Positions 1 to 64,000 of a stretch of 64,000 nt of DNA are shown in pieces; position 1 is the first letter of the stretch, and each line of letters begins with the position of its first letter. Source of the DNA: Nitrosospira sp. Nl5 (GTDB lineage Bacteria; Pseudomonadota; Gammaproteobacteria; Burkholderiales; Nitrosomonadaceae); assembly GCF_900102495.1 (NCBI RefSeq), contig NZ_FMVQ01000014.1, positions 1 through 64,000 on the forward strand. The letters are read 5' to 3'. A program made the translations under genes and the position numbers. Under the pieces are notes generated by a model. That model made no database searches. It was not told where the DNA came from and saw only the letters and a list, made by a program, of their open reading frames with translations.

Positions 1-3000
1 ATGAGCCCGAGCACAACCCTGCGGTGTCCCTGCATGGCGATAACCTTGCCTATGTCATCTATACCTCCGGTTCTACCGGGAAACCAAAGGGGGTAACTGT
101 TCGTCATCAAGCGCTCAGCCACTTTCTGATCAGCATGCGCCAGCTTCCAGGCATAGATGCCGACGACACCCTCGTTTCCGTAACGGCGCTGTCATTCGAC
201 ATCGCGGCACTCGAACTGTACGTACCTCTGATCGCAGGCGCTCGGGTGGTGCTTACGCCGCAAACGGCGACTCGTGATGGATTAATTTTGGCGCAACTAC
301 TTGCGACCCATCAGCCGAACCTCCTGCAGTCCACTCCTGCTGGCTGGCGGATGTTGCTGGCTGCTGGATGGAAGGGTCCGCAAGGAGAAGGGAAAAAGTC
401 GTTCAAAGCACTATGCGGCGGGGAGACCCTGCAGATCGATCTTGCCAATCAGTTGCGTGAACTGGGCGTCGAATTATGGAACATGTATGGTCCTACGGAG
501 ACAACCATCTGGTCTGTAGCTGGAAGTGTAGACAAGGATACCGATACACCATCCCTGGGCACGCCCGTTGCCGGCACGAACGCATACATACTCGACGCTT
601 ATCTCAACCCCGTGCCCCAAGGTGTGGCTGGAGAGTTGTACCTTGGAGGTATCGGACTGGCGCGCGGTTATCTGAATCGTGGCGGGTTGAGCGCGGAGCG
701 TTTCATAGCCGATCCTTTCGATGATCAGGGAGGGCGGCTGTACCGGACGGGTGATGTGGCAAGGTGGCGAGCGGACGGACAGATTGAATATCTGGGAAGG
801 CTGGACCATCAGGTCAAGGTACGGGGATTCCGGATTGAGCTGGGGGAAATCGAAGCGCAGCTGCTTGCGCAGGCAGGAGTGAGGGAAGCTGTAGCCATTG
901 CCCGGGAGGGGGCAAGCGGAACGAGGCTGATTGCCTACGTATCGCTGCACGCGGGAGCCGAAGTGGAAGCGGGTGCTTTGCGTGAGGGGATTGCGAAGGT
1001 TTTGCCGGACTACATGCTGCCATCTGCGATAATAGTGCTGGAGGCTCTGCCGCTCAATCCGAACGGCAAGGTGGACCGCAAGGCATTGCCCGAGCCGGAA
1101 CTGGCCCACCGTGACAACCATGAGCCGCCCCAGGGGGAGGTGGAAGAGGCGCTGGCGGGCATCTGGGCGGCGGTGCTCGGCATCGGACAGGTGGGGCGGA
1201 ACGACAACTTCTTTGAAATGGGGGGAGATTCCATACTCAGTCTCCAGATCGTCACCAAAGCGCGCCGCGCGGGCTGGAAGATCACGCCGCGGCAATTGTT
1301 CGAACGGCAGAACATCGCGGCGTTGGCGGAGCTGGTTGAAACAATCCAGGAATCGAATGCGGTCGCCTCGGAGCGTGGCTACCTCCACGATTACGTAAGT
1401 GCTGAAGTCGTTGCTTCGTTGGTATTTACCGATGATGACATCGACGACGTCTATCCTCTGTCGCCCACACAGGAAGGAATGCTGTTCCATACGCTGGAAT
1501 CTGCGGAAGAAGGTACGGGACTTTATGTGAACCAGCTCAGCGTTGAAGTGGAGGGCCTTGACCCGGAAAGGTTAGCGAGCGCATGGCAGGCGATGGTCAG
1601 GCGTCATCCGGTCCTGCGTACAGGTTTTCTGTGGCAAGCTGGCTTGGCTCGTCCGCTCCAGATTGTATTCAGGCAGGCTAGCGTCCCTATTGTCCCCGTT
1701 GTTCACCTGGATTGGAGCGGTCTGGATCAGCTCGAATCAAGGATTGCCGCTTATGCGGATGAAGATCTGAAGCGCGAGTTTGATTTCCTCAACCCGCCCC
1801 TGGTCCGACTCAGCCTGATCCGGATAGCGGAGAACCGCCACCGACTGATATGGACGAGACATCATATCCTGCTGGATGGGTGGAGCGATACGAGGCTGAT
1901 TAGCGAGTGGCTGCGTAGCTACGATAATGAAATTCTCGAGCCACGGGGACCCGACTATGGTAATTATGTGCGTTGGCTCGCACGACAGAACGTCGAGGCT
2001 ACCAGGGACTTCTGGCAAACTGAACTTCTTGGTCTTGAAGGTCCGACTTTGCTCGCAAAGCCGGCAACCAAAGCAACAGCAAAAGAAGGACGATCAGGCT
2101 TCGCTCAGATCTATACCCGACTGACCCCGGAGGAAACCCGCCAATTGCAAGCGTTTGCGCAACGCCAGAGGGTGACGGTCAATACTATCGTGCAGGCGGC
2201 ATGGGGACTGCTTTTGCAGCGTCATACGGGCAGGGAAACCGTCGTCTTCGGGGCGACAGTAGCAGGTCGGCCTCCCAGCCTCCCAAATTCCGAAGAAATT
2301 CTGGGACTGTTTATCAACACGATTCCCGTTCCCATAGGGCGCCGGAGCAATTTGTCGGTGGCAGAACATCTCGGCCTGCTGCAACAGACAAATGCCAGGC
2401 TGCGCGAACACGAGCATGCCTCGCTCGCCGATGTACAGCGCTGGGCAGGTTCTCCGGGACAGCCTCTCTTTGATAGTATTGTCGTGTTCGAGAATTATCC
2501 CGTCGATGAGGCACTGCGGGGCAACGAATTCTATGGGCTTCGTTTTGGAGAGGTCGAAGGTAAGGGACTCACCGGTTACGCCATGGATTTGCAAGTCGTG
2601 ATTGGTGACACTCTCGAAATCGAGTATGCCTATGGGCGAAAGGATTTCGCAGACGAGTTTGTGCTTGAATTGCGCGATCATATGGAACTCGTGATACGGG
2701 AAATGATGGCTCATCCGCAGCGTGCCATGGGGGAGTTGGGGTGGATGGGATGGGCCGGTCTCGACAGCGTGTTTTCTCTGGGGCGGAACCAGCATGTTGA
2801 TCGCAGCGTGGGGAACGTACCGCGCCACGCAGTTCACCATGCAATTGAACAAAATGCGCTCTCACGGCCTGGAGCTATCGCGCTGCTCATGGATGAGCAG
2901 GAACTTTGTTACTCCGAACTGAACTTACGGGCGAACCGGCTTGCGCACCATCTTATTTCACTGGGCGCTCGAACGGAAATCCGAATCGGCGTCGCAATGG

Positions 3001-5507
3001 AGCGCTCGCTCGATGTGATTGTGGCACTGCTTGCGGTACTCAAGGCGGGCGCCGCCTACGTGCCCCTGGATCCGGAATATCCGGTTGAGCGGCTTTCATT
3101 CATGATGGAAGACAGCGCATTATCGATTCTGATAACGCAAAGCAAGGTCCTGCCAAAGCTTGGGGCCATCAAAGCGGCGCGAACGGTGGTATTGGATACG
3201 GTCGATCTTGGGGATGGGCCGGATTCGAATCCCCAGGTTTCGATCAACGAGCACAACCTTGCCTATGTCATCTACACTTCGGGATCGACGGGCATTCCAA
3301 AAGGCGTAGCAGTCACGCATGGTCCGTTGGCGATGCATTGCAGGGCGACCGCCGAGATTTATGGCATGAGTCCGCGCTCGTGCGAGCTGCTTTTCATGTC
3401 CTTTTCGTTCGATGGCGCCCATGAGCGCTGGCTTACCGCGCTGACGGTCGGCGCCGGATTGGCAGTGCGAGACCAGGAGCTGTGGACCGCTGAACAGACC
3501 TACCGTGCCCTGCACGATTATGGCATCACCAATGCCGCATTTCCACCGGCCTATTTGGGACAGGTTGCCGAATGGGCGGCGCCCCGCAGCGATCCACCCC
3601 CTGTCGAGCTTTACGTGTTCGGGGGGGAAGCCATGCCCAAGGCGTCGTATGACCTCGTCCGTCGGACGCTAAGGCCGCGCATTCTGATCAATGGGTATGG
3701 ACCGACGGAGACTGTCGTCACGCCGTTGATCTGGAGGACTGAGGCAAGTTCCAGTTTTGATTGCGCATATGCGCCGATAGGGCGTCCAGTGGGGGAGCGG
3801 GCTGCGTATGTGCTTGATGTTGACATGCAGCCCGTGCCCAAGGGCGTAGTGGGCGAGCTATATATCGGCGGCTACGGGTTGGCGCGAGGGTATCTTGGAC
3901 GAGCCGGCTTGACAGCGGAACGCTTCGTGGCAGACCCGTTCGATGAGAAGGGGGGGGGGCGGCTCTATCGCACGGGGGACCTCGTACGCTGGCTGGATGA
4001 CGGCAACATCGAATACATCGGCCGAAACGATCACCAGGTGAAAATTCGCGGCTTTCGCATCGAGCTGGGAGAAATCGAGGCGCGCATACGTGAAGTAACC
4101 GGAGTGGCAGAAGCAGCGGTTGTCGTTCACGCGGGCGCGGCAGGCCATCAACTGACTGCTTACGTGGTTCCGGCACCCGGTGCACAATCTCCGGTTCTCA
4201 CAGCCCGCCTTAAGCAGGAGCTTGCAGGACGGCTGCCTGAATACATGATTCCTGCGCATATTATCGCCGTGGCAGCCCTGCCGCGACTGACGAGCGGCAA
4301 ACTGGACCGGCAAGCATTACCGGAGCCGGGCGTTACGGACGCCGCCGCCTCGGACACGTATTGCGCACCCTCCACACGTGAAGCGAGATTATTGGCCGGC
4401 ATCTGGCAAGAAGTGCTGGGTGTGGAACGAGTGGGTGAAACCGACAACTTTTTTGCCCTTGGCGGAGATTCGTTATCGAGCCTGAAGGTGATGGCACGCA
4501 TGCGCAATCTGAGCGAAGCGAAATTTGATCTCAAGCTGCGGGATTTGATGCAGCGGCCCACGATTGCTGGATTGCTCGGGCTGGATCTGCAGGCGCAGCA
4601 GAGGACACAGGCACTGCTCGCGTTGAACCTTGCTGCAGGAAAAGGGCATGCCCAACCGTTGTTCTGTATTCATGCCGGGCTGGGGACAGTATTCGATTAC
4701 CAGCCTCTCGCGCGTCAGCTCCAGGCTAAGCGAACGGTCTATGGACTTCCCTGCCGGATGCTCGCGGATCATACATACAACGACGTGTCCCTCGATCAGA
4801 TGGCGAAGGACTATAGCGGGATAATCCGGTCCATGCAGCCGGAAGGTACGTACCACCTGCTGGGCTGGTCCCTTGGAGGCACGCTGGCAGCCATGATTGC
4901 CGCGCGTCTGGAGGCAGAGGGACAAACGGTGGCATTCCTCGGGCTGATTGATTCTTTTATTCCCGGTGACGAGCAATCGGAGTCCGATGACTGGCGATGC
5001 GATTTTTCTGATTTTGTTTCCTTAGTCGTTCCTGGCGCGAAGCCTGGCGATGTAATACAGGATGACTTACCGGATGGTGAATGTGCGACAGAATCAGAAC
5101 AGCCATCTGAGCAGGCAATCACCGGTTTACTGGAAGATCTCATTTCGGCCGAACAGATCCGGGTGCGCACAGGAGAAGAGGGCAATACGGAGGCCGGAGG
5201 CTACGCTGACATGGGAGCCGAAGAGCTGGCACGTATCTTTATCGTGGCGCGCCAGTTGAAAGCACTGTCGCTGCAGGCATCCGCACTGAGTCCCTTGCAA
5301 GTACAGGCAACCTGCTGGTGGGCGGCGACACGTCCGCTATCTGACCGGCTGGCGCTTGCCCTGCAAATCGAGCAAGAGACATTACAGTCAATCGAACTTG
5401 ATGCCGATCATTTCGCAATCGTACGAACGGAATCTTTGCTGCTGGGAGTGGAATCCACGCTCGCGGCTACCTCGGATTGTGTAACGAAGGCCGAGGAGGT
5501 TGATTAA
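1..5507 (+). CDS. Non-ribosomal peptide synthetase, 3' part (A-T-C-A-T-TE), siderophore assembly
   Basis: The reading frame is open to the left edge, so the 5' part is missing; about 1834 codons are present. Residues below are counted from a GTG at position 24. Domains in order: adenylation 1 (A3 motif YVIYTSGSTGKPKG near the start, up to about 350), carrier 1 (GGDS, phosphopantetheine Ser403), condensation about 468-900 (HHILLDG at 613), adenylation 2 about 938-1430, carrier 2 (Ser1483) and a type I thioesterase about 1540-1820 (GWSLGG Ser1616, His1796). Aligned by eye to GrsA, the A1 pocket reads DILQLGMIWK, close to the known glycine code. A2 reads DGEAVGGVTK, which from memory resembles codes for ornithine-type residues. 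The terminal TE implies release or cyclisation here. The hydroxylase and acyltransferase nearby imply a hydroxamate siderophore. A2 contains a run of ten G. Confidence 0.95.
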   Translation, partial: EPEHNPAVSLHGDNLAYVIYTSGSTGKPKGVTVRHQALSHFLISMRQLPGIDADDTLVSVTALSFDIAALELYVPLIAGARVVLTPQTATRDGLILAQLLATHQPNLLQSTPAGWRMLLAAGWKGPQGEGKKSFKALCGGETLQIDLANQLRELGVELWNMYGPTETTIWSVAGSVDKDTDTPSLGTPVAGTNAYILDAYLNPVPQGVAGELYLGGIGLARGYLNRGGLSAERFIADPFDDQGGRLYRTGDVARWRADGQIEYLGRLDHQVKVRGFRIELGEIEAQLLAQAGVREAVAIAREGASGTRLIAYVSLHAGAEVEAGALREGIAKVLPDYMLPSAIIVLEALPLNPNGKVDRKALPEPELAHRDNHEPPQGEVEEALAGIWAAVLGIGQVGRNDNFFEMGGDSILSLQIVTKARRAGWKITPRQLFERQNIAALAELVETIQESNAVASERGYLHDYVSAEVVASLVFTDDDIDDVYPLSPTQEGMLFHTLESAEEGTGLYVNQLSVEVEGLDPERLASAWQAMVRRHPVLRTGFLWQAGLARPLQIVFRQASVPIVPVVHLDWSGLDQLESRIAAYADEDLKREFDFLNPPLVRLSLIRIAENRHRLIWTRHHILLDGWSDTRLISEWLRSYDNEILEPRGPDYGNYVRWLARQNVEATRDFWQTELLGLEGPTLLAKPATKATAKEGRSGFAQIYTRLTPEETRQLQAFAQRQRVTVNTIVQAAWGLLLQRHTGRETVVFGATVAGRPPSLPNSEEILGLFINTIPVPIGRRSNLSVAEHLGLLQQTNARLREHEHASLADVQRWAGSPGQPLFDSIVVFENYPVDEALRGNEFYGLRFGEVEGKGLTGYAMDLQVVIGDTLEIEYAYGRKDFADEFVLELRDHMELVIREMMAHPQRAMGELGWMGWAGLDSVFSLGRNQHVDRSVGNVPRHAVHHAIEQNALSRPGAIALLMDEQELCYSELNLRANRLAHHLISLGARTEIRIGVAMERSLDVIVALLAVLKAGAAYVPLDPEYPVERLSFMMEDSALSILITQSKVLPKLGAIKAARTVVLDTVDLGDGPDSNPQVSINEHNLAYVIYTSGSTGIPKGVAVTHGPLAMHCRATAEIYGMSPRSCELLFMSFSFDGAHERWLTALTVGAGLAVRDQELWTAEQTYRALHDYGITNAAFPPAYLGQVAEWAAPRSDPPPVELYVFGGEAMPKASYDLVRRTLRPRILINGYGPTETVVTPLIWRTEASSSFDCAYAPIGRPVGERAAYVLDVDMQPVPKGVVGELYIGGYGLARGYLGRAGLTAERFVADPFDEKGGGRLYRTGDLVRWLDDGNIEYIGRNDHQVKIRGFRIELGEIEARIREVTGVAEAAVVVHAGAAGHQLTAYVVPAPGAQSPVLTARLKQELAGRLPEYMIPAHIIAVAALPRLTSGKLDRQALPEPGVTDAAASDTYCAPSTREARLLAGIWQEVLGVERVGETDNFFALGGDSLSSLKVMARMRNLSEAKFDLKLRDLMQRPTIAGLLGLDLQAQQRTQALLALNLAAGKGHAQPLFCIHAGLGTVFDYQPLARQLQAKRTVYGLPCRMLADHTYNDVSLDQMAKDYSGIIRSMQPEGTYHLLGWSLGGTLAAMIAARLEAEGQTVAFLGLIDSFIPGDEQSESDDWRCDFSDFVSLVVPGAKPGDVIQDDLPDGECATESEQPSEQAITGLLEDLISAEQIRVRTGEEGNTEAGGYADMGAEELARIFIVARQLKALSLQASALSPLQVQATCWWAATRPLSDRLALALQIEQETLQSIELDADHFAIVRTESLLLGVESTLAATSDCVTKAEEVD
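3950..3959 (+). repeat. Poly-G tract (10 G) inside the NRPS gene
   Basis: Ten consecutive G fall in the second adenylation domain, just before the RLYRTGD motif. At the equivalent place the first adenylation domain has one glycine fewer. The frame stays open as given. A tract of this length is prone to slippage or to miscalled length. Confidence 0.9.
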
Positions 5508-5527
5508 TGCCGGAGGGTAACTGCTAA
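5507..5527 (+). other. Six-codon ORF coupled to the NRPS stop (TAATG)
   Basis: An ATG overlaps the NRPS stop codon as TAATG and opens MPEGNC followed by a stop. This is the usual geometry of a translationally coupled next gene, but the frame closes at once. It may be the scar of a lost downstream gene or chance. Confidence 0.2.
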
Positions 5528-5568
5528 CAAACGTGGCTTTAAACCGGGATCAAGTTGCTTGTGCGCAA

Positions 5569-6531
5569 CTATGGCTGAAATGCTTCAGCGAGCGTCTGCG
5601 CGATATCCTGGCGCACCAGACCGGCGTCTCGTACAATATTCCCGAGACGGGCGAAATCATGGGTCATTCCTCCGTAGACCTTGAGATGGCTATGAACGCC
5701 TGACGCTTTAAGCCTGTTTGCATATGCGATACCTTCATCCACCAAGGGGTCGTATTCGGCCAAAGCAAGGAATGCCGGTGCGAGGCCGTCCAGATAGGCC
5801 GCTTCAAGGGGCGCAAAACGCCAATCCATCCGATCCTCACTGTTACGCAGGTAATGGTTGAACATCCATTGCAGCGTCGTGGCTTCAAGCAGATGACCGT
5901 GAGCAAAACGATTGTGCGACCTGGTGTTTTGCCAGGCGCTCGTGCACGGATAAAGGAGCACCTGCAGCACTGGCTGCGGCCATCCAGTGTCACGTGCCGC
6001 GATCGTTAACCCGGTTGCCAGCGTTCCTCCCGCGCTATCGCCGCCCACCGCGATGCGGTGTGTATCGACACCGTAGGCGGGTCCGTTTGATAACAGCCAT
6101 TGATAGGCATCTTGCGCATCATGAACGGCAGTCGGGAATTTGTGCTCGGGCGCGAGCCGGTATGCAACGCTCAGGACACAACATGGCGTAAGCGCAGCCA
6201 GTGCGCGGCAAAGCGAATCGTGAGAATCAAGGCTGCCGACGCAGTATCCACCGCCATGAAAATACAGTAGCGCCGGCAAGGAAACCCCATCGAGTGGTTC
6301 GCCCGATGCGGGCGCATAAAGCCGCGTATTGATCTGATCGCCATCACGGCAGGGGATGTTGATTGAATTGATGCTTACGGCCTTCGTACCCGGAGAATCC
6401 AGCGTCAGGGTTGAAGCATCGTATGCCGCACGCGCTTTTGGTGGCGTCAATTCATGCAACGGTTGCGCACCATTGGCGATGCCGGCTTCGACAAGCTCAA
6501 GAAATGCGGCAAGATCGGGGTCAAGCGCCAC
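5569..6531 (-). CDS. Alpha/beta hydrolase, hormone-sensitive lipase (HSL) family esterase
   Basis: A 320-residue protein of the HSL/Aes esterase family. It has the HGGG oxyanion-hole motif (HGGGYCVG, about residue 92), the nucleophile elbow GDSAGG (about 164), a late Asp in EYDPLVDEG and the catalytic His in GGMTHDF near the C terminus. There is no signal peptide, so it is probably cytoplasmic. It is the last gene of the leftward siderophore genes, 47 bp after the TonB receptor, and converges with the NRPS. A role in hydrolysing an imported or intermediate siderophore is plausible from context, but the substrate is not shown by the sequence. Confidence 0.88.
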   Translation of the reverse strand: MALDPDLAAFLELVEAGIANGAQPLHELTPPKARAAYDASTLTLDSPGTKAVSINSINIPCRDGDQINTRLYAPASGEPLDGVSLPALLYFHGGGYCVGSLDSHDSLCRALAALTPCCVLSVAYRLAPEHKFPTAVHDAQDAYQWLLSNGPAYGVDTHRIAVGGDSAGGTLATGLTIAARDTGWPQPVLQVLLYPCTSAWQNTRSHNRFAHGHLLEATTLQWMFNHYLRNSEDRMDWRFAPLEAAYLDGLAPAFLALAEYDPLVDEGIAYANRLKASGVHSHLKVYGGMTHDFARLGNIVRDAGLVRQDIAQTLAEAFQP

Positions 6532-6578
6532 TGCGAGTGCTCAGGCTACAGTGTAGTAAGGATTTTTGTACGGACATG

Positions 6579-8945
6579 TTAAAACCTGAATTTTAATGTC
6601 CCGACAACAGTACGTTGCGTGCCCATGAAAAAGCTTCCGCCGGAGCCTGGGACGACAGAACTTGCAGAGAAGTATTTTTCATTAAATATGTTATTGGCAT
6701 TTATGAGAAATTGCCAGGGGCCGTGATCGTATCGAACAACTGCGTCGAACAGGGTGAACGACGGTGTGATGCTTGTGTTTGCATCATCATTAAATACCTT
6801 ACCCACATAGCGCACGCCGCCCCCGATGAAGAATCCCCTCAACCAGTCGACATTCAACGTGCCGAGGTTATAATCGAGCCAGCCAGAAGTGCTTGTGTTG
6901 GGAACCAGGATGGGCATTTTACCTTCAAAACCTTGCGCACTTTCGGTTACCTTGACGTCGTTATAGGTGAAGGCACCAATCAAATTCAGTCCTCGAAAAA
7001 CCTCTGTCCTTGCTTCTAATTCCGCGCCCCGGGAGCGGATCTCGCCTGTTTGCGACAAGCCAAGCGGTGTGCGAGGATCAGGAATCAAAACGTTGGTTTT
7101 GGTCAACTCGAACAACGCCGCGGTAAACAAACTCCTAGTGCCTGGAGGCTGATACTTGATGCCTACCTCGTATTGAGATGCTCGCGTAGGTTCGAAGGGA
7201 GTGTTATTAAAAAAATTGAGCCCATATTGAGGCAGAAACGACTGCGAATAGCTCACATAAGGCGCGACGCCGCTGGAGAAAAGGTAGGTCAGGCCTGCCC
7301 TGCCGGTGTATGCTGCATCCTTGCTCGGGGAATGCTGCGGGTCGAAGATATTAACGTTAGTAACGCTCGACACCCTGTCGTGGCGCCCGCTCAGAGTTAA
7401 AACCCAGCGCTGGTCAAACTTGATTTGATCCTGTACGTAAAAGCCAACCTGGTCTACCTTTTGGGCGCCATTGATGAACAGCGAATTCGGGGTGGGCATC
7501 GGTTGGTTATATCTGGGGTTGAAAATATCAATGGAGGGGGTTGGAGCAGAGGGTGTAAAATATTGAAGGGTGGACTCAACGCGGTTCCAGTCGATTCCAA
7601 CCAAGACGGTGTGACGCAGAGGGCCTGTGTGAGCACGAGCTTCCACATGTGTATCCAGCACGGTTTGGTCCACTTGCTCTCTGGTACTGAATGCTGAGCG
7701 ACGCAGGGTTCGCCCATCCCCAGCAAATCGAGTTCCTGTATCAGGATCAAAACCGGGATCGATGTCCCTGTACCTGCCGTCAAGCCGCATGAAACGGAAG
7801 TTTTGTCGCGCCGTGAAGGTTTCATTGATATGGTGCTCAAGTTTGTAGCTGAAGGAGGCCTGGTCGGTTGAATACCGCGTAAAATTGGGTTCGGCCAGAA
7901 TCGTATTGGTAGGGCTACCATCTGGCGCAGCCTGTAAAAAGGCGGACCCTTCACTACGGTTGTTCAGGATGTCACCAAAAAGAGTAATGGATGTCCTGTC
8001 GGTTGGACGCCAGGTCAGCGATGGCGAGATGTAAAAGCGCCTGATCTGTGCCCGGTCTCCCCCTGTATTGGCAAAGCGTACCTGGGTATCCGTATCCAGC
8101 GCGGAAGTAACGAGGCGGAACATCAGCGTGCCGTCGGCATTCACCAAACCGAAGTCCGTGGCGATCCGCTTGCGATCGAAGTTACCGTACTGGAGTTCAA
8201 TTTCACGGATGGGGGTGGCGCTGGGAAGTTTGGTGACGCGATTCACAATACCTCCCGCGTCGCCACGGCCAAAAGTGACTGAGCTGGGACCGCGCAATAC
8301 ATCTACCCGCTCAAGAGAATAGGGATCGGTGATGAAGTCGGCGAAAAAAAGCCCTCTCCCCTGCTGGCTTAAATTATCCCGGAAATTAGCAGTGCTCAGG
8401 GAGTTGAAGCCGCGCATACTTACATACTCGAAACCCCGCCCCTCAAACCCGAACTGATCGACCACCACGCCCGGTACATAACGCAGTGCTTCGGTGAAAT
8501 GGAGGTTCACGCCGCGCATATCCATCTCACGGCGGGTAACAACCGAAATTGATTGGGGTATTTCTATAATCGGCGTGCTGGTCTTGGTCGCTGTCATGCT
8601 GCTCTTGGTAACATAGCTGTCTTCCCCTTTATCCTTGACGACCATTGTCGGCAAGACAGTTTCTGCCGGCTTCGATGTTTCCGCAGCCTGTTGCGTATCG
8701 CCAGCAACCGGGGCGGCTTTCTCTTTCGAGCCGGTTGATTCAGCAGCAGCCGGCCGCTGTGTATCGTCTACGGCTGGCGGGGCTTTCTTCTCCGTTTTCG
8801 CGGGTTCCGGCCCAGTCTGCTGCGCGTGGGCGTAACCGGCCATTGATAAGCCGAGAAGCGCGTACCCTACTGCGCTACAGAGTCTGGTAAGTGGTAGAGA
8901 TTTAAGTGGATTAAGCCCTTTAATAGTTTTTGTGTAGGCCTTCAT
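6579..8945 (-). CDS. TonB-dependent siderophore receptor
   Basis: A 788-residue outer-membrane receptor of the FhuA/FpvA type. It has a signal peptide ending near AHA-QQ, then a Pro/Ala/Glu/Lys-rich linker (about 42-110) with two imperfect copies of an EK-AP-DTQ-AA-E unit. A plug domain follows (IPQSISVVTRREMD; ERVDVLRGPSSVTFGRGDAGG) and a beta-barrel ending in Phe (LKFRF), as expected for Bam-dependent insertion. The linker does not look like an STN signalling domain, so surface signalling through this receptor is unlikely. The hydroxylase and acyltransferase genes lie 97 bp upstream on the same strand. It probably imports the ferric form of the hydroxamate siderophore. Confidence 0.93.
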   Translation of the reverse strand: MKAYTKTIKGLNPLKSLPLTRLCSAVGYALLGLSMAGYAHAQQTGPEPAKTEKKAPPAVDDTQRPAAAESTGSKEKAAPVAGDTQQAAETSKPAETVLPTMVVKDKGEDSYVTKSSMTATKTSTPIIEIPQSISVVTRREMDMRGVNLHFTEALRYVPGVVVDQFGFEGRGFEYVSMRGFNSLSTANFRDNLSQQGRGLFFADFITDPYSLERVDVLRGPSSVTFGRGDAGGIVNRVTKLPSATPIREIELQYGNFDRKRIATDFGLVNADGTLMFRLVTSALDTDTQVRFANTGGDRAQIRRFYISPSLTWRPTDRTSITLFGDILNNRSEGSAFLQAAPDGSPTNTILAEPNFTRYSTDQASFSYKLEHHINETFTARQNFRFMRLDGRYRDIDPGFDPDTGTRFAGDGRTLRRSAFSTREQVDQTVLDTHVEARAHTGPLRHTVLVGIDWNRVESTLQYFTPSAPTPSIDIFNPRYNQPMPTPNSLFINGAQKVDQVGFYVQDQIKFDQRWVLTLSGRHDRVSSVTNVNIFDPQHSPSKDAAYTGRAGLTYLFSSGVAPYVSYSQSFLPQYGLNFFNNTPFEPTRASQYEVGIKYQPPGTRSLFTAALFELTKTNVLIPDPRTPLGLSQTGEIRSRGAELEARTEVFRGLNLIGAFTYNDVKVTESAQGFEGKMPILVPNTSTSGWLDYNLGTLNVDWLRGFFIGGGVRYVGKVFNDDANTSITPSFTLFDAVVRYDHGPWQFLINANNIFNEKYFSASSVVPGSGGSFFMGTQRTVVGTLKFRF

Positions 8946-9042
8946 GGTAGTTGCTCAGTGGTTAAAAAGTCGGTATGTTATAGAGAAGTTGGGTGGCCAG
9001 TGGGTGTTTTTGGCAACAAAAGTCGAAAAGATAAAATGATTT

Positions 9043-10347
9043 TCAACCGCTGGCAACCGCGCGTATCGGGTTACCCGTTTGTTTGGCTACTGGTTGATTT
9101 ACCGCGCCCAGCAATGCTCGCCCTATCTCGTCGGTGCGAATGGCGGTTATCGAAAGCAAGGTGTCGCTCAGGCCATGGCTCGACTCGCAGGCACCTTGAA
9201 GGAAGACTGCCGGCCGAAAATTCGGCGTACTCTGCAAACGGTATTGACGATCGACGGTGAAGTCGCCCATGTAGGGTGAAAGTGGTTCCAGCAGCGATTT
9301 ATGATAATCGCGGCTGTAGCCTGTCGCAAGCACGATTGCATCGTAAGTGACACGATATTCGCGGCCGGCGTTAAGATCTTTCAGAACTAACTGAATGCCT
9401 TCCGGCCCAGCATTGGCGCCGATGGCCTCGTGGCGGCGCAGAAAGCGGTGACACGTATTGCCGGTGACGCGCTGCTGGTAGAACACATTGAAAATCTGCT
9501 CGATCAAAACGAGATCGGGTGCCGCATAATTGGTGTGCCAGAACTCATCGAGTAGCGCGGTGCGATCCTGATCGGAGCGGCTGAAAACGAAATCAGTGAA
9601 ATCGGCATTAAAAATTTCATTGACGAAGGGGCTGTCATCCGAGGGCTTGATTGCGCGAGCCCGCATGATGAGATCGACTTGTGGGCTGCCCGGACGATTG
9701 TGTAAATCCATAAAAATTTCAGCCGCGCTCTGACCCGCGCCTAGGACGGCCACCTTTTTGGCGCCCTCGTGCCGTGCGATCTCGCGAAGGTATCCGCTCG
9801 AATGAAACACCCGTGCATCGTTTTTCAACGGCAGGAAACATTCGGGAATGCTGGGCATCCCTCCGACGCTGACGATAAGATTGCGCGCAAGCCGTTCATG
9901 AATGACATTGTGCGCGTCGCGCGAGCGTATGCGCAGCAGCGTGACTTCGTCATTACGCTTCTCGGGCAGCACTTCGAAAACTTCTTCTCCATAAGCACAG
10001 CGGCTATCGAAATGCGCCGCGGCCCAGGCAAGGTAATCGTTGAACTCGTGGCGGCTCGGGAAAAAGGTTTTCAAGTTGATAAAGTCCTGGAGCCTCTGCT
10101 TCTGATGCAGGTAATTGATAAATGTAAAATAACTTGACGGGTTCCGCATGGTTGCCAGATCTTTCAGGAAGGAAATCTGCATATGTGTGTTGTCGAGCAT
10201 CATGTTGGCATGCCAGGCGAAACTTGGCTGTTTCTCGATGAAAAATGCGTCAACGTTGAATCCGTGCTGCTTTTTTTCCTCAAGAGTAATGGCAAGCGCA
10301 ATATTGGAGGGGCCGAAGCCGATGCCGATCAAGTCGTGAATTTGCAT
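9043..10347 (-). CDS. L-ornithine/lysine N-monooxygenase (PvdA/SidA family)
   Basis: A 434-residue flavin-dependent N-hydroxylase, which makes the N-hydroxy amino acid that becomes a hydroxamate. Visible motifs are the N-terminal FAD-binding GIGFGPSNIALAI, the NADPH-binding VLGAGQSAAEIF (about residue 205) and the C-terminal ATGYSRDY typical of this family. An AAGGATA ribosome-binding site lies 6 bp before the ATG. The acyltransferase gene ends 10 bp upstream, so the two are surely cotranscribed. Ornithine rather than lysine is preferred because of the NRPS context; the sequence alone does not settle this. Confidence 0.93.
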   Translation of the reverse strand: MQIHDLIGIGFGPSNIALAITLEEKKQHGFNVDAFFIEKQPSFAWHANMMLDNTHMQISFLKDLATMRNPSSYFTFINYLHQKQRLQDFINLKTFFPSRHEFNDYLAWAAAHFDSRCAYGEEVFEVLPEKRNDEVTLLRIRSRDAHNVIHERLARNLIVSVGGMPSIPECFLPLKNDARVFHSSGYLREIARHEGAKKVAVLGAGQSAAEIFMDLHNRPGSPQVDLIMRARAIKPSDDSPFVNEIFNADFTDFVFSRSDQDRTALLDEFWHTNYAAPDLVLIEQIFNVFYQQRVTGNTCHRFLRRHEAIGANAGPEGIQLVLKDLNAGREYRVTYDAIVLATGYSRDYHKSLLEPLSPYMGDFTVDRQYRLQSTPNFRPAVFLQGACESSHGLSDTLLSITAIRTDEIGRALLGAVNQPVAKQTGNPIRAVASG

Positions 10348-10357
10348 GGCGATATCC

Positions 10358-11452
10358 TTAGAACGGAGTTGCGGAAAGTGACGTTACGATGGCATCGCGC
10401 GGGATCCATAGCCGTTCAGCAAAGAAGCGTTCCCGCAACAACATTCCGAGCATGGCGCGCTTGTGAGGGAAATCGAACTCCTTGAGATTCGCGTAACCAC
10501 ACTTGGCAAGACTGCGGATCATTTTGTGATTATCCGCACGAGGTTCGATGACGATGTGCCGTGTTCTGCAATCGTCGAGAAACAGATAATGCGAGATGGA
10601 TGGCATCCACGCGGTAACGAAGGGTTTGCCCCGGAAGCGGGGTTCCCCGATCAGTACATGCCAGCCGCGGTCGAAATCGTCCGCGTGATAGAAGGGGGCA
10701 ATACGGTCTTCTTTCGCCCAGTACACTTCAAAATAACCGAATGCTTCGTCGTTAAAACAGCCGACAAGTCCGATGACATGCGGATCGGCTGCGATGCCTT
10801 CGAGGTACGTCTTATGCTTGACAAGGTCGCCGTCTTCCCGCCATGCCTGCGCGACCACCGGATCATTCATCCAGCGGCTGAAGCGCTCCAGATCATGCCC
10901 GATGTTTATCGCCCGGAACGAAAGTGTCTGGTCTAGCCACGGGATGTACCGCCGATAGACAGTGCCGATCGGTTTGGGCCGGCGCAATGGGTGGCGCCGG
11001 CCATGGCTGAGGACATAGGATGGGGGAAAAGCGTATGGCTGAGGTGAAGCAAGCCAGATTCTGGACTGCTGCCAGAAAAGCTCAGCGTAGACGGTCAGCT
11101 GATCGTTCTCGCCCCTGAGCAGAACCCCTGACTGGAGCAGTTCGTCCGCCTGCCCCACCGGGGCCACGAGGTTCAGCTTATGGTGATTTGGGCAACTGGT
11201 AAAGGATGCTTCGAGCGCTGCCAGCAGTTCGGACGTGTCCGGCATGCCAGAGCGGGAATCGGTCCATTCCAGCTTTAATTGGCCTGATTGCTGGTACAGC
11301 TTCCATCCGGCCGAGCTTTCCTCTCCGTCGGCAGGCTGCAACAGCAGCGTATTGCCATAATACGTCGCCAGATAAACCGCCCCATCGGGGAAGGACATCA
11401 ACGGCACCGCACGAGCAGGCAGCTCCTGGATTTGCTCGTGTTGCGTACCCAT
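10358..11452 (-). CDS. GNAT N-acyltransferase for hydroxyornithine (IucB/MbtK-like)
   Basis: A 364-residue protein whose C-terminal half (about 180-350) is a siderophore-type GNAT domain. It has the motifs FSRWMNDP, FGYFEVYWAKED and a segment ending in RFRGKPF. It is expected to acylate the hydroxylamine made by the downstream N-hydroxylase, giving the hydroxamate unit; acetyl-CoA is the likely donor by family. I chose the ATG at 11452, which has GGAG 7 bp upstream, over a TTG one codon earlier. It is the first gene of the leftward siderophore operon and faces a PvdS-type promoter match. Confidence 0.87.
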   Translation of the reverse strand: MGTQHEQIQELPARAVPLMSFPDGAVYLATYYGNTLLLQPADGEESSAGWKLYQQSGQLKLEWTDSRSGMPDTSELLAALEASFTSCPNHHKLNLVAPVGQADELLQSGVLLRGENDQLTVYAELFWQQSRIWLASPQPYAFPPSYVLSHGRRHPLRRPKPIGTVYRRYIPWLDQTLSFRAINIGHDLERFSRWMNDPVVAQAWREDGDLVKHKTYLEGIAADPHVIGLVGCFNDEAFGYFEVYWAKEDRIAPFYHADDFDRGWHVLIGEPRFRGKPFVTAWMPSISHYLFLDDCRTRHIVIEPRADNHKMIRSLAKCGYANLKEFDFPHKRAMLGMLLRERFFAERLWIPRDAIVTSLSATPF

Positions 11453-11507
11453 CAACGGACTCCGTAAGAATTCAGTTTGAGGATGAATGTTCCTATAGAA
11501 GAGAAAG

Positions 11508-11531
11508 ACGAATGAGAAACGTTATTGTTTA
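11508..11531 (-). promoter_or_regulatory. Iron-starvation sigma (PvdS-type) promoter match, leftward
   Basis: On the minus strand TAAAC at 11531-11527 is followed after exactly 16 bases by CGT at 11510-11508. The PvdS iron-starvation box is TAAAT-N16-CGT, so this is one mismatch away. It lies 56 bp before the acyltransferase start and opposes a perfect match on the other strand. Confidence 0.55.
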
Positions 11532-11593
11532 ATGATCTTTTCGAGCGTACGCCAGGTGGAATTGCGTTAGTCATATGTATTGGATTTCCACAG

Positions 11594-11617
11594 TAAATAT
11601 TTATAATGATCGTTCGT
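11594..11617 (+). promoter_or_regulatory. Iron-starvation sigma (PvdS-type) promoter match, rightward
   Basis: TAAAT at 11594-11598, 16 bases, then CGT at 11615-11617 is an exact match to the PvdS iron-starvation box. It lies 31 bp before the GTG start of the exporter gene. No ECF sigma factor gene is in the window. Confidence 0.65.
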
Positions 11618-11648
11618 CTCCTTCATATCATCTTAGTTAGAGACAGCC

Positions 11649-13307
11649 GTGCTTAAGTATCTCGTCAGTCAATCGAAAGCATTATTAGTGGGCGCTTCAT
11701 TAATCACCGTGATCCATGGTGTCTGCAGTGTGTTTTTGGTGGCGCAGATCAGTTCCGCGCTCACTACAGCCGAACCGGAAATCGGGTCAAGAGCGCTCGC
11801 TTTTGCCGTAACCGCGGTCGGCGTAATGTTGACTTATGTGGTTGCAGCCATTCTCTTCGAGCGGTTGGGCCAGCGCGCCCATGCGGAATTACGCAGCTTT
11901 ATTGCGAGACGTGTGCTGGCTGCCGATTACAGGCAGCTTGAATCAATCGGCGCTGCACGCGTGCAATCCGCACTCGCCGAGCATTCTAGTCACGTTGCAG
12001 AATTTTTCGTAAGCTTTCCGGTAATACTGATGAATGCAGTTATCGTCGCGGGATGCCTCGCTTATATGGCGTGGCTCTCCTGGCACGTGTTCCTGCTTGC
12101 CATCGTGGTGGTTGGCTTGGGCTCTCTGGGATATCACCTTGCGCATTTACGGGCCATAAAGCATTTGAATATTGCCGCTGACGAGCAGGACCGGCTGTTT
12201 GCCTACTTTCGTTCCCTTACCGATGGGGCGAAGGAACTTCGTCTGAATCGCCAAAAAGGGATCGCGTTTTATGAGGAGGTACTCGGAAGGTCGATTGAAA
12301 CCGTGCGCCGCGAAAGAACCTTGGGAATGTCAGTCTTTGTCGCCTCAGGCGGTTGGGCCCAATTCCTGCTCTACGCGTTTATTGGAATGGTATTATTCGC
12401 ACTGGTGAATAATGTTCCCGACAAGGCCCTCATCATGACGGGTTATGCGCTTGTGTTTGTTTACATGGTGGGGCCTCTCGAGGCGCTCCTGTTGAACATT
12501 CCGCGGGCTAATCTGGCGCGGGCTTCCGCTGAGCGGATTGAGGAAATAACACGCGCAATGTCTACTTCAGAAACGCAGACGGACGGTTCCTCTTCGCCTA
12601 CATTGCAATCCATTGCCCTCCAGGGCGTATTGCACCGTTATTATCACGAACAGAGCGACGAATTCTTTACCCTGGGCCCTATAGACCTGGAGTTTCGTCC
12701 AGGGACGATTACCTTTCTGGTTGGCGGCAACGGCAGCGGCAAGACTACCTTGGCTAAAGTGCTGGTAGGGCTTTACCCGCCGGAAGAGGGCCAAGTAATC
12801 CTCAATGGCAGGGTGGTGGATGAGACGAATCGTGATCATTATCGACAGCTGTTTTCCACAATTTTTTCCGATTTTCACCTTTTCGATCGCCTGCTCGAGA
12901 CGAGTAGCGTCCAACTGGATAGCGAAGGCAACCGCCTCCTGACAAAACTGCATTTGCAGAACAAAGTTAAAGTGCAGGATGGCGCGTTCACTACACTTGC
13001 TTTATCTCAAGGGCAGCGCAAGCGTCTTGCTTTGGTGGTAGCCTACCTGGAGAACCGGCCGTTTTTCATGTTTGACGAATGGGCGGCAGACCAGGACCCG
13101 GTGTTCAAAGAAGTATTTTATCGGGAGATCCTTCCTGAATTACGGGCCATGGGCAAAGCGGTACTGGTGATATCACACGATGATCGATACTTTCATCTTG
13201 CCGACCGCCTAATACGCATGGAGAGCGGCGCGCTGATTTTCAACAGCCGCCCACCAATGAAAGAAAGCACAGCAATACCATCGCTGGCACTTAATAGCGC
13301 AGTCTAA
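11649..13307 (+). CDS. Cyclic peptide export ABC transporter (PvdE/SyrD family)
   Basis: A 552-residue half-transporter with a six-helix N-terminal membrane domain (about 1-290) fused to an ATPase domain. The ATPase shows Walker A GGNGSGKTTLAK (about 358), the ABC signature LSQGQRKRLAL (about 456) and Walker B FFMFDEWAADQDP, whose DEWAAD is characteristic of the PvdE group. Such proteins move the peptide siderophore precursor from cytoplasm to periplasm. The start is GTG with only a weak GAGA upstream. It is divergent from the acyltransferase operon, with the rightward iron-starvation promoter match directly upstream. It is the natural exporter for the NRPS product. Confidence 0.93.
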   Translation: MLKYLVSQSKALLVGASLITVIHGVCSVFLVAQISSALTTAEPEIGSRALAFAVTAVGVMLTYVVAAILFERLGQRAHAELRSFIARRVLAADYRQLESIGAARVQSALAEHSSHVAEFFVSFPVILMNAVIVAGCLAYMAWLSWHVFLLAIVVVGLGSLGYHLAHLRAIKHLNIAADEQDRLFAYFRSLTDGAKELRLNRQKGIAFYEEVLGRSIETVRRERTLGMSVFVASGGWAQFLLYAFIGMVLFALVNNVPDKALIMTGYALVFVYMVGPLEALLLNIPRANLARASAERIEEITRAMSTSETQTDGSSSPTLQSIALQGVLHRYYHEQSDEFFTLGPIDLEFRPGTITFLVGGNGSGKTTLAKVLVGLYPPEEGQVILNGRVVDETNRDHYRQLFSTIFSDFHLFDRLLETSSVQLDSEGNRLLTKLHLQNKVKVQDGAFTTLALSQGQRKRLALVVAYLENRPFFMFDEWAADQDPVFKEVFYREILPELRAMGKAVLVISHDDRYFHLADRLIRMESGALIFNSRPPMKESTAIPSLALNSAV

Positions 13308-13519
13308 TCCAGATCCTGCATTAAATCGCTCGCCTTGCAATTCAGTGCTATGATCACAATGGCTTTTCGCACCACTCAGATTTTCACCCTCCCTTTTATT
13401 ATGAATTCGCTACAGGGGAGCGTGCATGATTTGCGATATAGGGCTGCATTGCGTCTTACCCTGCATTCCAAAAACCGCCCGCTCTGCCCCATGCAACTGC
13501 AGGATTCAGGTTTAACGCA

Positions 13520-14851
13520 ATGAAACGAGTTATCACGCCGGCGACATCCCCCACAATCGAAACGCCAGAAAACCAACGTGTTGGCAAACGTTGGATCGAG
13601 CGCAATTTTTTTGTGCTGATGCACCGGTGGACTGGTCTTTTCCTGGCGGTGTTTTTGTTCATCTCTGGGCTCACGGGTGCAATAATCTCCTGGGATCATG
13701 AACTGGACGAGTGGCTCAACCCGCAATTATTTGAAGCGCAGGGGGGAGAGGGAGTTCCTCAATCTCCGTTGGCGCTAGCCGAACAATTGGAAGCAGCCGA
13801 TCCCCGATTGCTGATTACGTGGGTTCCGTTAGAGATCGAGCCCGGGCATAACCTTGCCCTGGGCGTGAGTCCACGTCTCGACCCGAGTACCGGAAGGGCT
13901 TTTGACCTGGGTTTCAACCAGGTTGCGCTTGATCCTGTGGACGGTGAGGTTCGGGGGAAGCGCATGTGGGGGGAAATTTCACTCAGCCGTGAAAATTTGC
14001 TGCCCTTCCTGTACAAGCTACATTTCAGCATGCACATTCCCGATGGGTTCGGTATCGAGCTTGGCATCCTGTTCATGGGTATTCTTGCAATTGTCTGGAC
14101 GCTTGACTGCTTCATTGCATTATGGATTTCGTTTCCCAACGCCAGCGCGTGGCGTAAGTCGTTCACTTTCCGCTGGAGGCAGGGTAATTCCAAGCTCAAC
14201 TTTGACTTGCATCGTTCAGGCGGGGTTTGGGTGTGGGGATTTTTGCTGATTCTCGCGGTTACTGCGGTATCGCAGAATCTCAGGGAAGAGGTAATGAGGC
14301 CGCTGGTATCGCTATTCTCGACGCTGACGCCGAGTCCCTTCTCGGGCACACCCAATCCACCTGATCAGCCAATCGAACCGGCTATTAACCGGGATGCAGT
14401 GCTCCAGCTCGCCACTGTGGAAGCTAAAAAGCTTGGCTGGAGTAAACCGCCGGGCGGAATATTTTATGTGCCTGAGTTCGGTATCTATGGTGTGACTTTT
14501 TTCGAGCCAGGGAACGACCATGGCGATATCGGACTGGGCAATCCGTCCTTATATTTCGACAAGAATGGGTCCCCTGCCGGAGCCAACGTACCAGGCACCG
14601 GTAGTGCGGGAGATATTTTTATGCAGGCCCAGTTCCCCTTGCATTCCGGCCGTATCCTCGGCCTACCGGGGCGTATTTTTATTTCCGCAATGGGACTACT
14701 GGTGGCGATGCTCTCGGTTACGGGGGTGATTCTGTGGCAGAAGAAACGCTGGGCACGAAAGAAAATGCTTGTGGGTTATCAAAGACAGAGGGGGGATGAG
14801 CCGGTGACGTCCCGAGCGACAGGTACGATAATGAATGACATGGATGCATGA
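13520..14851 (+). CDS. PepSY-domain membrane protein, probable ferrisiderophore reductase
   Basis: A 443-residue integral membrane protein of the PepSY/PiuB type. It has the N-terminal MHRWTGLFLAVFLFISGLTG helix with its conserved HRW-TG, a large periplasmic PepSY region, a central membrane pair (GILFMGILAIVWTLDC; HRSGGVWVWGFLLILAVTA) and a C-terminal helix near residue 400 (GLLVAMLSVTGVILWQ). Members near siderophore genes (FpvG, FoxB, PiuB) reduce the ferric siderophore in the periplasm to release iron; that role is inferred here from position. It lies 212 bp after the exporter gene. The spacer shows no iron-starvation box. Confidence 0.85.
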   Translation: MKRVITPATSPTIETPENQRVGKRWIERNFFVLMHRWTGLFLAVFLFISGLTGAIISWDHELDEWLNPQLFEAQGGEGVPQSPLALAEQLEAADPRLLITWVPLEIEPGHNLALGVSPRLDPSTGRAFDLGFNQVALDPVDGEVRGKRMWGEISLSRENLLPFLYKLHFSMHIPDGFGIELGILFMGILAIVWTLDCFIALWISFPNASAWRKSFTFRWRQGNSKLNFDLHRSGGVWVWGFLLILAVTAVSQNLREEVMRPLVSLFSTLTPSPFSGTPNPPDQPIEPAINRDAVLQLATVEAKKLGWSKPPGGIFYVPEFGIYGVTFFEPGNDHGDIGLGNPSLYFDKNGSPAGANVPGTGSAGDIFMQAQFPLHSGRILGLPGRIFISAMGLLVAMLSVTGVILWQKKRWARKKMLVGYQRQRGDEPVTSRATGTIMNDMDA

Positions 14852-15322
14852 GTGTAATTGTGCGTTAATGTATTGAAGATTTTGAGCGATATCACCCGAT
14901 ACTTCCGTCCAATAGGAAATGCGCCGGCAGGTTGCGTTTGCAGAACATTTACATCCTCCTATAAGGCATAGGCGCTCCAGCCCGCCATCAGTTGACCTGC
15001 TTCATAAACACTAGTCAAGTATTCCTCTCGGACTGGTGGCTGCGGTTCTTGATCGAATTCCAACATCGTATATGTTCGCCCATTGTCGCAGGAGTCTCCA
15101 CGCCTCTGTCGTGGTTCAGAAAGCCATGCTTAGGCTTCTCAAATAAATGCTGTGTAAAATCGAAGATCAAGTAGCTAAACTCAGCTCAACTCATTCTCAA
15201 TTAGGTTGCTGCCGTGCTTATCCGATTTAACAGGGCAACTATGCAACGACAACCACATTTCTGCCCATAACGCCAGTAAAGTTATTACGTTATACTTCAT
15301 TTTCCGAATCGTTGGAGAGGCC
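14852..15322. other. Intergenic region before sucC, no gene seen
   Basis: A 471-bp stretch separates the siderophore locus from sucC. A 60-codon frame at 14992-15174 has no recognisable features. A short stem AAGCC/GGCTT occurs near 15121-15137 without a T tract. The strong GGAGAGG ribosome-binding site of sucC lies at the right end. I see no other element. Confidence 0.5.
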
Positions 15323-16510
15323 ATGAAAATCCACGAATACCAGGCTAAAAAGATTTTGCGCGGGTTTGGCATTGCCACGCCGTCGGGAATCCCTTGCTTC
15401 AGCGCTGATGAAGCAGTGGAGGCAGCCAGAAAGTTGAATGGCGGCAGCTGGGTGGTTAAAGCACAGATTCACGCCGGCGGGCGCGGCAAAGGAGGTGGCG
15501 TAAAAGTAGCGAAGTCGCTCGACGAGGTGAAACAATTTGCCGGGAAAATACTGGGTATGACGCTCGTTACGCATCAGACCGGCCCGCAGGGTCAAGTTGT
15601 GCGGCGGCTTCTCATCGAGCGGGCCGCCGATATCGGAACGGAGCTTTACGCAGGGTTGGTAGTGGATCGCGGCAGCCGGAGCGTGTGCCTGATGGCAAGT
15701 TCCGAAGGGGGGATGGATATCGAGGAGGTTGCCACGAGGACGCCGGAAAAAATTCACAAGGCATTCATCGACCCCCTGACCGGATTAGCTGAACAAGATG
15801 CCGCTGGCATTGCTCGCAAGATCGGCATTCCGGAACCCGCCATTGCGGAAGCAGCCGCCTTGTTGCAGGGTTTATACCAGGCGTTTGACGATACTGATGC
15901 CTCCCTGGTCGAAATCAATCCGCTGATACTTACCGCTGATGATCATATCGTCGCACTCGACGCGAAAATGAGTTTTGACGACAACGCACTATTCCGTCAT
16001 CCCGAGATTGCCGCTTTGCGCGATCTCGACGAGGAAGACCCGGCGGAGATCGAGGCATCCGAACATGATCTTTCCTATGTCTCGCTGGACGGAAACATCG
16101 GCTGCCTGGTCAACGGCGCGGGTCTGGCGATGGCGACAATGGACATTATCAAGCTTTATGGCGGGAATCCTGCCAACTTCCTTGATGTGGGAGGCGGCGC
16201 TACCGCCGCGAAGGTGGCGGAGGCGTTCAAGCTGATGCTGCGTAATCCAAGGCTGGAAGCCATACTGGTAAATATTTTCGGCGGCATCATGAAATGCGAC
16301 GTGATCGCCGAAGGCGTGGTTGCAGCGGCGCGGGAAGTGAAGCTAAACGTCCCGCTGGTGGTGCGCCTTGAAGGCACCAATGTGGATCTGGGCAAGAGAA
16401 TTCTCGCCGAATCCGCGCTGCCGATTATTTCAGCAACCAATATGGCGGACGCCGCGGAAAAGGCTGTGAGGGCGGCCGGTTCGGCATCCACATCCGTGGG
16501 AGGAGTATAG
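15323..16510 (+). CDS. sucC: Succinyl-CoA synthetase (ADP-forming) beta subunit
   Basis: A 395-residue ATP-grasp protein, about the usual length for SucC (388 in E. coli). It opens with [12 protein letters not shown], followed by the [16 protein letters not shown] nucleotide-binding region and, later, [20 protein letters not shown] and [17 protein letters not shown], all typical of the family. The frame is open further upstream, but the ATG at 15323 has GGAGAGG immediately before it and gives the family N terminus. It forms the tetramer with the alpha subunit encoded 2 bp downstream and joins succinate and CoA in the TCA cycle. Malate-CoA ligase beta (MtkA) is a close relative and cannot be fully excluded by eye. 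Confidence 0.9.
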
Positions 16511-16512
16511 TC

Positions 16513-17391
16513 ATGGCTATCCTGGTTAACCGGAATACCCGGGTCATGACGCAGGGTATCACCGGCAAGACGGGGCAATTCCACACCCGGCTGTGCCGCG
16601 ATTATGCCAATGGAAAGAATTGCTTTGTGGCCGGGGTAAATCCGAAGAAAGCGGGTGAGGTTTTCGAGGGTATTCCGGTTTACGCTACCGTTAGAGAAGC
16701 GAAACAGGCAACCGGGGCGACAGTTTCAGTCATCTACGTGCCGCCTCCATTTGCCGCTGCCGCGATTGACGAGGCGGTGGATGCGGAACTGGATCTGGTA
16801 GTTTGCATTACAGAGGGTATTCCGGTTCGCGACATGCTGCGCACCTGTCACAAGATGCGGGGACGAAAAACCCGGTTGATCGGCCCCAATTGCCCCGGCA
16901 TTATCACACCCGATGAAATCAAGATTGGCATCATGCCCGGTTATATTCACGAGAAGGGCCGGATCGGCGTGGTATCGCGCTCCGGCACCCTGACATATGA
17001 AGCGGTCGCGCAGTTGATGGAGCGGGGGCTCGGTCAATCCACCTGTATAGGCATTGGCGGTGACCCGGTAAATGGATTGAAGCACCTGGACGTGATGAAA
17101 CTGTTCAACGACGATGATGACACCGACGCTGTATTGATGGTGGGTGAAATCGGTGGTTCCGACGAGGAGGATTGCGCCCGCTGGGTGAGGGACAATATGA
17201 AGAAGCCAGTGGTGGGGTTCATTGCAGGCGTCACTGCGCCGCCAGGCAGACGCATGGGACATGCGGGTGCCGTGATCTCCGGCGGGAAGGGCACGGCGCG
17301 GGAAAAGCTTGCCGTGATGGAGGAGTGCGGCATTCAAGTCACCCGCAATCCGGCGGAAATGGGCAAGTTGCTAAAGTCGGCGTTGCGATGA
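16513..17391 (+). CDS. sucD: Succinyl-CoA synthetase alpha subunit
   Basis: A 292-residue alpha subunit that binds CoA and carries the phosphohistidine. Motifs are [11 protein letters not shown] at the N terminus, [32 protein letters not shown] and the phosphohistidine loop RRMGHAGAV with His250. The start lies 2 bp after sucC, so the pair is one operon. The usual GVTPGKGG segment is replaced by GVNPKKAG, which is atypical. The downstream half matches SucD better than MtkB (for example IGPNCPG and SGTLTYEAV), so succinate is the expected acid. Confidence 0.9.
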
Positions 17392-17444
17392 TATTGCCGA
17401 GCTTATAAAAGCGGGTTGACAACGCGCATCATGGCCTTTTTCCA

Positions 17445-18368
17445 ATGACCTTATTCTCGCTGATTTCCGCTCTCCTGCTGGAGCAATGGCGTCCCGCTGG
17501 CGATCGCAATCGTATCATCCTGCTATTTCTGGCCTATGCCGACGCGCTGGAGCGCTATTTCAACACCGGTGTGCGCCGCCATGACATTGCGGCATGGTTC
17601 GCCGCAGTCGTTCCGGTACTGATACTCACAGGCTGGATCTATTATTTATTGCATCACCTCAGCCCGTTGCTGGCGTGGGTATGGAATGTGATCGTACTCT
17701 ATTTCGCCATGGGTTTTCGCCAGTTCAGTTACACGTTCACGGAAATCAAGGATGCTCTTAGAAATGGTGATTTGCTTCTGGCCCGCAAGCTGCTGAGGGA
17801 ATGGCGCGGCGTCCCGGCAGATGAACTCAGCAGCCAGGAAATTGCGCGGATTACCATTGAACTGGCGTTGATTCATTCGCATCGCTATGTATTTGGCATA
17901 ATAGTCTGCTTTGTCGTGCTGCCGGGGCCGCTGGGTCCCGTGCTGTACCGGCTTGCGGAATTATTGAGTGAGCGTTGGAGCGACCCCAGGCAGCAGGAAT
18001 CGGACGCGTTTGGCCATTTCGCCGCGAGAGCATTCCAGGTCATAGATTGGCTTCCCGCAAGAACGACCGCTGTAAGTTTTGCTATCGCCGGCAATTTCGA
18101 GGATGCAATTTATTGCTGGCGTGCACAAGCCGCGTCGTGGGTTGACCAAGCGCAGGGCATCATTCTGGCAAGTGGCGCCGGAGCGCTGGGAGTTCGCTTG
18201 GGAGACTCATTGCGAGAGGCCGGCCGCAGATACTATCGCCCTGAATTGGGAGTGGGCGAAGAAGCGGACATGGATTTCCTGCAAAGTACCGTTGGCTTGA
18301 TTTGGCGTACCCTGGTGTTGTGGCTTCTACTGCTTCTGCTGCTCGAGATTGCAAGTTGGGCGGGATGA
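17445..18368 (+). CDS. CobD/CbiB-like integral membrane protein
   Basis: A 307-residue membrane protein with hydrophobic segments near residues 45-66, 75-90, 147-165 and 285-303. It has a central soluble part with the patterns AFQVIDWLPARTTAVSFAIAG and ASGAGALGVRLG, which mark the CobD/CbiB family (adenosylcobinamide-phosphate synthase and AmpE-related proteins). Beta-proteobacteria commonly encode this divergent form next to housekeeping genes rather than in a cobalamin operon. No cobalamin genes are nearby, so the enzymatic role is uncertain. It starts 53 bp after sucD. Confidence 0.75.
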   Translation: MTLFSLISALLLEQWRPAGDRNRIILLFLAYADALERYFNTGVRRHDIAAWFAAVVPVLILTGWIYYLLHHLSPLLAWVWNVIVLYFAMGFRQFSYTFTEIKDALRNGDLLLARKLLREWRGVPADELSSQEIARITIELALIHSHRYVFGIIVCFVVLPGPLGPVLYRLAELLSERWSDPRQQESDAFGHFAARAFQVIDWLPARTTAVSFAIAGNFEDAIYCWRAQAASWVDQAQGIILASGAGALGVRLGDSLREAGRRYYRPELGVGEEADMDFLQSTVGLIWRTLVLWLLLLLLLEIASWAG

Positions 18369-18449
18369 CAATACCTGTTAAATTAGCCATGCTGATGCAA
18401 TTGCGGAGTTCCTCGCCCTTTCCCTTTATATACACCTGAGAAACTCTCT

Positions 18450-19976
18450 ATGCCAGAGCCGTTACCGATCGCACGCTCCAGCCATGAAATCGCTCTGCTC
18501 CCCGGATTCGCCAATCGGCATGGATTGATCACCGGAGCGACTGGAACGGGCAAGACCGTTACGCTGCAGGTATTGGCCGAACAATTCTCGTCGATTGGCG
18601 TGCCGGTATTCATGGCCGACATCAAGGGCGACTTGTCAGGCCTTGCTGCGCCAGGCGCGAGTTCACCGAAAATAAAAGAACGGCTTGCACAGCTCAAACT
18701 TGGCGCGCCGGAATGGGCGGCATGCCCGGTCACGTTCTGGGACATCTACGGAAAATCCGGGCATCCGGTGCGCGCAACAGTCTCGGATATGGGACCGCTG
18801 CTGCTCGGGCGATTATTCAATCTGAACGACACGCAACAGGGTGTGCTGGCGCTGGTATTCAAGATCGCGGACGATAACGGCTTGCTACTGCTCGACATGA
18901 AAGACCTGCGCGCGATGTTGCAGTTTGTCGGCGATAACGCGAAGAATTTCACTATTCAATATGGCAACATTTCAGTTGCCTCGATCGGCGCAATCCAGCG
19001 CTCGCTGCTCGAGATCGAGCAACAGGGGGGGCGAAACTTCTTTGGCGAACCGATGCTCGACATCAACGATCTGATGCAGACCGACAGCAAGCGCCGGGGC
19101 GTAGTCAATATTCTCGTCGCCGAGAAACTGATGAATTCACCCAAGCTGTATTCGACGTTCCTGCTTTGGATATTGTCTGAACTGTTCGAGCATCTGCCGG
19201 AAGTCGGCGACCTGGAGAAACCGAAGCTGGTATTCTTCTTTGACGAAGCCCACCTGCTGTTCAACGAAGCGCCCAGGCAGCTGCTTGAGAAAATCGAGCA
19301 GGTGGTGCGATTGATACGTTCCAGGGGAGTCGGCGTGTATTTCGTGACACAAAATCCACTCGACGTTCCCGAGCGTGTTTTAGGCCAGCTTGGCAACCGC
19401 GTGCAGCACGCGCTACGCGCGTTTACGCCCCGTGACCAGAAAGCGGTCAGGGCCGCCGCCCAAACCATGCGCGCCAACCCGGATTTCGATGCCGAGGAAG
19501 CAATCACGGAACTTTCCGTCGGCGAAGCGCTTGTGTCGTTGCTGGATGAGAATGGTCGTCCAGGCATTGTTGAGCGGGCGTTCATCTTGCCGCCTGCATC
19601 AAGAATAGGCCCGGTCACCGATGCGGAACGGGCGGCAATCATCAAATCGTCCATTATTTTTGGTCACTACGAACAACTCGTGGATCGCGAATCGGCATAT
19701 GAAATAATCAAAAGCCGAACCGCGGTCAAGCAGGGACTGGAGGACCAAGCAGCGCCGCAGGCGGGAGGCGTCCCAGCGGGGGCCTCCGGTGGAGGAGGCA
19801 TGATGGACATGCTGGGCGATATGCTGTTCAGCAAAACTGGCCCGCGCGGGGGGCACCACCCTGGTATTCTCGATACGGCTGCCAGAAGTGCGGCGCGTTC
19901 GATTGGCTCTCGGGTCGGCCGCGAGATCTTCCGTGGTATTTTAGGAGGCATCTTCGGTAGCGGACGCGGCCGTTGA
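18450..19976 (+). CDS. HerA/YjgR-type DUF853 P-loop ATPase
   Basis: A 508-residue ATPase with Walker [16 protein letters not shown] (about residue 29), Walker [14 protein letters not shown] (about 260), a sensor-like [13 protein letters not shown] and an arginine-rich C-terminal part. This is the DUF853 (helicase HerA-like C-terminal domain) family, including E. coli YjgR, of unknown physiological role. The C terminus is Gly-rich ([17 protein letters not shown]) and ends GRGR. It is 82 bp after the CobD-like gene on the same strand. Annotated members are often called helicases by homology only. Confidence 0.88.
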
Positions 19977-20087
19977 CAATTCATACACAGCAATTTGTTC
20001 GCAAATGCAGCAAAATAAGTGCAGCTGCCTATCAGCGCCGATAGACGGCAGCGCAAGCGGATTCCAATCAGGCAGGGGGAGACAGCG

Positions 20088-20363
20088 ATGCGTTTGAGTG
20101 CGGTACTTTTTTTGATTTTTTTCGTTGCCGGCTGTACAACAATCGGGCAGGATCAGCGCCCTTCAGGACCGCTACCGACAAGCACACGGCCTGCCTATAA
20201 TCTTACCGGCTACTCGCCCGCTTTCAAGGACGGCTATATTGACGGCTGCGAAACTGCCAAGAAAACTTCCTATGGACTAAAGAATGAACGCCGTTTTGCT
20301 GCCGACAATCAATATCGGATGGGCTGGAACGACGGATTTAGCCTGTGCCGGGGCAAACCGTAG
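20088..20363 (+). CDS. Small hypothetical lipoprotein
   Basis: A 91-residue protein with a lipoprotein signal peptide MRLSAVLFLIFFVAGC. The lipobox VAGC predicts cleavage and lipidation at Cys16. The mature part is Pro/Thr-rich, then carries two similar turns, FKDGYIDGCETAK and YRMGWNDGFSLC, each with a Y-x-GW/Y-x-DG pattern, suggesting a small repeat fold with two cysteines. I chose the ATG at 20088 because AGGGGGAG lies 6 bp upstream and the signal peptide starts there, although the frame is open earlier. Function unknown. Confidence 0.75.
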   Translation: MRLSAVLFLIFFVAGCTTIGQDQRPSGPLPTSTRPAYNLTGYSPAFKDGYIDGCETAKKTSYGLKNERRFAADNQYRMGWNDGFSLCRGKP

Positions 20364-20497
20364 CAGCAATAGCTTGCAATCATGCTGGATATCGGCTGCA
20401 GGCGACCGGCCGTTTTTGTTCTTACCACTCGGCATAATGCTTCTGACCTGCCGCCATGGAAGGAAGACCCGGGGCAACGTGTTCCACGCGTCTGAGA

Positions 20498-20503
20498 TAT
20501 AAT
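20498..20503 (+). promoter_or_regulatory. TATAAT -10 element upstream of the DD-carboxypeptidase
   Basis: A perfect TATAAT lies 21 bp before the ATG at 20525, which implies a very short 5' leader. No good -35 hexamer is visible at 16-18 bp spacing. Confidence 0.4.
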
Positions 20504-20524
20504 AGCGTTTTTTTGCACCTTCCC

Positions 20525-21664
20525 ATGAAGCGTTTACTCCCGCTATTGCTTTATTTCCTGGCGTTCCCCGCCGTCGCCCAGCAACCCAAGTATGTGGCGC
20601 CGCAACCCGCATTGTCCATAGCCGCAAAGTCTTACATTCTCGCCGATGTTCAAAGTGGGCAGACACTGGCCAGCGAAAATATTCACGAGCGTGTTGAACC
20701 CGCGTCGCTTACCAAATTGATGACAGCGCATATTGTCTTCTCGGCCCTCCGGCAGAAAAGCATTACCTTGACGCAAGTCGTGCCCGTGTCGGAGCGCGCG
20801 TGGCGCACGCAAGGATCGCGCATGTTCATAGAGCCCAACAAACTGGTGACGGTTGACGAGTTAATGCGCGGCATGATCGTGCAGTCCGGCAATGATGCAT
20901 GCATCGCATTGGCGGAAGTTGTTGCCGGCTCGGAGGCTGTTTTCGTGGCAATGATGAACAAGGAGGCGGGACGCCTGGGCATGAAGAACACTCGTTTCGT
21001 CAATTCCACTGGCTTGCCGCATCCTGATCATTACACCACCGCATATGACCTCTCTTTGCTGGCGGCGGCCATGATCCGTGATTTTCCGGAATACTACCCG
21101 CTTTATTCGTTGCGGGAGTATACCTACAATAAGATCACGCAACCTAATCGGAATCGCTTGCTGTGGCTCGACCCCAATGTGGACGGCCTCAAGACAGGTC
21201 ATACCGAAGCAGCTGGCTATTGCCTGATTACTTCGGCCAAACGCGGCGAGCGGAGGTTGATTTCCGTGGTGATGGGAACATCCTCCGAAAACGCGCGCGC
21301 CATCGAAAGCCAGCGCCTATTGAATCATGGTTTCCAATTCTACGATACCGTACATCTGTATCGAAAGGAGCATGAGGTGGTCGCTATCCAGCTATGGAAA
21401 GGTGCACAGAACAAACTCAAGACAGGGTTCGGTCATGATATTTATTTTTCTCTCCCCAAGGGCCAGTCCGATAAACTGAAAGCCAGGGTGGAGTATAAGC
21501 AGCCTTTGATTGCTCCTGTCAATGCGGGACAAAAAGTGGGCAGGGTGAAGTTTACCCTCGACGGCAAGCCGATGGCGGAATATCCGCTGGTAGCGCTGGA
21601 AACGGTGGGTGTAGCAAATATCTTTGGCCGTGCCTGGGATAGTATGCAATTGTTATTTAATTAG
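20525..21664 (+). CDS. dacC: D-alanyl-D-alanine carboxypeptidase (PBP5/6 family)
   Basis: A 379-residue periplasmic serine peptidase that trims the terminal D-Ala of peptidoglycan stem peptides. It has a signal peptide (MKRLLPLLLYFLAFPAVAQ), the active-site S61-L-T-K64, the SGN triad in VQSGNDACIAL and the KTG box in VDGLKTGHTEAAGYC, followed by the C-terminal beta-rich domain and an amphipathic tail (FGRAWDSMQLLF) for membrane association. The ATG at 20525 gives a proper signal peptide. It heads a conserved cell-envelope/lipoate block, dac-dat-ybeD-lipB-lipA. The dacA/dacC assignment is approximate. Confidence 0.93.
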   Translation: MKRLLPLLLYFLAFPAVAQQPKYVAPQPALSIAAKSYILADVQSGQTLASENIHERVEPASLTKLMTAHIVFSALRQKSITLTQVVPVSERAWRTQGSRMFIEPNKLVTVDELMRGMIVQSGNDACIALAEVVAGSEAVFVAMMNKEAGRLGMKNTRFVNSTGLPHPDHYTTAYDLSLLAAAMIRDFPEYYPLYSLREYTYNKITQPNRNRLLWLDPNVDGLKTGHTEAAGYCLITSAKRGERRLISVVMGTSSENARAIESQRLLNHGFQFYDTVHLYRKEHEVVAIQLWKGAQNKLKTGFGHDIYFSLPKGQSDKLKARVEYKQPLIAPVNAGQKVGRVKFTLDGKPMAEYPLVALETVGVANIFGRAWDSMQLLFN

Positions 21665-21714
21665 AGCGAGTTAGTACGTAAATCCGGCGTGGATCTTTTT
21701 TTTCAATTTAGCCT

Positions 21715-22575
21715 ATGATTTATCTCAACGGTGATTTCATGCCTATCGAGGAAGCCCGTATTCCAGTACTGGACAGGGGCTTCATTTTTGGCGACGGTGT
21801 ATACGAAGTCATCCCTGTATACTCCCGCAAGCCTTTTCGCCTGGCGGAACACCTGCTCCGCCTGCAGAATAGCCTCGACGGTATCCGGCTGTTGAATCCA
21901 CATTCGGACAAGGAATGGAGCAGCTTGGTGGAGCAAATCGTTGCCGGTAACGAAAGTGACGATCAGTATCTTTACCTGCACGTCACCCGCGGTGTGGCTA
22001 GGCGCGACCATGCTTTTCCCAAGGATGTGGTTCCCACGGTATTCATTATGAGCAACCCCCTGCTGGCGCCGCCGAGAGAGCTGCTTGCCACAGGCGTTGC
22101 CGCTATTACAACCAGTGACAACCGATGGTTACGCTGCGATATCAAGGCAATTTCGTTGTTACCCAATGTATTGTTACGACAAATGGCAATTGATGCGGGC
22201 GCGGTGGAAGCAGTATTGCTGCGCGAAGGCTTCATGACCGAGGGTGCAGCGAGCAATATCTTTGTGGTAAAAAACGAGATTTTGCTGGCTCCGCCCAAAA
22301 ATAATTTGATGTTGCCCGGCATCACCTACGATATTGTGCTGGAACTGGCGGCCACAAATAGAATCCCGCATGAAGTGAGATCGGTTTCCGAGTATGAAGT
22401 GCGTACTGCGCAGGAACTCTTGCTGACATCCTCAACGAAAGAGATCATGCCAATCACCCGTCTTGACAGCAAACCGGTTGGCGACGGCAAACCGGGATCG
22501 ATGTTCGCCCTGCTGTACCAGCTCTACCAGGATTACAAGATGACTGTCATGCGAGGCAGCGCCGCGAAATTTTAA
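21715..22575 (+). CDS. dat: D-amino acid aminotransferase (class IV PLP)
   Basis: A 286-residue fold-type IV transaminase. The N terminus has PVLDRGFIFGDGVYEVIPVY, the conserved Arg/Tyr region. The PLP-binding Lys lies in RCDIKAISLLPNV, followed by the phosphate-binding region LREGFMTEGAASNIF and LLTSSTKEIMPI. Such enzymes interconvert D-alanine and D-glutamate with their keto acids and can feed peptidoglycan synthesis, which fits its place 50 bp after the DD-carboxypeptidase. A branched-chain or 4-amino-4-deoxychorismate lyase activity is less likely given the length and motifs. Confidence 0.9.
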   Translation: MIYLNGDFMPIEEARIPVLDRGFIFGDGVYEVIPVYSRKPFRLAEHLLRLQNSLDGIRLLNPHSDKEWSSLVEQIVAGNESDDQYLYLHVTRGVARRDHAFPKDVVPTVFIMSNPLLAPPRELLATGVAAITTSDNRWLRCDIKAISLLPNVLLRQMAIDAGAVEAVLLREGFMTEGAASNIFVVKNEILLAPPKNNLMLPGITYDIVLELAATNRIPHEVRSVSEYEVRTAQELLLTSSTKEIMPITRLDSKPVGDGKPGSMFALLYQLYQDYKMTVMRGSAAKF

Positions 22576-22594
22576 GACTGGGAGTCCCGAGCCC

Positions 22595-22963
22595 ATGAAT
22601 AATTCTACCCAACCCTCCTTGATCGAGTATCCATGCGATTTTCCCATTAAAATCATGGGGCGCGTGGATGGTTTACCGGTCAGACCGATTACTGGCCGGA
22701 AACGGGACACGTTTTCGCCCCCTGCCTGGGGTACTTCCATTACTGCGTCAACAGAGCACTATCGGCAGGTATTTATCCAGGGGGTGCTTATGATCGTGAA
22801 ACGCCATGCCCCGGATTTTGAGGAGGCCAGCCTGGAAGTCAGGATCAGCAAGAAAAATACTTATCTGAGTCTCACCTGCACTATTCGCGCGATTTCCCGT
22901 GAGCAACTGGATGCGCTATATCAGGAGCTGGGCGAGCATCCAATGGTCGTGATGGTGCTATGA
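22595..22963 (+). CDS. ybeD: DUF493/YbeD-family protein with an internal insertion
   Basis: A 122-residue protein against about 87-95 in the usual family. The N-terminal YPCDFPIKIMG and the C-terminal half (VKRHAPDFEEASLEV, YLSLTCTIRAISREQLDALY) match DUF493, a small ferredoxin-like fold protein found next to lipB. Between them, residues about 24-52 (RVDGLPVRP to ASTEHY) form an extra stretch not seen in typical members. The frame is intact. It starts 19 bp after dat and ends 37 bp before lipB. The role is unknown; E. coli YbeD has been proposed to be regulatory. Confidence 0.85.
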   Translation: MNNSTQPSLIEYPCDFPIKIMGRVDGLPVRPITGRKRDTFSPPAWGTSITASTEHYRQVFIQGVLMIVKRHAPDFEEASLEVRISKKNTYLSLTCTIRAISREQLDALYQELGEHPMVVMVL

Positions 22964-23000
22964 CTGTTCTGAATTTCGAATAATTCCAGGTACCCTTAAC

Positions 23001-23711
23001 ATGGACATCTCGTTCCTGGAATCAAGCCTTGGGCGCGCTGCTGAAAGTTCGAATATCAAGATCAGATATACTGGCTTGGCAGACTATCTTTCCACTTGGC
23101 GGATGATGAAAGATTTCACGGCATCACGCACGGAGAATACGCCTGATGAAATCTGGCTGTTGCAGCATCGGCCTGTTTATACCCAAGGCGTTGCAGGCAA
23201 ACCGGAACACTTGCTTCACAACGACGGCATTATCGTCATCCGGACAGATCGCGGCGGACAAATTACGTATCATGGTCCCGGCCAGATTATTGCCTACCTG
23301 CTGCTGGACATGCGGCGCCGCAAACTGGGGGTGCGCGAGCTGGTCAGAAAAATGGAAGGTGCCGTGATAGACTTACTGCGGGAGTACCGCATTCATGCCG
23401 AAGGGCGGGTGGATGCGCCGGGCGTCTATGTGGAGGGCGCTAAAATTGCAGCATTGGGCCTGAAAATAAAAAACGGCTATTGCTACCATGGCCTTGCTCT
23501 CAACGCGGACATGGACCTCAGTCCATTTGACGCAATTAATCCCTGCGGCTATTCGGGTTTGCGGATAACGCAAACCAGAGATCTCGGGATATCCGACAGG
23601 CTGGAAACGCTGAGCAGTAAACTTGTCGATAAATTGCAGGCAAGACTTTTGGGAACCGAAAACCGAGCTGTGACCTTATCAAGGACTGAATCTTTTTGTC
23701 ATGACAACTGA
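23001..23711 (+). CDS. lipB: Octanoyl-[acyl carrier protein]:protein octanoyltransferase
   Basis: A 236-residue cytoplasmic enzyme that moves octanoyl from ACP to lipoyl domains, the first step of lipoate synthesis. It has [27 protein letters not shown] with the catalytic Lys148 and INPCGYSGL with the acyl-accepting Cys182. The 34-residue Lys-Cys spacing equals that of E. coli LipB (135/169). Its 3' end overlaps lipA by 11 bp, so the two are translationally coupled. Confidence 0.96.
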
Positions 23712-24645
23712 AACTCGCCAGAAAGGCGCGGCTAAAACCGCGCGTAATCCAATTAAAATTGTGCCGCAACCCCCCAGCGAGGTGCTGCGTAAACCGTCGT
23801 GGATCCGTGTACGCTCTTCCAACAGCCAGGAATTCTACGAAGTCAAACGAATTTTGCGGGAACAGAAACTGCATACGGTTTGTGAAGAAGCTTCCTGCCC
23901 TAATATCGGCGAGTGTTTCGGCAAGGGTACCGCTACCTTCATGATCCTGGGCGACCTTTGTACTCGCCGATGTCCTTTCTGCGACGTCGCACATGGCAAA
24001 CCGTTGCCACCGGATGCGAAGGAGCCGCTGCATCTGGCGGAATCCATTGCCGCCATGAAGCTGAAATATGTGGTCATCACCAGCGTTGACCGCGATGATC
24101 TGCGTGACGGCGGCGCCCAGCATTTCGTGGATTGCATACGTCAGGTGCGGGCTCATTCCCCACGGACAAAAATAGAAATTCTTGTGCCGGATTTTCGTGG
24201 AAGATTGGAAGTCGCGCTGGAAAAATTGTTCGCCTGTCCGCCCGATGTGTTGAACCATAATCTTGAAACTGTGCCACGTCTCTACAAGCAGTGCCGTCCT
24301 GGCGCGGATTATGCACATTCACTCAAATTGCTGAAAGAATTCAAGGCGCGTTTCCCGGAGATTCCCACAAAATCTGGATTAATGCTGGGCCTGGGAGAAA
24401 CCGACGATGAAATTCTTGAAGTGCTGCGCGATCTGCGCAAACATAATGTCGAAATGCTTACAATCGGCCAATATCTGCAACCCAGTGGCGGACATTTACC
24501 CGTGTTGCGTTATGTGCCACCGGACGGTTTCAAGGAATTCGAACGTGCCGCGATCGAAATGGGTTTCAGCAACGCTGCCTGCGGTCCGATGGTGCGCTCC
24601 AGTTATCATGCCGATCAGCAGGCTCATGAAGCAGGCATAGCATGA
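23701..24645 (+). CDS. lipA: Lipoyl synthase (radical SAM)
   Basis: A 314-residue radical SAM enzyme that inserts two sulfurs into protein-bound octanoyl. The auxiliary cluster motif C-x4-C-x5-C ([12 protein letters not shown], about residue 61) and the radical SAM motif C-x3-C-x2-C (CTRRCPFC, about 87) are both present. So are [25 protein letters not shown] and a C-terminal [11 protein letters not shown] with the conserved RSSYHA. The ATG lies inside the end of lipB. Length and motifs are standard. Confidence 0.97.
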
Positions 24646-24709
24646 CCGCTAATTCATAATGAAGGATTTCCGGATAATGAAGTAGACACCCCAATAGGAG
24701 TTTTCTCCG

Positions 24710-25384
24710 ATGCGTACCATTGCTGCTTTTTTTGTTCTCCTTTCCATGCCGGCCTTTGCTACGGGAATCAGTGTCCTTTCCGATGAAGATGCGACCGCGG
24801 GCCTGAAGCAAGCGCTCGGGCAAAGTATCAATGCAGCAGTAGATAAATTGGCGGTGAAAAACGGATTTCTTGAGAACCCCAAAGTCAGAATTCCGCTGCC
24901 CGGAGCGCTACAGAAAGTGGAGAAGCCCATGCGCTCTTTGGGCATGAGCAAGTACGCGGAAGGGTTGATCGTGGTCATGAATCGCGCAGCGGAGACAGCA
25001 TCAGCGGAAGCCGCGCCGCTGATGATGGATGCATTGAAGAAGATGTCGATAGAGGACGCTAAAAAGATACTTGCGGGTGATGATGATGCGGCCACCGAGT
25101 ATTTCCGCAACAACACTTCGGAGGAGATGACTCAAAAATTCCTGCCAATCGTAAAGAATGCGACAGATCAGGTGGGTCTGCTCAAGAAATATAACGAGTT
25201 TGCCGGCAAGGGTGCGAAATTTGGTCTCGTGCCGGAAAAACACGCCAACATCGAAAGCTACGTTACACAAAAAACGCTGGATGGTCTTTACACCATGATG
25301 GCGGAAGAAGAAAGCCTCATTCGTAATAACCCGATGGATCAGGGCAGCAAGCTGCTGCAAGAAGTGTTTGGTTCATTGAAATGA
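24710..25384 (+). CDS. DUF4197 family periplasmic protein
   Basis: A 224-residue secreted protein with a signal peptide (MRTIAAFFVLLSMPAFA). The mature part matches DUF4197: a mainly helical protein with SDEDATAGLKQALGQ, ENPKVRIPLPGALQKVE, AAPLMMDALKKMSIEDAKKIL, a TEYFRNNTSEEM turn and the end NPMDQGSKLLQEVFGSLK. Function unknown. It has no lipobox. It starts 64 bp after lipA, follows the same strand and converges with the Mla-type operon. Confidence 0.87.
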   Translation: MRTIAAFFVLLSMPAFATGISVLSDEDATAGLKQALGQSINAAVDKLAVKNGFLENPKVRIPLPGALQKVEKPMRSLGMSKYAEGLIVVMNRAAETASAEAAPLMMDALKKMSIEDAKKILAGDDDAATEYFRNNTSEEMTQKFLPIVKNATDQVGLLKKYNEFAGKGAKFGLVPEKHANIESYVTQKTLDGLYTMMAEEESLIRNNPMDQGSKLLQEVFGSLK

Positions 25385-25434
25385 CGAATGGGAAATCACA
25401 GTGCTTACCGCCAATCGCTGTTCTTTTATATCAA

Positions 25435-26082
25435 TCAGGAATTCCGCCGTTCTTTCGTTTCTTCCGGTAGCTTCTCGGCAAGCCAGTCAATCAGGTTGCC
25501 GATCAGTTTGTCGCTCGCTTCGGTCAAGGCGTGTACCGCGCCCGCGGCGTTGGCTGCAGGCGCCGCTTGCTCCATGCTGAAGCTGCGCTGAGCGAGCAAC
25601 AGACGCGTGCTTCTCTCGATGAGGCTAGCGCGCAACCTGACCACAGCACGACTTTGGTCGACTGTATCAAATACCTGAGTGAATTCTTCCAGCTCGAGGC
25701 GTACTGCATAATCTGTCTGTGTGCCGTCGCTGGCGCTTACCACGCCGTCATTGCTGGCGGCGGCAACACGCGCTTTAATCCGCTGCGTGAGCAAGGCTGC
25801 GGGTGCTGCAGCCCATCGGTTGCTGGCATAGATATACGATCGTGCGAGATCGTGATAGGCCAGACGGTATTGAATTGCCGTACTGTCCAGCCATGCAGGC
25901 GAAGTCACTGCAACCGAAAGGCTTGCCGATAACCGCGGCTGGGGGGGCGTATCCGGCGCGTTCGGTGAAGCGGATAGTCCCTGCAGACCGAAGTCATATA
26001 TTGCCACTGGTGCCTGGGTCCTGGTTGCCGCGCATCCGGCAAGCAGCATCATTGCAAGAATCGGAAATAGAAATTTTCTCAT
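25435..26082 (-). CDS. ABC-type transport auxiliary lipoprotein (PqiC/Mla partner)
   Basis: A 215-residue outer-membrane lipoprotein with the signal MRKFLFPILAMMLLAGC, lipidated at Cys17. The mature part has the ABC-transport auxiliary component fold seen in PqiC and mycobacterial-type MCE partners: a YRLAYHDLARSYIYASNRWAA strand-helix region and a VRLRASLIERSTRLLLAQRSF stretch. It overlaps the MCE gene by 4 bp (ATGA) and is last in the operon permease-ATPase-MCE-lipoprotein. It probably anchors the MCE protein to the outer membrane for lipid traffic. Confidence 0.85.
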   Translation of the reverse strand: MRKFLFPILAMMLLAGCAATRTQAPVAIYDFGLQGLSASPNAPDTPPQPRLSASLSVAVTSPAWLDSTAIQYRLAYHDLARSYIYASNRWAAAPAALLTQRIKARVAAASNDGVVSASDGTQTDYAVRLELEEFTQVFDTVDQSRAVVRLRASLIERSTRLLLAQRSFSMEQAAPAANAAGAVHALTEASDKLIGNLIDWLAEKLPEETKERRNS

Positions 26083-26999
26083 TGGGGAATTCCCTGCGGT
26101 GCGTTGGGCGGTACAAAACCATTTTCTCCCGGTCCCGGGAGCGGCGGCGATCTGCCAAACAGCAAACTTCGGGGCTGCTCTTCAAGTTGCAAAAGAAAGC
26201 GATCCACACTGCGAGTGTTGCGCGTGATGCCTTCAGTTGCCTCACGGAGTTTATGCATGGTATCGGCAAGCTCTCCGGCGGTTTGGGAGAGGCTGTCAAT
26301 AGGCCCTCCCTGCTGGTTAATTTTTGCCGTAACCTGGTTAAGATCGATGACCAGTTGATCGGCGTGTTTCAGCACCGAACTTGCGTCGGCCGCCAGCACG
26401 GGTAAGGATTTGAGTCCAGGCTCCAACTGGCTGACCGCACCGCGCAAACGGCCCGTCACGGTCTCCGTATTTTCCAGTATGTGCGAAAACCTTGTCTGGT
26501 TTTGTTCATTAAGGAGTGAGTTCAATCGCTCTATCAAAACGTTTGCATTACTGAGCAGGCGCTGTCCGGAGTTGGTTATGCTATCCAGGGCCGAGGGGCG
26601 AAAGGGGATCTGTGCAGGGTTGCTCGGGTCGGTCTGTAATCTTTCAGCTTTGCCATCTTCGTCATTCAGCTGTACAAACGCAAGGCCCGTCAAGCCCTGG
26701 TAGCCAAGCTGAGCGTATGCATTTTTTGTCAACCGCAGGTCCCGATCGACAGCAATGCGGATGAGAATGGAATGCGGATCTTCCGGATCCAGACGGATAT
26801 TCTCTACTTTTCCCACGCTCACCCCACGATAGCGTACCACGGCCTGGGGATTCAACCCCGTAATAGGGAATTCCGATACCAGCAGATATTTGTCGCGTGT
26901 CGCGGTTCCTCCGGTGAACCACATCGCAACGGCCGCTACGGCCGCACTCAGAAAAATTACGAACAAACCCGCTGCAAGGGCGTGGGCACGGTTTTCCAT
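26079..26999 (-). CDS. MlaD/MCE-domain substrate-binding protein
   Basis: A 306-residue protein with one N-terminal membrane helix (about 8-28, AAGLFVIFLSAAVAAVAMWF). A single MCE domain follows (about 38-115: GLNPQAVVRYRGVSVGKVENIRLDP, QLGYQGLTGLAFVQL), then a long helical region (about 130-290) predicted to form a periplasmic tunnel. It is longer than E. coli MlaD (183) and more like the beta-proteobacterial version. It binds and channels phospholipid between membranes. It lies 9 bp after the ATPase gene. Confidence 0.9.
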   Translation of the reverse strand: MENRAHALAAGLFVIFLSAAVAAVAMWFTGGTATRDKYLLVSEFPITGLNPQAVVRYRGVSVGKVENIRLDPEDPHSILIRIAVDRDLRLTKNAYAQLGYQGLTGLAFVQLNDEDGKAERLQTDPSNPAQIPFRPSALDSITNSGQRLLSNANVLIERLNSLLNEQNQTRFSHILENTETVTGRLRGAVSQLEPGLKSLPVLAADASSVLKHADQLVIDLNQVTAKINQQGGPIDSLSQTAGELADTMHKLREATEGITRNTRSVDRFLLQLEEQPRSLLFGRSPPLPGPGENGFVPPNAPQGIPQ

Positions 27000-27008
27000 A
27001 ATAGCTCC

Positions 27009-27806
27009 TTATAAAACATCGCCAGCCATGACATACCCCGTCTGTCCCAGTGCTTTCTGGCCACGTTCACCGCGGAAAAATTTTGTGATAAACGGATGAT
27101 CCACTCCTACCACTTCCCGCAGGCTGCCAAGCGCCACGATACGCTGATCCGCCAGGACAGCAACGCGGTCGGAAAGCGCTACCAGCGTATCCAGATCATG
27201 CGTCGCCATGACGATGGTGAGCGTCAATTCGGTGCGCATCGTCTGGATCAGCTCAACGAATCCCTCGCTGAGTTCCGGATCGAGTCCGGCGGTGGGCTCG
27301 TCGAGAAACAGCAGTTCGGGATCCAGCGCCATGGCGCGCGCCAAGGCAATGCGTTTGATCATGCCTCCGGAAAGCTCGGCCGGCATCTTGCTTGCATGCC
27401 GTGCTTCGATATCCACCATTTTAAGTTTAAGCATGACCAGATCGCGTATCATGCCTTCGTCCAGCGTGCGCAACTCGCGCATAGGCAGCGCGATATTGTC
27501 GTATACCGATAGCGCGCTGAATAGTGCGCCTTTTTGAAACAACACTCCACAGCGGTTGCGCATGGATTGCAATTTTTTGCGGTCGTGGCCATGCAAGGGT
27601 TCGCCGAAAACCCTAACCGTGCCTTGTGCCGGTACCTCCAGGCCCAGCATCTGCCGCATCAGCGCGGTCTTGCCGCTACCGGAACCACCGACCAGCGCGA
27701 TTACTTCCCCACGGCGTACGCAAAGATTAATGTCTTCGTGCACGACATGCCGGCCGAAGCGGGTATGCAGTCCTTCAAGCCTGATAACGCACTCTCCGTT
27801 GGTCAT
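27009..27806 (-). CDS. ABC transporter ATP-binding protein (MlaF-like)
   Basis: A 265-residue ATPase with Walker A GGSGSGKTALMRQ (about 38), the Q-loop FQKGALF, the signature LSGGMIKRIALARA (about 144) and Walker B LLFLDEPTAGLDP. The LSGGM signature and overall order match MlaF, the motor of phospholipid transport across the envelope. It is followed by the MCE gene and preceded by the permease gene with a 126-bp gap. Confidence 0.92.
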   Translation of the reverse strand: MTNGECVIRLEGLHTRFGRHVVHEDINLCVRRGEVIALVGGSGSGKTALMRQMLGLEVPAQGTVRVFGEPLHGHDRKKLQSMRNRCGVLFQKGALFSALSVYDNIALPMRELRTLDEGMIRDLVMLKLKMVDIEARHASKMPAELSGGMIKRIALARAMALDPELLFLDEPTAGLDPELSEGFVELIQTMRTELTLTIVMATHDLDTLVALSDRVAVLADQRIVALGSLREVVGVDHPFITKFFRGERGQKALGQTGYVMAGDVL

Positions 27807-27932
27807 GGGATTATCTTACTCCGGCAGTTGTAGCAAACTCACCATAAGGGTGAAGATCAAGTAACGCAAGAAGTCTTTCTGGATCATAGCGTAAACCGAA
27901 GAATGAGCGGTCGACTGCCGGATTCAGAGTAA

Positions 27933-29072
27933 TCACCTTAGCCCAACGTTGGAAAAAACGATGGCGAAAATCGCGTCGATAATAATCACGACGGTGATTG
28001 CAGTCACGACCGAGTTTGTGGTGCCTTCACCCAGGCTCTCGGTATTGGATTTGATTCTCAAGCCAAAATGGCAGGAAATTAGCGCTATTACCATGCCGCA
28101 CACCGCGCCCTTCCCCAACCCTAGCCACAAATTGGCAACAGGTACAACGTCCGGAAGCTTGTTCAAGAAAAATTGATAACTTAACCCTAACTGAATTTCG
28201 GCAACAACCATTCCTCCCAGTAATGCGACGGCGCTGGTCCATAGCACCACCAGCGGCATCGCTATCCCCAGCGCAATAACTTTTGGCAGGATCAACCGTT
28301 GACTATGCGGTATTCCCATCACGGTCAGCGCATCCAGTTCCTCGGTTACCCGCATCACTCCCAATTGCGCAGTCATGGAAGAACCCGACCGTCCTGCCAC
28401 CAGTATTGCGGCGAGCATCGGCCCGAGTTCACGAATGATGCTGACGCCAAGGATATTGATGATAAATATGTCGGCGCCAAACATCTGTAGCTGCCTGGAG
28501 GAGAGAAAACTCAGCACCACGCCAATGAGAAATCCCACCAGCGCAGTGATACCCAGCGCTTGCGCGCCCGTACGGTACAGGTTTGCGGAAATCTCCCGCC
28601 ACGGAATGTACGCCGGATGACCGACCAGATATTTTACATCCAGCAACATCTGGCCAATTAATATCACCAGGCCGGTTAAATGTTCCCACAATAGAAAAAC
28701 AGCCTTTCCCAGCACGGCTACCGGCCATAGCATGTCACGTGGAATGGGGGCGGGGGGGACGGGCGCCTCCTTCATGCGATCAAACAGTCTCTCCTGCTCC
28801 GGCCGCAACAACAAATTCGGAGGGCGACGCGAACCCCAGGCTCGCCATAGCAGCACCGCACCGGCATCATCCATTTGGGCAATGCCAGTCAAATCCCACT
28901 GTAGTTCAGGATCCGCGGCATAGGCAACAAGTTCTGCGGACAATGCATGGAGCCGTCGTCCCAAGGCAGTCATCGTGCAATTGCCGCTGAGCATTAAACG
29001 AGGCGTGCCGCTATCGCCGGTTACACGACGTAATACCATCGACGAATTGTTGTTTTGATTCTCCGGAATCAT
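27933..29072 (-). CDS. MlaE-type ABC permease with N-terminal STAS domain
   Basis: A 379-residue permease. Residues about 15-105 form a STAS-like domain (LQWDLTGIAQMDDAGAVLLW), which in other species is the separate protein MlaB; residues about 120-379 are the MlaE membrane domain with five or six helices and the coupling motif SIIRELGPMLAAILVAGRSG and MRVTEELDALTVMG. It is the first gene of the leftward lipid-transport operon. The STAS-permease fusion is common in beta-proteobacteria. Confidence 0.92.
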   Translation of the reverse strand: MIPENQNNNSSMVLRRVTGDSGTPRLMLSGNCTMTALGRRLHALSAELVAYAADPELQWDLTGIAQMDDAGAVLLWRAWGSRRPPNLLLRPEQERLFDRMKEAPVPPAPIPRDMLWPVAVLGKAVFLLWEHLTGLVILIGQMLLDVKYLVGHPAYIPWREISANLYRTGAQALGITALVGFLIGVVLSFLSSRQLQMFGADIFIINILGVSIIRELGPMLAAILVAGRSGSSMTAQLGVMRVTEELDALTVMGIPHSQRLILPKVIALGIAMPLVVLWTSAVALLGGMVVAEIQLGLSYQFFLNKLPDVVPVANLWLGLGKGAVCGMVIALISCHFGLRIKSNTESLGEGTTNSVVTAITVVIIIDAIFAIVFSNVGLR

Positions 29073-29230
29073 GATTGGGTCCGGGTAATATTAACCATAT
29101 GCTAAATATGATAAATACGGTAAATCGAGCGTTCGTAGCCCTTCACCGTTTTCTGCTCTATAGCTTTGTAAAAGTGTCCCGTTCATTTGGACAAGATCCT
29201 TTTGAGCCTTTCGCACGCAGCGATTTCCCG

Positions 29231-29464
29231 CTAGTAGAACTCATTCAATGTTTTCAGGTCAACTTTTCGGCTTGCAGTGTCCGGTTCAACCAGCAGAGAA
29301 CCAGTGAGTTCCCATCTTGAGTGGAGACGTTTCAGGTATCGGAACACCATTTTCGCGCCATCTGTTTTAATTTCCGCCGCCATTATCCCTTGTGGATTAT
29401 GCCTAACACTGAGCATGGTGCTGCCGGTGCCGGAAATACTTACACTATGGAATTTCCTGTTCAA
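29231..29464 (-). CDS. Short hypothetical ORF, uncertain
   Basis: A 77-codon frame whose product (starting MNRKFHSVSISGTGS) has an ordinary amino-acid composition but no family I recognise. There is no clear ribosome-binding site, no signal peptide and no operon partner. It begins about 40 bp from the sigma-54 promoter match, which points the other way. It may be chance or the remnant of a gene. Confidence 0.2.
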   Translation of the reverse strand: MNRKFHSVSISGTGSTMLSVRHNPQGIMAAEIKTDGAKMVFRYLKRLHSRWELTGSLLVEPDTASRKVDLKTLNEFY

Positions 29465-29505
29465 ATAATCTCGATAACCGTCTGTTCCTACATTTCTAAA
29501 AAATA

Positions 29506-29521
29506 TGGCATGGTACTTGCT
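29506..29521 (+). promoter_or_regulatory. Sigma-54 (RpoN) promoter
   Basis: TGGCATG-N4-TTGCT fits the -24/-12 consensus TGGCAYR-N4-TTGCW at every defined position. A GGAG ribosome-binding site and an ATG follow 31-42 bp downstream, the usual arrangement for a transcribed gene. Confidence 0.7.
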
Positions 29522-29562
29522 TTACTTGGTTGGAAAGCTCTACAGGGACATGGAGAACAAAA

Positions 29563-29598
29563 ATGAAAAAGTTGATTGCGGGAGGACGGAACGGTTAG
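29563..29598 (+). pseudogene. Start of a decayed gene behind the sigma-54 promoter
   Basis: An ATG with GGAGAACAAA upstream opens MKKLIAGGRNG and then stops. The Lys-rich start looks like the beginning of a signal peptide. RpoN promoters in this arrangement often drive secreted PEP-CTERM proteins in related bacteria, so this may be such a gene that has been truncated or deleted. A second short frame (29601 onward, 17 codons) follows. A small RNA is an alternative. Confidence 0.35.
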
Positions 29599-29679
29599 CG
29601 ATGGAACTCTGTCAGCGCCGCCCTCAGATTAGGGAACAAAAAATCGAAGGGTAGTGAAAGGACAACAATAATGCAGGGA

Positions 29680-29716
29680 CAATAACAATAATAAAAACAA
29701 TAATAATAACAATAGT
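29680..29716. repeat. A/T-rich low-complexity tract (ACAATAATA-type)
   Basis: A stretch composed almost only of AAT and AAC triplets in variable order, with no coding sense, inside the gene-poor region. Confidence 0.8.
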
Positions 29717-30037
29717 AGAATCAGGGTCAGGGTAATATTCTCAGACATGAAATGTTACTCCGATCCTGATTATTTTTTCCGTAACCTGAATCACGCTGGC
29801 TATAGCTTTCTGGCCAATGCATTGCTGACATGCTCTACGATTGCACCCGCATTCCAGCCTCCCGTCCATGAAATTTCCGCACTTCCGCGGCCAAGGCGCC
29901 CTGGCGGTTGACCTGGCCTCTTCATGGCAACAACGCAAGTGTTTAGCCCGCTATCCCCGTCATAATTTCTTCGCCTGGACGATACCAATCAAGTTGAATT
30001 TGGTCTGGATTGCGCGCCTTCGAAGCGATTTGCGTTA

Positions 30038-30526
30038 TTAATGCTGATGCTGATGCTGATGTTGGTTATGTGAGGGCTGAGCGCCGCCTAGCCTGGCAGG
30101 CCGCTCCTTGATGCGAATCTGATAATCGGCGTGACACGCAACGCACTTTTTCATGGATTCGCTCAATTGCCGTAGTGTATGCTTGGGATCTTTCAAAGAC
30201 TCCGCATCAGCAGCTATTTGATCGAAATCCTTATGTACCGACATGCCAAGATGCATGAATTCCTTCGACAGAACCTCCTTGAGATGATCCTCACCTTTAT
30301 GCGCCATGCTCATGCCAAGCGGACGTGCGTGCTTGGCTACCGCCGCCATATCTTCCCTTAAGAGCGCGTCCAGGATACCCTGCGTTCCTGCCAGAAAGGC
30401 ACGCATTTCCGTGAGTACGTGGTTTCGCTGGATCTCGGTGATGGATAGAACCTGACGTTTATCAATCTCATTCGCCGTCGCAGTCATGGTGATAAAGCTG
30501 AGAACTATGGCAAGAATCTTTTTCAA
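30038..30526 (-). CDS. Periplasmic c-type cytochrome (class II-like) with His-rich tail
   Basis: A 162-residue protein with a signal peptide (MKKILAIVLSFITMTATA), a long helical body and a single C-terminal haem site C128-V-A-C-H132. One haem near the C-terminal end of a helical bundle suggests a cytochrome c'-like (class II) protein. The last ten residues alternate His with Gln/Asn (HNQHQHQHQH), a likely metal-binding tail. It stands alone, with no cytochrome partner beside it, so its redox partner is unknown. Confidence 0.82.
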   Translation of the reverse strand: MKKILAIVLSFITMTATANEIDKRQVLSITEIQRNHVLTEMRAFLAGTQGILDALLREDMAAVAKHARPLGMSMAHKGEDHLKEVLSKEFMHLGMSVHKDFDQIAADAESLKDPKHTLRQLSESMKKCVACHADYQIRIKERPARLGGAQPSHNQHQHQHQH

Positions 30527-30745
30527 ATTAATCTCCCGGGCAAGGTTTTAAAGGTTGGAACTCAGTCTCTCTATCAACACGGGCCATTCAGAGATCTCTC
30601 AATGCCCACGCCCACGCTCAGCAATAGTCAAGTTTGACCCCACTCACCGTGAATTGATTCAAACGAATAGAATCCAAGCGTCAAACTGATAACGTCACAA
30701 CCCACAACTGTCCTAAACTACAACTGGTCATCCTCGAGCCATAAT

Positions 30746-30883
30746 ATGTGGGCCATTTCTACCCTTGCTGATCGCTTTATCGGTTTTATTTCACGCCCGC
30801 CCTGGCTGTTTATATTTCAGAAAAGTGGGAGCTGCTACGATCGTGTGCAGGACGCGGCGAAATCCATGAATGCAGGCACTTGA
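30746..30883 (+). CDS. Possible 45-residue small protein
   Basis: An intact ATG-to-TGA frame of 45 codons with a hydrophobic middle (FIGFISRPPWLFIF) and a soluble tail (YDRVQDAAKSMNAG). It occupies much of the otherwise empty 367-bp gap between the cytochrome and rimO and points toward the rimO 3' end. The ribosome-binding site is weak (GAG only). It may encode a small membrane protein or be chance. Confidence 0.25.
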   Translation: MWAISTLADRFIGFISRPPWLFIFQKSGSCYDRVQDAAKSMNAGT

Positions 30884-30893
30884 GTGGTAAAGG

Positions 30894-32231
30894 TTATGCA
30901 ACCACTATTTTCGACCATAAATCATGGGCGTCGGCACCGGTAATTTCGACTTCGACAAACTCACCGGACTTCAGATTTTTCGCGTGGCTGATATGCACCA
31001 CGCCATCAATCTCGGGGGCGTCGGCAGTGCTCCGGGCGATGGCTTTGTTTTTTTCTATTTCATCCACCAGCACCGTCATGCGCTTGCCGATTTTTCGAGT
31101 AAGGCGTGCGGTGCTGATTCTTTCCTGCACCGCCATGAAGCGGGCACGGCGTTCCTCTTTCACTTCTTCCGCAACGTGATCGGATAGAGTGTTCGCTGCC
31201 GCTCCTGCCACTGGTGAGTAGGCAAAGCAGCCGACGCGGTCCAGTTGCGCTTCCTGGAGAAATTCCAGGAGTTGTTCAAACTCTGCTTCAGTCTCGCCGG
31301 GAAAACCGACGATGAAGGTACTGCGCAGCGTGATATCCGGGCAAATTTCACGCCATTGCTTGATGCGCACCAGATTATTCTCCGAACTGGCGGGGCGCTT
31401 CATCGCTTTTAAAATGCTCGGGCTTGCGTGCTGAAACGGCACGTCCAGATACGGCAGAATTCTTCCCTCCGCCATTAGCGGTATCACTTCATCAACATGC
31501 GGGTACGGATAGACGTAGTGCAGCCGTACCCAAACGCCGAATTCACCCAACGCGCGTACCAGTTCGGTCATACGGGTTTTGAGCGGTCTGCCTTGCCAGA
31601 AACCGGTGCGATATTTCACATCGACGCCATAGGCGCTAGTGTCTTGCGAAATGATGAGCAATTCCCTGACACCGGCGTTGACCAGGTTTTCCGCTTCCTG
31701 CATGACCTGATTGACCGGGCGGCTGATCAGGTCGCCGCGCATGGAGGGGATAATGCAGAAGGTGCAACGGTGATTGCAGCCCTCCGAGATCTTGATATAA
31801 GCATAGTGCCTGGGTGTCAGCCGTATTCCCTGCGGAGGGATCAGGCTGGTAAAGGGGTCATGCGGCTGCGGCAGATGCATGTGTACCGCGGCCATGACTT
31901 CCGGCAAAGCATGCGGACCGGTGACCGCGAGCACCTGGGGATGGGCTTGTTTGACTACGTTGCCGCCGTCCTTGGCGCCAAGGCAGCCGGTGACGATGAC
32001 CTTGCCGTTTTCCGCCAATGCCTCGCCGATGGCATCCAGCGATTCTTCCACGGCGCTGTCAATGAAGCCGCAAGTATTGACGACTACCAGGTCGGCGTCC
32101 TCATAAGAGGGGGAAATGTCGTAGCCTTCGGCACGCAACTGAGTAAGAATTTGCTCGGAATCCACGAGTGCCTTGGGGCAACCGAGCGAGACAAAACCGA
32201 CTTTGGATGATGGGTGTTTGAGAACGGGCAT
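30894..32231 (-). CDS. rimO: Ribosomal protein S12 methylthiotransferase
   Basis: A 445-residue radical SAM enzyme that adds a methylthio group to Asp89 (E. coli numbering) of ribosomal protein S12. It has the N-terminal UPF0004 domain with [12 protein letters not shown] and VNTCGFI, the radical SAM motif [15 protein letters not shown] (about 152), [17 protein letters not shown] and a C-terminal TRAM domain (about 375-440). CPKALVDSE separates RimO from MiaB. It is monocistronic as far as can be seen. Confidence 0.95.
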
Positions 32232-32336
32232 GGGATATGAAAATATGGTTAGGGGATGAAAAAATAAATCGGAAGGGAGATACCTTCCGCATATGAAAAC
32301 CGGCTTGGGTTTAACGATTTTGTGCCATCTGAAAAC

Positions 32337-33143
32337 TCACGCCGGGTGTGCGAACAGGCTGCCAGCCAGCCAGATGGAGCTGATGCCCAGGGTGATCAGC
32401 GCGACTTGCTGAATCGTCGCGCCGATTTCAGGGCGCTTGTGGAGGCCCGGAATCAGGTCGGACATTGCCACATAAATCATGCTGGCGGCAGCCAGTCCCA
32501 GCAGTGAGGGGATGAGGTGGTTCATGTCTTGCAACATGAAGTAGGTCAGCAGGCCACCAATCAGCGTTGCAATACTGGACAAGAGATTAAAAAGCAATGC
32601 CTGCCGGCGCGTATAGCCGGAGTTGAGCAGAATCAGAAAATCACCGGCTTCCTGCGGAATTTCATGGGCGATTATAGCGATGGAAGTGACGATGCCCAGT
32701 TGCACATCCGCCATGAATGCCGCGGCAATGAGTATGCCATCGACAAAGTTGTGAAATGTGTCACCCAGCATGATCATCAAGCCGCTGCGGCCATTATCGT
32801 GACTGCTTGGAGCTGCGGCCTCAACCACGGCGACACCATGCAGGGGATCGTGCGCCTCACATTCTTCAACGTGGCAGTGGCGCCACAGAACCAGTTTTTC
32901 CAGGATGAAGAATAACAGGATGCCGAACAGCACTGTGCCGGTCATTTGTGCCGGATTTTTCGAAAGCTCGAGCGCTTCCGGCAGCGCGTTGAGAAAAGCG
33001 GCTCCCAGAAGCGCGCCGATAGCATATGAAATCAGCATTTGTACCCACGAAACACGCGTGTTGAGGGTCAGCGCGGCCGCAAACAGCACGCTTAATGTGC
33101 CGCCAAACAAGGTGGTGACAATGATCCAGCCGAGAATAGACAT
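32337..33143 (-). CDS. ZIP-family divalent metal transporter
   Basis: A 268-residue inner-membrane protein with eight predicted helices. The two signature helices are visible: HNFVDGILIAAAFM (helix 4, H-N-x-x-D-G) and HEIPQEAGDFLILLNSG (helix 5, H-E-x-P-x-E), which form the metal site. A cytoplasmic loop between helices 3 and 4 has a short His/Cys/Glu cluster (WRHCHVEECEAHDPLHG). Zinc or iron uptake is the likely role; the metal is not determined. Confidence 0.9.
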   Translation of the reverse strand: MSILGWIIVTTLFGGTLSVLFAAALTLNTRVSWVQMLISYAIGALLGAAFLNALPEALELSKNPAQMTGTVLFGILLFFILEKLVLWRHCHVEECEAHDPLHGVAVVEAAAPSSHDNGRSGLMIMLGDTFHNFVDGILIAAAFMADVQLGIVTSIAIIAHEIPQEAGDFLILLNSGYTRRQALLFNLLSSIATLIGGLLTYFMLQDMNHLIPSLLGLAAASMIYVAMSDLIPGLHKRPEIGATIQQVALITLGISSIWLAGSLFAHPA

Positions 33144-33425
33144 TAACCCGGATACGGCAATTGGACGCGCTGTAGCGGACTCGCCAAAGAGCTGAAAATC
33201 AGGCGGCGAAAAGAATGGTTTCGGATCACGATGTCAAATTGAAAAATGGGCGGTCAACCACCGGTTTAGGTTTAAACGCGTTTAGAAGAAAATGCGGGAT
33301 TATACGCTCTTGCAGGATGCAAAAAACCAGGTGACAGCGATAAGGCGCTGATAGCGTATATTATAAGATTCTCTCTGGAGGAACTGTGAAACTCAGGATA
33401 CCTCCTATCGGAAGCGTGCCGGATT

Positions 33426-34193
33426 CTACGACAGCTCGTCAGTCAGCCAGATCAATCCTGCCATCCGCCCGGTATTGCCGTCACGGCGGTAGGAAAAAAA
33501 CCGTGCTGGATCACTGAAGGTACACTCGCCCCCACCGTAAATCTCGGCCACGCCGGCTTTCGTCAACCGCTGTCGCGCAAGCAGAAATAGATCGGCGAAC
33601 CATTTGCCGCGATGCGCCTGGTGCGGCATGAAGGCGATAGCGGACTCCTTGTCGCATTCGACAAAGGCCTGCCGCACCTCCTCTCCGACCTCAAAATGGT
33701 GAGGACCGATGGCCGGCCCGAGCCATGCCATGATATGGGTCTTTATATCACCCCGACAGTCTATCTGGCCTATCTCCGATACCGTGCGTTCGATTACTCC
33801 CCCCGCCAATCCGCGCCAGCCCGCATGGATTACGCCGACTATGGTGCCCCCATGGTCGCACAATAGTATCGGCAGGCAGTCGGCGACAAGTACCGCGCAG
33901 ACATTTCCAGCACGTTGGGTGAATGCGGCGTCGGCGTTGCATGGAGCCGTGCAATCATCCCCATCGATTCGGACTGACAGCGTGCCGTGTACCTGTTTCA
34001 GCCATCGAGGCTCGCCTGGCAAGATGCGGCGCAACAGCGCCCGGTTTTGTTTGACGGTTGATGGCTCGTCGCCAACATGGTCGCCCAAATTGAGGCTGGC
34101 GTAAGGCCCGCTGCTGATTCCGCCCTGACGCGTGGTAAACACGGCTTTAACATTGCTGGGTGCGGGCCAGCCGGGAGTGATCCAGTCGTTCAT
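33426..34193 (-). CDS. pgeF: PgeF/YfiH family purine nucleosidase-laccase domain protein
   Basis: A 255-residue protein of the laccase-domain (YfiH) family, now known to act on peptidoglycan biosynthetic errors or purine nucleosides. Motifs are VFTTRQGGISSGPYASLNLGDHVGD at the N terminus, CAVLVADCLPILLCD and HAGWRGLAGGVIERTV, whose Cys and His residues coordinate the metal. The frame is open 104 codons upstream, but the ATG at 34193 overlaps the rluD stop as ATGA and gives the family N terminus, so I used it. It pairs with rluD, as in many proteobacteria. Confidence 0.9.
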   Translation of the reverse strand: MNDWITPGWPAPSNVKAVFTTRQGGISSGPYASLNLGDHVGDEPSTVKQNRALLRRILPGEPRWLKQVHGTLSVRIDGDDCTAPCNADAAFTQRAGNVCAVLVADCLPILLCDHGGTIVGVIHAGWRGLAGGVIERTVSEIGQIDCRGDIKTHIMAWLGPAIGPHHFEVGEEVRQAFVECDKESAIAFMPHQAHRGKWFADLFLLARQRLTKAGVAEIYGGGECTFSDPARFFSYRRDGNTGRMAGLIWLTDELS

Positions 34194-35227
34194 GCTGGCA
34201 AATTGATGGGTAAGTTGCTTTGGTCCCGATGTTGCCGCAGACTTAACAGGAGCCTGTTCATATCCTCGGGCAGCGCCGCTTCCCACATCATTCGCTTCCC
34301 ATGTTGTGGATGAGATAATTCCAGTCTTTGTGCATGCAGTGCTTGCCTTGAGAAGCCGGCAATCAGCGGTTCGCTTCCTTTCGAGGCCTTTTTCGGCTTG
34401 CCTCCATAGACTGGATCGCCTACCAGCGGATGCCCAATGGAGTGCATGTGCACACGAATCTGGTGGGTACGCCCTGTTTCCAGGCTGCATCGGAGCAAGG
34501 TGCACCCATCAAATTTTTCCAGTACCTGGTAGTGGGTACGTGCCTCCTTGCCGCCTACGGTTACCGCCATTTTTGTACGCTGTACCGGGTGCCGCCCAAC
34601 CGGTGCATTCACCCATCCACCAGCCGAAACATCGCCTAGCACCAGCGCCAGATAATCGCGCTTCACACTATGTTTTTGCAGTTGCCGCACCAGGCTGGTT
34701 TGTGCTTCCAGGGTTTTCGCTACGACCAGCAGACCGCTGGTATTTTTATCCAGCCGGTGAACAATGCCCGCGCGAGGGACTCCGCTCAATTGCGGGGCGT
34801 AATGGAGCAGCGCATTCAGCATGGTGCCCTGCCAGTTGCCGCTACCGGGGTGCACAACCAGTCCGGCGGGCTTATTGATGACTATGATCAAATGATCTTC
34901 ATAGACGATATTGAGTGAGATGGCTTCGGGGGCATAAGCGGTCTCGACAGGTTGGCTTTGTGGCCGCCTGACCTGTATCCTTTCCCCACCCCGCAATTTC
35001 TGTTTTGGAATGGCCTCTCCGTTGTCCAGACTTATCCGTTTTTCCAGAATCCATGCTTGCAAGCGGCTTCGGGACCAATCCGGCAGCAGCCACGCAAGAG
35101 CCTGGTCAAGCCGCATGCCAGCGTAGTCCGGGGGAATTGTCAGTTCGATGACGATTTCGGCCGGTTCAGGCAATATAAGCTTTGCGCTATAATGGGAACG
35201 TTCGTTCTTATTTTCCTGTGAATTCAT
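34190..35227 (-). CDS. rluD: 23S rRNA pseudouridine synthase D
   Basis: A 345-residue pseudouridine synthase with an N-terminal S4-like domain (MRLDQALAWLLPDWSRSRLQAWI) and a catalytic RluA-type domain. The latter has HRLDKNTSGLLVVAKT, where Asp is the nucleophile, ETGRTHQIRVHMHSIGHPLVGD and a C-terminal tail. It modifies helix 69 of 23S rRNA. I used the ATG at 35227, but no good ribosome-binding site precedes it, and the bamD promoter candidate lies inside this 5' end, so a shorter start is possible. Its stop overlaps pgeF. Confidence 0.93.
   Translation of the reverse strand: MNSQENKNERSHYSAKLILPEPAEIVIELTIPPDYAGMRLDQALAWLLPDWSRSRLQAWILEKRISLDNGEAIPKQKLRGGERIQVRRPQSQPVETAYAPEAISLNIVYEDHLIIVINKPAGLVVHPGSGNWQGTMLNALLHYAPQLSGVPRAGIVHRLDKNTSGLLVVAKTLEAQTSLVRQLQKHSVKRDYLALVLGDVSAGGWVNAPVGRHPVQRTKMAVTVGGKEARTHYQVLEKFDGCTLLRCSLETGRTHQIRVHMHSIGHPLVGDPVYGGKPKKASKGSEPLIAGFSRQALHAQRLELSHPQHGKRMMWEAALPEDMNRLLLSLRQHRDQSNLPINLPA
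35188..35193 (+). promoter_or_regulatory. TATAAT -10 candidate for bamD
   Basis: A perfect TATAAT lies 35 bp before the bamD ATG, with a weak TTCAGG 17 bp further upstream as a possible -35. It overlaps the 5' end of rluD as annotated from 35227. Confidence 0.35.
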
Positions 35228-35228
35228 T

Positions 35229-36032
35229 ATGTCGCGTAGTTTAGCTTTATTTCTGACGTTGTTGCTATCGGCCTGCGGTCTGCTATCGACCAAGGACGCG
35301 GGAGACCAGAAGAGTTGGTCTGCCAGCAAGTTTTATTCCGAAGCAAAAACGGAGATGAACAGTGGAAATTACTCGGCGGCTATTAAATTATTCGAAGCCC
35401 TCGAAGCGCGTTATCCTTATGGGCGCTATGCGCAGCAGGCGCAGCTTGAAATTGGCTACGCCCATTACAAAGATGGCGAGCAGGCCACGGCTATAGCCGC
35501 TGCCGACCGTTTCATCAAGCTGCATCCGAATCATGCGAACGTGGATTATGCTTATTATCTTAAAGGATTGGCGAATTTTAACGATGACTTGGGGCTGATG
35601 GGTATCGTATCGGAAAAAATTCTCAATCAGGATATGAGCGAGCGCGATCCGAAGGCGTCGCGCGAGTCGTTTGAGAATTTCAGAGAACTGGTCACGCGTT
35701 TTCCCAATAGCAAATACACACCGGATGCGGTGCAGCGCATGAAGCACCTGGTTAATGTGGTCGCGCTGGGCGAGGTGCAGGTAGCGCGCTATTACATGAG
35801 GCGAGGTGGCTATGTCGCGGCCGCCAATCGTGCGCAATATTGCCTGAAGGAATATCCGCAGACCCCGGCTACGGAAGAAGCGCTATTCATCATGATAAAA
35901 GCTTACGACGCACTGGGAATGACCGATTTGCGTGACGATGCCGAACGTGTGATGAGAAAGAATTTCCCCAACAGCCGATTTTTTCCCGACTCGACCGCGG
36001 CGACAGGCGACTCCTGGTGGAAGTTCTGGTAG
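35229..36032 (+). CDS. bamD: Outer-membrane protein assembly lipoprotein BamD
   Basis: A 267-residue lipoprotein with the signal MSRSLALFLTLLLSAC, lipidated at Cys16. It has five TPR-like repeats (YSEAKTEMNSGNYSAAIKLFEALEARYP; QQAQLEIGYAHYKDGEQATA; YAYYLKGLANF) ending in NFPNSRFFPDST. It is part of the BAM complex that inserts beta-barrel proteins. The start codon lies 1 bp from that of the divergent rluD gene. Length and motifs are typical. Confidence 0.94.
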   Translation: MSRSLALFLTLLLSACGLLSTKDAGDQKSWSASKFYSEAKTEMNSGNYSAAIKLFEALEARYPYGRYAQQAQLEIGYAHYKDGEQATAIAAADRFIKLHPNHANVDYAYYLKGLANFNDDLGLMGIVSEKILNQDMSERDPKASRESFENFRELVTRFPNSKYTPDAVQRMKHLVNVVALGEVQVARYYMRRGGYVAAANRAQYCLKEYPQTPATEEALFIMIKAYDALGMTDLRDDAERVMRKNFPNSRFFPDSTAATGDSWWKFW

Positions 36033-36111
36033 CACAGTCCTTCCAACTCTCAAAGTCTGCGCTTAGCCAGTCATGCTTCACTTTCGATTCTTCAAGACCA
36101 GCCTGTCCGCA

Positions 36112-36624
36112 TCAGGCAATTTCAGGATTTAGATTCGTGATTGAGCGTTCGCCGTTTTCCCTGATGGATTGCTCGCGCCCCGTTTCTTCCCGCAAGCGGA
36201 TTGCCATCACATCGCATTTGGCATGATGCAGCACGCTATTTGCTGTGGATCCCAGCAATAAAGCGAGACCGTGACGTCCATGTGAGCCAACAATAATTAA
36301 ATCGATATGCTCCCGCTCGGCAATCCGGACGATTTCCTCTTCAGGCACTCCCCAGACCATCCATCGGCAAGATGCGTCGACGCCCAACCGATTACCGATT
36401 TGCATGAAGCTGGATTTCTCTTTCTCCAGCAATTCATATGATGAAACTTCATGAAGGGGAATGATCGTGCCATAGGCTGTATCCGGCATCGGGATATCGT
36501 CCAGCACGTGGATAATGCTCAATTTTGCATGAAAAATGTCTGCCAGATGCTTTGCTTTTCGTATGACCTGATCGTCATGTTCCGAAACATCAACGGCCAG
36601 TAAAATATGTTGATAGCTATCCAT
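36112..36624 (-). CDS. Universal stress protein
   Basis: A 170-residue UspA-fold protein. It starts MDSYQHILLAVDVSEHD, has AKHLADIFHAKLSIIHVLDD and ends with the ATP-binding pattern G-x2-G-x9-GS (GSHGRHGLALLLGSTANSVL). The frame runs 21 codons further upstream, but the family N terminus and a GGAAGAAAG site before the ATG at 36624 support this start. It is likely a cytoplasmic, ATP-binding stress-response protein; the signal is not known. Confidence 0.87.
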   Translation of the reverse strand: MDSYQHILLAVDVSEHDDQVIRKAKHLADIFHAKLSIIHVLDDIPMPDTAYGTIIPLHEVSSYELLEKEKSSFMQIGNRLGVDASCRWMVWGVPEEEIVRIAEREHIDLIIVGSHGRHGLALLLGSTANSVLHHAKCDVMAIRLREETGREQSIRENGERSITNLNPEIA

Positions 36625-36799
36625 GATTTCTTTCTTCCCGATGATAAGTATCCTCAGGCGGCAGGGAATCAGGACGGCCGCTGGCATCCTGTCCGGATTG
36701 AAAGGAAATAGGAAATAAGAAATCGACGCTAAAGCGCGCAGTCACTTTTTCGCTTTGATTCTTTAGGTTCGAAGACCCGAGTACGATTAATGTAGCGTT

Positions 36800-37471
36800 T
36801 CAGGTGCCCCCATGAGCGACTTCCTGCTGGGATTTGAGCATTGTGCGTAATACTTTCCATACATTTTCCACGATTCTTTGCTGGGCGTCTGCATTCGGAT
36901 GTATCCCGTCGGATTGGAAAAATTCGCGTTTGTCGCCAAAACCGTCCAGCAGGAATGGCACCAGTTTGAGCCGGTGACGTTTCGCAAGTTGCGGATAAAT
37001 ATCCTGAAACTTTTGCGTGTATGCTATGCCATAATTGGGTGGAAGCTGCATTCCGGCTAACAGCACCGTGGCTTTGTTTCGCTGGCAGGCTTCAATGATG
37101 GCTTCGAGGTTGTCACGAATCGATTCGATGGATGCACCGCGCAACCCGTCATTTCCACCAAGTTCGATAATGACAATGTCAGGGCGGTGGATTTTAAGTG
37201 CTTCCTCGATGCGATTACGTCCGCCCACCGCGGTTTCGCCACTGATGCTGTTATTGATCAGGTGGACCGGTGATTGCGTTTGCAGCCGTTTTTTCAGCAG
37301 GCTGACCCATCCTGCATCCTGCGATAGGCCATAGCCGGCAGACAGGCTATCGCCAAATACCATGATAGTAGTCGTTGCGGGTGTGGCCGCGGACGCGGGC
37401 ACGGCTGCCGTCCCCGAGTGGACGGCCGAGACACTTGATAATATATACAGAATAATCAGGAAATTTTTCAT
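36800..37471 (-). CDS. tesA: Arylesterase / thioesterase I-type GDSL hydrolase
   Basis: A 223-residue periplasmic SGNH hydrolase. It has a signal peptide (MKNFLIILYILSSVSAVHS), block I VFGDSLSAGYGL with the nucleophile Ser, block III IIELGGNDGLRG and the C-terminal block V SDGIHPNADAQQ with the catalytic Asp/His. The family (TesA) has thioesterase, lysophospholipase and arylesterase activity. The ATG at 37471 overlaps that of the divergent ybbA within one CATG. An AAGG site precedes it. The tesA/ybbA pair is conserved in E. coli. Confidence 0.92.
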   Translation of the reverse strand: MKNFLIILYILSSVSAVHSGTAAVPASAATPATTTIMVFGDSLSAGYGLSQDAGWVSLLKKRLQTQSPVHLINNSISGETAVGGRNRIEEALKIHRPDIVIIELGGNDGLRGASIESIRDNLEAIIEACQRNKATVLLAGMQLPPNYGIAYTQKFQDIYPQLAKRHRLKLVPFLLDGFGDKREFFQSDGIHPNADAQQRIVENVWKVLRTMLKSQQEVAHGGT

Positions 37472-38156
37472 GACAGATAACCTTGTTGGATGGCCTATTG
37501 TGCAGACAACTGCCTTGACCAAGCAAGTCAGCACCGGTGACGAGCAGCTTACCATTTTGGAGGACATTAATCTGGAAGTAAATGCCGGCGACTCCGTTGC
37601 GATAGTGGGAGCGTCGGGGTCGGGAAAATCGACATTGCTGGGACTGCTAGCAGGGTTAGATACGCCCTCCAGCGGGAAGGTTCATCTTGGCGGAGAGGAT
37701 ATTTTCTTGCTGGACGAAGACGCACGCGCCGCGTTGCGAGGACGCATGCTGGGTTTCGTATTCCAGTCATTTCAGTTGCTGCCCGCATTGACTGCGATTG
37801 AGAATGTAATGTTGCCGCTGGAGCTTGCCGGTTCAAATAAGGCAGGCATCGCTGCATTGGAGCTGCTTGAACGCGTCGGGCTGGGAATGCGTCTGAAGCA
37901 TTATCCAAGGCAACTTTCCGGCGGCGAGCAACAGCGTGTCGCCATTGCGCGCGCATTTGTCACGCAACCGCAATTGCTGCTGGCCGATGAGCCTACCGGC
38001 AACCTGGATTCCATCACAGGCGCGCAAATTATAGAGCTCATGTTTGAGCTGAACCGAGAGCGCGGCACCACCCTGGTTCTGGTGACACATGACGAAGCCA
38101 TCTCCAGTCGCTGCTCATGGCGGATACGGTTGGCTGGGGGAAAGATTGTAAGTTGA
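37470..38156 (+). CDS. ybbA: ABC transporter ATP-binding protein YbbA
   Basis: A 228-residue ATPase of the LolD/MacB type: Walker A GASGSGKSTLLGL (about 50), Q-loop FQSFQLLP, signature LSGGEQQRVAIARA (about 150), Walker B LLLADEPTGNLD. AGGA lies 8 bp before the ATG. It normally acts with the FtsX-like permease YbbP, which in this window is 21 kb downstream (59259), not adjacent. The pair is thought to act in envelope lipoprotein or lipid traffic; the role is not certain. Confidence 0.9.
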   Translation: MTDNLVGWPIVQTTALTKQVSTGDEQLTILEDINLEVNAGDSVAIVGASGSGKSTLLGLLAGLDTPSSGKVHLGGEDIFLLDEDARAALRGRMLGFVFQSFQLLPALTAIENVMLPLELAGSNKAGIAALELLERVGLGMRLKHYPRQLSGGEQQRVAIARAFVTQPQLLLADEPTGNLDSITGAQIIELMFELNRERGTTLVLVTHDEAISSRCSWRIRLAGGKIVS

Positions 38157-38278
38157 TGGATGCAACAATCCTGCTGGAAGCGGATGCGGAGAAATGGAAC
38201 GGAATGCTTCCCCTTTCGGGGGATAACGCTTCATTTTTTTGCCCACAATTCAAATAGATTTGGGTAAAGCGCCCTTTG

Positions 38279-39490
38279 ATGGAAGTTATCTCTCAAACGA
38301 GCCCTCCGGGGCGTTCCAAACGCCGCCTGAGGATCACAATGGTTGGCATTGTGCTCATTGCATTGGTTGCCGTTGCCTGGGCGTGGCGCAGCCAAAGTGG
38401 CGCGACAGATACCAGAAGCAAGAGCGCGGAGACAGTACCGGTAGTAACCGCCAAGGTTGCCCGAAACGATGTATCGGTCAGGCTCACGGCCAACGGCCAG
38501 GTGTCTGCGCAGCAGATGGTCGCGGTGCGGCCGCAGCTTAGCGCGGTGATCAGGTCAGTGGATATCAAAGAAGGGCAATACGTGCAGAAGGGCGAGAGAT
38601 TGTTTACGCTCGATGCGCGGACCGAGGACGCCAATCTCAGCAGAACTGAAGGGCAACTCGCCAAGTCCAGAGCTGATCTCAGGAATGCCGAGCGTAACCT
38701 CGAACGCCAACGCGAGCTTTTTCGCCAGAATTTTATTTCACAGGCTGCGCTCGAGGTGGCGGAGAATCAGGTGGAGGGATTGCGCGCCCAGCTTCTGATT
38801 GATCAGGCAACAGTGCAAGCAAATCGCGTCGCTCGCGGTTTCAGCGAGATCACAGCGCCCATTGCCGGACGCACGGGCGCTATTCCCGTGTATCAAGGCA
38901 GTCTGGTGCAGCCGAACGATATCCTGGTTACCATCACGCAGATCGATCCGATCAATGTCAGCTTTACCTTGCCGGAACGCGAGTTTGGGCCTTTGCAGCA
39001 AGCGCTTGCCAAAGGCGAGGTGCCTGTCAATGTAGTGCTGGACGCAGCGGGAAAGCAAACGCGGAAGGGGCGACTGATATTTGTCGATAATGTGGTCGAT
39101 ACCGCGAGCGGCACAATTGCCCTCAAAGCGGAATTTCCCAATGCAGATAGGCGTCTTTGGCCGGGCATGTTTGTCAACGTGACCCTTGCGCCACGCACAT
39201 TGGCGGACGCGCTCACCGTGCCGGTGCAAGCGGTGCAGCACGGCCCGGAAAGAACATTTGTTTACGTAATCGGGGAAGATGGCAAAGCAAGCCCTCTGCC
39301 TGTGGACGTACGTTTGATCCAGGAGGGAATTGCAGTAATAGAGGGAGAGGGCGCGGCGCCGGGTATGCGCATTGTTGTGGAAGGCGCGCAGAATCTCAGG
39401 CCGGGCAGCAGGGTGACAGAGGCCAAGCCCAGGGGCGGTGAGGTGGGAGAATCAGCGGATCGAAACGCCTCCGATAAGAGTGCGGCATGA
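38279..39490 (+). CDS. RND efflux periplasmic adaptor (membrane fusion protein)
   Basis: A 403-residue adaptor with an N-terminal membrane anchor (about 20-42, ITMVGIVLIALVAVAWAW), a lipoyl/barrel-sandwich region (GQVSAQQMVAVRPQLSA; PIAGRTGAIPV), a coiled-coil hairpin (about 105-175, NLSRTEGQLAKSRADLRNAE) and beta-barrel/MPD domains. It resembles MdtA/MuxA. The start used is the ATG at 38279, one codon after a TTG. It overlaps the pump gene by 4 bp. It links the RND pump to an outer-membrane channel, which is not encoded here. Confidence 0.92.
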   Translation: MEVISQTSPPGRSKRRLRITMVGIVLIALVAVAWAWRSQSGATDTRSKSAETVPVVTAKVARNDVSVRLTANGQVSAQQMVAVRPQLSAVIRSVDIKEGQYVQKGERLFTLDARTEDANLSRTEGQLAKSRADLRNAERNLERQRELFRQNFISQAALEVAENQVEGLRAQLLIDQATVQANRVARGFSEITAPIAGRTGAIPVYQGSLVQPNDILVTITQIDPINVSFTLPEREFGPLQQALAKGEVPVNVVLDAAGKQTRKGRLIFVDNVVDTASGTIALKAEFPNADRRLWPGMFVNVTLAPRTLADALTVPVQAVQHGPERTFVYVIGEDGKASPLPVDVRLIQEGIAVIEGEGAAPGMRIVVEGAQNLRPGSRVTEAKPRGGEVGESADRNASDKSAA

Positions 39491-42400
39491 ATCTCTCCGA
39501 GCTGTGTATCCGCCGTCCGGTGATGACGGTACTGCTATCGGCCTCTGCCGTAATCGCCGGCATCATTGCTTATGACGGCTTGCCGATCGCCGCGCTGCCG
39601 AGCTACGACTCACCCACCATCACCGTCAGCGCGGCGCTCCCCGGTGCGAGTCCGGAGATCATGGCTTCCTCGGTCGCCACCCCGCTCGAAAGGCAATTTT
39701 CCACGATCTCCGGTCTCTCGGTTATCAGTTCAAAAAGCACGCTGGGCAATACCGTAATTACGCTGGAATTCGATCAGGATCGGGACATCGACAGCGCGTC
39801 CATTGATGTGCAGGCGGCATTGCTGCGCGCGGAGCGATCGCTTCCGATCGAAATGACTTCGCCGCCGTCATACCGCAAGCTCAATCCGGCTGATGCCCCT
39901 ATCATTTTTCTTGCGCTGACATCGCCGTCAATGTCGCTGTCGGATTTGAACAGCTTTGCCGAAGACCTCATTGCGCCAACGCTATCGACGCTTCCCGGTG
40001 TGGCGCAAGTACAAATCAACGGGCAGAAAAAATATGCAGTACGTATACACGCGAACCCCGAAGCGCTTGCTGTGCGTAACCTGACTCTTGACGATATCGC
40101 CACCGCGTTGCGTACTGCCAACGCTAACACTCCGGTCGGCACGCTCGAAGGCCCCCGCCAAACACTGACCATCGAGGCCAATCGCCAGCTCAATAATGCC
40201 AAGGCATTCGCCGATCTAATCGTGGCGACGGCTCCCAGTGGCAGCGCGGTGCGGTTATCCGAGGTGGCGCAAGTTGAGGACAGCGTGGAATCTGTCAAAA
40301 CCGCAAGCTGGATTAATGGCGAACGGGCGATAACCCTTTCAGTGCAGCGCCAGCCCGGCGCGAATACTGTTGCCACGGTCGATGGCATCAAGAGAGCAAT
40401 GCCGGGTTTGGTCGCCCAGATGCCTTCGTCTGTTCAACTGAAGCTGACCAGCGACCGCTCAATCTCGATCCGCGATGCCATCCACGATGTGCAGATTACG
40501 CTGACGATAACCATTGTGCTCGTTGTGCTGGTGATTTTCCTGTTCCTGCGCAAGGCCTCGGCTACGCTGATCCCGGCGCTATCATTGCCGATCTCGCTGT
40601 TGGGAACCGTTGCCCTGATGCGCGTCCTTGATTACAGCCTGGACAACATTTCGTTGCTGGCGATTACTCTCGCGGTCGGATTGGTGGTGGATGACGCCAT
40701 TGTGGTGCTCGAGAACATTGCGCGCCATATAGAGAGAGGCATGCCGCCATTGCAGGCGGCCCTGCAGGGATCGAGGGAAGTGAGTTTTACTATTATTTCA
40801 ATTTCGGTGTCGCTGGTTGCCGTGTTTATTCCAATATTTTTTATGCCCGGCGTAATCGGACTGTTGTTTCACGAGTTTGCGGCCGTAGTGGGGATTGCCG
40901 TTCTGATGTCAGCCGTCGTGTCGCTCACGCTGGTACCGGTGATGGCCAGCCGTTATCTGACACCGCATGAGACCGAAAAGCGCAGCCTGAAATGGACCGC
41001 CTGGTTCGAGCACGGATTCTCGGGGCTGTTAACATCATATGAACGTTTACTCGATTGGGCGCTGCGCCATCGCCGCACAGTGCTCGGTATTGCGATTGGC
41101 ACCTTCATCGCCACGGGCGTGCTGTTCGTGGTTTTGCCCAAAGGCTTTTTTCCCAGCGAGGATATCGGCCAGGCACTGATCACGGTGGAAGCTGTCGAGG
41201 ACATCTCTTTCCCTGCCATGACGACACTATTGCAGCGTACAGGCGATGTGATTCGCAGTCATCCAGCAGTCGACACGCTTATTATTTATGCGAGCGAAAG
41301 CCATAGTGCCCGTTTGTTCATGACTCTTAAACCGCGCGATGAACGTCCACCTATCGACACGGTAGTCGAAGATTTGCGCCGTGACGTGCGCGCCATCCCA
41401 GGCATTAATGTTTTTATCAATCCCATTCAGAACCTCAGGCTTGGCGGTCGTACCAGCAAGAGCCGCTATCAGTATGTCATGCGCAGTGTAAGCGCCGGAG
41501 ACCTGCGCGCGGCAGCCGAAAGCCTTATATCGCGCATGCGCGAAGAGGAGGCCATTTTTCGCGATGTAACCAGCGATGCGCAATTGAAGGGCCTGCAGGT
41601 GCGGCTCAATATCAACCGCGACAAGGCTAATCTGCTGGGTATACAAATGGCGGACATTCGCTCGGCGCTTTTCAGCGCTTTCGGCGAGCGCCAGGTGTCA
41701 ACGATTTATACATCAAGCAACAGCTACCAAGTTATCATGCAAGTAGGAGACGAGCATCGGATCGACGAAAGCGCCTTCGGAAAAATACATCTTCGCTCCA
41801 AGAATGGCACACTGGTTCCGCTATCGAGCGTTGCGTCAGTGGAGCGTGAAGTGGGGCCTATCGCCATCAATCATGCCGGGCAGCTTGAGGCAACGACGAT
41901 CTCGTTCAACCTTGCACCCGGTGCCGCACTGGGCGAAGCCTCCGCCCGTATCGATCAGTTCAAGCACGAGCTGAATCTGCCTGGCAGCATTTTAACCAGC
42001 TATGCCGGCGACGCCGCCGCGTTCCAGTCTTCTCAAGCGAGCCAGGTGGTATTGATTGTCGCCGCGTTGCTGGTAATCTACGTGCTGCTTGGCGTGTTAT
42101 ACGAGAGCTATATCCATCCTCTCACAATCCTGTCCGGACTTCCCTCGGCGGCGGTCGGTGCATTGGCGATGCTGTGGTTGTTCAATATGGAGTTATCAAT
42201 CATCGCCATGATCGGTATCTTGATGCTGATCGGTATCGTCAAGAAGAACGCTATCATGATGATCGATTTTGCGCTCGACGCACAACGCAGCGAGGCGCTG
42301 GCACCGTATGAAGCTATCCGCACTGCGTGTCTCCTGCGTTTTCGGCCGATCATGATGACAACACTGGCAGCCCTGATGGGTGCGCTTCCCATCGCTCTCG

Positions 42401-42570
42401 GATTGGGCGCGGGCGCCGAGTTGCGTCAGCCGCTGGGCCTCGCGGTCGTCGGGGGACTGTTGTTCTCGCAAGTAATCACGCTTTTTATTACGCCAGTGAT
42501 CTATCTTTACCTGGATCGCTTTTCCGGCAAGGGCCCGCTTAAGCTCGAAATGGATCCAGAATCTGATTGA
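39487..42570 (+). CDS. RND multidrug efflux permease (AcrB/MdtB family)
   Basis: A 1027-residue proton-driven pump. It has the standard 12-helix topology with two large periplasmic loops, the N-terminal MNLSELCIRRPVMTVLLS, the helix 4 motif LAITLAVGLVVDDAIVVLEN with paired Asp, TIISISVSLVAVFIPIFF and the C-terminal GIVKKNAIMMIDFALDAQRS. It belongs to the HAE-1/MuxB group. It is coupled to the adaptor by ATGA. Substrates cannot be read from the sequence. No TolC-type gene follows, so an unlinked channel must serve it. Confidence 0.94.
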   Translation: MNLSELCIRRPVMTVLLSASAVIAGIIAYDGLPIAALPSYDSPTITVSAALPGASPEIMASSVATPLERQFSTISGLSVISSKSTLGNTVITLEFDQDRDIDSASIDVQAALLRAERSLPIEMTSPPSYRKLNPADAPIIFLALTSPSMSLSDLNSFAEDLIAPTLSTLPGVAQVQINGQKKYAVRIHANPEALAVRNLTLDDIATALRTANANTPVGTLEGPRQTLTIEANRQLNNAKAFADLIVATAPSGSAVRLSEVAQVEDSVESVKTASWINGERAITLSVQRQPGANTVATVDGIKRAMPGLVAQMPSSVQLKLTSDRSISIRDAIHDVQITLTITIVLVVLVIFLFLRKASATLIPALSLPISLLGTVALMRVLDYSLDNISLLAITLAVGLVVDDAIVVLENIARHIERGMPPLQAALQGSREVSFTIISISVSLVAVFIPIFFMPGVIGLLFHEFAAVVGIAVLMSAVVSLTLVPVMASRYLTPHETEKRSLKWTAWFEHGFSGLLTSYERLLDWALRHRRTVLGIAIGTFIATGVLFVVLPKGFFPSEDIGQALITVEAVEDISFPAMTTLLQRTGDVIRSHPAVDTLIIYASESHSARLFMTLKPRDERPPIDTVVEDLRRDVRAIPGINVFINPIQNLRLGGRTSKSRYQYVMRSVSAGDLRAAAESLISRMREEEAIFRDVTSDAQLKGLQVRLNINRDKANLLGIQMADIRSALFSAFGERQVSTIYTSSNSYQVIMQVGDEHRIDESAFGKIHLRSKNGTLVPLSSVASVEREVGPIAINHAGQLEATTISFNLAPGAALGEASARIDQFKHELNLPGSILTSYAGDAAAFQSSQASQVVLIVAALLVIYVLLGVLYESYIHPLTILSGLPSAAVGALAMLWLFNMELSIIAMIGILMLIGIVKKNAIMMIDFALDAQRSEALAPYEAIRTACLLRFRPIMMTTLAALMGALPIALGLGAGAELRQPLGLAVVGGLLFSQVITLFITPVIYLYLDRFSGKGPLKLEMDPESD

Positions 42571-42592
42571 ATCATTATATGGCCTGTGTATG

Positions 42593-42754
42593 TCATGGTG
42601 AAACTGGCAGGTGGTTTAAACCCAGATAATGCATTAGGCGGCTCTCCGAGCCTACGCGACTGCTGGCGGCTAGTTTTGCGCCCATTTTTGCCGCTTGCTC
42701 GGCGTCCATAGACCAGGCTATGAACTTCTCCCAATCGACAAAACTGTCTCGCAA
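42593..42754 (-). CDS. Possible 53-residue small protein
   Basis: An open frame from TTG to TGA with a protein-like sequence (FVDWEKFIAWSMDAEQAAKM and RVGSESRLMHYLG) in an otherwise empty gap between the RND pump and the amidohydrolase. A GAGGCAGG stretch immediately precedes the TTG. No family was recognised. It may be a real small protein or the C-terminal remnant of a larger one. Confidence 0.3.
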   Translation of the reverse strand: MRDSFVDWEKFIAWSMDAEQAAKMGAKLAASSRVGSESRLMHYLGLNHLPVSP

Positions 42755-42795
42755 CCTGCCTCGCCATCATCTCGCGTCCTAATGGATTATCTGGG

Positions 42796-44058
42796 TTAAA
42801 AATTGTTTACGACAATCTTGCCTCCTGAAATAACAAGATCGGGGTATTCTAAAGTTTTCAGGTTATGCGTGGGGTCGCCTTTCACGGCAATAATATCGGC
42901 AGGCGCGTCGCGTTGTAAGGTGCCCAGCAGCGGCAAATCCAGATGCTGACCTGCTTTTGACGTCGCTGCACGCAAGACATCGATCAGTTCCATTTTTGCC
43001 AATTGCCTCATGTACATGAGCTCCTGAGCATCAATGCCCTGGGGAATATCTGGATGCGCAATCTCAGCCCCATATAAGAATTCACCCCCCTGCGCCGTCC
43101 AGGTTCGAGCATTGTGAGCAACACCTGAACATCTGGATAGGGTATCCATGGTAGTGACTATTTTTACATTCTGTGCGACCGCCTTTTTTAATAACGATTC
43201 AGGAATAATGTCACAGGGCACATGAGCCCACTCGTCTACGCCTGCATTGATGGCAATCTGTGCACCTTTTGCTTCGGCAATATGCGCTGTTACCTTACGA
43301 TTATTTCTATGGGCCTCATCCACAATCGCTTTTACAATATTTTCCGGCAGTAATGGCCATGCCTGCTTCGACACATGATGGGCTGGCTTGTGATGGGCAT
43401 TCGCATGTTCCGCACCCGGTTGATCATCATGCCCATGGCCGGAATCGTGGCCATGTCCGGATGACCAGGGTGCACCTGCTTCGCCACCCGGCTCCAGTGC
43501 AACCTTGATCACAACCGCACCTCCCTTAATGAGATTGCGGACAGTTTCCCGTGCTTCTTTTTCTGTGGATACAGCCGTTGCGACACTGGTATCCCCCAGG
43601 ATTGAGATGGGATAACCATTTGGGGCAGTAATAATCGGTCCGGAGGTAAGTACACGCAAACTTCCGTCTCCACCATATGGTTTGTGTATCGGTCCACCTA
43701 CATCCCGAACCGTCGTAATACCATGCTTCAGAACGGTATCAGCTGGAATATTTTGAAACGAGAGATGGGCATGCAATTCGATAAAGCCGGGAAGTATGGT
43801 TGCGTCACCCAGATCGATGACTTTCGCCTTGCTGGATTGGAATGATTCACGGGAGCCGATTTGCGCTATTTTCCCGTTTCTCACCAGTATCGAAGTATTT
43901 GTTCGGATGTTATTGCCGTCGAAAACCCGCGCGGCATGCAGAAGAATAGCTGCGTGCTCTGTTTCCTGGGCGATAGCCAGAGGTGAAGCAAAGACCGTCA
44001 GGATCAAACATAAACAGGAAATAACTTGGGCGAATCCGAAGAGCATGCGTTTCATCAT
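42796..44058 (-). CDS. Secreted metal-dependent amidohydrolase with His-rich loop
   Basis: A 420-residue protein of the amidohydrolase superfamily (imidazolonepropionase/prolidase-like). It has a signal peptide ending near LAIAQ, the metal-binding HAH in GFIELHAHLSF, His in KVTAHIAEAKGAQ and AGVDEWAHVP, and a C-terminal DIIAVKGDP. Residues about 193-226 form an unusual insertion very rich in His, Asp and Gly (GHGHDSGHGHDDQ and HANAHHKPAHH), likely a zinc or other metal store. AAGGA precedes the first ATG. It lies before the GH88-like gene on the same strand. The substrate is unknown. Confidence 0.85.
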   Translation of the reverse strand: MMKRMLFGFAQVISCLCLILTVFASPLAIAQETEHAAILLHAARVFDGNNIRTNTSILVRNGKIAQIGSRESFQSSKAKVIDLGDATILPGFIELHAHLSFQNIPADTVLKHGITTVRDVGGPIHKPYGGDGSLRVLTSGPIITAPNGYPISILGDTSVATAVSTEKEARETVRNLIKGGAVVIKVALEPGGEAGAPWSSGHGHDSGHGHDDQPGAEHANAHHKPAHHVSKQAWPLLPENIVKAIVDEAHRNNRKVTAHIAEAKGAQIAINAGVDEWAHVPCDIIPESLLKKAVAQNVKIVTTMDTLSRCSGVAHNARTWTAQGGEFLYGAEIAHPDIPQGIDAQELMYMRQLAKMELIDVLRAATSKAGQHLDLPLLGTLQRDAPADIIAVKGDPTHNLKTLEYPDLVISGGKIVVNNF

Positions 44059-44124
44059 TTCATATCCTTAATTGACAAACGTTTCAGAATTTATTCGTCA
44101 TTCGTCATGACATAATAAATAGCA

Positions 44125-45270
44125 TTAACAGTGGTGTGGTTCGATGGCATCAACGAGAATACAGAGTGCGGCCATGAGAAAAAAACTGCCCCATGCCGAC
44201 TCGACCAATTCATCCTTCCCCTGACTGGTTTTATAACAGCAGCCCCAAAATATTCCCGAATCGGTTCCATTCTTGTTTTTTTGATGGCTGCTATTTTCCT
44301 GAAACCCGGTGAAGTATTGACTGAGGACAATCGTGGTAATCTGCCGATGGGCATAGGCGCGCCATTGATTACCTCCAGACATACGATCAACCAGGGAGAG
44401 CATTGCAAGAGATGCGATGACGGAGGAAGAAGGATCACAAAGCCCCGATGGATGGCTCAGTCGATTTGGCGGCAGAGGTTCCGGACGTGAGCGTCTCCAA
44501 TATTCACAAGCGGAATGAGCATAGGTTAGATAAGGTTCTCCCCATTGTACTGCCGCCCGGCTCAATCCCAACATGGCCCAGGCTTGGCCGCGAGACCATA
44601 TACCTGCCTGATCCGTGGGTCGAAAACGCCCCTGGCTAAAATGTGCCCCGGTGTGAAACGCGCCATTATCACTACCGCATGCGGCTAACAGGGTATCTGC
44701 ATGACAACGCGAGATATTGTGATAAACGCTATGCTCACTGCAGTTCAGAAGTTGGATCAGGGAAGCAAGGGTATCTATCGTAATGAATTCGCTCCCGTCT
44801 TTTCCACCGCCCATCGCTGTACCAAGGGGAATGCAATTCATTTCAGGATCGTAGGAAGCTGCAATCGCGACAATAGATTCCTTTACAAGCTTCCGTGCAT
44901 TTGCATCGCCAAACCAGAGATCTCCCAAGGATGCCCCGTACCAAAAAATGAGGCTCCGGTTAATGGAATCACCGCCGGTTTTCCGGGACAAGCGTTGACA
45001 GATTTCTGATGCTTTGCGTTGATCCGATGTTGATCCGGTAATTCGTGATCGCAGCCACCACCACCCGCTCCAGAATCCCCCAACCCAGGAGCCACCTGAA
45101 GAGACAACCCACTGATCAGAAGATCCTGGCGAATAGAGAGGGAAGGCACTCGCGCAGTTGGAATCGACGACCTCCATGCGATGAATCATTAGCTCCAGTG
45201 CGTGCATCATTTCTTCACGGCTTAATAGCTGTTCATTGGTGTTATCAGACTTCCTTTCCAATATATGCAT
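44125..45270 (-). CDS. GH88/GH105-like glycoside hydrolase
   Basis: A 381-residue cytoplasmic (alpha/alpha)6-barrel protein resembling unsaturated glucuronyl hydrolases. It has WVGGFWSGWWWLR, FITIDTLASLIQLL with Asp166, RPTDQAGIWSRGQAW with Asp220 (the two Asp match the catalytic pair of the family by motif), DPSSSVIASLAML and the end LVESAWGSFFLMAAL. There is no signal peptide. It lies 14 bp before the stop side of the porin gene, so the two are probably cotranscribed. Uronic-acid use would be odd in an autotroph; the true substrate is unknown. Confidence 0.75.
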   Translation of the reverse strand: MHILERKSDNTNEQLLSREEMMHALELMIHRMEVVDSNCASAFPLYSPGSSDQWVVSSGGSWVGGFWSGWWWLRSRITGSTSDQRKASEICQRLSRKTGGDSINRSLIFWYGASLGDLWFGDANARKLVKESIVAIAASYDPEMNCIPLGTAMGGGKDGSEFITIDTLASLIQLLNCSEHSVYHNISRCHADTLLAACGSDNGAFHTGAHFSQGRFRPTDQAGIWSRGQAWAMLGLSRAAVQWGEPYLTYAHSACEYWRRSRPEPLPPNRLSHPSGLCDPSSSVIASLAMLSLVDRMSGGNQWRAYAHRQITTIVLSQYFTGFQENSSHQKNKNGTDSGIFWGCCYKTSQGKDELVESAWGSFFLMAALCILVDAIEPHHC

Positions 45271-45283
45271 AAACAGTGTCTCC

Positions 45284-46801
45284 TCAGAAAATCAGGTTGA
45301 AATCCACATAGACCATATCGGCATCTTTCTTGCCCTGATAAACGTTTTCGATGACACTGCCGCCGAATGCATGCCCGTAATAGAATCTCCAGGACAATTT
45401 CTTGGTGAGAGTATGTGTGAAGCTTATGTCCACCAATTGACCCACATCACCCTTGCCATCCGAAGGTCGTCCCGAATAACCGAATGCTCCCGAGCTCGCC
45501 GTCGGTCCCAACCCTCCATAGAACAGATCGCCTGAGTTGGTGAGCGACAAATGATGCAGGTCAATCGTCACCTTGGTCGCCGGAGTGGGTGATACCGTCA
45601 TCTGTAGAAACGCATCTTGCAAATTCATCAGATTGTAGAACGGCAATTTGGCATAAGCGCGCCCGCTGGGGAGCATTGAAAAGAAAGTGTTATGCATACC
45701 GTCTTTTGCGTTGTCATCCCCCGAGCTCAGAAAGTAGATTGCACGCAGCCATGGTTTAACGGGAAGCTGGGTCCATTGATAACCGGCCTCGGCGGCTATG
45801 GCCCAGGCTTGATGGTCCTGGTTGGTCCAATTTCCAAACTGATACGCTCCCCACAATAAAGCATCGATGCTGCCCGAATCCCATTGATGAAGGGTCAGCA
45901 GATGGGCGCCTATTGTCTGTATATTCAGGTCCTGGCTATTAAGCTGAGGTCGATCGTTGATCGGCCGGTTATCTACCACCTGTGTATTGCGCTTGTCATC
46001 GTAATTCAGGTAGAAGAGTCGACCTTCCGTCCCTGGCAACAATGCATCCTTCTTGCTGGTTAGCGCTGCGTAAAACAGGTTGATATCGCCGATTTCATCT
46101 TGCCCCTGGACAGTAAATCCACCCTGGGTTGGATGCATGCCGGTCGCCGTTATATTGAAAGCTGGTTGATCATAAACAGCGTTAAAGCCATCGAAGCTTC
46201 GCCCTACATGGACAACGTTCGATGCCACGAGGCGTTGCGCGACACGCGTCCTTTTGAGACCATCGAACTTGTCAATGCCAGTTCCGTATTCCATACCATC
46301 CATAAATTCGAAACGGCCGATTTTCAGGAATGCACCTGGCGCTCCCACCGAGTTGAATTTGAGGTTAAGGTAAGCCTGTTTCAAAAAAACGTTACTGGCA
46401 TTCGTGGACTGATTCGCCAAGAAATAAGCTCCCCCCAATCCTAAAGGACCGGCGGGAGATGCAACTGCATCATCGGGAAGGCCGTATAAACCAACATATT
46501 GCGCTTGCGCATAGGCATCGACATAAGAAGTGGTGAGCAGAGCACCGAACCTGGCGCGTAGCGCCCACAAATCGTAAGCGTTACTATCGTTTATTGCCGG
46601 GCTAGGCCGGAAATAGTTCCATGTCTCATAGCTGCCGTACAGCTCACCAGTGATGCGCATGTATTGGTTGATCTGACCCAACGGCTTGAGTTCTTCAGCT
46701 CCCAGGGTGCCGCTGATTTGCAATATGGATCCCATAATCATCCACAGAATTAAATGGTTCAATCGCATGCCGCATGGATTGGCTTGTTTATTTACATGCA
46801 C
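45284..46801 (-). CDS. Alginate export-type outer-membrane beta-barrel protein
   Basis: A 505-residue protein with a signal peptide (about 1-34) and a beta-barrel body of alternating aromatic strands matching the AlgE/alginate export domain: YMRITGELYGSYETWNYFRP, LWALRARFGALLTTSYVDAYAQAQYVG, FLKIGRFEFMDG, YDQPAFNITATGMHPTQGG, ending in Phe (YVDFNLIF). The porin probably passes an acidic sugar or small polar compound. Gene order porin-GH88-amidohydrolase suggests one operon. Confidence 0.75.
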   Translation of the reverse strand: MHVNKQANPCGMRLNHLILWMIMGSILQISGTLGAEELKPLGQINQYMRITGELYGSYETWNYFRPSPAINDSNAYDLWALRARFGALLTTSYVDAYAQAQYVGLYGLPDDAVASPAGPLGLGGAYFLANQSTNASNVFLKQAYLNLKFNSVGAPGAFLKIGRFEFMDGMEYGTGIDKFDGLKRTRVAQRLVASNVVHVGRSFDGFNAVYDQPAFNITATGMHPTQGGFTVQGQDEIGDINLFYAALTSKKDALLPGTEGRLFYLNYDDKRNTQVVDNRPINDRPQLNSQDLNIQTIGAHLLTLHQWDSGSIDALLWGAYQFGNWTNQDHQAWAIAAEAGYQWTQLPVKPWLRAIYFLSSGDDNAKDGMHNTFFSMLPSGRAYAKLPFYNLMNLQDAFLQMTVSPTPATKVTIDLHHLSLTNSGDLFYGGLGPTASSGAFGYSGRPSDGKGDVGQLVDISFTHTLTKKLSWRFYYGHAFGGSVIENVYQGKKDADMVYVDFNLIF

Positions 46802-46882
46802 GAGCTAAAATTCTTCCGCTCGCCCATTCTCGCTTCTGGTTTGGAATATACAGAAACCAGAGAACTCGGAATCCGAAAAATC

Positions 46883-47701
46883 ATGGAATCAATCTCCTCT
46901 AAAGATGGCGCACCCATCGCTTGCTGGAATAGCGGCGTAGGGGAGCCTCTGTTACTCGTGCATGGGACCTCTGGGGATCATTTTGCATGGGCATCGGTAT
47001 TGCCCGCCCTTGAACGTCAGTTCAGCGTATGGACCATTGATCGACGGGGACGTGGTCACAGCGGCGATACCGACAGCTATACACTCGAACGCGAATGCGA
47101 AGATGTCGCTACTGTCATTGATGCTATCGGGAGTACCGTGCATCTTCTCGGACACTCCTTTGGAGGCCTGTGTGCCCTGGAAGCCGCACTCCTGACTCCA
47201 AACATCGGCAGTCTCATCCTCTATGAACCGTCCATCTCGCTGGCTGGCAGTGGCTGGTCTGTGGAGCTCGAAGAGAACATGCAATCCCTGTTAGGTGCAA
47301 GTAACCGGGAAGAGGCTTTGCTGCTCTTTTTCCGTGATATTGTCAAAACGCCACCCCATGAGATTGCTGCCATGCAAACTGGATCGAGCTGGCCAGGGCG
47401 GATAGCTGCAGCTCACACGATTCATCGCGAATTGTGCAGTATCAACCAGTACATTTTCGATTTCCGGCGGTTTCGCGCCTTTCAAGTTCCCACATTGATT
47501 CTGCTTGGCGGCGAGAGTCCACCGCGCCGCCACCTTGTTGCCGAGACGCTTCATCGGTCCCTGCCCGACAGTCAGCTTGCGATGCTTCAAGGGCAGCAAC
47601 ACAGCGCGATGAGAACTGCGCCTGACTTGTTCGTCCATGAAGTTGTAAAGTTCTTAAATATCCACGGCAGTGACGCGTTGGGCGGCACGGACCGTCTTTA
47701 G
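46883..47701 (+). CDS. Alpha/beta hydrolase
   Basis: A 272-residue hydrolase with oxyanion-hole region LLLVHGTSGDHFAW, the nucleophile elbow GHSFGG, a conserved Asp region in LILLGGESPPRR and the catalytic His in LQGQQHSAMRTAP. The frame extends 43 codons upstream and alternative starts exist (for example at 46796), but the ATG at 46883 gives the family N terminus. It is the only rightward gene of the thiocarboxylate-like cluster and overlaps the 3' end of the MFS gene by 48 bp. Its role there is inferred from position. Confidence 0.8.
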   Translation: MESISSKDGAPIACWNSGVGEPLLLVHGTSGDHFAWASVLPALERQFSVWTIDRRGRGHSGDTDSYTLERECEDVATVIDAIGSTVHLLGHSFGGLCALEAALLTPNIGSLILYEPSISLAGSGWSVELEENMQSLLGASNREEALLLFFRDIVKTPPHEIAAMQTGSSWPGRIAAAHTIHRELCSINQYIFDFRRFRAFQVPTLILLGGESPPRRHLVAETLHRSLPDSQLAMLQGQQHSAMRTAPDLFVHEVVKFLNIHGSDALGGTDRL

Positions 47702-48889
47702 CGACTGCGCCAAGCGCCGGCGAGCGGACGCCAGCGCCCATGACATGACACCAGCACATAAAAGCACACCAACCAACGTGCTCCAGCCAAGCAGCAAGCC
47801 ACCGGAATAATTTGACATGGCACCATAGAGCGGTGGACCCAGCGCGAAGCCGCCGAAGAAAGCTACTGAAACAAAGCCGGATGCCGTAGTCACCTGACCA
47901 AAAGCCGGGTCTCTTATCAACATACTCATCGCTATTGCATTAGTGCCCACCGCCGTAAGTCCCATACCCACGGCACCCACCCATAGCCTCCAGTGGCTTT
48001 CCGGACTTGCTTGCATCGTTATCGCCATCGCACACGCTGCAATTGCAATCAATACAAGCAGAAGCAGCGATTCGTCTTTAAGTTTTGCTCCCATGGGCGT
48101 CAGCATTATTCTGGAAAGCATTCCCATTACACCGAAGACGGCAATCAAGGTACCGGCCATAGATAGTGGCATGCCTTGCTGGTTAGCGAAGGTCGGCAGG
48201 AACGTGACGAAAGCGGAGAGTGATATGCCAACGCAGAATTGCACGCCCATCAGCCGCAGCAACAGCGAGTTCGGCGGTGAAAAGGTGAAGGCCTTACCTG
48301 TCCTGCTGTGTTTCTTCGGCGTGACGAAAAGTGTCATTATTGCGAATAAGGCTGCCACTGGGACAACCATGCCAAACGCAACACGCCAGTCATGCTGAAA
48401 TGCGATAGCGGGAAGTATCAGTCCAGCGAATAGCGCTGCGAGCTGAACGCCGGACTGCTTGAGGCCGACAATCCTTGCCTTTTTCTCCGGCGGAACCTGT
48501 TGCGCGATGAGTAAATTTGTGACTGGATTTGCGAGTGCCTGGGCGATTCCGCAAATGGCGGCCGCCACGACCAAACCATAAAAATTTTCAACCGTTGCAA
48601 TCAGCGTGAATGCAAGTGCGATAGCAGAGAAAAGCAGCATCAGCGTATAACGTGAGCCAATGCGGTCTACGAAAGCGCCCGCCCAGAGGGATAAAACAGC
48701 CGCCAGGCCAAATGAACTCATTACCAGGTAACCCAGTAATGCGGGCTTGAAGTGCAAGTCACGGGTAAGGAGTGGCCCAAGCGTGCCAATGGCGTATAAA
48801 ACCAGCATGGGCAAAGCCATCGCAAATACCAGGACAACTCCGAACCATATATTCACACTGGTCGTGTGCCGGTTGGTGATTGTTACCAT
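47654..48889 (-). CDS. MFS transporter, probable exporter of the cluster product
   Basis: A 411-residue major facilitator with 12 predicted helices, opening with NIWFGVVLVFAMALPMLVLY. It has the loop 2-3 motif GAFVDRIGSRYTLM, the repeated equivalent GMLSRIMLTPMGAK and a basic inter-domain loop (TPKKHSRTGK). The ATG at 48889 is preferred over one 16 codons upstream because GGGGGA lies 9 bp before it. The pdt and qbs clusters also include an MFS gene. It converges with the hydrolase with a 48-bp overlap. Confidence 0.87.
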   Translation of the reverse strand: MVTITNRHTTSVNIWFGVVLVFAMALPMLVLYAIGTLGPLLTRDLHFKPALLGYLVMSSFGLAAVLSLWAGAFVDRIGSRYTLMLLFSAIALAFTLIATVENFYGLVVAAAICGIAQALANPVTNLLIAQQVPPEKKARIVGLKQSGVQLAALFAGLILPAIAFQHDWRVAFGMVVPVAALFAIMTLFVTPKKHSRTGKAFTFSPPNSLLLRLMGVQFCVGISLSAFVTFLPTFANQQGMPLSMAGTLIAVFGVMGMLSRIMLTPMGAKLKDESLLLLVLIAIAACAMAITMQASPESHWRLWVGAVGMGLTAVGTNAIAMSMLIRDPAFGQVTTASGFVSVAFFGGFALGPPLYGAMSNYSGGLLLGWSTLVGVLLCAGVMSWALASARRRLAQSLKTVRAAQRVTAVDI

Positions 48890-49024
48890 CTCCGCGTCCC
48901 CCGCCGACAATCCGGCAGCGCAAATAGCGCGGCACACGCAACTAAGGGCAGGAGCACGCCAATCAGCGTGCCGCGACCGGACAGTAAGTCACCAAAAAGA
49001 TGCGGGAGGTTTGCAAACACTGGA

Positions 49025-50239
49025 TCAGCCAAAGTGATATGCGTCCTCTTCCTTAAAGAAGTTGATGAGCCGGCGGCCGACTGAGCTGATAAGCGACTCA
49101 TCCGAACCATCAAGGATGCGTGATGTGCGCGCTATTCTATAGATGCCGGAAAGCGGGGTAAGATCACTGATGCCTTCGGCGCCATATAGCTGTATTGCCG
49201 AGTCCGAGGCAACGCATAAAGCTTGTGATGCGGCTACCTTGGCGACATTGATCTCGACATCGCTTGAACGCTGGGCATCAACCCCTCTCGCCGCTACCCG
49301 AATTAATTCACGCGCGCTCGCAATAGCCTGATATGCGTTGACGACGTGTTGCCGCACTAGTTGCTTTTCCGGCAATCGAGCAGACCGGCCACGTTCAGAA
49401 TTAATTCGGGCGCCCATTAGATCGAAACATCGTTGCGCCAGCCCCACCCAATTCATCGAACGAAGCAGTCGGCCAATGCCAAGCCGCTGGCGCATTAAAT
49501 CAATGCCGCTGCCGCTCGTGCCCAAGAGATTATGGTTGGGGACCTTTACACCCCTAAAAGATATTTCGCCCTGACCAAGGAAGCGGCCCATCATGGTGAT
49601 CTGACGTTCAACCTTGAACCCAGGCGAATCGGTGGGGACGATAATCATGGAAAGCGCCTTGCCAAGAGCAGTGTCTTCTCCGGCGGTACGCACCAGGACA
49701 GTGACAAAAGTCGCCCGGTCCGTGTTGCCGACGAACCATTTTCTGCCATTGATAGCCCAACTTCCGTTTGACAGGTGGGCGGACGCTGTTATCAAGCCAG
49801 GAAATGATCCGCCATGCCCCGGTTCTGTCATACCGTAACTTGGGGTGGCTGTCCCGGCTACCATGGGTTCCAGAAAGTTTTTATGAATTTCATCGGTGCC
49901 AAATTTGAGGAACATATGCGCATCAAGCGCGGAGTGGCTGCCAAAAATTGTCTGAGAGAATTCCGTGCGCCCCTCCTGCTCCGCAACAATCAGGTAGTCT
50001 TCGAGAGAAGCTACCTTTCCACCATGGGAGAGCGGATAAAATAGGCCCCATAGTCCGGCACGCCGAGCCTCTTCGGCCAGTTTTGATTGAAGCCGAAATG
50101 ATGAATCTCCGTCTTGAGCCATTTGTGGTTCGCTTGGGATGACCATTTCATCAACAAACTTTCTCACCTCGCGCGCGAGCGATCTGGCTAGCTCTGTATG
50201 CGCTGATTCTCCATGTATTCCCAGCATTAATGCGCCCAT
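49025..50239 (-). CDS. Acyl-CoA dehydrogenase-family flavoprotein
   Basis: A 404-residue ACAD-fold protein with the FAD/substrate region SYGMTEPGHGGSFPGL, INGRKWFVGNTDRATF, SMIIVPTDSPGFKVER and the C-terminal RTSRILDGSDESL. At the place of the usual catalytic Glu in the IYEGT motif it has Asp377 (ILDGS), as in the ACAD10/11 type. The start may be the ATG at 50227, which overlaps the AMP-ligase stop as TAATG, or the one at 50239. It is next to the AMP-ligase gene; the substrate is probably the acyl group it activates. Confidence 0.87.
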   Translation of the reverse strand: MGALMLGIHGESAHTELARSLAREVRKFVDEMVIPSEPQMAQDGDSSFRLQSKLAEEARRAGLWGLFYPLSHGGKVASLEDYLIVAEQEGRTEFSQTIFGSHSALDAHMFLKFGTDEIHKNFLEPMVAGTATPSYGMTEPGHGGSFPGLITASAHLSNGSWAINGRKWFVGNTDRATFVTVLVRTAGEDTALGKALSMIIVPTDSPGFKVERQITMMGRFLGQGEISFRGVKVPNHNLLGTSGSGIDLMRQRLGIGRLLRSMNWVGLAQRCFDLMGARINSERGRSARLPEKQLVRQHVVNAYQAIASARELIRVAARGVDAQRSSDVEINVAKVAASQALCVASDSAIQLYGAEGISDLTPLSGIYRIARTSRILDGSDESLISSVGRRLINFFKEEDAYHFG

Positions 50240-51891
50240 TGGACCAGCCCTGGTTTAGTTGCCTGCTGGGTAAACTCAATCTCCGCAGTTAACTGCTTTT
50301 TATCAACTTTTCCTGCTGGGCTAAGTGGAAGTTGCCGGTAATAGCGTAAGTATTCCGGCAGCTTGTTGGTCTCTAAACCCTGTTCATGCAAATAGCTGGT
50401 AAACTGGGATAGCGAGGGACGTTCGACTCCATCTCGCAATACCAGACAGAGGCAAACTCGATGTCCCAGATCCGGATCGGCCACTGGTACACAGGCAGCG
50501 CTGACGACAGCCGGATGGGCAACGGCAATGTTTTCGATTTGAGCAGGACTGATATTGACACCACCCCGAATGATGATGTCTTTCTTGCGTCCGGACAGCA
50601 CCAGATATCCGTCATTATCAATAAGGCCAAGATCTCCGGTATAAACCCAGCCATTATCGTCTCGGTATAGAGCATCGAGGTCGGAGGCATTGACATATTG
50701 CATCGGGCTTATTGGACCTCTGGCCGTAATTTCACCGACGCAGCCTTGCGGCACCTCGCGCTTCTGGTCATCGACTATCCGGATGGAACAAACATCTGGA
50801 TTCGGTCGTCCCGCTTTTAAAAAAACGGTTTCCAAATTATCGTCAAGCATCGTGTGGCAGTTAACGCCATCCGCCGAGCCGTATAAGCTGATAAAACCAC
50901 ATCCAAATGCCTCAGTACACCGGCGGATGGTGGCTTCATCGATTTTCGCTCCACCGCTGATAATGGCGATCAGGCTGGAAGTATCGATCCTGGATAATGC
51001 AGGGTCCACGATGATGCGTTGAAACATGGTGGGAACCCCAAAGATATGGGTCGGTTTTAGCTCCGCGATAGTTTGAATGGCAGCCGCGACATCGAATTGC
51101 CGCAAGGTGATAATCGCGCCACCAAGCCAGGATAAAACACCAAACGTCGCGGTTGAACCGAATGCGGTGCCAAGCGGCATCAGGTAAAGCCCTTTAAAGG
51201 TACTTCCCTCAGGATGTATTCGTTGCAAAAAACGCCCTCGTCCGCCAGCTAGCGCGTTGTGAGAATAAGCCACCCATTTTGGCTCGGACTCTGTTCCGGA
51301 AGAGATGAGGAAACGAACGGGTGAATTGGGGCAAACTGTTGGGAGCTTATCAAGCTCAATTGGCTCGGCCTGAAACAGGTCATCCAGGGTGTGCCAGCAA
51401 TCCAGGGCTTTTCCATCGACAATAAGAATACGGAGTGATAGCAAAGCAGGCCGTAACGATTCAATAAGTTCACACAGGTCAATTCCAGCATATTCCCGCT
51501 CGACAATAATCACCCGCGCATCACACCTTGTGAGTAAAGACTGCGTGTCAAGGCGGCCACGTCCCGGTGGGAAAGGCGCCACGATCGCGCCCAGTGCTGC
51601 AGTGGCGAGATCGATTGCGCAGCTATGCCAACTGTTGGGAAGCTGGTATGCAACAACATCTCCTGAAACAACCCCCAGCGCCTGAAAGCTGGCAGCCAGG
51701 CGGCGAACTTTGTCCAACAGCTCAATGTAAGTGATGGTTCGATCAAGAGATATAACCGCCGGGCTGTCAGGACGTTGCCATACATGCTCACAGAACAGCT
51801 CGTATACGGATTTATTTGGATAGGTTCCATTCTGAGCCCACTCGTGGCGAACTTCAGCAGGAACCATATCTATGATTCCGGAATGATTCAT
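50227..51891 (-). CDS. AMP-dependent acyl/aryl ligase (class I adenylate-forming)
   Basis: A 554-residue ligase with a P-loop-like A3 motif FLISSGTESEPKWVAYSH (about 190), GFISLYGSADG, YTGDLGLIDNDGYLVLSGRKKD with IIIRGGVNISP (about 415-450) and a C-terminal LSPAGKVDKKQL with the catalytic Lys. In the qbs system QbsL adenylates the carboxylic acid substrate before sulfur transfer, and pdtJ has the equivalent position. Here it probably activates the unknown carboxylic acid. It overlaps both neighbours by a few bases. Confidence 0.9.
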   Translation of the reverse strand: MNHSGIIDMVPAEVRHEWAQNGTYPNKSVYELFCEHVWQRPDSPAVISLDRTITYIELLDKVRRLAASFQALGVVSGDVVAYQLPNSWHSCAIDLATAALGAIVAPFPPGRGRLDTQSLLTRCDARVIIVEREYAGIDLCELIESLRPALLSLRILIVDGKALDCWHTLDDLFQAEPIELDKLPTVCPNSPVRFLISSGTESEPKWVAYSHNALAGGRGRFLQRIHPEGSTFKGLYLMPLGTAFGSTATFGVLSWLGGAIITLRQFDVAAAIQTIAELKPTHIFGVPTMFQRIIVDPALSRIDTSSLIAIISGGAKIDEATIRRCTEAFGCGFISLYGSADGVNCHTMLDDNLETVFLKAGRPNPDVCSIRIVDDQKREVPQGCVGEITARGPISPMQYVNASDLDALYRDDNGWVYTGDLGLIDNDGYLVLSGRKKDIIIRGGVNISPAQIENIAVAHPAVVSAACVPVADPDLGHRVCLCLVLRDGVERPSLSQFTSYLHEQGLETNKLPEYLRYYRQLPLSPAGKVDKKQLTAEIEFTQQATKPGLVQWAH

Positions 51892-53798
51892 CTGAAACTC
51901 CAGGGAGAATTGACGCTTGTATAGGAGCCAGGGCTCAGGCTCGCCTTTAGATATGCTATGTTCTGCAGGTCAGCGAGGTTTTCGATAACCACAGCGCAAG
52001 GAACGCGTGCTTCTTCAAGAACTTCAGCCCATGCAGTAGCGGTTCTCGACAGGAATAAAACCTCCAGGTTGTCCTCAGAATCAGCCGTTTCAGTGCCAAT
52101 CGCAATTTCAAGAACCTCGGCTAATCGTATTAATGTCGCTGTATCGCAACATTCAACGGCTATTTTTCCCTGCTTAGTGTCATAAATCTTATCAATAATA
52201 CTTTTTGAGGTTTTGCGAGTGGTGGCCGGTAGGTTATATACGTCATGAAAATCATCTGCACATAAAAGTGTTGCCGCACCCATCAGAGATGAAGTGACCT
52301 TCGCACCGACGTTGTTCAGGCATCGATTGAGCAGCGCAATCGTGATTCCTTGTGCCGCAACAACGCCACCGAGTACGTCAAGCACCGTAAATAAGGAACC
52401 GCCGTGAGTACCAGAGGTTTCGGCGACCTTTTTAGCGATACCGGAGTAGGCTTGCGTCATGAAATCCGTGCCTGGCATTGAGCTCAAAGGGCAATGTGCT
52501 GCCCTGTCTGTTGCCCAACCAGCAGCATAGGCATAAATCAGGGAGCGATTAATTGAAGTCAGATCCTCGTCGTCGAGATTTAACAGCACCGCTTTACCGG
52601 GTGCCCAGTTATGCAGAAAAACGTCGGCATGGCGTACCAGCTCCTTGATTTCCGCTTGTCCGGCTGGAGACTTGATATCTACTTCACGAATCGTTTTAAG
52701 GTGGTTAAGCGCATCGAATCGTGCCGAGCAACCCTCGGCCATCGGCGGCATACCTCGCAGCGGGTCTCCGCCTGGCGGCTCTACCCTGATAACCGTTGCA
52801 CCCAAGAGAGCGAGCAGGTGCCCTGCAAGAGGACCTTGAATCCGCCGGCAGGATTCGATGATGGTAAATCCGCTTAACGGCAAGTCACCGGTAACACGCG
52901 TCGACGCTCTGCTCGATGCCCTGCCGCCGGGACTTGTCTCGAAAACGAACTCCCATGGCCCCTGGTGCCACACATGTTGACAGTCGTCATCCTTGGCCCT
53001 GTCATCGACAGAACGAAGCGGACAAATGGACATGCCAGTGCGGGAACATATTTGTGAAATACAGTAGTAAGTGAGATTTGATATCGCACGGGACAATTCG
53101 CTAGGCAGAGGGGATATGGCTGTGGCGTATCTCAGCAGAAAAGCGGGCCACGCTTTTCCAGCCGCTGTTGAACTCACACCGATCTCGGTCCAGAACTTCT
53201 GCCAGGGACCGGCATTGAGTGTTTCGAGTTCAAAGAAGACACCATCCAGCGAAACAAAGGGAGGATGGTGCCCATGTGAGATAGTGCCCGGAAATAGTGC
53301 TTCGGGAGACTCTGAGGCTGTTGCTCCCGCTATATACTGTCCTAAGCTTAATAGGGCTGCGGATGCCATCGAAACGCTGCTGTGCCCGACGGAAAGACCC
53401 CGCAGTTGACCAATCGAAGCGGCTACTCCACCCAGAAGCGCCAATGCGGCGGTCAAGGTCGAGACGTAGTTCAACCCTAATGGCCGATATTTGCCGCTTG
53501 CTCGCCCATGCACCGACATGAGTCCACAAGCCGCCTGCATTATATTTTCAGTCGCAAGGGCTTGCCTGGAAGCATCGCTCCATTTACCCACATCGCATAT
53601 GATTGGCGTGGTGTGCGGAGTCTTGAATTCAAAAGAAAGCGCTGCATTTTCGGAAGAGCTCTCGCTCGGCTCGATTTTGATGCCCAGTGCGGCAGATTGG
53701 TAAAGTAGGGAAGATGCTATAGCAAGCTCAGGAGCATGATGTTCAAATGGCCCTGTTATCACGCAACCGGTTAAGGCACGATTCATACTCATTTTCAT
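51888..53798 (-). CDS. Tandem CaiB/BaiF-like CoA transferase fusion
   Basis: A 636-residue protein, much longer than a normal family III CoA transferase (about 400). The C-terminal part, about 318-636, has a complete start (FTIIESCRRIQGPLAGHLL, LLGATVIRVEPPGGDPLRG) and the segment GGSLFTVLDVLGGVVAAQG with Asp474 at the family catalytic position. The N-terminal half, about 85-180, is a second CaiB-like middle section (MQAACGLMSVHG, LGLNYVSTLTAALALLGG) but lacks that Asp (Ser instead) and the Rossmann start. Similar proteins occur in pdt/qbs clusters. It overlaps the ligase gene by 4 bp. Confidence 0.82.
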   Translation of the reverse strand: MKMSMNRALTGCVITGPFEHHAPELAIASSLLYQSAALGIKIEPSESSSENAALSFEFKTPHTTPIICDVGKWSDASRQALATENIMQAACGLMSVHGRASGKYRPLGLNYVSTLTAALALLGGVAASIGQLRGLSVGHSSVSMASAALLSLGQYIAGATASESPEALFPGTISHGHHPPFVSLDGVFFELETLNAGPWQKFWTEIGVSSTAAGKAWPAFLLRYATAISPLPSELSRAISNLTYYCISQICSRTGMSICPLRSVDDRAKDDDCQHVWHQGPWEFVFETSPGGRASSRASTRVTGDLPLSGFTIIESCRRIQGPLAGHLLALLGATVIRVEPPGGDPLRGMPPMAEGCSARFDALNHLKTIREVDIKSPAGQAEIKELVRHADVFLHNWAPGKAVLLNLDDEDLTSINRSLIYAYAAGWATDRAAHCPLSSMPGTDFMTQAYSGIAKKVAETSGTHGGSLFTVLDVLGGVVAAQGITIALLNRCLNNVGAKVTSSLMGAATLLCADDFHDVYNLPATTRKTSKSIIDKIYDTKQGKIAVECCDTATLIRLAEVLEIAIGTETADSEDNLEVLFLSRTATAWAEVLEEARVPCAVVIENLADLQNIAYLKASLSPGSYTSVNSPWSFR

Positions 53799-53820
53799 AT
53801 GGGATGCGAGTGAGTTCAGC

Positions 53821-54093
53821 TTACCCTCCCGCGACAGCGGGCAAAATGGTCAATGAATCGCCATCTCGCAGCTGTGTTGATAGCCCATTGCCAAAGCGAA
53901 TGTCATCATCGTTTACGTAAATATTAATGAAGCTGTGTGACTCCCCTTCGGTAATCAGTTTCTCCTTAACGCCGGGATACTGGTGCTCCAATTGGTCGAT
54001 GACTTCAAGAACATTGAAACCAGAAATTTCGATGCGCTTCTGATTATTGGTGAGCGGTCTAAGTATGGTTGGGATATTCACAGTGATAGGCAT
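53821..54093 (-). CDS. MoaD/ThiS-like sulfur carrier protein
   Basis: A 90-residue ubiquitin-fold sulfur carrier. It opens MPITVNIPTILRPLTN, has VLEVIDQLEHQYPGVKEKL and FINIYVNDDDIRFGNG, and ends DGDSLTILPAVAGG. The C-terminal Gly-Gly is the residue pair that the ThiF/MoeB enzyme adenylates and converts to a thiocarboxylate, the sulfur donor. It ends exactly at Gly-Gly, whereas QbsE has two extra residues. AAGGA precedes the ATG. It is 22 bp upstream of the CoA transferase start in the same operon. Confidence 0.93.
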   Translation of the reverse strand: MPITVNIPTILRPLTNNQKRIEISGFNVLEVIDQLEHQYPGVKEKLITEGESHSFINIYVNDDDIRFGNGLSTQLRDGDSLTILPAVAGG

Positions 54094-54205
54094 AGTTATT
54101 CCTTTTCGGTTTTATGATCAAAAAAACTAGAAATTGTGGGAGGAGGGGCGAAGCGTGGAGATCGACTTCAATTCAAGCTCCGGGCTCCCTTTACGACTGG
54201 CAATA

Positions 54206-54697
54206 TCACCTATGGTGATGGTGATGATCTTCCTTGTTGCCCGCTTGCAGCTCAGAAACGTTCGCTTTCTGGATATTCTTGGACGTGGATTTGAGCGGAG
54301 TAAAGCGAGCAGTTGCGGCTTCCTGTCCTGGCAGTTCAACGAACACTGTCACCACCGTCTGGGGGGTAACAGCAAAATCTCCCGCTCCCTTAAACATATT
54401 TTCACCTGCCGGTTCCAGCTTGACCGAAGTTTTATCCTTGGCCTTGCCGACTTGAACGGTCGCTTTGCCGCCGCCGCCCAGGGTGCTCAAATTACGGTCG
54501 GCATGATCCATTACATAGAGCACAATCTCCTTATCCTTGGCGACAAGCTCGATGTGATAAGGACCGGCCATGCGTGTCTGCCCGCCATGGGCCGATTCTT
54601 TGGATTCGAAATATGCTTCGTTGTGCGCCCCGCCAGACATTGATGCTCCCGCCAGCGTAGCACCAATAAGCATGACGGCGATTCTTGATGTATTCAC
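54206..54697 (-). CDS. Periplasmic protein with C-terminal His tail
   Basis: A 163-residue secreted protein with a signal peptide (about 1-24, GTG start, GGGAGAG 8 bp upstream). The body is beta-rich (GPYHIELVAKDKEIVLYVMD; KATVQVGKAKDKTSVKLEPAG; TVVTVFVELPGQEAATARF) and matches a family of small proteins I have only seen near metal genes. It ends KED followed by five His and Arg. It has no enzyme motif. It sits between the sulfur carrier and the JAMM peptidase, so it may bind the metal or metal-product complex. Confidence 0.7.
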   Translation of the reverse strand: MNTSRIAVMLIGATLAGASMSGGAHNEAYFESKESAHGGQTRMAGPYHIELVAKDKEIVLYVMDHADRNLSTLGGGGKATVQVGKAKDKTSVKLEPAGENMFKGAGDFAVTPQTVVTVFVELPGQEAATARFTPLKSTSKNIQKANVSELQAGNKEDHHHHHR

Positions 54698-54755
54698 TTT
54701 AATCTCTCCCTAGATTGGTATAGTTCGCCTGGGTTTATGGGAAGGGTTATACAAC

Positions 54756-55199
54756 TTAGGCCACCATTGACAATTCCCATTCTGCTTTATATGAATCCAG
54801 CATTCTGACTCGTTCTTCGGTCACCATGCCGTCCACAATGCGGAAGCTGCGGATCTCTTCCCTATAAACCGCATCTGTTGGAATGATGACGTAATGAGAT
54901 CGCGGCTCTGTTGCATATTGGACATCGATACGGCTGGGGTAGGCTTGCGTATTGGTGTGCGAATGGTAGATAACGATGGGCTCCTCGCTTCGCATTTCCA
55001 TTGTTCTCCAAACCTGAAGATGCTGCTGGGAATCGAATCTAAAAAAAGTTTCCGATTGGGCCACATTGCGCATTGGAATAAAACGTAGCGGAAGATTTGA
55101 ACCCGCGGGTCCGGCGATGATTCCACAGGTTTCAATAGGATGATCTTTATGTGCTTGAGCAAGCATCGCTTCGACAAGTTTGGCGTGTATCGTCAGCAT
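54756..55199 (-). CDS. JAMM/Mov34-type metallopeptidase
   Basis: A 147-residue JAB1/MPN+ peptidase. The zinc site is complete: Glu23 in HPIETCG, and H79-x-H81-x7-S89-x2-D92 in YHSHTNTQAYPSRID. Relatives trim sulfur-carrier tails (QbsD) or release cysteine from CysO-Cys (Mec+). Here the carrier already ends in Gly-Gly, so the second role or removal of an adduct is more likely. It lies 59 bp from the His-tailed protein gene, upstream of it, on the same strand. An AGGAG lies 11 bp before the ATG. Confidence 0.9.
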   Translation of the reverse strand: MLTIHAKLVEAMLAQAHKDHPIETCGIIAGPAGSNLPLRFIPMRNVAQSETFFRFDSQQHLQVWRTMEMRSEEPIVIYHSHTNTQAYPSRIDVQYATEPRSHYVIIPTDAVYREEIRSFRIVDGMVTEERVRMLDSYKAEWELSMVA

Positions 55200-55331
55200 A
55201 ATTCTTCAACTCCTGGGATAGTAGGTTGATTGAAATGAAAAACAGAATTCTCTGTTCTGCCAGAAGAAGCAGCTCTTTTAATCGTGGCAAATTAAGCAAT
55301 TGCTTAATAATTAATAATCTCCCTAGCTCAA

Positions 55332-56504
55332 CTAATAGCCTGGCAATGAGCGATCGACATCCCTTATCCACGCTAAGATTCCTCCGTCCAAGCTCTTTAC
55401 ATTTGTAAAACCATGTTTTTGCATTTCCATGAGAACATCCTTGGAGCGAATGCCCATCTTGCAGTGAAGGATGATGAGGTCTTCTTTGTTTAACCGGGAT
55501 AAATTTTCTTCCGACATGATCTTGTTTTTAGGTATATGGCTTGCACCTTCAATACGGACAATGTTCCATTCTTCGATTCCTCTGACATCGATGAGCTGCA
55601 TATCCATGCCGCTTTCCCGCAGTTGTTTCAACTCCAAGGCACTGATCACCGGAACATTTGTTTTGTTGTCGGTTGCCAATTTCCTTGATCCGCAAAATTC
55701 CTGATAATCGATCAGTGCCGTTATAGAAGTTCTTACCGGCGCTCGCCGTAACGGTATAAATCTATACGTCATATCCAGGGCATCATAGACAGCGAGGCGG
55801 CCGAGTAAGGTTTCGCCCAGGCCAGTGATTAATTTAATAGCCTCTGTCGCCATGATTGCACCGATCGATGCGCAAAGAATGCCTAATACCCCACCTTCCG
55901 CGCAGGAAGGTGCCATTTCTGATGGGGGCGGCTCAGGGTAAAGATCACGATAATTCAGACCGCGTCCGCCCGGCGCATCTTCCCAGAAGACGGAAGCTTG
56001 TCCTTCGAACCGGAAGATGGATCCCCAGACATAGGGTTTTCCCGCAAGCACGCAGGCATCATTGACAAGATATCGCGTAGCAAAATTATCCGTCCCATCG
56101 ATAATCAGGTCATAGCCGGGAATTATCCCCATAGCATTATTTGCTTCCAAGCGTTCAGTATGGAGCTGAACATGAACATAAGGGTTCAGTTCGTTGATAG
56201 CGTCCTTCGCGCTCTTGGATTTGAATCTTCCGATATCCGATTGCCCATGAATGATTTGCCTTTGCAGGTTTGATTCATCGACGATATCGAAGTCGGTGAT
56301 TCCCAACGTCCCAACTCCCGCCGCAGCGAGATACAGAAGTACCGGAGATCCTAGGCCCCCGGCGCCTATCACCAGGACTCTACTATTCTTGAGGCGCTTC
56401 TGTCCTTCCAAACCAACGTCAGGAATCAACAGATGACGGCTGTACCGTGAAATCTCATCATTGCTCAAGTCTTTCGAAGGGTGTACTAGCGGTAATAGTT
56501 GCAT
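55332..56504 (-). CDS. ThiF/MoeB-rhodanese fusion (MoeZ type), sulfur carrier activation
   Basis: A 390-residue protein. Residues about 14-250 are an E1-like adenylating domain (SRYSRHLLIPDVGLEGQ, VIGAGGLGSPVLLYLAAAG, IIDGTDNFATRYLVND, CAEGGVLGILCASIGA), and about 285-385 are a rhodanese domain with active Cys348 in LHCKMGIRSKDV. It adenylates the Gly-Gly of the sulfur carrier and transfers sulfur to make the thiocarboxylate, like QbsC/PdtF. GGAGG lies 6 bp before the ATG. It follows the receptor gene by 109 bp on the same strand. Confidence 0.93.
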   Translation of the reverse strand: MQLLPLVHPSKDLSNDEISRYSRHLLIPDVGLEGQKRLKNSRVLVIGAGGLGSPVLLYLAAAGVGTLGITDFDIVDESNLQRQIIHGQSDIGRFKSKSAKDAINELNPYVHVQLHTERLEANNAMGIIPGYDLIIDGTDNFATRYLVNDACVLAGKPYVWGSIFRFEGQASVFWEDAPGGRGLNYRDLYPEPPPSEMAPSCAEGGVLGILCASIGAIMATEAIKLITGLGETLLGRLAVYDALDMTYRFIPLRRAPVRTSITALIDYQEFCGSRKLATDNKTNVPVISALELKQLRESGMDMQLIDVRGIEEWNIVRIEGASHIPKNKIMSEENLSRLNKEDLIILHCKMGIRSKDVLMEMQKHGFTNVKSLDGGILAWIRDVDRSLPGY

Positions 56505-56613
56505 TAGAAACCTCCATGTTTAAATCAACCTTTAGTTTCCTTAACACTGGAATCGAAAATGAATCCGGAAGATAAGATTGAATGCGATGCCTTTATTTAT
56601 GAATACTGAATAT

Positions 56614-58557
56614 TCAGAAGCTCGCGGATAAGCCGATTTGACCCCAGCGCCCCGGCATGGGATACCCTGGCCGATAAGCGTAGTTGGCATCCAGGAGGTT
56701 TTCCATGGCTACGAAAATTTCGCCTCTTTTGCCTAGCATCGGCAGCCGGTGAGAGACACGCGCATTCATGATCACAAATGCATCAACTTGCTCGGTGCTG
56801 GGGACTCCCGCTGCGCGCGGACGGCTAAGCGCCAATATGCTTGACTGATACTGGGTATCGATTGTCAAGCGGATAGGCCCTATCTGCCCATTTATACCCG
56901 CCGTAACAGCCCTCTTTGGTGTATAGGGCAAATTGTCGATGCTGGGATCAAGCAGGGTCAGGCCGCCAAATATCGTCCAATTCGGGGTAATATTTTGTCT
57001 GATTGCAATTTCGGCGCCACGCATCACATAGGTACCGAGATTCAAAAACTGAGGAGGCGGTGGAACAAGTGGCGGGAAACCAAAGATGTAGCGGTTTTTT
57101 ACCTGGTCGACAAACACGCTGATATCGATTTGCGTTGTATCAGTAGGGGTCAGCTTCACACCGACTTCGGCGTGATGGAGTTCCTCCGCGGCAAGTTGTT
57201 TCCATGTTTGTCCCAGCGGAGGAATCAAGGAGGAGAGAACCGGAGCTTCCAAACCCGGATAGTTGATGCCGCGTGACACATTGCCGAATATCGTGACTCT
57301 CTCGGAAACCAGGGACAGGCCGGCATGTGGCGACGTTCTGGTTTGGAACACGCTATGGTCATATACTCGTATCCCGAGTGCCGGGACGAGCGACCAGCCT
57401 TTGCCTAGATCGATCTTCTGGCTCAGCGCGACGTAAGGTGAGGTGACGCGAAAAGTCGGTGAATTAAAGTTGCCCTGGGGTGCTGGGGCTATTCTGTTAA
57501 ATCGCGTATTACCTGAAACCCAATCGCTATCCAATCCGGCAACAATAGCTCCACCCTTCCATAGAGAGAATTCTTCTTTCCAGCGCACGCCAGTCATCTG
57601 GAAATTATTGAACTGATCCCCTTCCAGTCCGGGTTGATGCAACCAATTGCCTTCGCCTCTATTGTGGTAAAAACGCAAATCCCCACGCCAGTCACCATGA
57701 CGATGCGATAAAAAAAAAGAAACCATTCCCGCCTGAGTGTTGTATTGTGGCGCTACTGCAGGCATCGGCAGACGATTATCCCCCGGGTCACGCGCCTGGT
57801 TGTCGACATAAAGGAAGCTCGTGCCAACCGACCAATCGGCATTCAGCCGCACGCCGATGCGGCCCATGACGTTATTCAATTCGCCGCTCGCATTGGGCCG
57901 GTGACCATTCGACTGGGCGTGGCCTTGTGCCAGCATAAAATCGACGTTACCCCTGCGTCCCACCAGATCTGCTTGCTCAATAAAGGTGCTAAAGTATCCC
58001 CCGGATATTCTTCCATTGGCCTGCACGCCATCTTCGGTTGCACGCTTGGTTTCCAGATTGATCGAGGCAAAGTTGTTTCCGTTGATTTGCGGTTGTGGGC
58101 TCTTGTAAACAGTGATGGACTGCATGCCATTGACGGGCAACAAGTCGAGCAACGGGTGATTCCATACGCCCATGTAAAACGGAACGCCATCAATGTAAGT
58201 CTTGATTTCGCTGCCTGGACGGCTTACGCCCATTCCGCGAATATAAACGGCGCCGCCTTGATCGCCACCAAAGCCGCCCACCGGGTTGTAGCGTGATATT
58301 TGCACCCCGGGGGTACGGCGCAGTGCTGAAGCCAGATCGAACGCATTCTGATCGCGCAACTGGCTCTCGTTGACCACCGCGGATGTGCTTGAAAACGGGT
58401 CGATGCGAACGCGATCAATGATCGGATTAGCTGTTACAACAACCGGAGATAGTGGGGTACTCGGAGATGATGCGGTACTCTGTGCCATTGCAAACCCTGA
58501 GAAAATCATTGTTACAGCTGCGCATGTTACGGCTACTACGATTTTTCTTATTTTCAT
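56614..58557 (-). CDS. TonB-dependent outer-membrane receptor of the thiocarboxylate-like cluster
   Basis: A 647-residue receptor with a signal peptide (about 1-25), a plug (SALRRTPGVQISRYNPVGG; YIRGMGVSRPGSEIKTYIDG) and a 22-strand-type barrel ending RWGQIGLSASF. The pdt and qbs clusters each encode such a receptor (PdtK, QbsI) for the metal-thiocarboxylate complex. No STN domain is seen. A nine-base T run on the coding strand lies in the middle. It heads the leftward cluster after a 701-bp gap and has no good ribosome-binding site. Confidence 0.92.
   Translation of the reverse strand: MKIRKIVVAVTCAAVTMIFSGFAMAQSTASSPSTPLSPVVVTANPIIDRVRIDPFSSTSAVVNESQLRDQNAFDLASALRRTPGVQISRYNPVGGFGGDQGGAVYIRGMGVSRPGSEIKTYIDGVPFYMGVWNHPLLDLLPVNGMQSITVYKSPQPQINGNNFASINLETKRATEDGVQANGRISGGYFSTFIEQADLVGRRGNVDFMLAQGHAQSNGHRPNASGELNNVMGRIGVRLNADWSVGTSFLYVDNQARDPGDNRLPMPAVAPQYNTQAGMVSFFLSHRHGDWRGDLRFYHNRGEGNWLHQPGLEGDQFNNFQMTGVRWKEEFSLWKGGAIVAGLDSDWVSGNTRFNRIAPAPQGNFNSPTFRVTSPYVALSQKIDLGKGWSLVPALGIRVYDHSVFQTRTSPHAGLSLVSERVTIFGNVSRGINYPGLEAPVLSSLIPPLGQTWKQLAAEELHHAEVGVKLTPTDTTQIDISVFVDQVKNRYIFGFPPLVPPPPQFLNLGTYVMRGAEIAIRQNITPNWTIFGGLTLLDPSIDNLPYTPKRAVTAGINGQIGPIRLTIDTQYQSSILALSRPRAAGVPSTEQVDAFVIMNARVSHRLPMLGKRGEIFVAMENLLDANYAYRPGYPMPGRWGQIGLSASF
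57710..57718 (-). repeat. Poly-T tract (9 T on coding strand) in the receptor gene
   Basis: Nine A on the plus strand encode Phe-Phe-Leu in a beta-strand. A tract of this length may slip. The frame is intact as given. Confidence 0.85.
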
Positions 58558-58617
58558 TTTTCTTATTTTTGTTTGAATTGCTTATACAGCGAGACAAAAC
58601 CAGTTCGTGCCTTCATA

Positions 58618-58627
58618 TATCATTTTC
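58618..58627 (-). promoter_or_regulatory. Weak Fur-box-like half site
   Basis: On the minus strand GAAAATGATA matches nine of the first ten bases of the Fur consensus GATAATGATA, but the following half is poor. It lies 61 bp before the receptor start. Low support. Confidence 0.25.
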
Positions 58628-58820
58628 TAAATCATGGCCTGCGCGCATAATCAATGTTGCTTCTTATGCTTCTATATTCCCTATAAAGCTTTCTGTGGTT
58701 TTGATGGGTTATGCCACACTTACCCATCCTACATAAGTACAAATGCCTGGAGATTGCTTGTTACAAACGCTCTATGCTTGCTCAATGGGGAATGTAAAAC
58801 AAATTGATGAGATTAGGAAT

Positions 58821-58871
58821 GTGGCATATTGCCGCATGTGTCATATTGTCGCATGCGACATATTGCCGCAC
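58821..58871 (+). repeat. Three tandem 17-bp direct repeats (operator-like)
   Basis: Units at 58821, 58838 and 58855 read GTGGCATATTGCCGCAT, GTGTCATATTGTCGCAT and GCGACATATTGCCGCAC. They share the core CATATTG-CGCA and have no spacer. A degenerate fourth copy may be at 59038-59054. Direct repeats of this kind in front of a gene usually bind a regulator. Confidence 0.75.
58847..58860. promoter_or_regulatory. Perfect 14-bp palindrome at the repeat junction
   Basis: TGTCGCATGCGACA is its own reverse complement and spans the junction of the second and third 17-bp repeats. It could be the binding site of a dimeric regulator. Confidence 0.5.
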
Positions 58872-58927
58872 CTTTAATGGTCACTATGCGGAGTGAGTAG
58901 AGCCGTCAGACGATTTGGTATCAATAG

Positions 58928-58955
58928 AGAATGAGAGTTTCAATCAGCTCATTCT
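58928..58955. repeat. Inverted repeat, 8-bp arms
   Basis: AGAATGAG and CTCATTCT form a perfect stem around a 12-base loop. No T tract follows, so a terminator is unlikely. It may be a regulator site. Confidence 0.5.
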
Positions 58956-59258
58956 TATCACCAAAATATGCAAAATGCATTATACGATTTCATTAGATAT
59001 AGGTTTCTGCTACGGGTGGTTGCTACGAGTCCCGCATGAAATATTGTCGTAAGCGCAATTTTTTGAATTAAAGAGGCGTAATGATCGGATTGTGGCAAAT
59101 TTCTAATCTTAATCGGTAAAATAGAACCTTACGTGGCTGTGAGAAATTTGTGTTCTAAATGAGGTATGGTTTAAAAATATTAAGGCGTACGGTGGGTATA
59201 TAACCGATAAGTTTTTGAATTTCCATTTCAACGAAACTCATATTTGTATAAGGTTCTT

Positions 59259-61763
59259 ATGAACGCAATCAAGCTTTCCTTCCGGATGCTTCGCCGCGAC
59301 TGGCGCGCGGGCGAGTTGCGTGTGCTGGCGTTTGCGCTGGTAATCGCGGTGGGTGGAATGACTACCGTGGGATTTTTCGCCGACCGGGTGCAGTTGGCGC
59401 TTTCCCGCCAAGGCAACCAGTTACTCGGTGCGGATTTGATAATTTTCGCTGATCACCCGCTGCCCCCGCATTATGCGGACGAAGCGAAACAGCTGGGGCT
59501 GACCGTTTCCACCGCGGTGAAATTTCCCAGCATGGCGGCAAAAGGGGAAAACACTTTATTGACGGAGATCAAGGCGGTTACCGCCGGTTATCCCTTGCGC
59601 GGCGAATTGCGTATCAGTGAGGACTTTCGCGATGTGCCATCGTCACGCGTTACCCGTATCGCCAATGCAATTCCGCCTCCCGGCTCTGCATGGGTCGATG
59701 AGAAGCTCATGATTCGCCTTGATCTCCAACGAGGCGACACAATTGAACTGGGTGCATCTAATTTCACCGTCAGCGCGCTGATAACACAGGAGCCGGATTA
59801 TTCCATCGGATTCATTAACTTACGGCCGCGCGTGCTGATAAACGCAGCTGATTTGCCCGCGACCGGCCTAGTGCAGCATGGTAGCCGCATCGGTTATCGC
59901 CTGTTGGTTTCGGGGGAATCCGGCGAGGTGGAGAATTTCCGGAAATGGGCCCAATCGCATTTGACGCTTGGAGAAAGAATCGAAGGCATTCGCGATGCCC
60001 GACCTGAAATTAAAGCGGCCCTGGAGCGGGCGGAAAAGTTTCTCAGCCTGGCCGCCCTGGCAAGCGTGGTACTGGCGGCGGCTGCGGCGGCACTTGCCGT
60101 GCGCCGCTTTACCCAGCGCCATCTCGATGGCTGCGCGGTAATGCGTTGCCTGGGAGCAAGTCAGCCGGCGATGCTGCGCCTCTACCTGTGCCATTTCGCC
60201 GCTCTGGGATTGATTGCCAGCGGGGCCGGTTGTTTGCTCGGTTTTGTCGCGCAGGAGGCTCTCGCTTTTTGGCTCTCCGGGCTGGTGGATGCGGAATTGC
60301 CGTGGCCCAGCGTGTGGCCTGCCGTGCATGGATTGCTGACTGGCCTGGTGTTATTGCTTGGCTTTGCGTTGCCTCCCCTGCTTAATTTGCGAAGCGTACC
60401 TGCGTTGCGAGTATTACGCCGGGACATTGGCATGCAGAATCCTGATAGTCTTATCGGCTATGCACTGGGGCTGGCGGCGCTGTCAGTATTATTTTTGTGG
60501 AAAGCCGGCGACGTGCGGCTGGGTGCTTCTGTCATGGGTGGATTCGCGGCAGCGATAGCGGTTTTCGGCTTGCTTGGATTCATGTTGGTAAAAGCTTTAG
60601 CGCATATGCGCAGCCAAACTGGCGGTGCGTGGCGTTACGGATTGGCAAGCATCCGGCGGCGCGCAACTTCCAGCGTGGTTCAGGCGGTGGCGCTGGGGCT
60701 GGGGTTGATGGCGCTGCTGGCATTGACGTTGATTCGAGACGATTTGCTGCAAAACTGGCGCACCAGCCTGCCGTCTGATGCCCCTGACCATTTCCTGGTC
60801 AACATTCAAAAAGGGCAGTTGGAGCCTCTGGCCGCATTTTTTAAACAGCACCACTTCATGCAGCCGCCGATTTTTCCAATGGTTCGCGGGCGTCTGACCG
60901 CCATTAACGGCAATGCCATCGCAGCGGGGGATTACGCCGATATCCGCGCAAGGCGGCTGGTAGAGCGTGAGTTCAATCTGTCGTGGGCAGCGGAAATGCA
61001 GAGTGACAACCAGATTATCAAAGGCCGCTGGTGGAAAAGCGGAGATACCGGAAAAGCGGTGATGTCAATGGAGGAGGGCATCGCGAAAACGATGGGGTTC
61101 GGCCTGGGCGACACGCTGACTTTCGATGTGGCGGGCAGCACATTTTCCGCCACGATTACCAGCCTGAGGAAAGTAGACTGGGACTCCTTCCGCGTCAACT
61201 TTTTCATCGTCACCCCACCCGGCTTGCTGGAAAGTTATCCGGCAACCTACATTACCAGTTTTCACCTGCCGCCGGAACGTATGGAGGTGGCAAATCAACT
61301 GATCAAAGCGTTTCCCAATCTGCTTGTAATCGATGTGGCGACCATTATCAGTCAAGTCCATAAAATGATCGAACAAGTGACCAAAGCAGTTGAATTCGTT
61401 TTCCTGTTTACGTTACTGGCGGGGGTGGCAGTGTTATATGCCGCAATCGCCTCGACGCAGGACGAGCGCATTCACGAGGCTGCCATCTTCCGCACTTTGG
61501 GGGCAAAGCGCGGCCAATTGGCGCGCGCCTGGGCAGCCGAATTTGCCATACTTGGCGGGCTAGCCGGACTTTTTGCCGCGGCGGGAGCCAGCGCGCTAGG
61601 CTATGTCATTGGCGAATATACATTGAACCTGGCTTACACTTTCAACCCATGGATATGGCTGATCGGCTTACTTGTCGGAATTATCGGTGTAACCGTGGCC
61701 GGTCTGATGGGAACTCGCTCTGCGCTCTCAACACCGCCGCTCCTGACTTTACGGAGGATTTGA
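59259..61763 (+). CDS. ybbP: FtsX-like ABC permease, YbbP family
   Basis: An 834-residue permease opening with MNAIKLSFRMLRRDWRAGELRVLAFALVIAVGG. It has a first periplasmic domain (about 45-250), an FtsX helix bundle (about 260-490), a second periplasmic domain (about 520-710) and a final bundle with FLFTLLAGVAVLYAAIASTQDERIHEAAIFRTLGA. The ATG at 59259 (AAGG upstream) is preferred to one 5 codons earlier. It is the expected partner of YbbA, which lies 21 kb upstream. It starts 701 bp after the receptor. Confidence 0.9.
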   Translation: MNAIKLSFRMLRRDWRAGELRVLAFALVIAVGGMTTVGFFADRVQLALSRQGNQLLGADLIIFADHPLPPHYADEAKQLGLTVSTAVKFPSMAAKGENTLLTEIKAVTAGYPLRGELRISEDFRDVPSSRVTRIANAIPPPGSAWVDEKLMIRLDLQRGDTIELGASNFTVSALITQEPDYSIGFINLRPRVLINAADLPATGLVQHGSRIGYRLLVSGESGEVENFRKWAQSHLTLGERIEGIRDARPEIKAALERAEKFLSLAALASVVLAAAAAALAVRRFTQRHLDGCAVMRCLGASQPAMLRLYLCHFAALGLIASGAGCLLGFVAQEALAFWLSGLVDAELPWPSVWPAVHGLLTGLVLLLGFALPPLLNLRSVPALRVLRRDIGMQNPDSLIGYALGLAALSVLFLWKAGDVRLGASVMGGFAAAIAVFGLLGFMLVKALAHMRSQTGGAWRYGLASIRRRATSSVVQAVALGLGLMALLALTLIRDDLLQNWRTSLPSDAPDHFLVNIQKGQLEPLAAFFKQHHFMQPPIFPMVRGRLTAINGNAIAAGDYADIRARRLVEREFNLSWAAEMQSDNQIIKGRWWKSGDTGKAVMSMEEGIAKTMGFGLGDTLTFDVAGSTFSATITSLRKVDWDSFRVNFFIVTPPGLLESYPATYITSFHLPPERMEVANQLIKAFPNLLVIDVATIISQVHKMIEQVTKAVEFVFLFTLLAGVAVLYAAIASTQDERIHEAAIFRTLGAKRGQLARAWAAEFAILGGLAGLFAAAGASALGYVIGEYTLNLAYTFNPWIWLIGLLVGIIGVTVAGLMGTRSALSTPPLLTLRRI

Positions 61764-61808
61764 TGAGGCATCGCAGGGACTCGCCGCGTTGATCAAATAG
61801 CTCAGTAT

Positions 61809-63005
61809 ATGCGCCGCCGCATTGCTCATCTTGATATGGATGCTTTCTACGCATCGGTCGAGTTATTGCGCTATCCGGATTTGCGCGGATTACCCGTTGT
61901 CATCGGCGGAGGCAGCGATAGGCAACCCATGCTCTGCAAAAACGGTAGGCGGATTTTCGCTCGGCTGGGTGCTTATGCGGGACGAGGTGTGGTGACGACG
62001 GCCACTTACGAAGCACGTGTTTTCGGCATCTTCTCGGGCATGGGCCTCATGAAAGCCGCACAACTGGCTCCTGATGCTATCCTGCTGCCTGCGGACTTCC
62101 AGGCCTACCGCCACTATTCGCAGCTGTTTAAAACTGCCGTGGCCGGCATTGCCCCTCGAATCGAAGATCATGGCATTGACGAGATCTACATTGATCTAAG
62201 CGAGCTACCCGATGACACAGTGATGCTTGCCACGCGCATTAAACATGCGGTACGTGAAGCCACCGGGCTTTCCTGTTCCATTGCCGTAACGCCCAACAAG
62301 CTGCTATCAAAAATCTGCTCTGACCTTGAAAAACCGGATGGTCTCACCATTCTGAGCCTGGCGGAGATACCTGATCGGATCTGGCCTCTATCTGTCGGAA
62401 AAATCAGTGGAATCGGCCCCAAAGCGGCCCAAAAGCTCGCCGCCCTAGGTATCATAACGATTGCCGAACTGGCGGCAGCAGATCCTTCTTTTTTGCAGGT
62501 GCATTTCGGCGGCAGTTATGGCCGCTGGCTGCATGAGGTTTCTCACGGAATCGACGAGCGGCCGGTAATCACGAATTCCGAGCCTAAGTCGATCAGCCGG
62601 GAAACGACTTTCGAACGAGATCTCCACTCCCGCCATGATCGTTCCACCTTGACAGAAATTTTCACGGCGCTATGCACAAACGTCGCACAGGATCTCCAGC
62701 GCAAGGGCTACGTTGCCCGCACCATTGGCATCAAGTTGCGGTATGAGGATTTTCGCACCGTTACCCGCGATATTACGCTATCCCTTCCTACGGCAGATCC
62801 CGCTACCATCCGGGGCGTGGCACAGGACTGTCTGCGGCGCGTACCGTTGAAGCAAAAGCTGCGTTTGCTGGGCGTGCGAGCCAGCGCCTTATCTTCAAGT
62901 AATAGTGTTCCGCACGATAATGGCAAATCGCGCCAAAGGGAATTACCGCTAACCGTATCACCTGTTGAACAGAAGTCTCCCGTGTCCAGCTCGGAATCGG
63001 CCTGA
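61809..63005 (+). CDS. dinB: DNA polymerase IV (Y-family, DinB)
   Basis: A 398-residue translesion polymerase with the catalytic motifs HLDMDAFYASVELL at the N terminus and HGIDEIYIDLSEL (about 118) plus LSCSIAVTPNKLLSKICSDLEKPDG. A helix-hairpin-helix follows (GIGPKAAQKLAALGI), then the little-finger domain. Residues about 36-58 carry an insertion (QPMLCKNGRRIFARLGAYAG) that I have seen in beta-proteobacterial members. The C-terminal QRELPLTV is a possible clamp-binding motif. It starts 45 bp after ybbP. Confidence 0.92.
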   Translation: MRRRIAHLDMDAFYASVELLRYPDLRGLPVVIGGGSDRQPMLCKNGRRIFARLGAYAGRGVVTTATYEARVFGIFSGMGLMKAAQLAPDAILLPADFQAYRHYSQLFKTAVAGIAPRIEDHGIDEIYIDLSELPDDTVMLATRIKHAVREATGLSCSIAVTPNKLLSKICSDLEKPDGLTILSLAEIPDRIWPLSVGKISGIGPKAAQKLAALGIITIAELAAADPSFLQVHFGGSYGRWLHEVSHGIDERPVITNSEPKSISRETTFERDLHSRHDRSTLTEIFTALCTNVAQDLQRKGYVARTIGIKLRYEDFRTVTRDITLSLPTADPATIRGVAQDCLRRVPLKQKLRLLGVRASALSSSNSVPHDNGKSRQRELPLTVSPVEQKSPVSSSESA

Positions 63006-63035
63006 ACCAGCTGCCATCAAAAATGTTTCGGAAGT

Positions 63036-63051
63036 GTCCAGGGATCTGGAC
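63036..63051 (+). terminator. Hairpin after dinB, weak terminator candidate
   Basis: GTCCAG and CTGGAC form a perfect 6-bp stem around the loop GGAT, 31 bp after the dinB stop. There is no T run after it, so a rho-independent terminator is not supported strongly. Confidence 0.3.
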
Positions 63052-63145
63052 TGCGACTTATAAAACGCGCCCTAATTGCGAAGGCCAGTTTGCGAAGCCC
63101 TGCTGCTTCGCCTCGCCATTTCCCTTTTACCATCGCTCGTTCAAT

Positions 63146-63439
63146 TCAGGGATTCCGGTTCTTGCGTAGCCAGCGAAAAAAGAATACGTAAATAAAGGCC
63201 GGAACGAACGGGAGTATCCACGGAAACATCTGTGTCAGCCAAGCGGCATAAAAGCTATTCATATAGCGGGCCTTGGCGAGCGCACAGGCGTCCGCGCCGA
63301 GTTGACGACAGGTAAGCTCGATTTCCAGGGACACCTGAGCATGGGCGAGCCAGAGCCAGTACGCCATCGATGCCGCAAAAACAATCAGCAGTAGCGTAAA
63401 TAGCGTTACGTGGCCCTTTTGCCGCAATACTGGTTGCAT
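63146..63439 (-). CDS. Small two-helix membrane protein
   Basis: A 97-residue protein with two membrane helices (VTLFTLLLIVFAASMAYWLWLA and FPWILPFVPAFIYVFFFRWL) and a short loop with two Cys (TCRQLGADACALAKA). It ends LRKNRNP, with basic residues inside. The frame is open to 63637, where an ATGA overlap with the MFS stop gives an alternative start, but that extension looks non-coding, and GGAG with GAAGAA precedes the ATG at 63439. Function unknown. Confidence 0.6.
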   Translation of the reverse strand: MQPVLRQKGHVTLFTLLLIVFAASMAYWLWLAHAQVSLEIELTCRQLGADACALAKARYMNSFYAAWLTQMFPWILPFVPAFIYVFFFRWLRKNRNP

Positions 63440-63633
63440 TTCTTCGCCGCTCCTGCAAGGAAGGTAGGAGGGTAGGTTGACGAACAGGAAATCCGTCGCT
63501 CTGGCAGCGAGGAATCCGGTGGAGCTAATACCCTTTGCTCCCGAAGAATGATGGACCGCGGGTGAAATGGTGTCAAGTAATGAAGTGGGAACCAGGAGTC
63601 TTAGACTTGAATCCGTCAGTAGCAATAACCGGC

Positions 63634-64000
63634 TCATGCATTGCGAAAGCGCGTTCTTTTGACTAACAGGATAGCAAATAGCGGAAACGTAAAGCCGATT
63701 ACAGTCACTGTGATCAGCAACAGGCCGAGCTCGCTATAATCGGCCGGCGTTGTAATGTGGCTGGTAACGGGGTCTATCACTTCGCGAGTGACTACAAACC
63801 ACTGGTTCAGATACTTGGTTCCAAGCTGTGAAGCGGACAGGGCAAGGTTGGTGAATGAGGCCATCACAGCGAAGAACGTCGCCTTGAGCTTTTCCGGTGC
63901 CGAATTTGCGATCCACGCCAGCATCGGAATCATGGCAATCTGGCCGAGAGGCGATTCCAGCGCGGTATCGATAAGGGCGATAAACCGCGCATCCACAACG
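63634..64000 (-). CDS. MFS/BT1-type transporter, C-terminal part
   Basis: The frame is open to the right edge, so the N-terminal part is missing. The visible part has ALESPLGQIAMIPMLAWIANSAPE, a helix VMASFTNLALSASQLGTKYLN and a last helix pair (LGLLLITVTVIGFTFPLFAILLV). The pattern resembles folate-biopterin/BT1-type major facilitator proteins of bacteria. The substrate is unknown. It overlaps the long version of the downstream small membrane ORF by 4 bp. Confidence 0.65.
   Translation of the reverse strand, partial: VVDARFIALIDTALESPLGQIAMIPMLAWIANSAPEKLKATFFAVMASFTNLALSASQLGTKYLNQWFVVTREVIDPVTSHITTPADYSELGLLLITVTVIGFTFPLFAILLVKRTRFRNA

Follow-up and report, generated by a model that had tools for sequence, protein, structure and literature searches.

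A cluster of about 12 genes at positions 42796-58557 of contig NZ_FMVQ01000014.1 of Nitrosospira sp. Nl5 probably serves to produce, export and take back a small metal-binding thiocarboxylic acid, with copper as its probable main metal; such a compound would be a chalkophore. We put the probability of this reading at somewhat under 60%. Positions are those of the window, the whole 64-kb stretch of DNA that was analysed, in which the genes between 39487 and 61763 were scanned for protein families.

Extent and conservation of the cluster

The first-pass annotation had outlined a thiocarboxylate cluster at 46883-58557. Our Pfam scan found every gene that it had listed, and nearly all of them lie on one strand, an alpha/beta hydrolase (46883-47701, Pfam Abhydrolase_6) being the only plus-strand gene of the set. 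Genes overlap by 13 nt between the ligase and the acyl-CoA dehydrogenase-like protein, by 4 nt between CaiB and the ligase, and by 48 nt between the hydrolase and the convergent MFS transporter. The longest hydrolase frame opens at 46754; because the copies in two related loci (L006 and L014) align only from residue 42 of that frame, the start is likely at 46883. The genes within the limits first drawn do cluster, but those limits were too narrow: three minus-strand genes below 46801 travel with the set, namely an Alginate_exp-type outer-membrane barrel (45284-46801, Pfam 2.7e-29), a GH88-like protein with an unsaturated glucuronyl hydrolase (UGL) fold (44125-45270) and a probably exported amidohydrolase that contains a His-rich insert (42796-44058, Pfam Amidohydro_1).

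A synteny search, proposed earlier as a check, showed that gene order was kept across Nitrosospira/Nitrosovibrio, a sister genus and a Methylobacter, and this conserved order is more than chance. All 8 named Nitrosospira/Nitrosovibrio loci have the same order, with the alpha/beta hydrolase absent from two; a ninth further locus of the genus (L038) has neither the hydrolase nor the outer-membrane gene. Order was also kept in 19 sister-genus loci. The barrel adjoins the cluster, and the amidohydrolase stays with it, in 8 of the 8 named loci and in the one Methylobacter, which holds all the cluster genes with the receptor and amidohydrolase relocated. CaiB was found in 35 of 125 family genomes, and all 35 also have the GH88-like gene. 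A search of the class sample at E 1e-80 found CaiB in the Nl5 genome only (1 of 369); because at most three first-look candidates were scored in most genomes, misses in this search and in the order-wide receptor search are soft. The genome has an AmoA/PmoA gene and, among named loci, those of Nitrosospira and Nitrosovibrio are closest, so the host is rightly called a likely ammonia oxidiser.

The GH88-like protein had no Pfam match at E 0.001, a profile match to UGL at 1.8e-23, and UGL proteins as all 12 of its top Foldseek hits. UGL enzymes add water to an enol ether adjacent to a carboxylate. We examined the active-site residues Asp88 and Asp149 of Bacillus UGL; in the alignment, Asp149 is kept as Asp166 and Asp88 is not kept, and we rejected the assignment as an ordinary GH88 enzyme in spite of the fold.

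Between the JAMM and ThiS genes, and thus inside the set, lies a gene for a small His-tailed protein (54206-54697, minus strand) with no Pfam or NCBIfam match. The protein is probably exported, and among cluster loci it occurs only in the window and in L005; its AlphaFold model (pLDDT 53.8) was too weak for use. A 66% paralogue on another contig (C24) has a RegA-type box upstream.

Sulfur genes and the proposed pathway

The sulfur genes, all on the minus strand, encode an E1-like ThiF/MoeZ protein with a C-terminal rhodanese domain (55332-56504; Pfam ThiF 2.4e-77, Rhodanese 3.2e-16; HCKMGIR loop), a JAMM/JAB metallopeptidase (54756-55199; Pfam Prok-JAB 5.1e-28) with a HSHTNTQAYPSRID motif and HxHx10D from residue 79, and a ThiS/MoaD-like sulfur carrier with a bare Gly-Gly end (53821-54093; Pfam ThiS). 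The carrier tail is VAGG in 10 of 10 aligned copies. A capped carrier freed by JAMM is a feature of pdt and qbs; here, Gly-Gly was retained in all 35 CaiB-positive loci read, bare in 24 (the window and 23 of the 34 others) and extended in 11. Within Nitrosospira, L005, L008 and L010 have extensions, and in L011 the carrier is fused in frame to CaiB. Four decayed clusters keep JAMM, ThiS and the GH88-like gene with no CaiB match, and in all four the Gly-Gly was lost (AGN, TAD, AGN and TAG).

We asked whether the set might merely deliver sulfur for cysteine, molybdopterin or tRNA, or tag proteins in a SAMP-like manner, the other genes being incidental. The E1-rhodanese protein indeed scored best as MoeZ, the carrier matched MoaD and SAMP1 models, and JAMM-E1-Ubl sets outside siderophore clusters are described in Iyer et al. 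2006 (PMC1779556). However, the window genes scanned (39487-61763) include neither a cysteine synthase nor a moa gene, two more ThiF-family genes lie elsewhere in the genome, the carrier tail is lost where CaiB is missing, and 8 of 23 same-genus genomes have no CaiB match. On gene content and carrier-tail loss we lowered the sulfur relay, and regard such a role as very improbable.

The CaiB protein (51888-53798, minus strand; Pfam CoA_transf_3 1.9e-62, in two stretches) carries an N-terminal extension, like two-domain members. Its PGTDFM motif includes Asp445, which does not vary across 10 aligned rows and which, by motif and position, may correspond to D430, the conserved catalytic Asp in the C-terminal transferase domain of PtmU4. 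PtmA3/PtmU4 are the experimental precedent for a thioacid cassette, and thioplatensimycin is a thiocarboxylate antibiotic (PMC6006322). As in that cassette, an AMP ligase adjoins the two-domain CaiB; unlike it, the window cluster itself holds the carrier, E1 and JAMM, plus receptor and exporter, and its acid is presumably different.

The ligase (50227-51891, minus strand; Pfam AMP-binding) consists of the AMP-binding part only, with no methyltransferase domain. Among solved structures it comes nearest to aryl-acid ligases (DhbE, 1md9, 4e-59), and its substrate is probably an aromatic or heteroaromatic acid. A 2-hydroxyaryl acid (DHB or salicylate) was lowered as a candidate because the alignment with DhbE is gapped at the HNY stretch of DhbE, whose Asn has a role in recognising such acids. 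The acyl-CoA dehydrogenase-like flavoprotein (ACAD; 49025-50239, minus strand; Pfam) has ACAD11 as its closest solved structure (1.2e-49).

The sequences themselves show the gene families, their order and joint inheritance, the carrier tail, the promoter box and the receptor's copper neighbours in relatives; the chemistry, the metal, the export and the uptake are what we infer. The ThiF-rhodanese protein would load sulfur onto the C-terminal Gly-Gly of the carrier, and JAMM would trim those carriers that have a C-terminal extension. The ligase would turn the acid into a CoA ester, the ACAD would oxidise it, and CaiB would pass the carrier's sulfur on to the acyl group. The MFS transporter (47654-48937, minus strand; Pfam MFS_1 8.2e-40) is the proposed exporter, perhaps acting via the Alginate_exp barrel, and the TonB receptor would recover the metal complex.

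The receptor, its promoter and the probable metal

The TonB-dependent receptor (56614-58557, minus strand; Pfam Plug) is 79-89% identical across the 8 named Nitrosospira/Nitrosovibrio loci, and a receptor of this type occurs in at least 7 of 397 order genomes. Five of those sampled lie outside the family, and in all five the receptor adjoins, on the same strand, a gene of the 'copper uptake system-associated' family NF033672 (120-131 bits, cutoff 50), which bears the name mbn_chaper_assoc and was found in 6 of 300 order genomes. PCuAC copper chaperones lie at two of these five loci, and two of the five genomes (G702 and G760) also hold the biosynthetic core. The TonB-copper model matched three of the five receptors, every one under the model's cutoff, and haem-type models outscored it in two of three receptors named. 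NF033672 was absent from the window's genome, from 7 other Nitrosomonadaceae (0 of 8 in all) and from the Methylobacter searched, so that the copper neighbours are confined to relatives. Three genomes (G564, G619 and G788) have the receptor, yet a stretch of 15 kb there holds none of the cluster genes, and the receptor may therefore take other copper chelates; the second receptor that G619 has is scored as a siderophore-type one. One CaiB-positive genome (G038) gave no cluster-type receptor match in the order-wide search, whose misses are soft. Membership in the CrtA type was not adopted, as a PDB sequence search at E 0.001, in a copy that may lack CrtA, did not return it. The likeness to CrtA-type transporters is that a TonB receptor is proposed for chelated copper and that some loci have PCuAC (PMC12914433).

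About 260-310 nt upstream of the receptor are RegA/PrrA/RegR-type boxes, with the 17-mers TGYGRCAWWWTGYCRCA at 58820-58836 and 58854-58870 and the palindrome TGYCRCATGYGRCA at 58847-58860. The 17-mer is present in 10 of 10 Nitrosospira loci having the region but in just 2 of the 19 loci of the sister genus, and the Methylobacter lacks it; in the Nl5 genome it occurs at 6 places, against 0 for the reversed control. Such a box is not a copper-sensor site as such. We also scanned 500 nt upstream of the receptor in 10 loci, against shuffles, with a Fur-box consensus: none of the 10 had a match above chance, the best being 11-13 of 19 positions, reached by 10-89% of shuffles. A RegA/PrrA-type redox box, and no clear Fur box, marks the receptor promoter in Nitrosospira. 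Among other genes at RegA-type boxes, an AHTRLE-type gene was considered as YcnI-like and an EF-hand protein as bufferin; neither had family support.

These data bear on a rival reading, in which the product is a siderophore for iron, akin to PDTC or thioquinolobactin. It might even be PDTC, with dihydrodipicolinate from lysine biosynthesis as the starting compound and the ACAD acting as the oxidase. The five core genes are the same as in pdt and qbs, among NCBIfam models the generic TonB-siderophore one fits the receptor best, and in one genome (G718, L050) a FauA-like siderophore receptor stands beside the cluster in place of the cluster type. Against this, the ligase lacks the methyltransferase domain of the qbs-like fusion in L016, and N. 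europaea, which is listed with the core, was reported CAS-negative (PMC3050691). Iron had been our default reading; it was lowered because of the Fur-box scan and the receptor's copper neighbours, and we now consider it unlikely. The first-pass annotation had settled on neither metal; the evidence points to copper over iron.

The thiocarboxylate could also bind and disarm extracellular copper, or harm competitors, and not acquire metal. An RND pump gene (39487-42570) adjoins the cluster and is also near it in L007, L009 and L038, the antibiotic thioplatensimycin offers a parallel (PMC6006322), and of 19 sister-genus loci only one has the receptor adjoining the cluster, while 18 do not. In contrast, each of the other 9 Nitrosospira loci read has the receptor next to the cluster, and within the same genome a site of its box also precedes a redoxin-TonB-ExbB-ExbD gene group. 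This possibility seems to us improbable.

A fuller version of the copper metallophore is speculative and, as a whole, doubtful. Ammonia oxidisers and some methanotrophs would share a thiocarboxylic-acid chalkophore with no peptide part and no dedicated precursor pathway: the GH88-like protein could act on a chorismate-type acid and open its enolpyruvyl ether, the ligase would form the CoA ester, the ACAD would aromatise it and CaiB would add sulfur. A RegB/RegA-type system reading the respiratory state would start recapture once copper enzymes begin to fail, and relatives that have only the receptor would pirate the complex.

Known relatives and meaning for ammonia oxidisers

That the set is thiocarboxylate-forming and of the pdt/qbs type is supported by the five core genes, the CaiB Asp motif and a carrier tail kept or lost with CaiB. 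The core is not new, contrary to what the first-pass annotation had thought possible: row 4a of Table 1 in Iyer et al. 2006 (PMC1779556) already has the core, with ThiS, E1-rhodanese, JAMM, CaiB and AMP ligase together, a TonB receptor and a transporter, and the same source places PdtF-PdtJ homologues of Nitrosomonas europaea and Nitrosospira multiformis under 'siderophore biosynthesis'. What is new here is the metal, probably copper. Unlike pdt and qbs, the receptor has copper neighbours in relatives and the carrier is mostly bare. Beside the core, with which the comparison to pdt was made, the cluster co-inherits the ACAD, the barrel, the GH88-like protein and the amidohydrolase. As noted in the first pass, precursor genes are absent among the window genes scanned: we found no xanthurenate-route gene, no kynurenine or methyltransferase part and no QbsL-type ligase-methyltransferase fusion, the xanthurenate route and the fusion being precursor features of the pdt/qbs type. 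L016, whose QbsL-like fusion stood in for the named Pdt/Qbs proteins, was 39-40% identical (ligase 40%) and lay on a long branch in both the ligase and CaiB trees.

Methanobactin chemistry is of the oxazolone-thioamide type. The proposed system resembles methanobactin and other chalkophores in that a TonB receptor would bring in the copper that a copper monooxygenase needs, and in having mbn_chaper_assoc beside the receptor in relatives; it differs in that no peptide precursor was seen and thiocarboxylate chemistry is proposed. Ammonia monooxygenase is a copper enzyme, as is its methane counterpart. A 2022 review describes N. europaea as having no siderophore or chalkophore biosynthesis genes (PMC9693385).

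Many ammonia-oxidising bacteria share this conserved set of about a dozen genes, which looks able to make, export and retake a sulfur-bearing chelator. If the product is a thiocarboxylate chalkophore, it would join PDTC, thioquinolobactin and photoxenobactin E as a thiocarboxylate metallophore. N. multiformis or N. europaea would then offer a defined group of genes to delete, with which the copper question could be put to a direct test, and nitrification would be tied to competition for copper.

Gene content, order and descent of the cluster

The genome that holds the window (3.03 Mb, 99% complete, one AmoA/PmoA gene; the window is part of contig 32) carries the cluster at 42796-58557. The first-pass annotation had seen a possible thiocarboxylate metallophore set of pdt/qbs type, and family and profile matches placed each gene that it named in the family claimed. 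Comparison across genomes showed that the set is conserved and larger than first reported, and the observation stands, extended.

The nearest named loci belong to Nitrosospira and Nitrosovibrio. Eight loci of these genera (L005-L012) share one order: receptor, ThiF-rhodanese (E1), JAMM peptidase, sulfur carrier (ThiS), CaiB-like transferase, ligase, acyl-CoA dehydrogenase-like protein (ACAD), MFS protein, Alginate_exp barrel, GH88-like protein and amidohydrolase, with an alpha/beta hydrolase on the opposite strand in six of the eight. The Nitrosospira locus L038 (genome G094) is without the hydrolase and the barrel; two JAMM genes stand there in tandem (11530-12501) and the carrier ends in GGC. 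A Methylobacter locus (L014) has the complete set, with receptor and amidohydrolase relocated. The 19 sister-genus loci (L019-L037) follow this order as far as their stretches extend, L030 reaching a contig end right after the ligase; a receptor of the window type adjoins the cluster in one of them (L024). In L034 (genome G052; also L058) the ligase matches form two pieces about 8 kb apart, which suggests an insertion into the cluster.

CaiB was found in 35 of 125 Nitrosomonadaceae genomes (15 of 23 within the window's genus), and the GH88-like gene in 39 of the same 125, including all 35 with CaiB. At E 1e-40, CaiB occurred in 6 of 399 genomes of the Burkholderiales, three of these outside the family, and the order of the Methylobacter locus had it in 3 of 251 genomes, its own among them; at E 1e-80, a class sample of 369 returned the window's own genome only. 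Both the CaiB tree (98/99) and the ligase tree (100/99) unite the copies of ammonia oxidisers and methanotrophs in a single supported group. Because the Methylobacter copy groups with Nitrosospira and two sister-genus copies in the former (92/85) but branches earlier than all ammonia-oxidiser copies in the latter, it is uncertain which way transfer ran; owing to long branches, the outer joins of both trees are uncertain as well.

Proposed acid synthesis and the sulfur carrier

The ligase and CaiB resemble the PtmA3/PtmU4 pair, the experimental precedent for a thioacid cassette (thioplatensimycin). The solved structures closest to the ligase are aryl-acid enzymes (DhbE, 4e-59), and its alignment with DhbE has a gap where the HNY stretch of DhbE stands. 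ACAD11 is the nearest solved relative of the ACAD, in which RILDGSDE lies close to the position of the usual catalytic Glu. The GH88-like protein had no Pfam match at E 0.001, and profile and structure comparison gave it the unsaturated glucuronyl hydrolase fold; Asp149 is kept and Asp88 is absent, which makes it unlikely to catalyse the sugar reaction.

On a plasmid of Streptomyces sp. BHT-5-2 (L017, 8142-15449), genes for an MFS protein, GH88-like protein, ACAD, CaiB and ligase adjoin one another (28-42% identity), a grouping which suggests that the ACAD and the GH88-like protein are part of acid synthesis. Counting against such a role for the GH88-like protein, three outgroup clusters (L048-L050) have an ACAD and no GH88-like match within the stretch. 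E1, JAMM and ThiS had no match in the Streptomyces stretch, which possibly encodes a related thiocarboxylate pathway that lacks a neighbouring sulfur carrier of its own. A qbs-like cluster of Burkholderia multivorans (L016, 7424-22384) combines ThiS-JAMM-E1 and CaiB with a ligase-O-methyltransferase fusion, an ABC transporter and a TonB-receptor-like match.

The carrier retained its Gly-Gly in all 35 CaiB-positive loci read (the window, L005-L012, L014, L019-L038, L048-L050, L075 and L076). Gly-Gly is the protein end in 24 of them and the sequence continues beyond it in 11, by 1 to 11 residues in L005, L008, L010, L019, L020, L028, L034, L038, L048 and L049. In L011 (N. multiformis Nl18), carrier and CaiB are one open reading frame of 737 residues (9692-11902), leaving Gly-Gly internal unless the product is cut. 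Wherever the tail is extended, JAMM would have a natural trimming role. Four sister-genus genomes (L044-L047) have decayed clusters that retain the GH88-like gene, JAMM and ThiS and show no CaiB match; even a loose scan found no ligase, CaiB or E1 at E 0.01. One of the four keeps a near-complete ACAD, another a fragment of it. Their carriers end in AGN, TAD, AGN and TAG instead of AGG. That Gly-Gly is kept with CaiB and lost in these four connects the carrier with thioacid formation.

A candidate redox box upstream of the receptor

Upstream of the receptor (56614-58557, minus strand), an array of half-sites TGYGRCA/TGYCRCA was found (58820-58870), and the 17-mer TGYGRCAWWWTGYCRCA is present in 10 of 10 Nitrosospira loci having that region. 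The window's genome has TGYGRCAWWWTGYCRCA in six places, against none for the reversed pattern and an expectation of about 0.02 if all bases are equally frequent; 15 further genomes, cluster-positive and -negative, had 2-11 places each and a control of 0. Of the 19 sister-genus loci just two have the box, and none was found in the Methylobacter locus. No Fur box stands out upstream of the receptor.

Judged by eye, the window site GCGGCAATATGTCGC agrees at 14 of 15 positions with the RegR consensus GNGRCRTTNNGNCGC, as given in PMC5506826; a strict scan for the consensus gave no full match. Among the regions read within 700 nt of 17-mer places, six have a RegB/PrrB/ActS-like kinase by similarity (the single copy scanned scores 270 bits, below the cutoff of 350). 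Also nearby are a redoxin-TonB-ExbB-ExbD gene group, other TonB receptors, PEP-CTERM proteins and paralogues of the small His-tailed protein at 54206-54697, and some adjacent genes, riboflavin-synthase-like and DksA-like ones for example, have no evident link. The box match and the neighbouring genes make a RegA-type redox regulator likely. What appears to be a small RegA/PrrA-type regulon has sites at 58820-58870 and on contigs C23, C24, C25 and C30 of this genome (L071-L074), takes in a small periplasmic protein, and likewise occurs in cluster-negative Nitrosospira. From the boxes one would expect the receptor to be co-regulated with TonB-ExbB-ExbD and with the paralogue of 54206-54697 on C24.

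Receptor neighbours, the metal and earlier work

At E 1e-120, cluster-type receptors occurred in 7 of 397 genomes of the order, two in the family and five outside it (G564, G619, G702, G760 and G788). In all five, a gene matching NF033672 ('copper uptake system-associated protein') adjoins the receptor on the same strand, with scores of 120-131 bits (the cutoff is 50) and gaps of 12-154 nt. NF033672 was found in 6 of 300 genomes of the order, a different list from the 397, and G788 is not one of those six. Both the G619 and the G564 locus encode PCuAC chaperones, and G619 has a MauG-type di-haem protein as well. The receptors of G702, G564 and G788 match the TonB-copper model below its cutoff; haem-type models beat it for G564 and for the larger piece of G702. 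The second G619 receptor has a siderophore-type score. G702 and G760 also hold E1, JAMM, ThiS, CaiB, ligase and ACAD, the G760 receptor being on a different contig.

Three results count against copper: NF033672 is absent from the window's genome and the close relatives searched, the CaiB-positive genome G038 has no cluster-type receptor match, and the G718 stretch (L050) has a FauA-like receptor instead of the cluster type. On balance, we give copper as the main metal slightly better than even odds.

Three genomes (L139, L140 and L141) have a cluster-type receptor and an NF033672 gene with no biosynthetic genes in the stretch, and are possible users of a foreign chelator. In L049 (15397-19672), receptor and copper-receptor-like genes are spread over more than one reading frame.

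The cluster had been called possibly new. Its class is not, since Iyer et al. (2006) had already assigned both N. europaea and N. multiformis to the pdt/qbs class. By genome and CAS assay, N. europaea is reported to make no siderophore (PMC3050691), and a 2022 review lists neither siderophore nor chalkophore biosynthesis for it (PMC9693385). Work from 2026 on the copper requirements of N. europaea mentions methanobactin for methanotrophs only (PMC13003922). The copper link, the extra co-inherited genes, the decay of the carrier tail and the redox box are new as far as our search, which covered few subscription papers, extends. Taken together, the product of the cluster is very probably a thiocarboxylate, and we put the probability that it serves as a metallophore at roughly 0.7.
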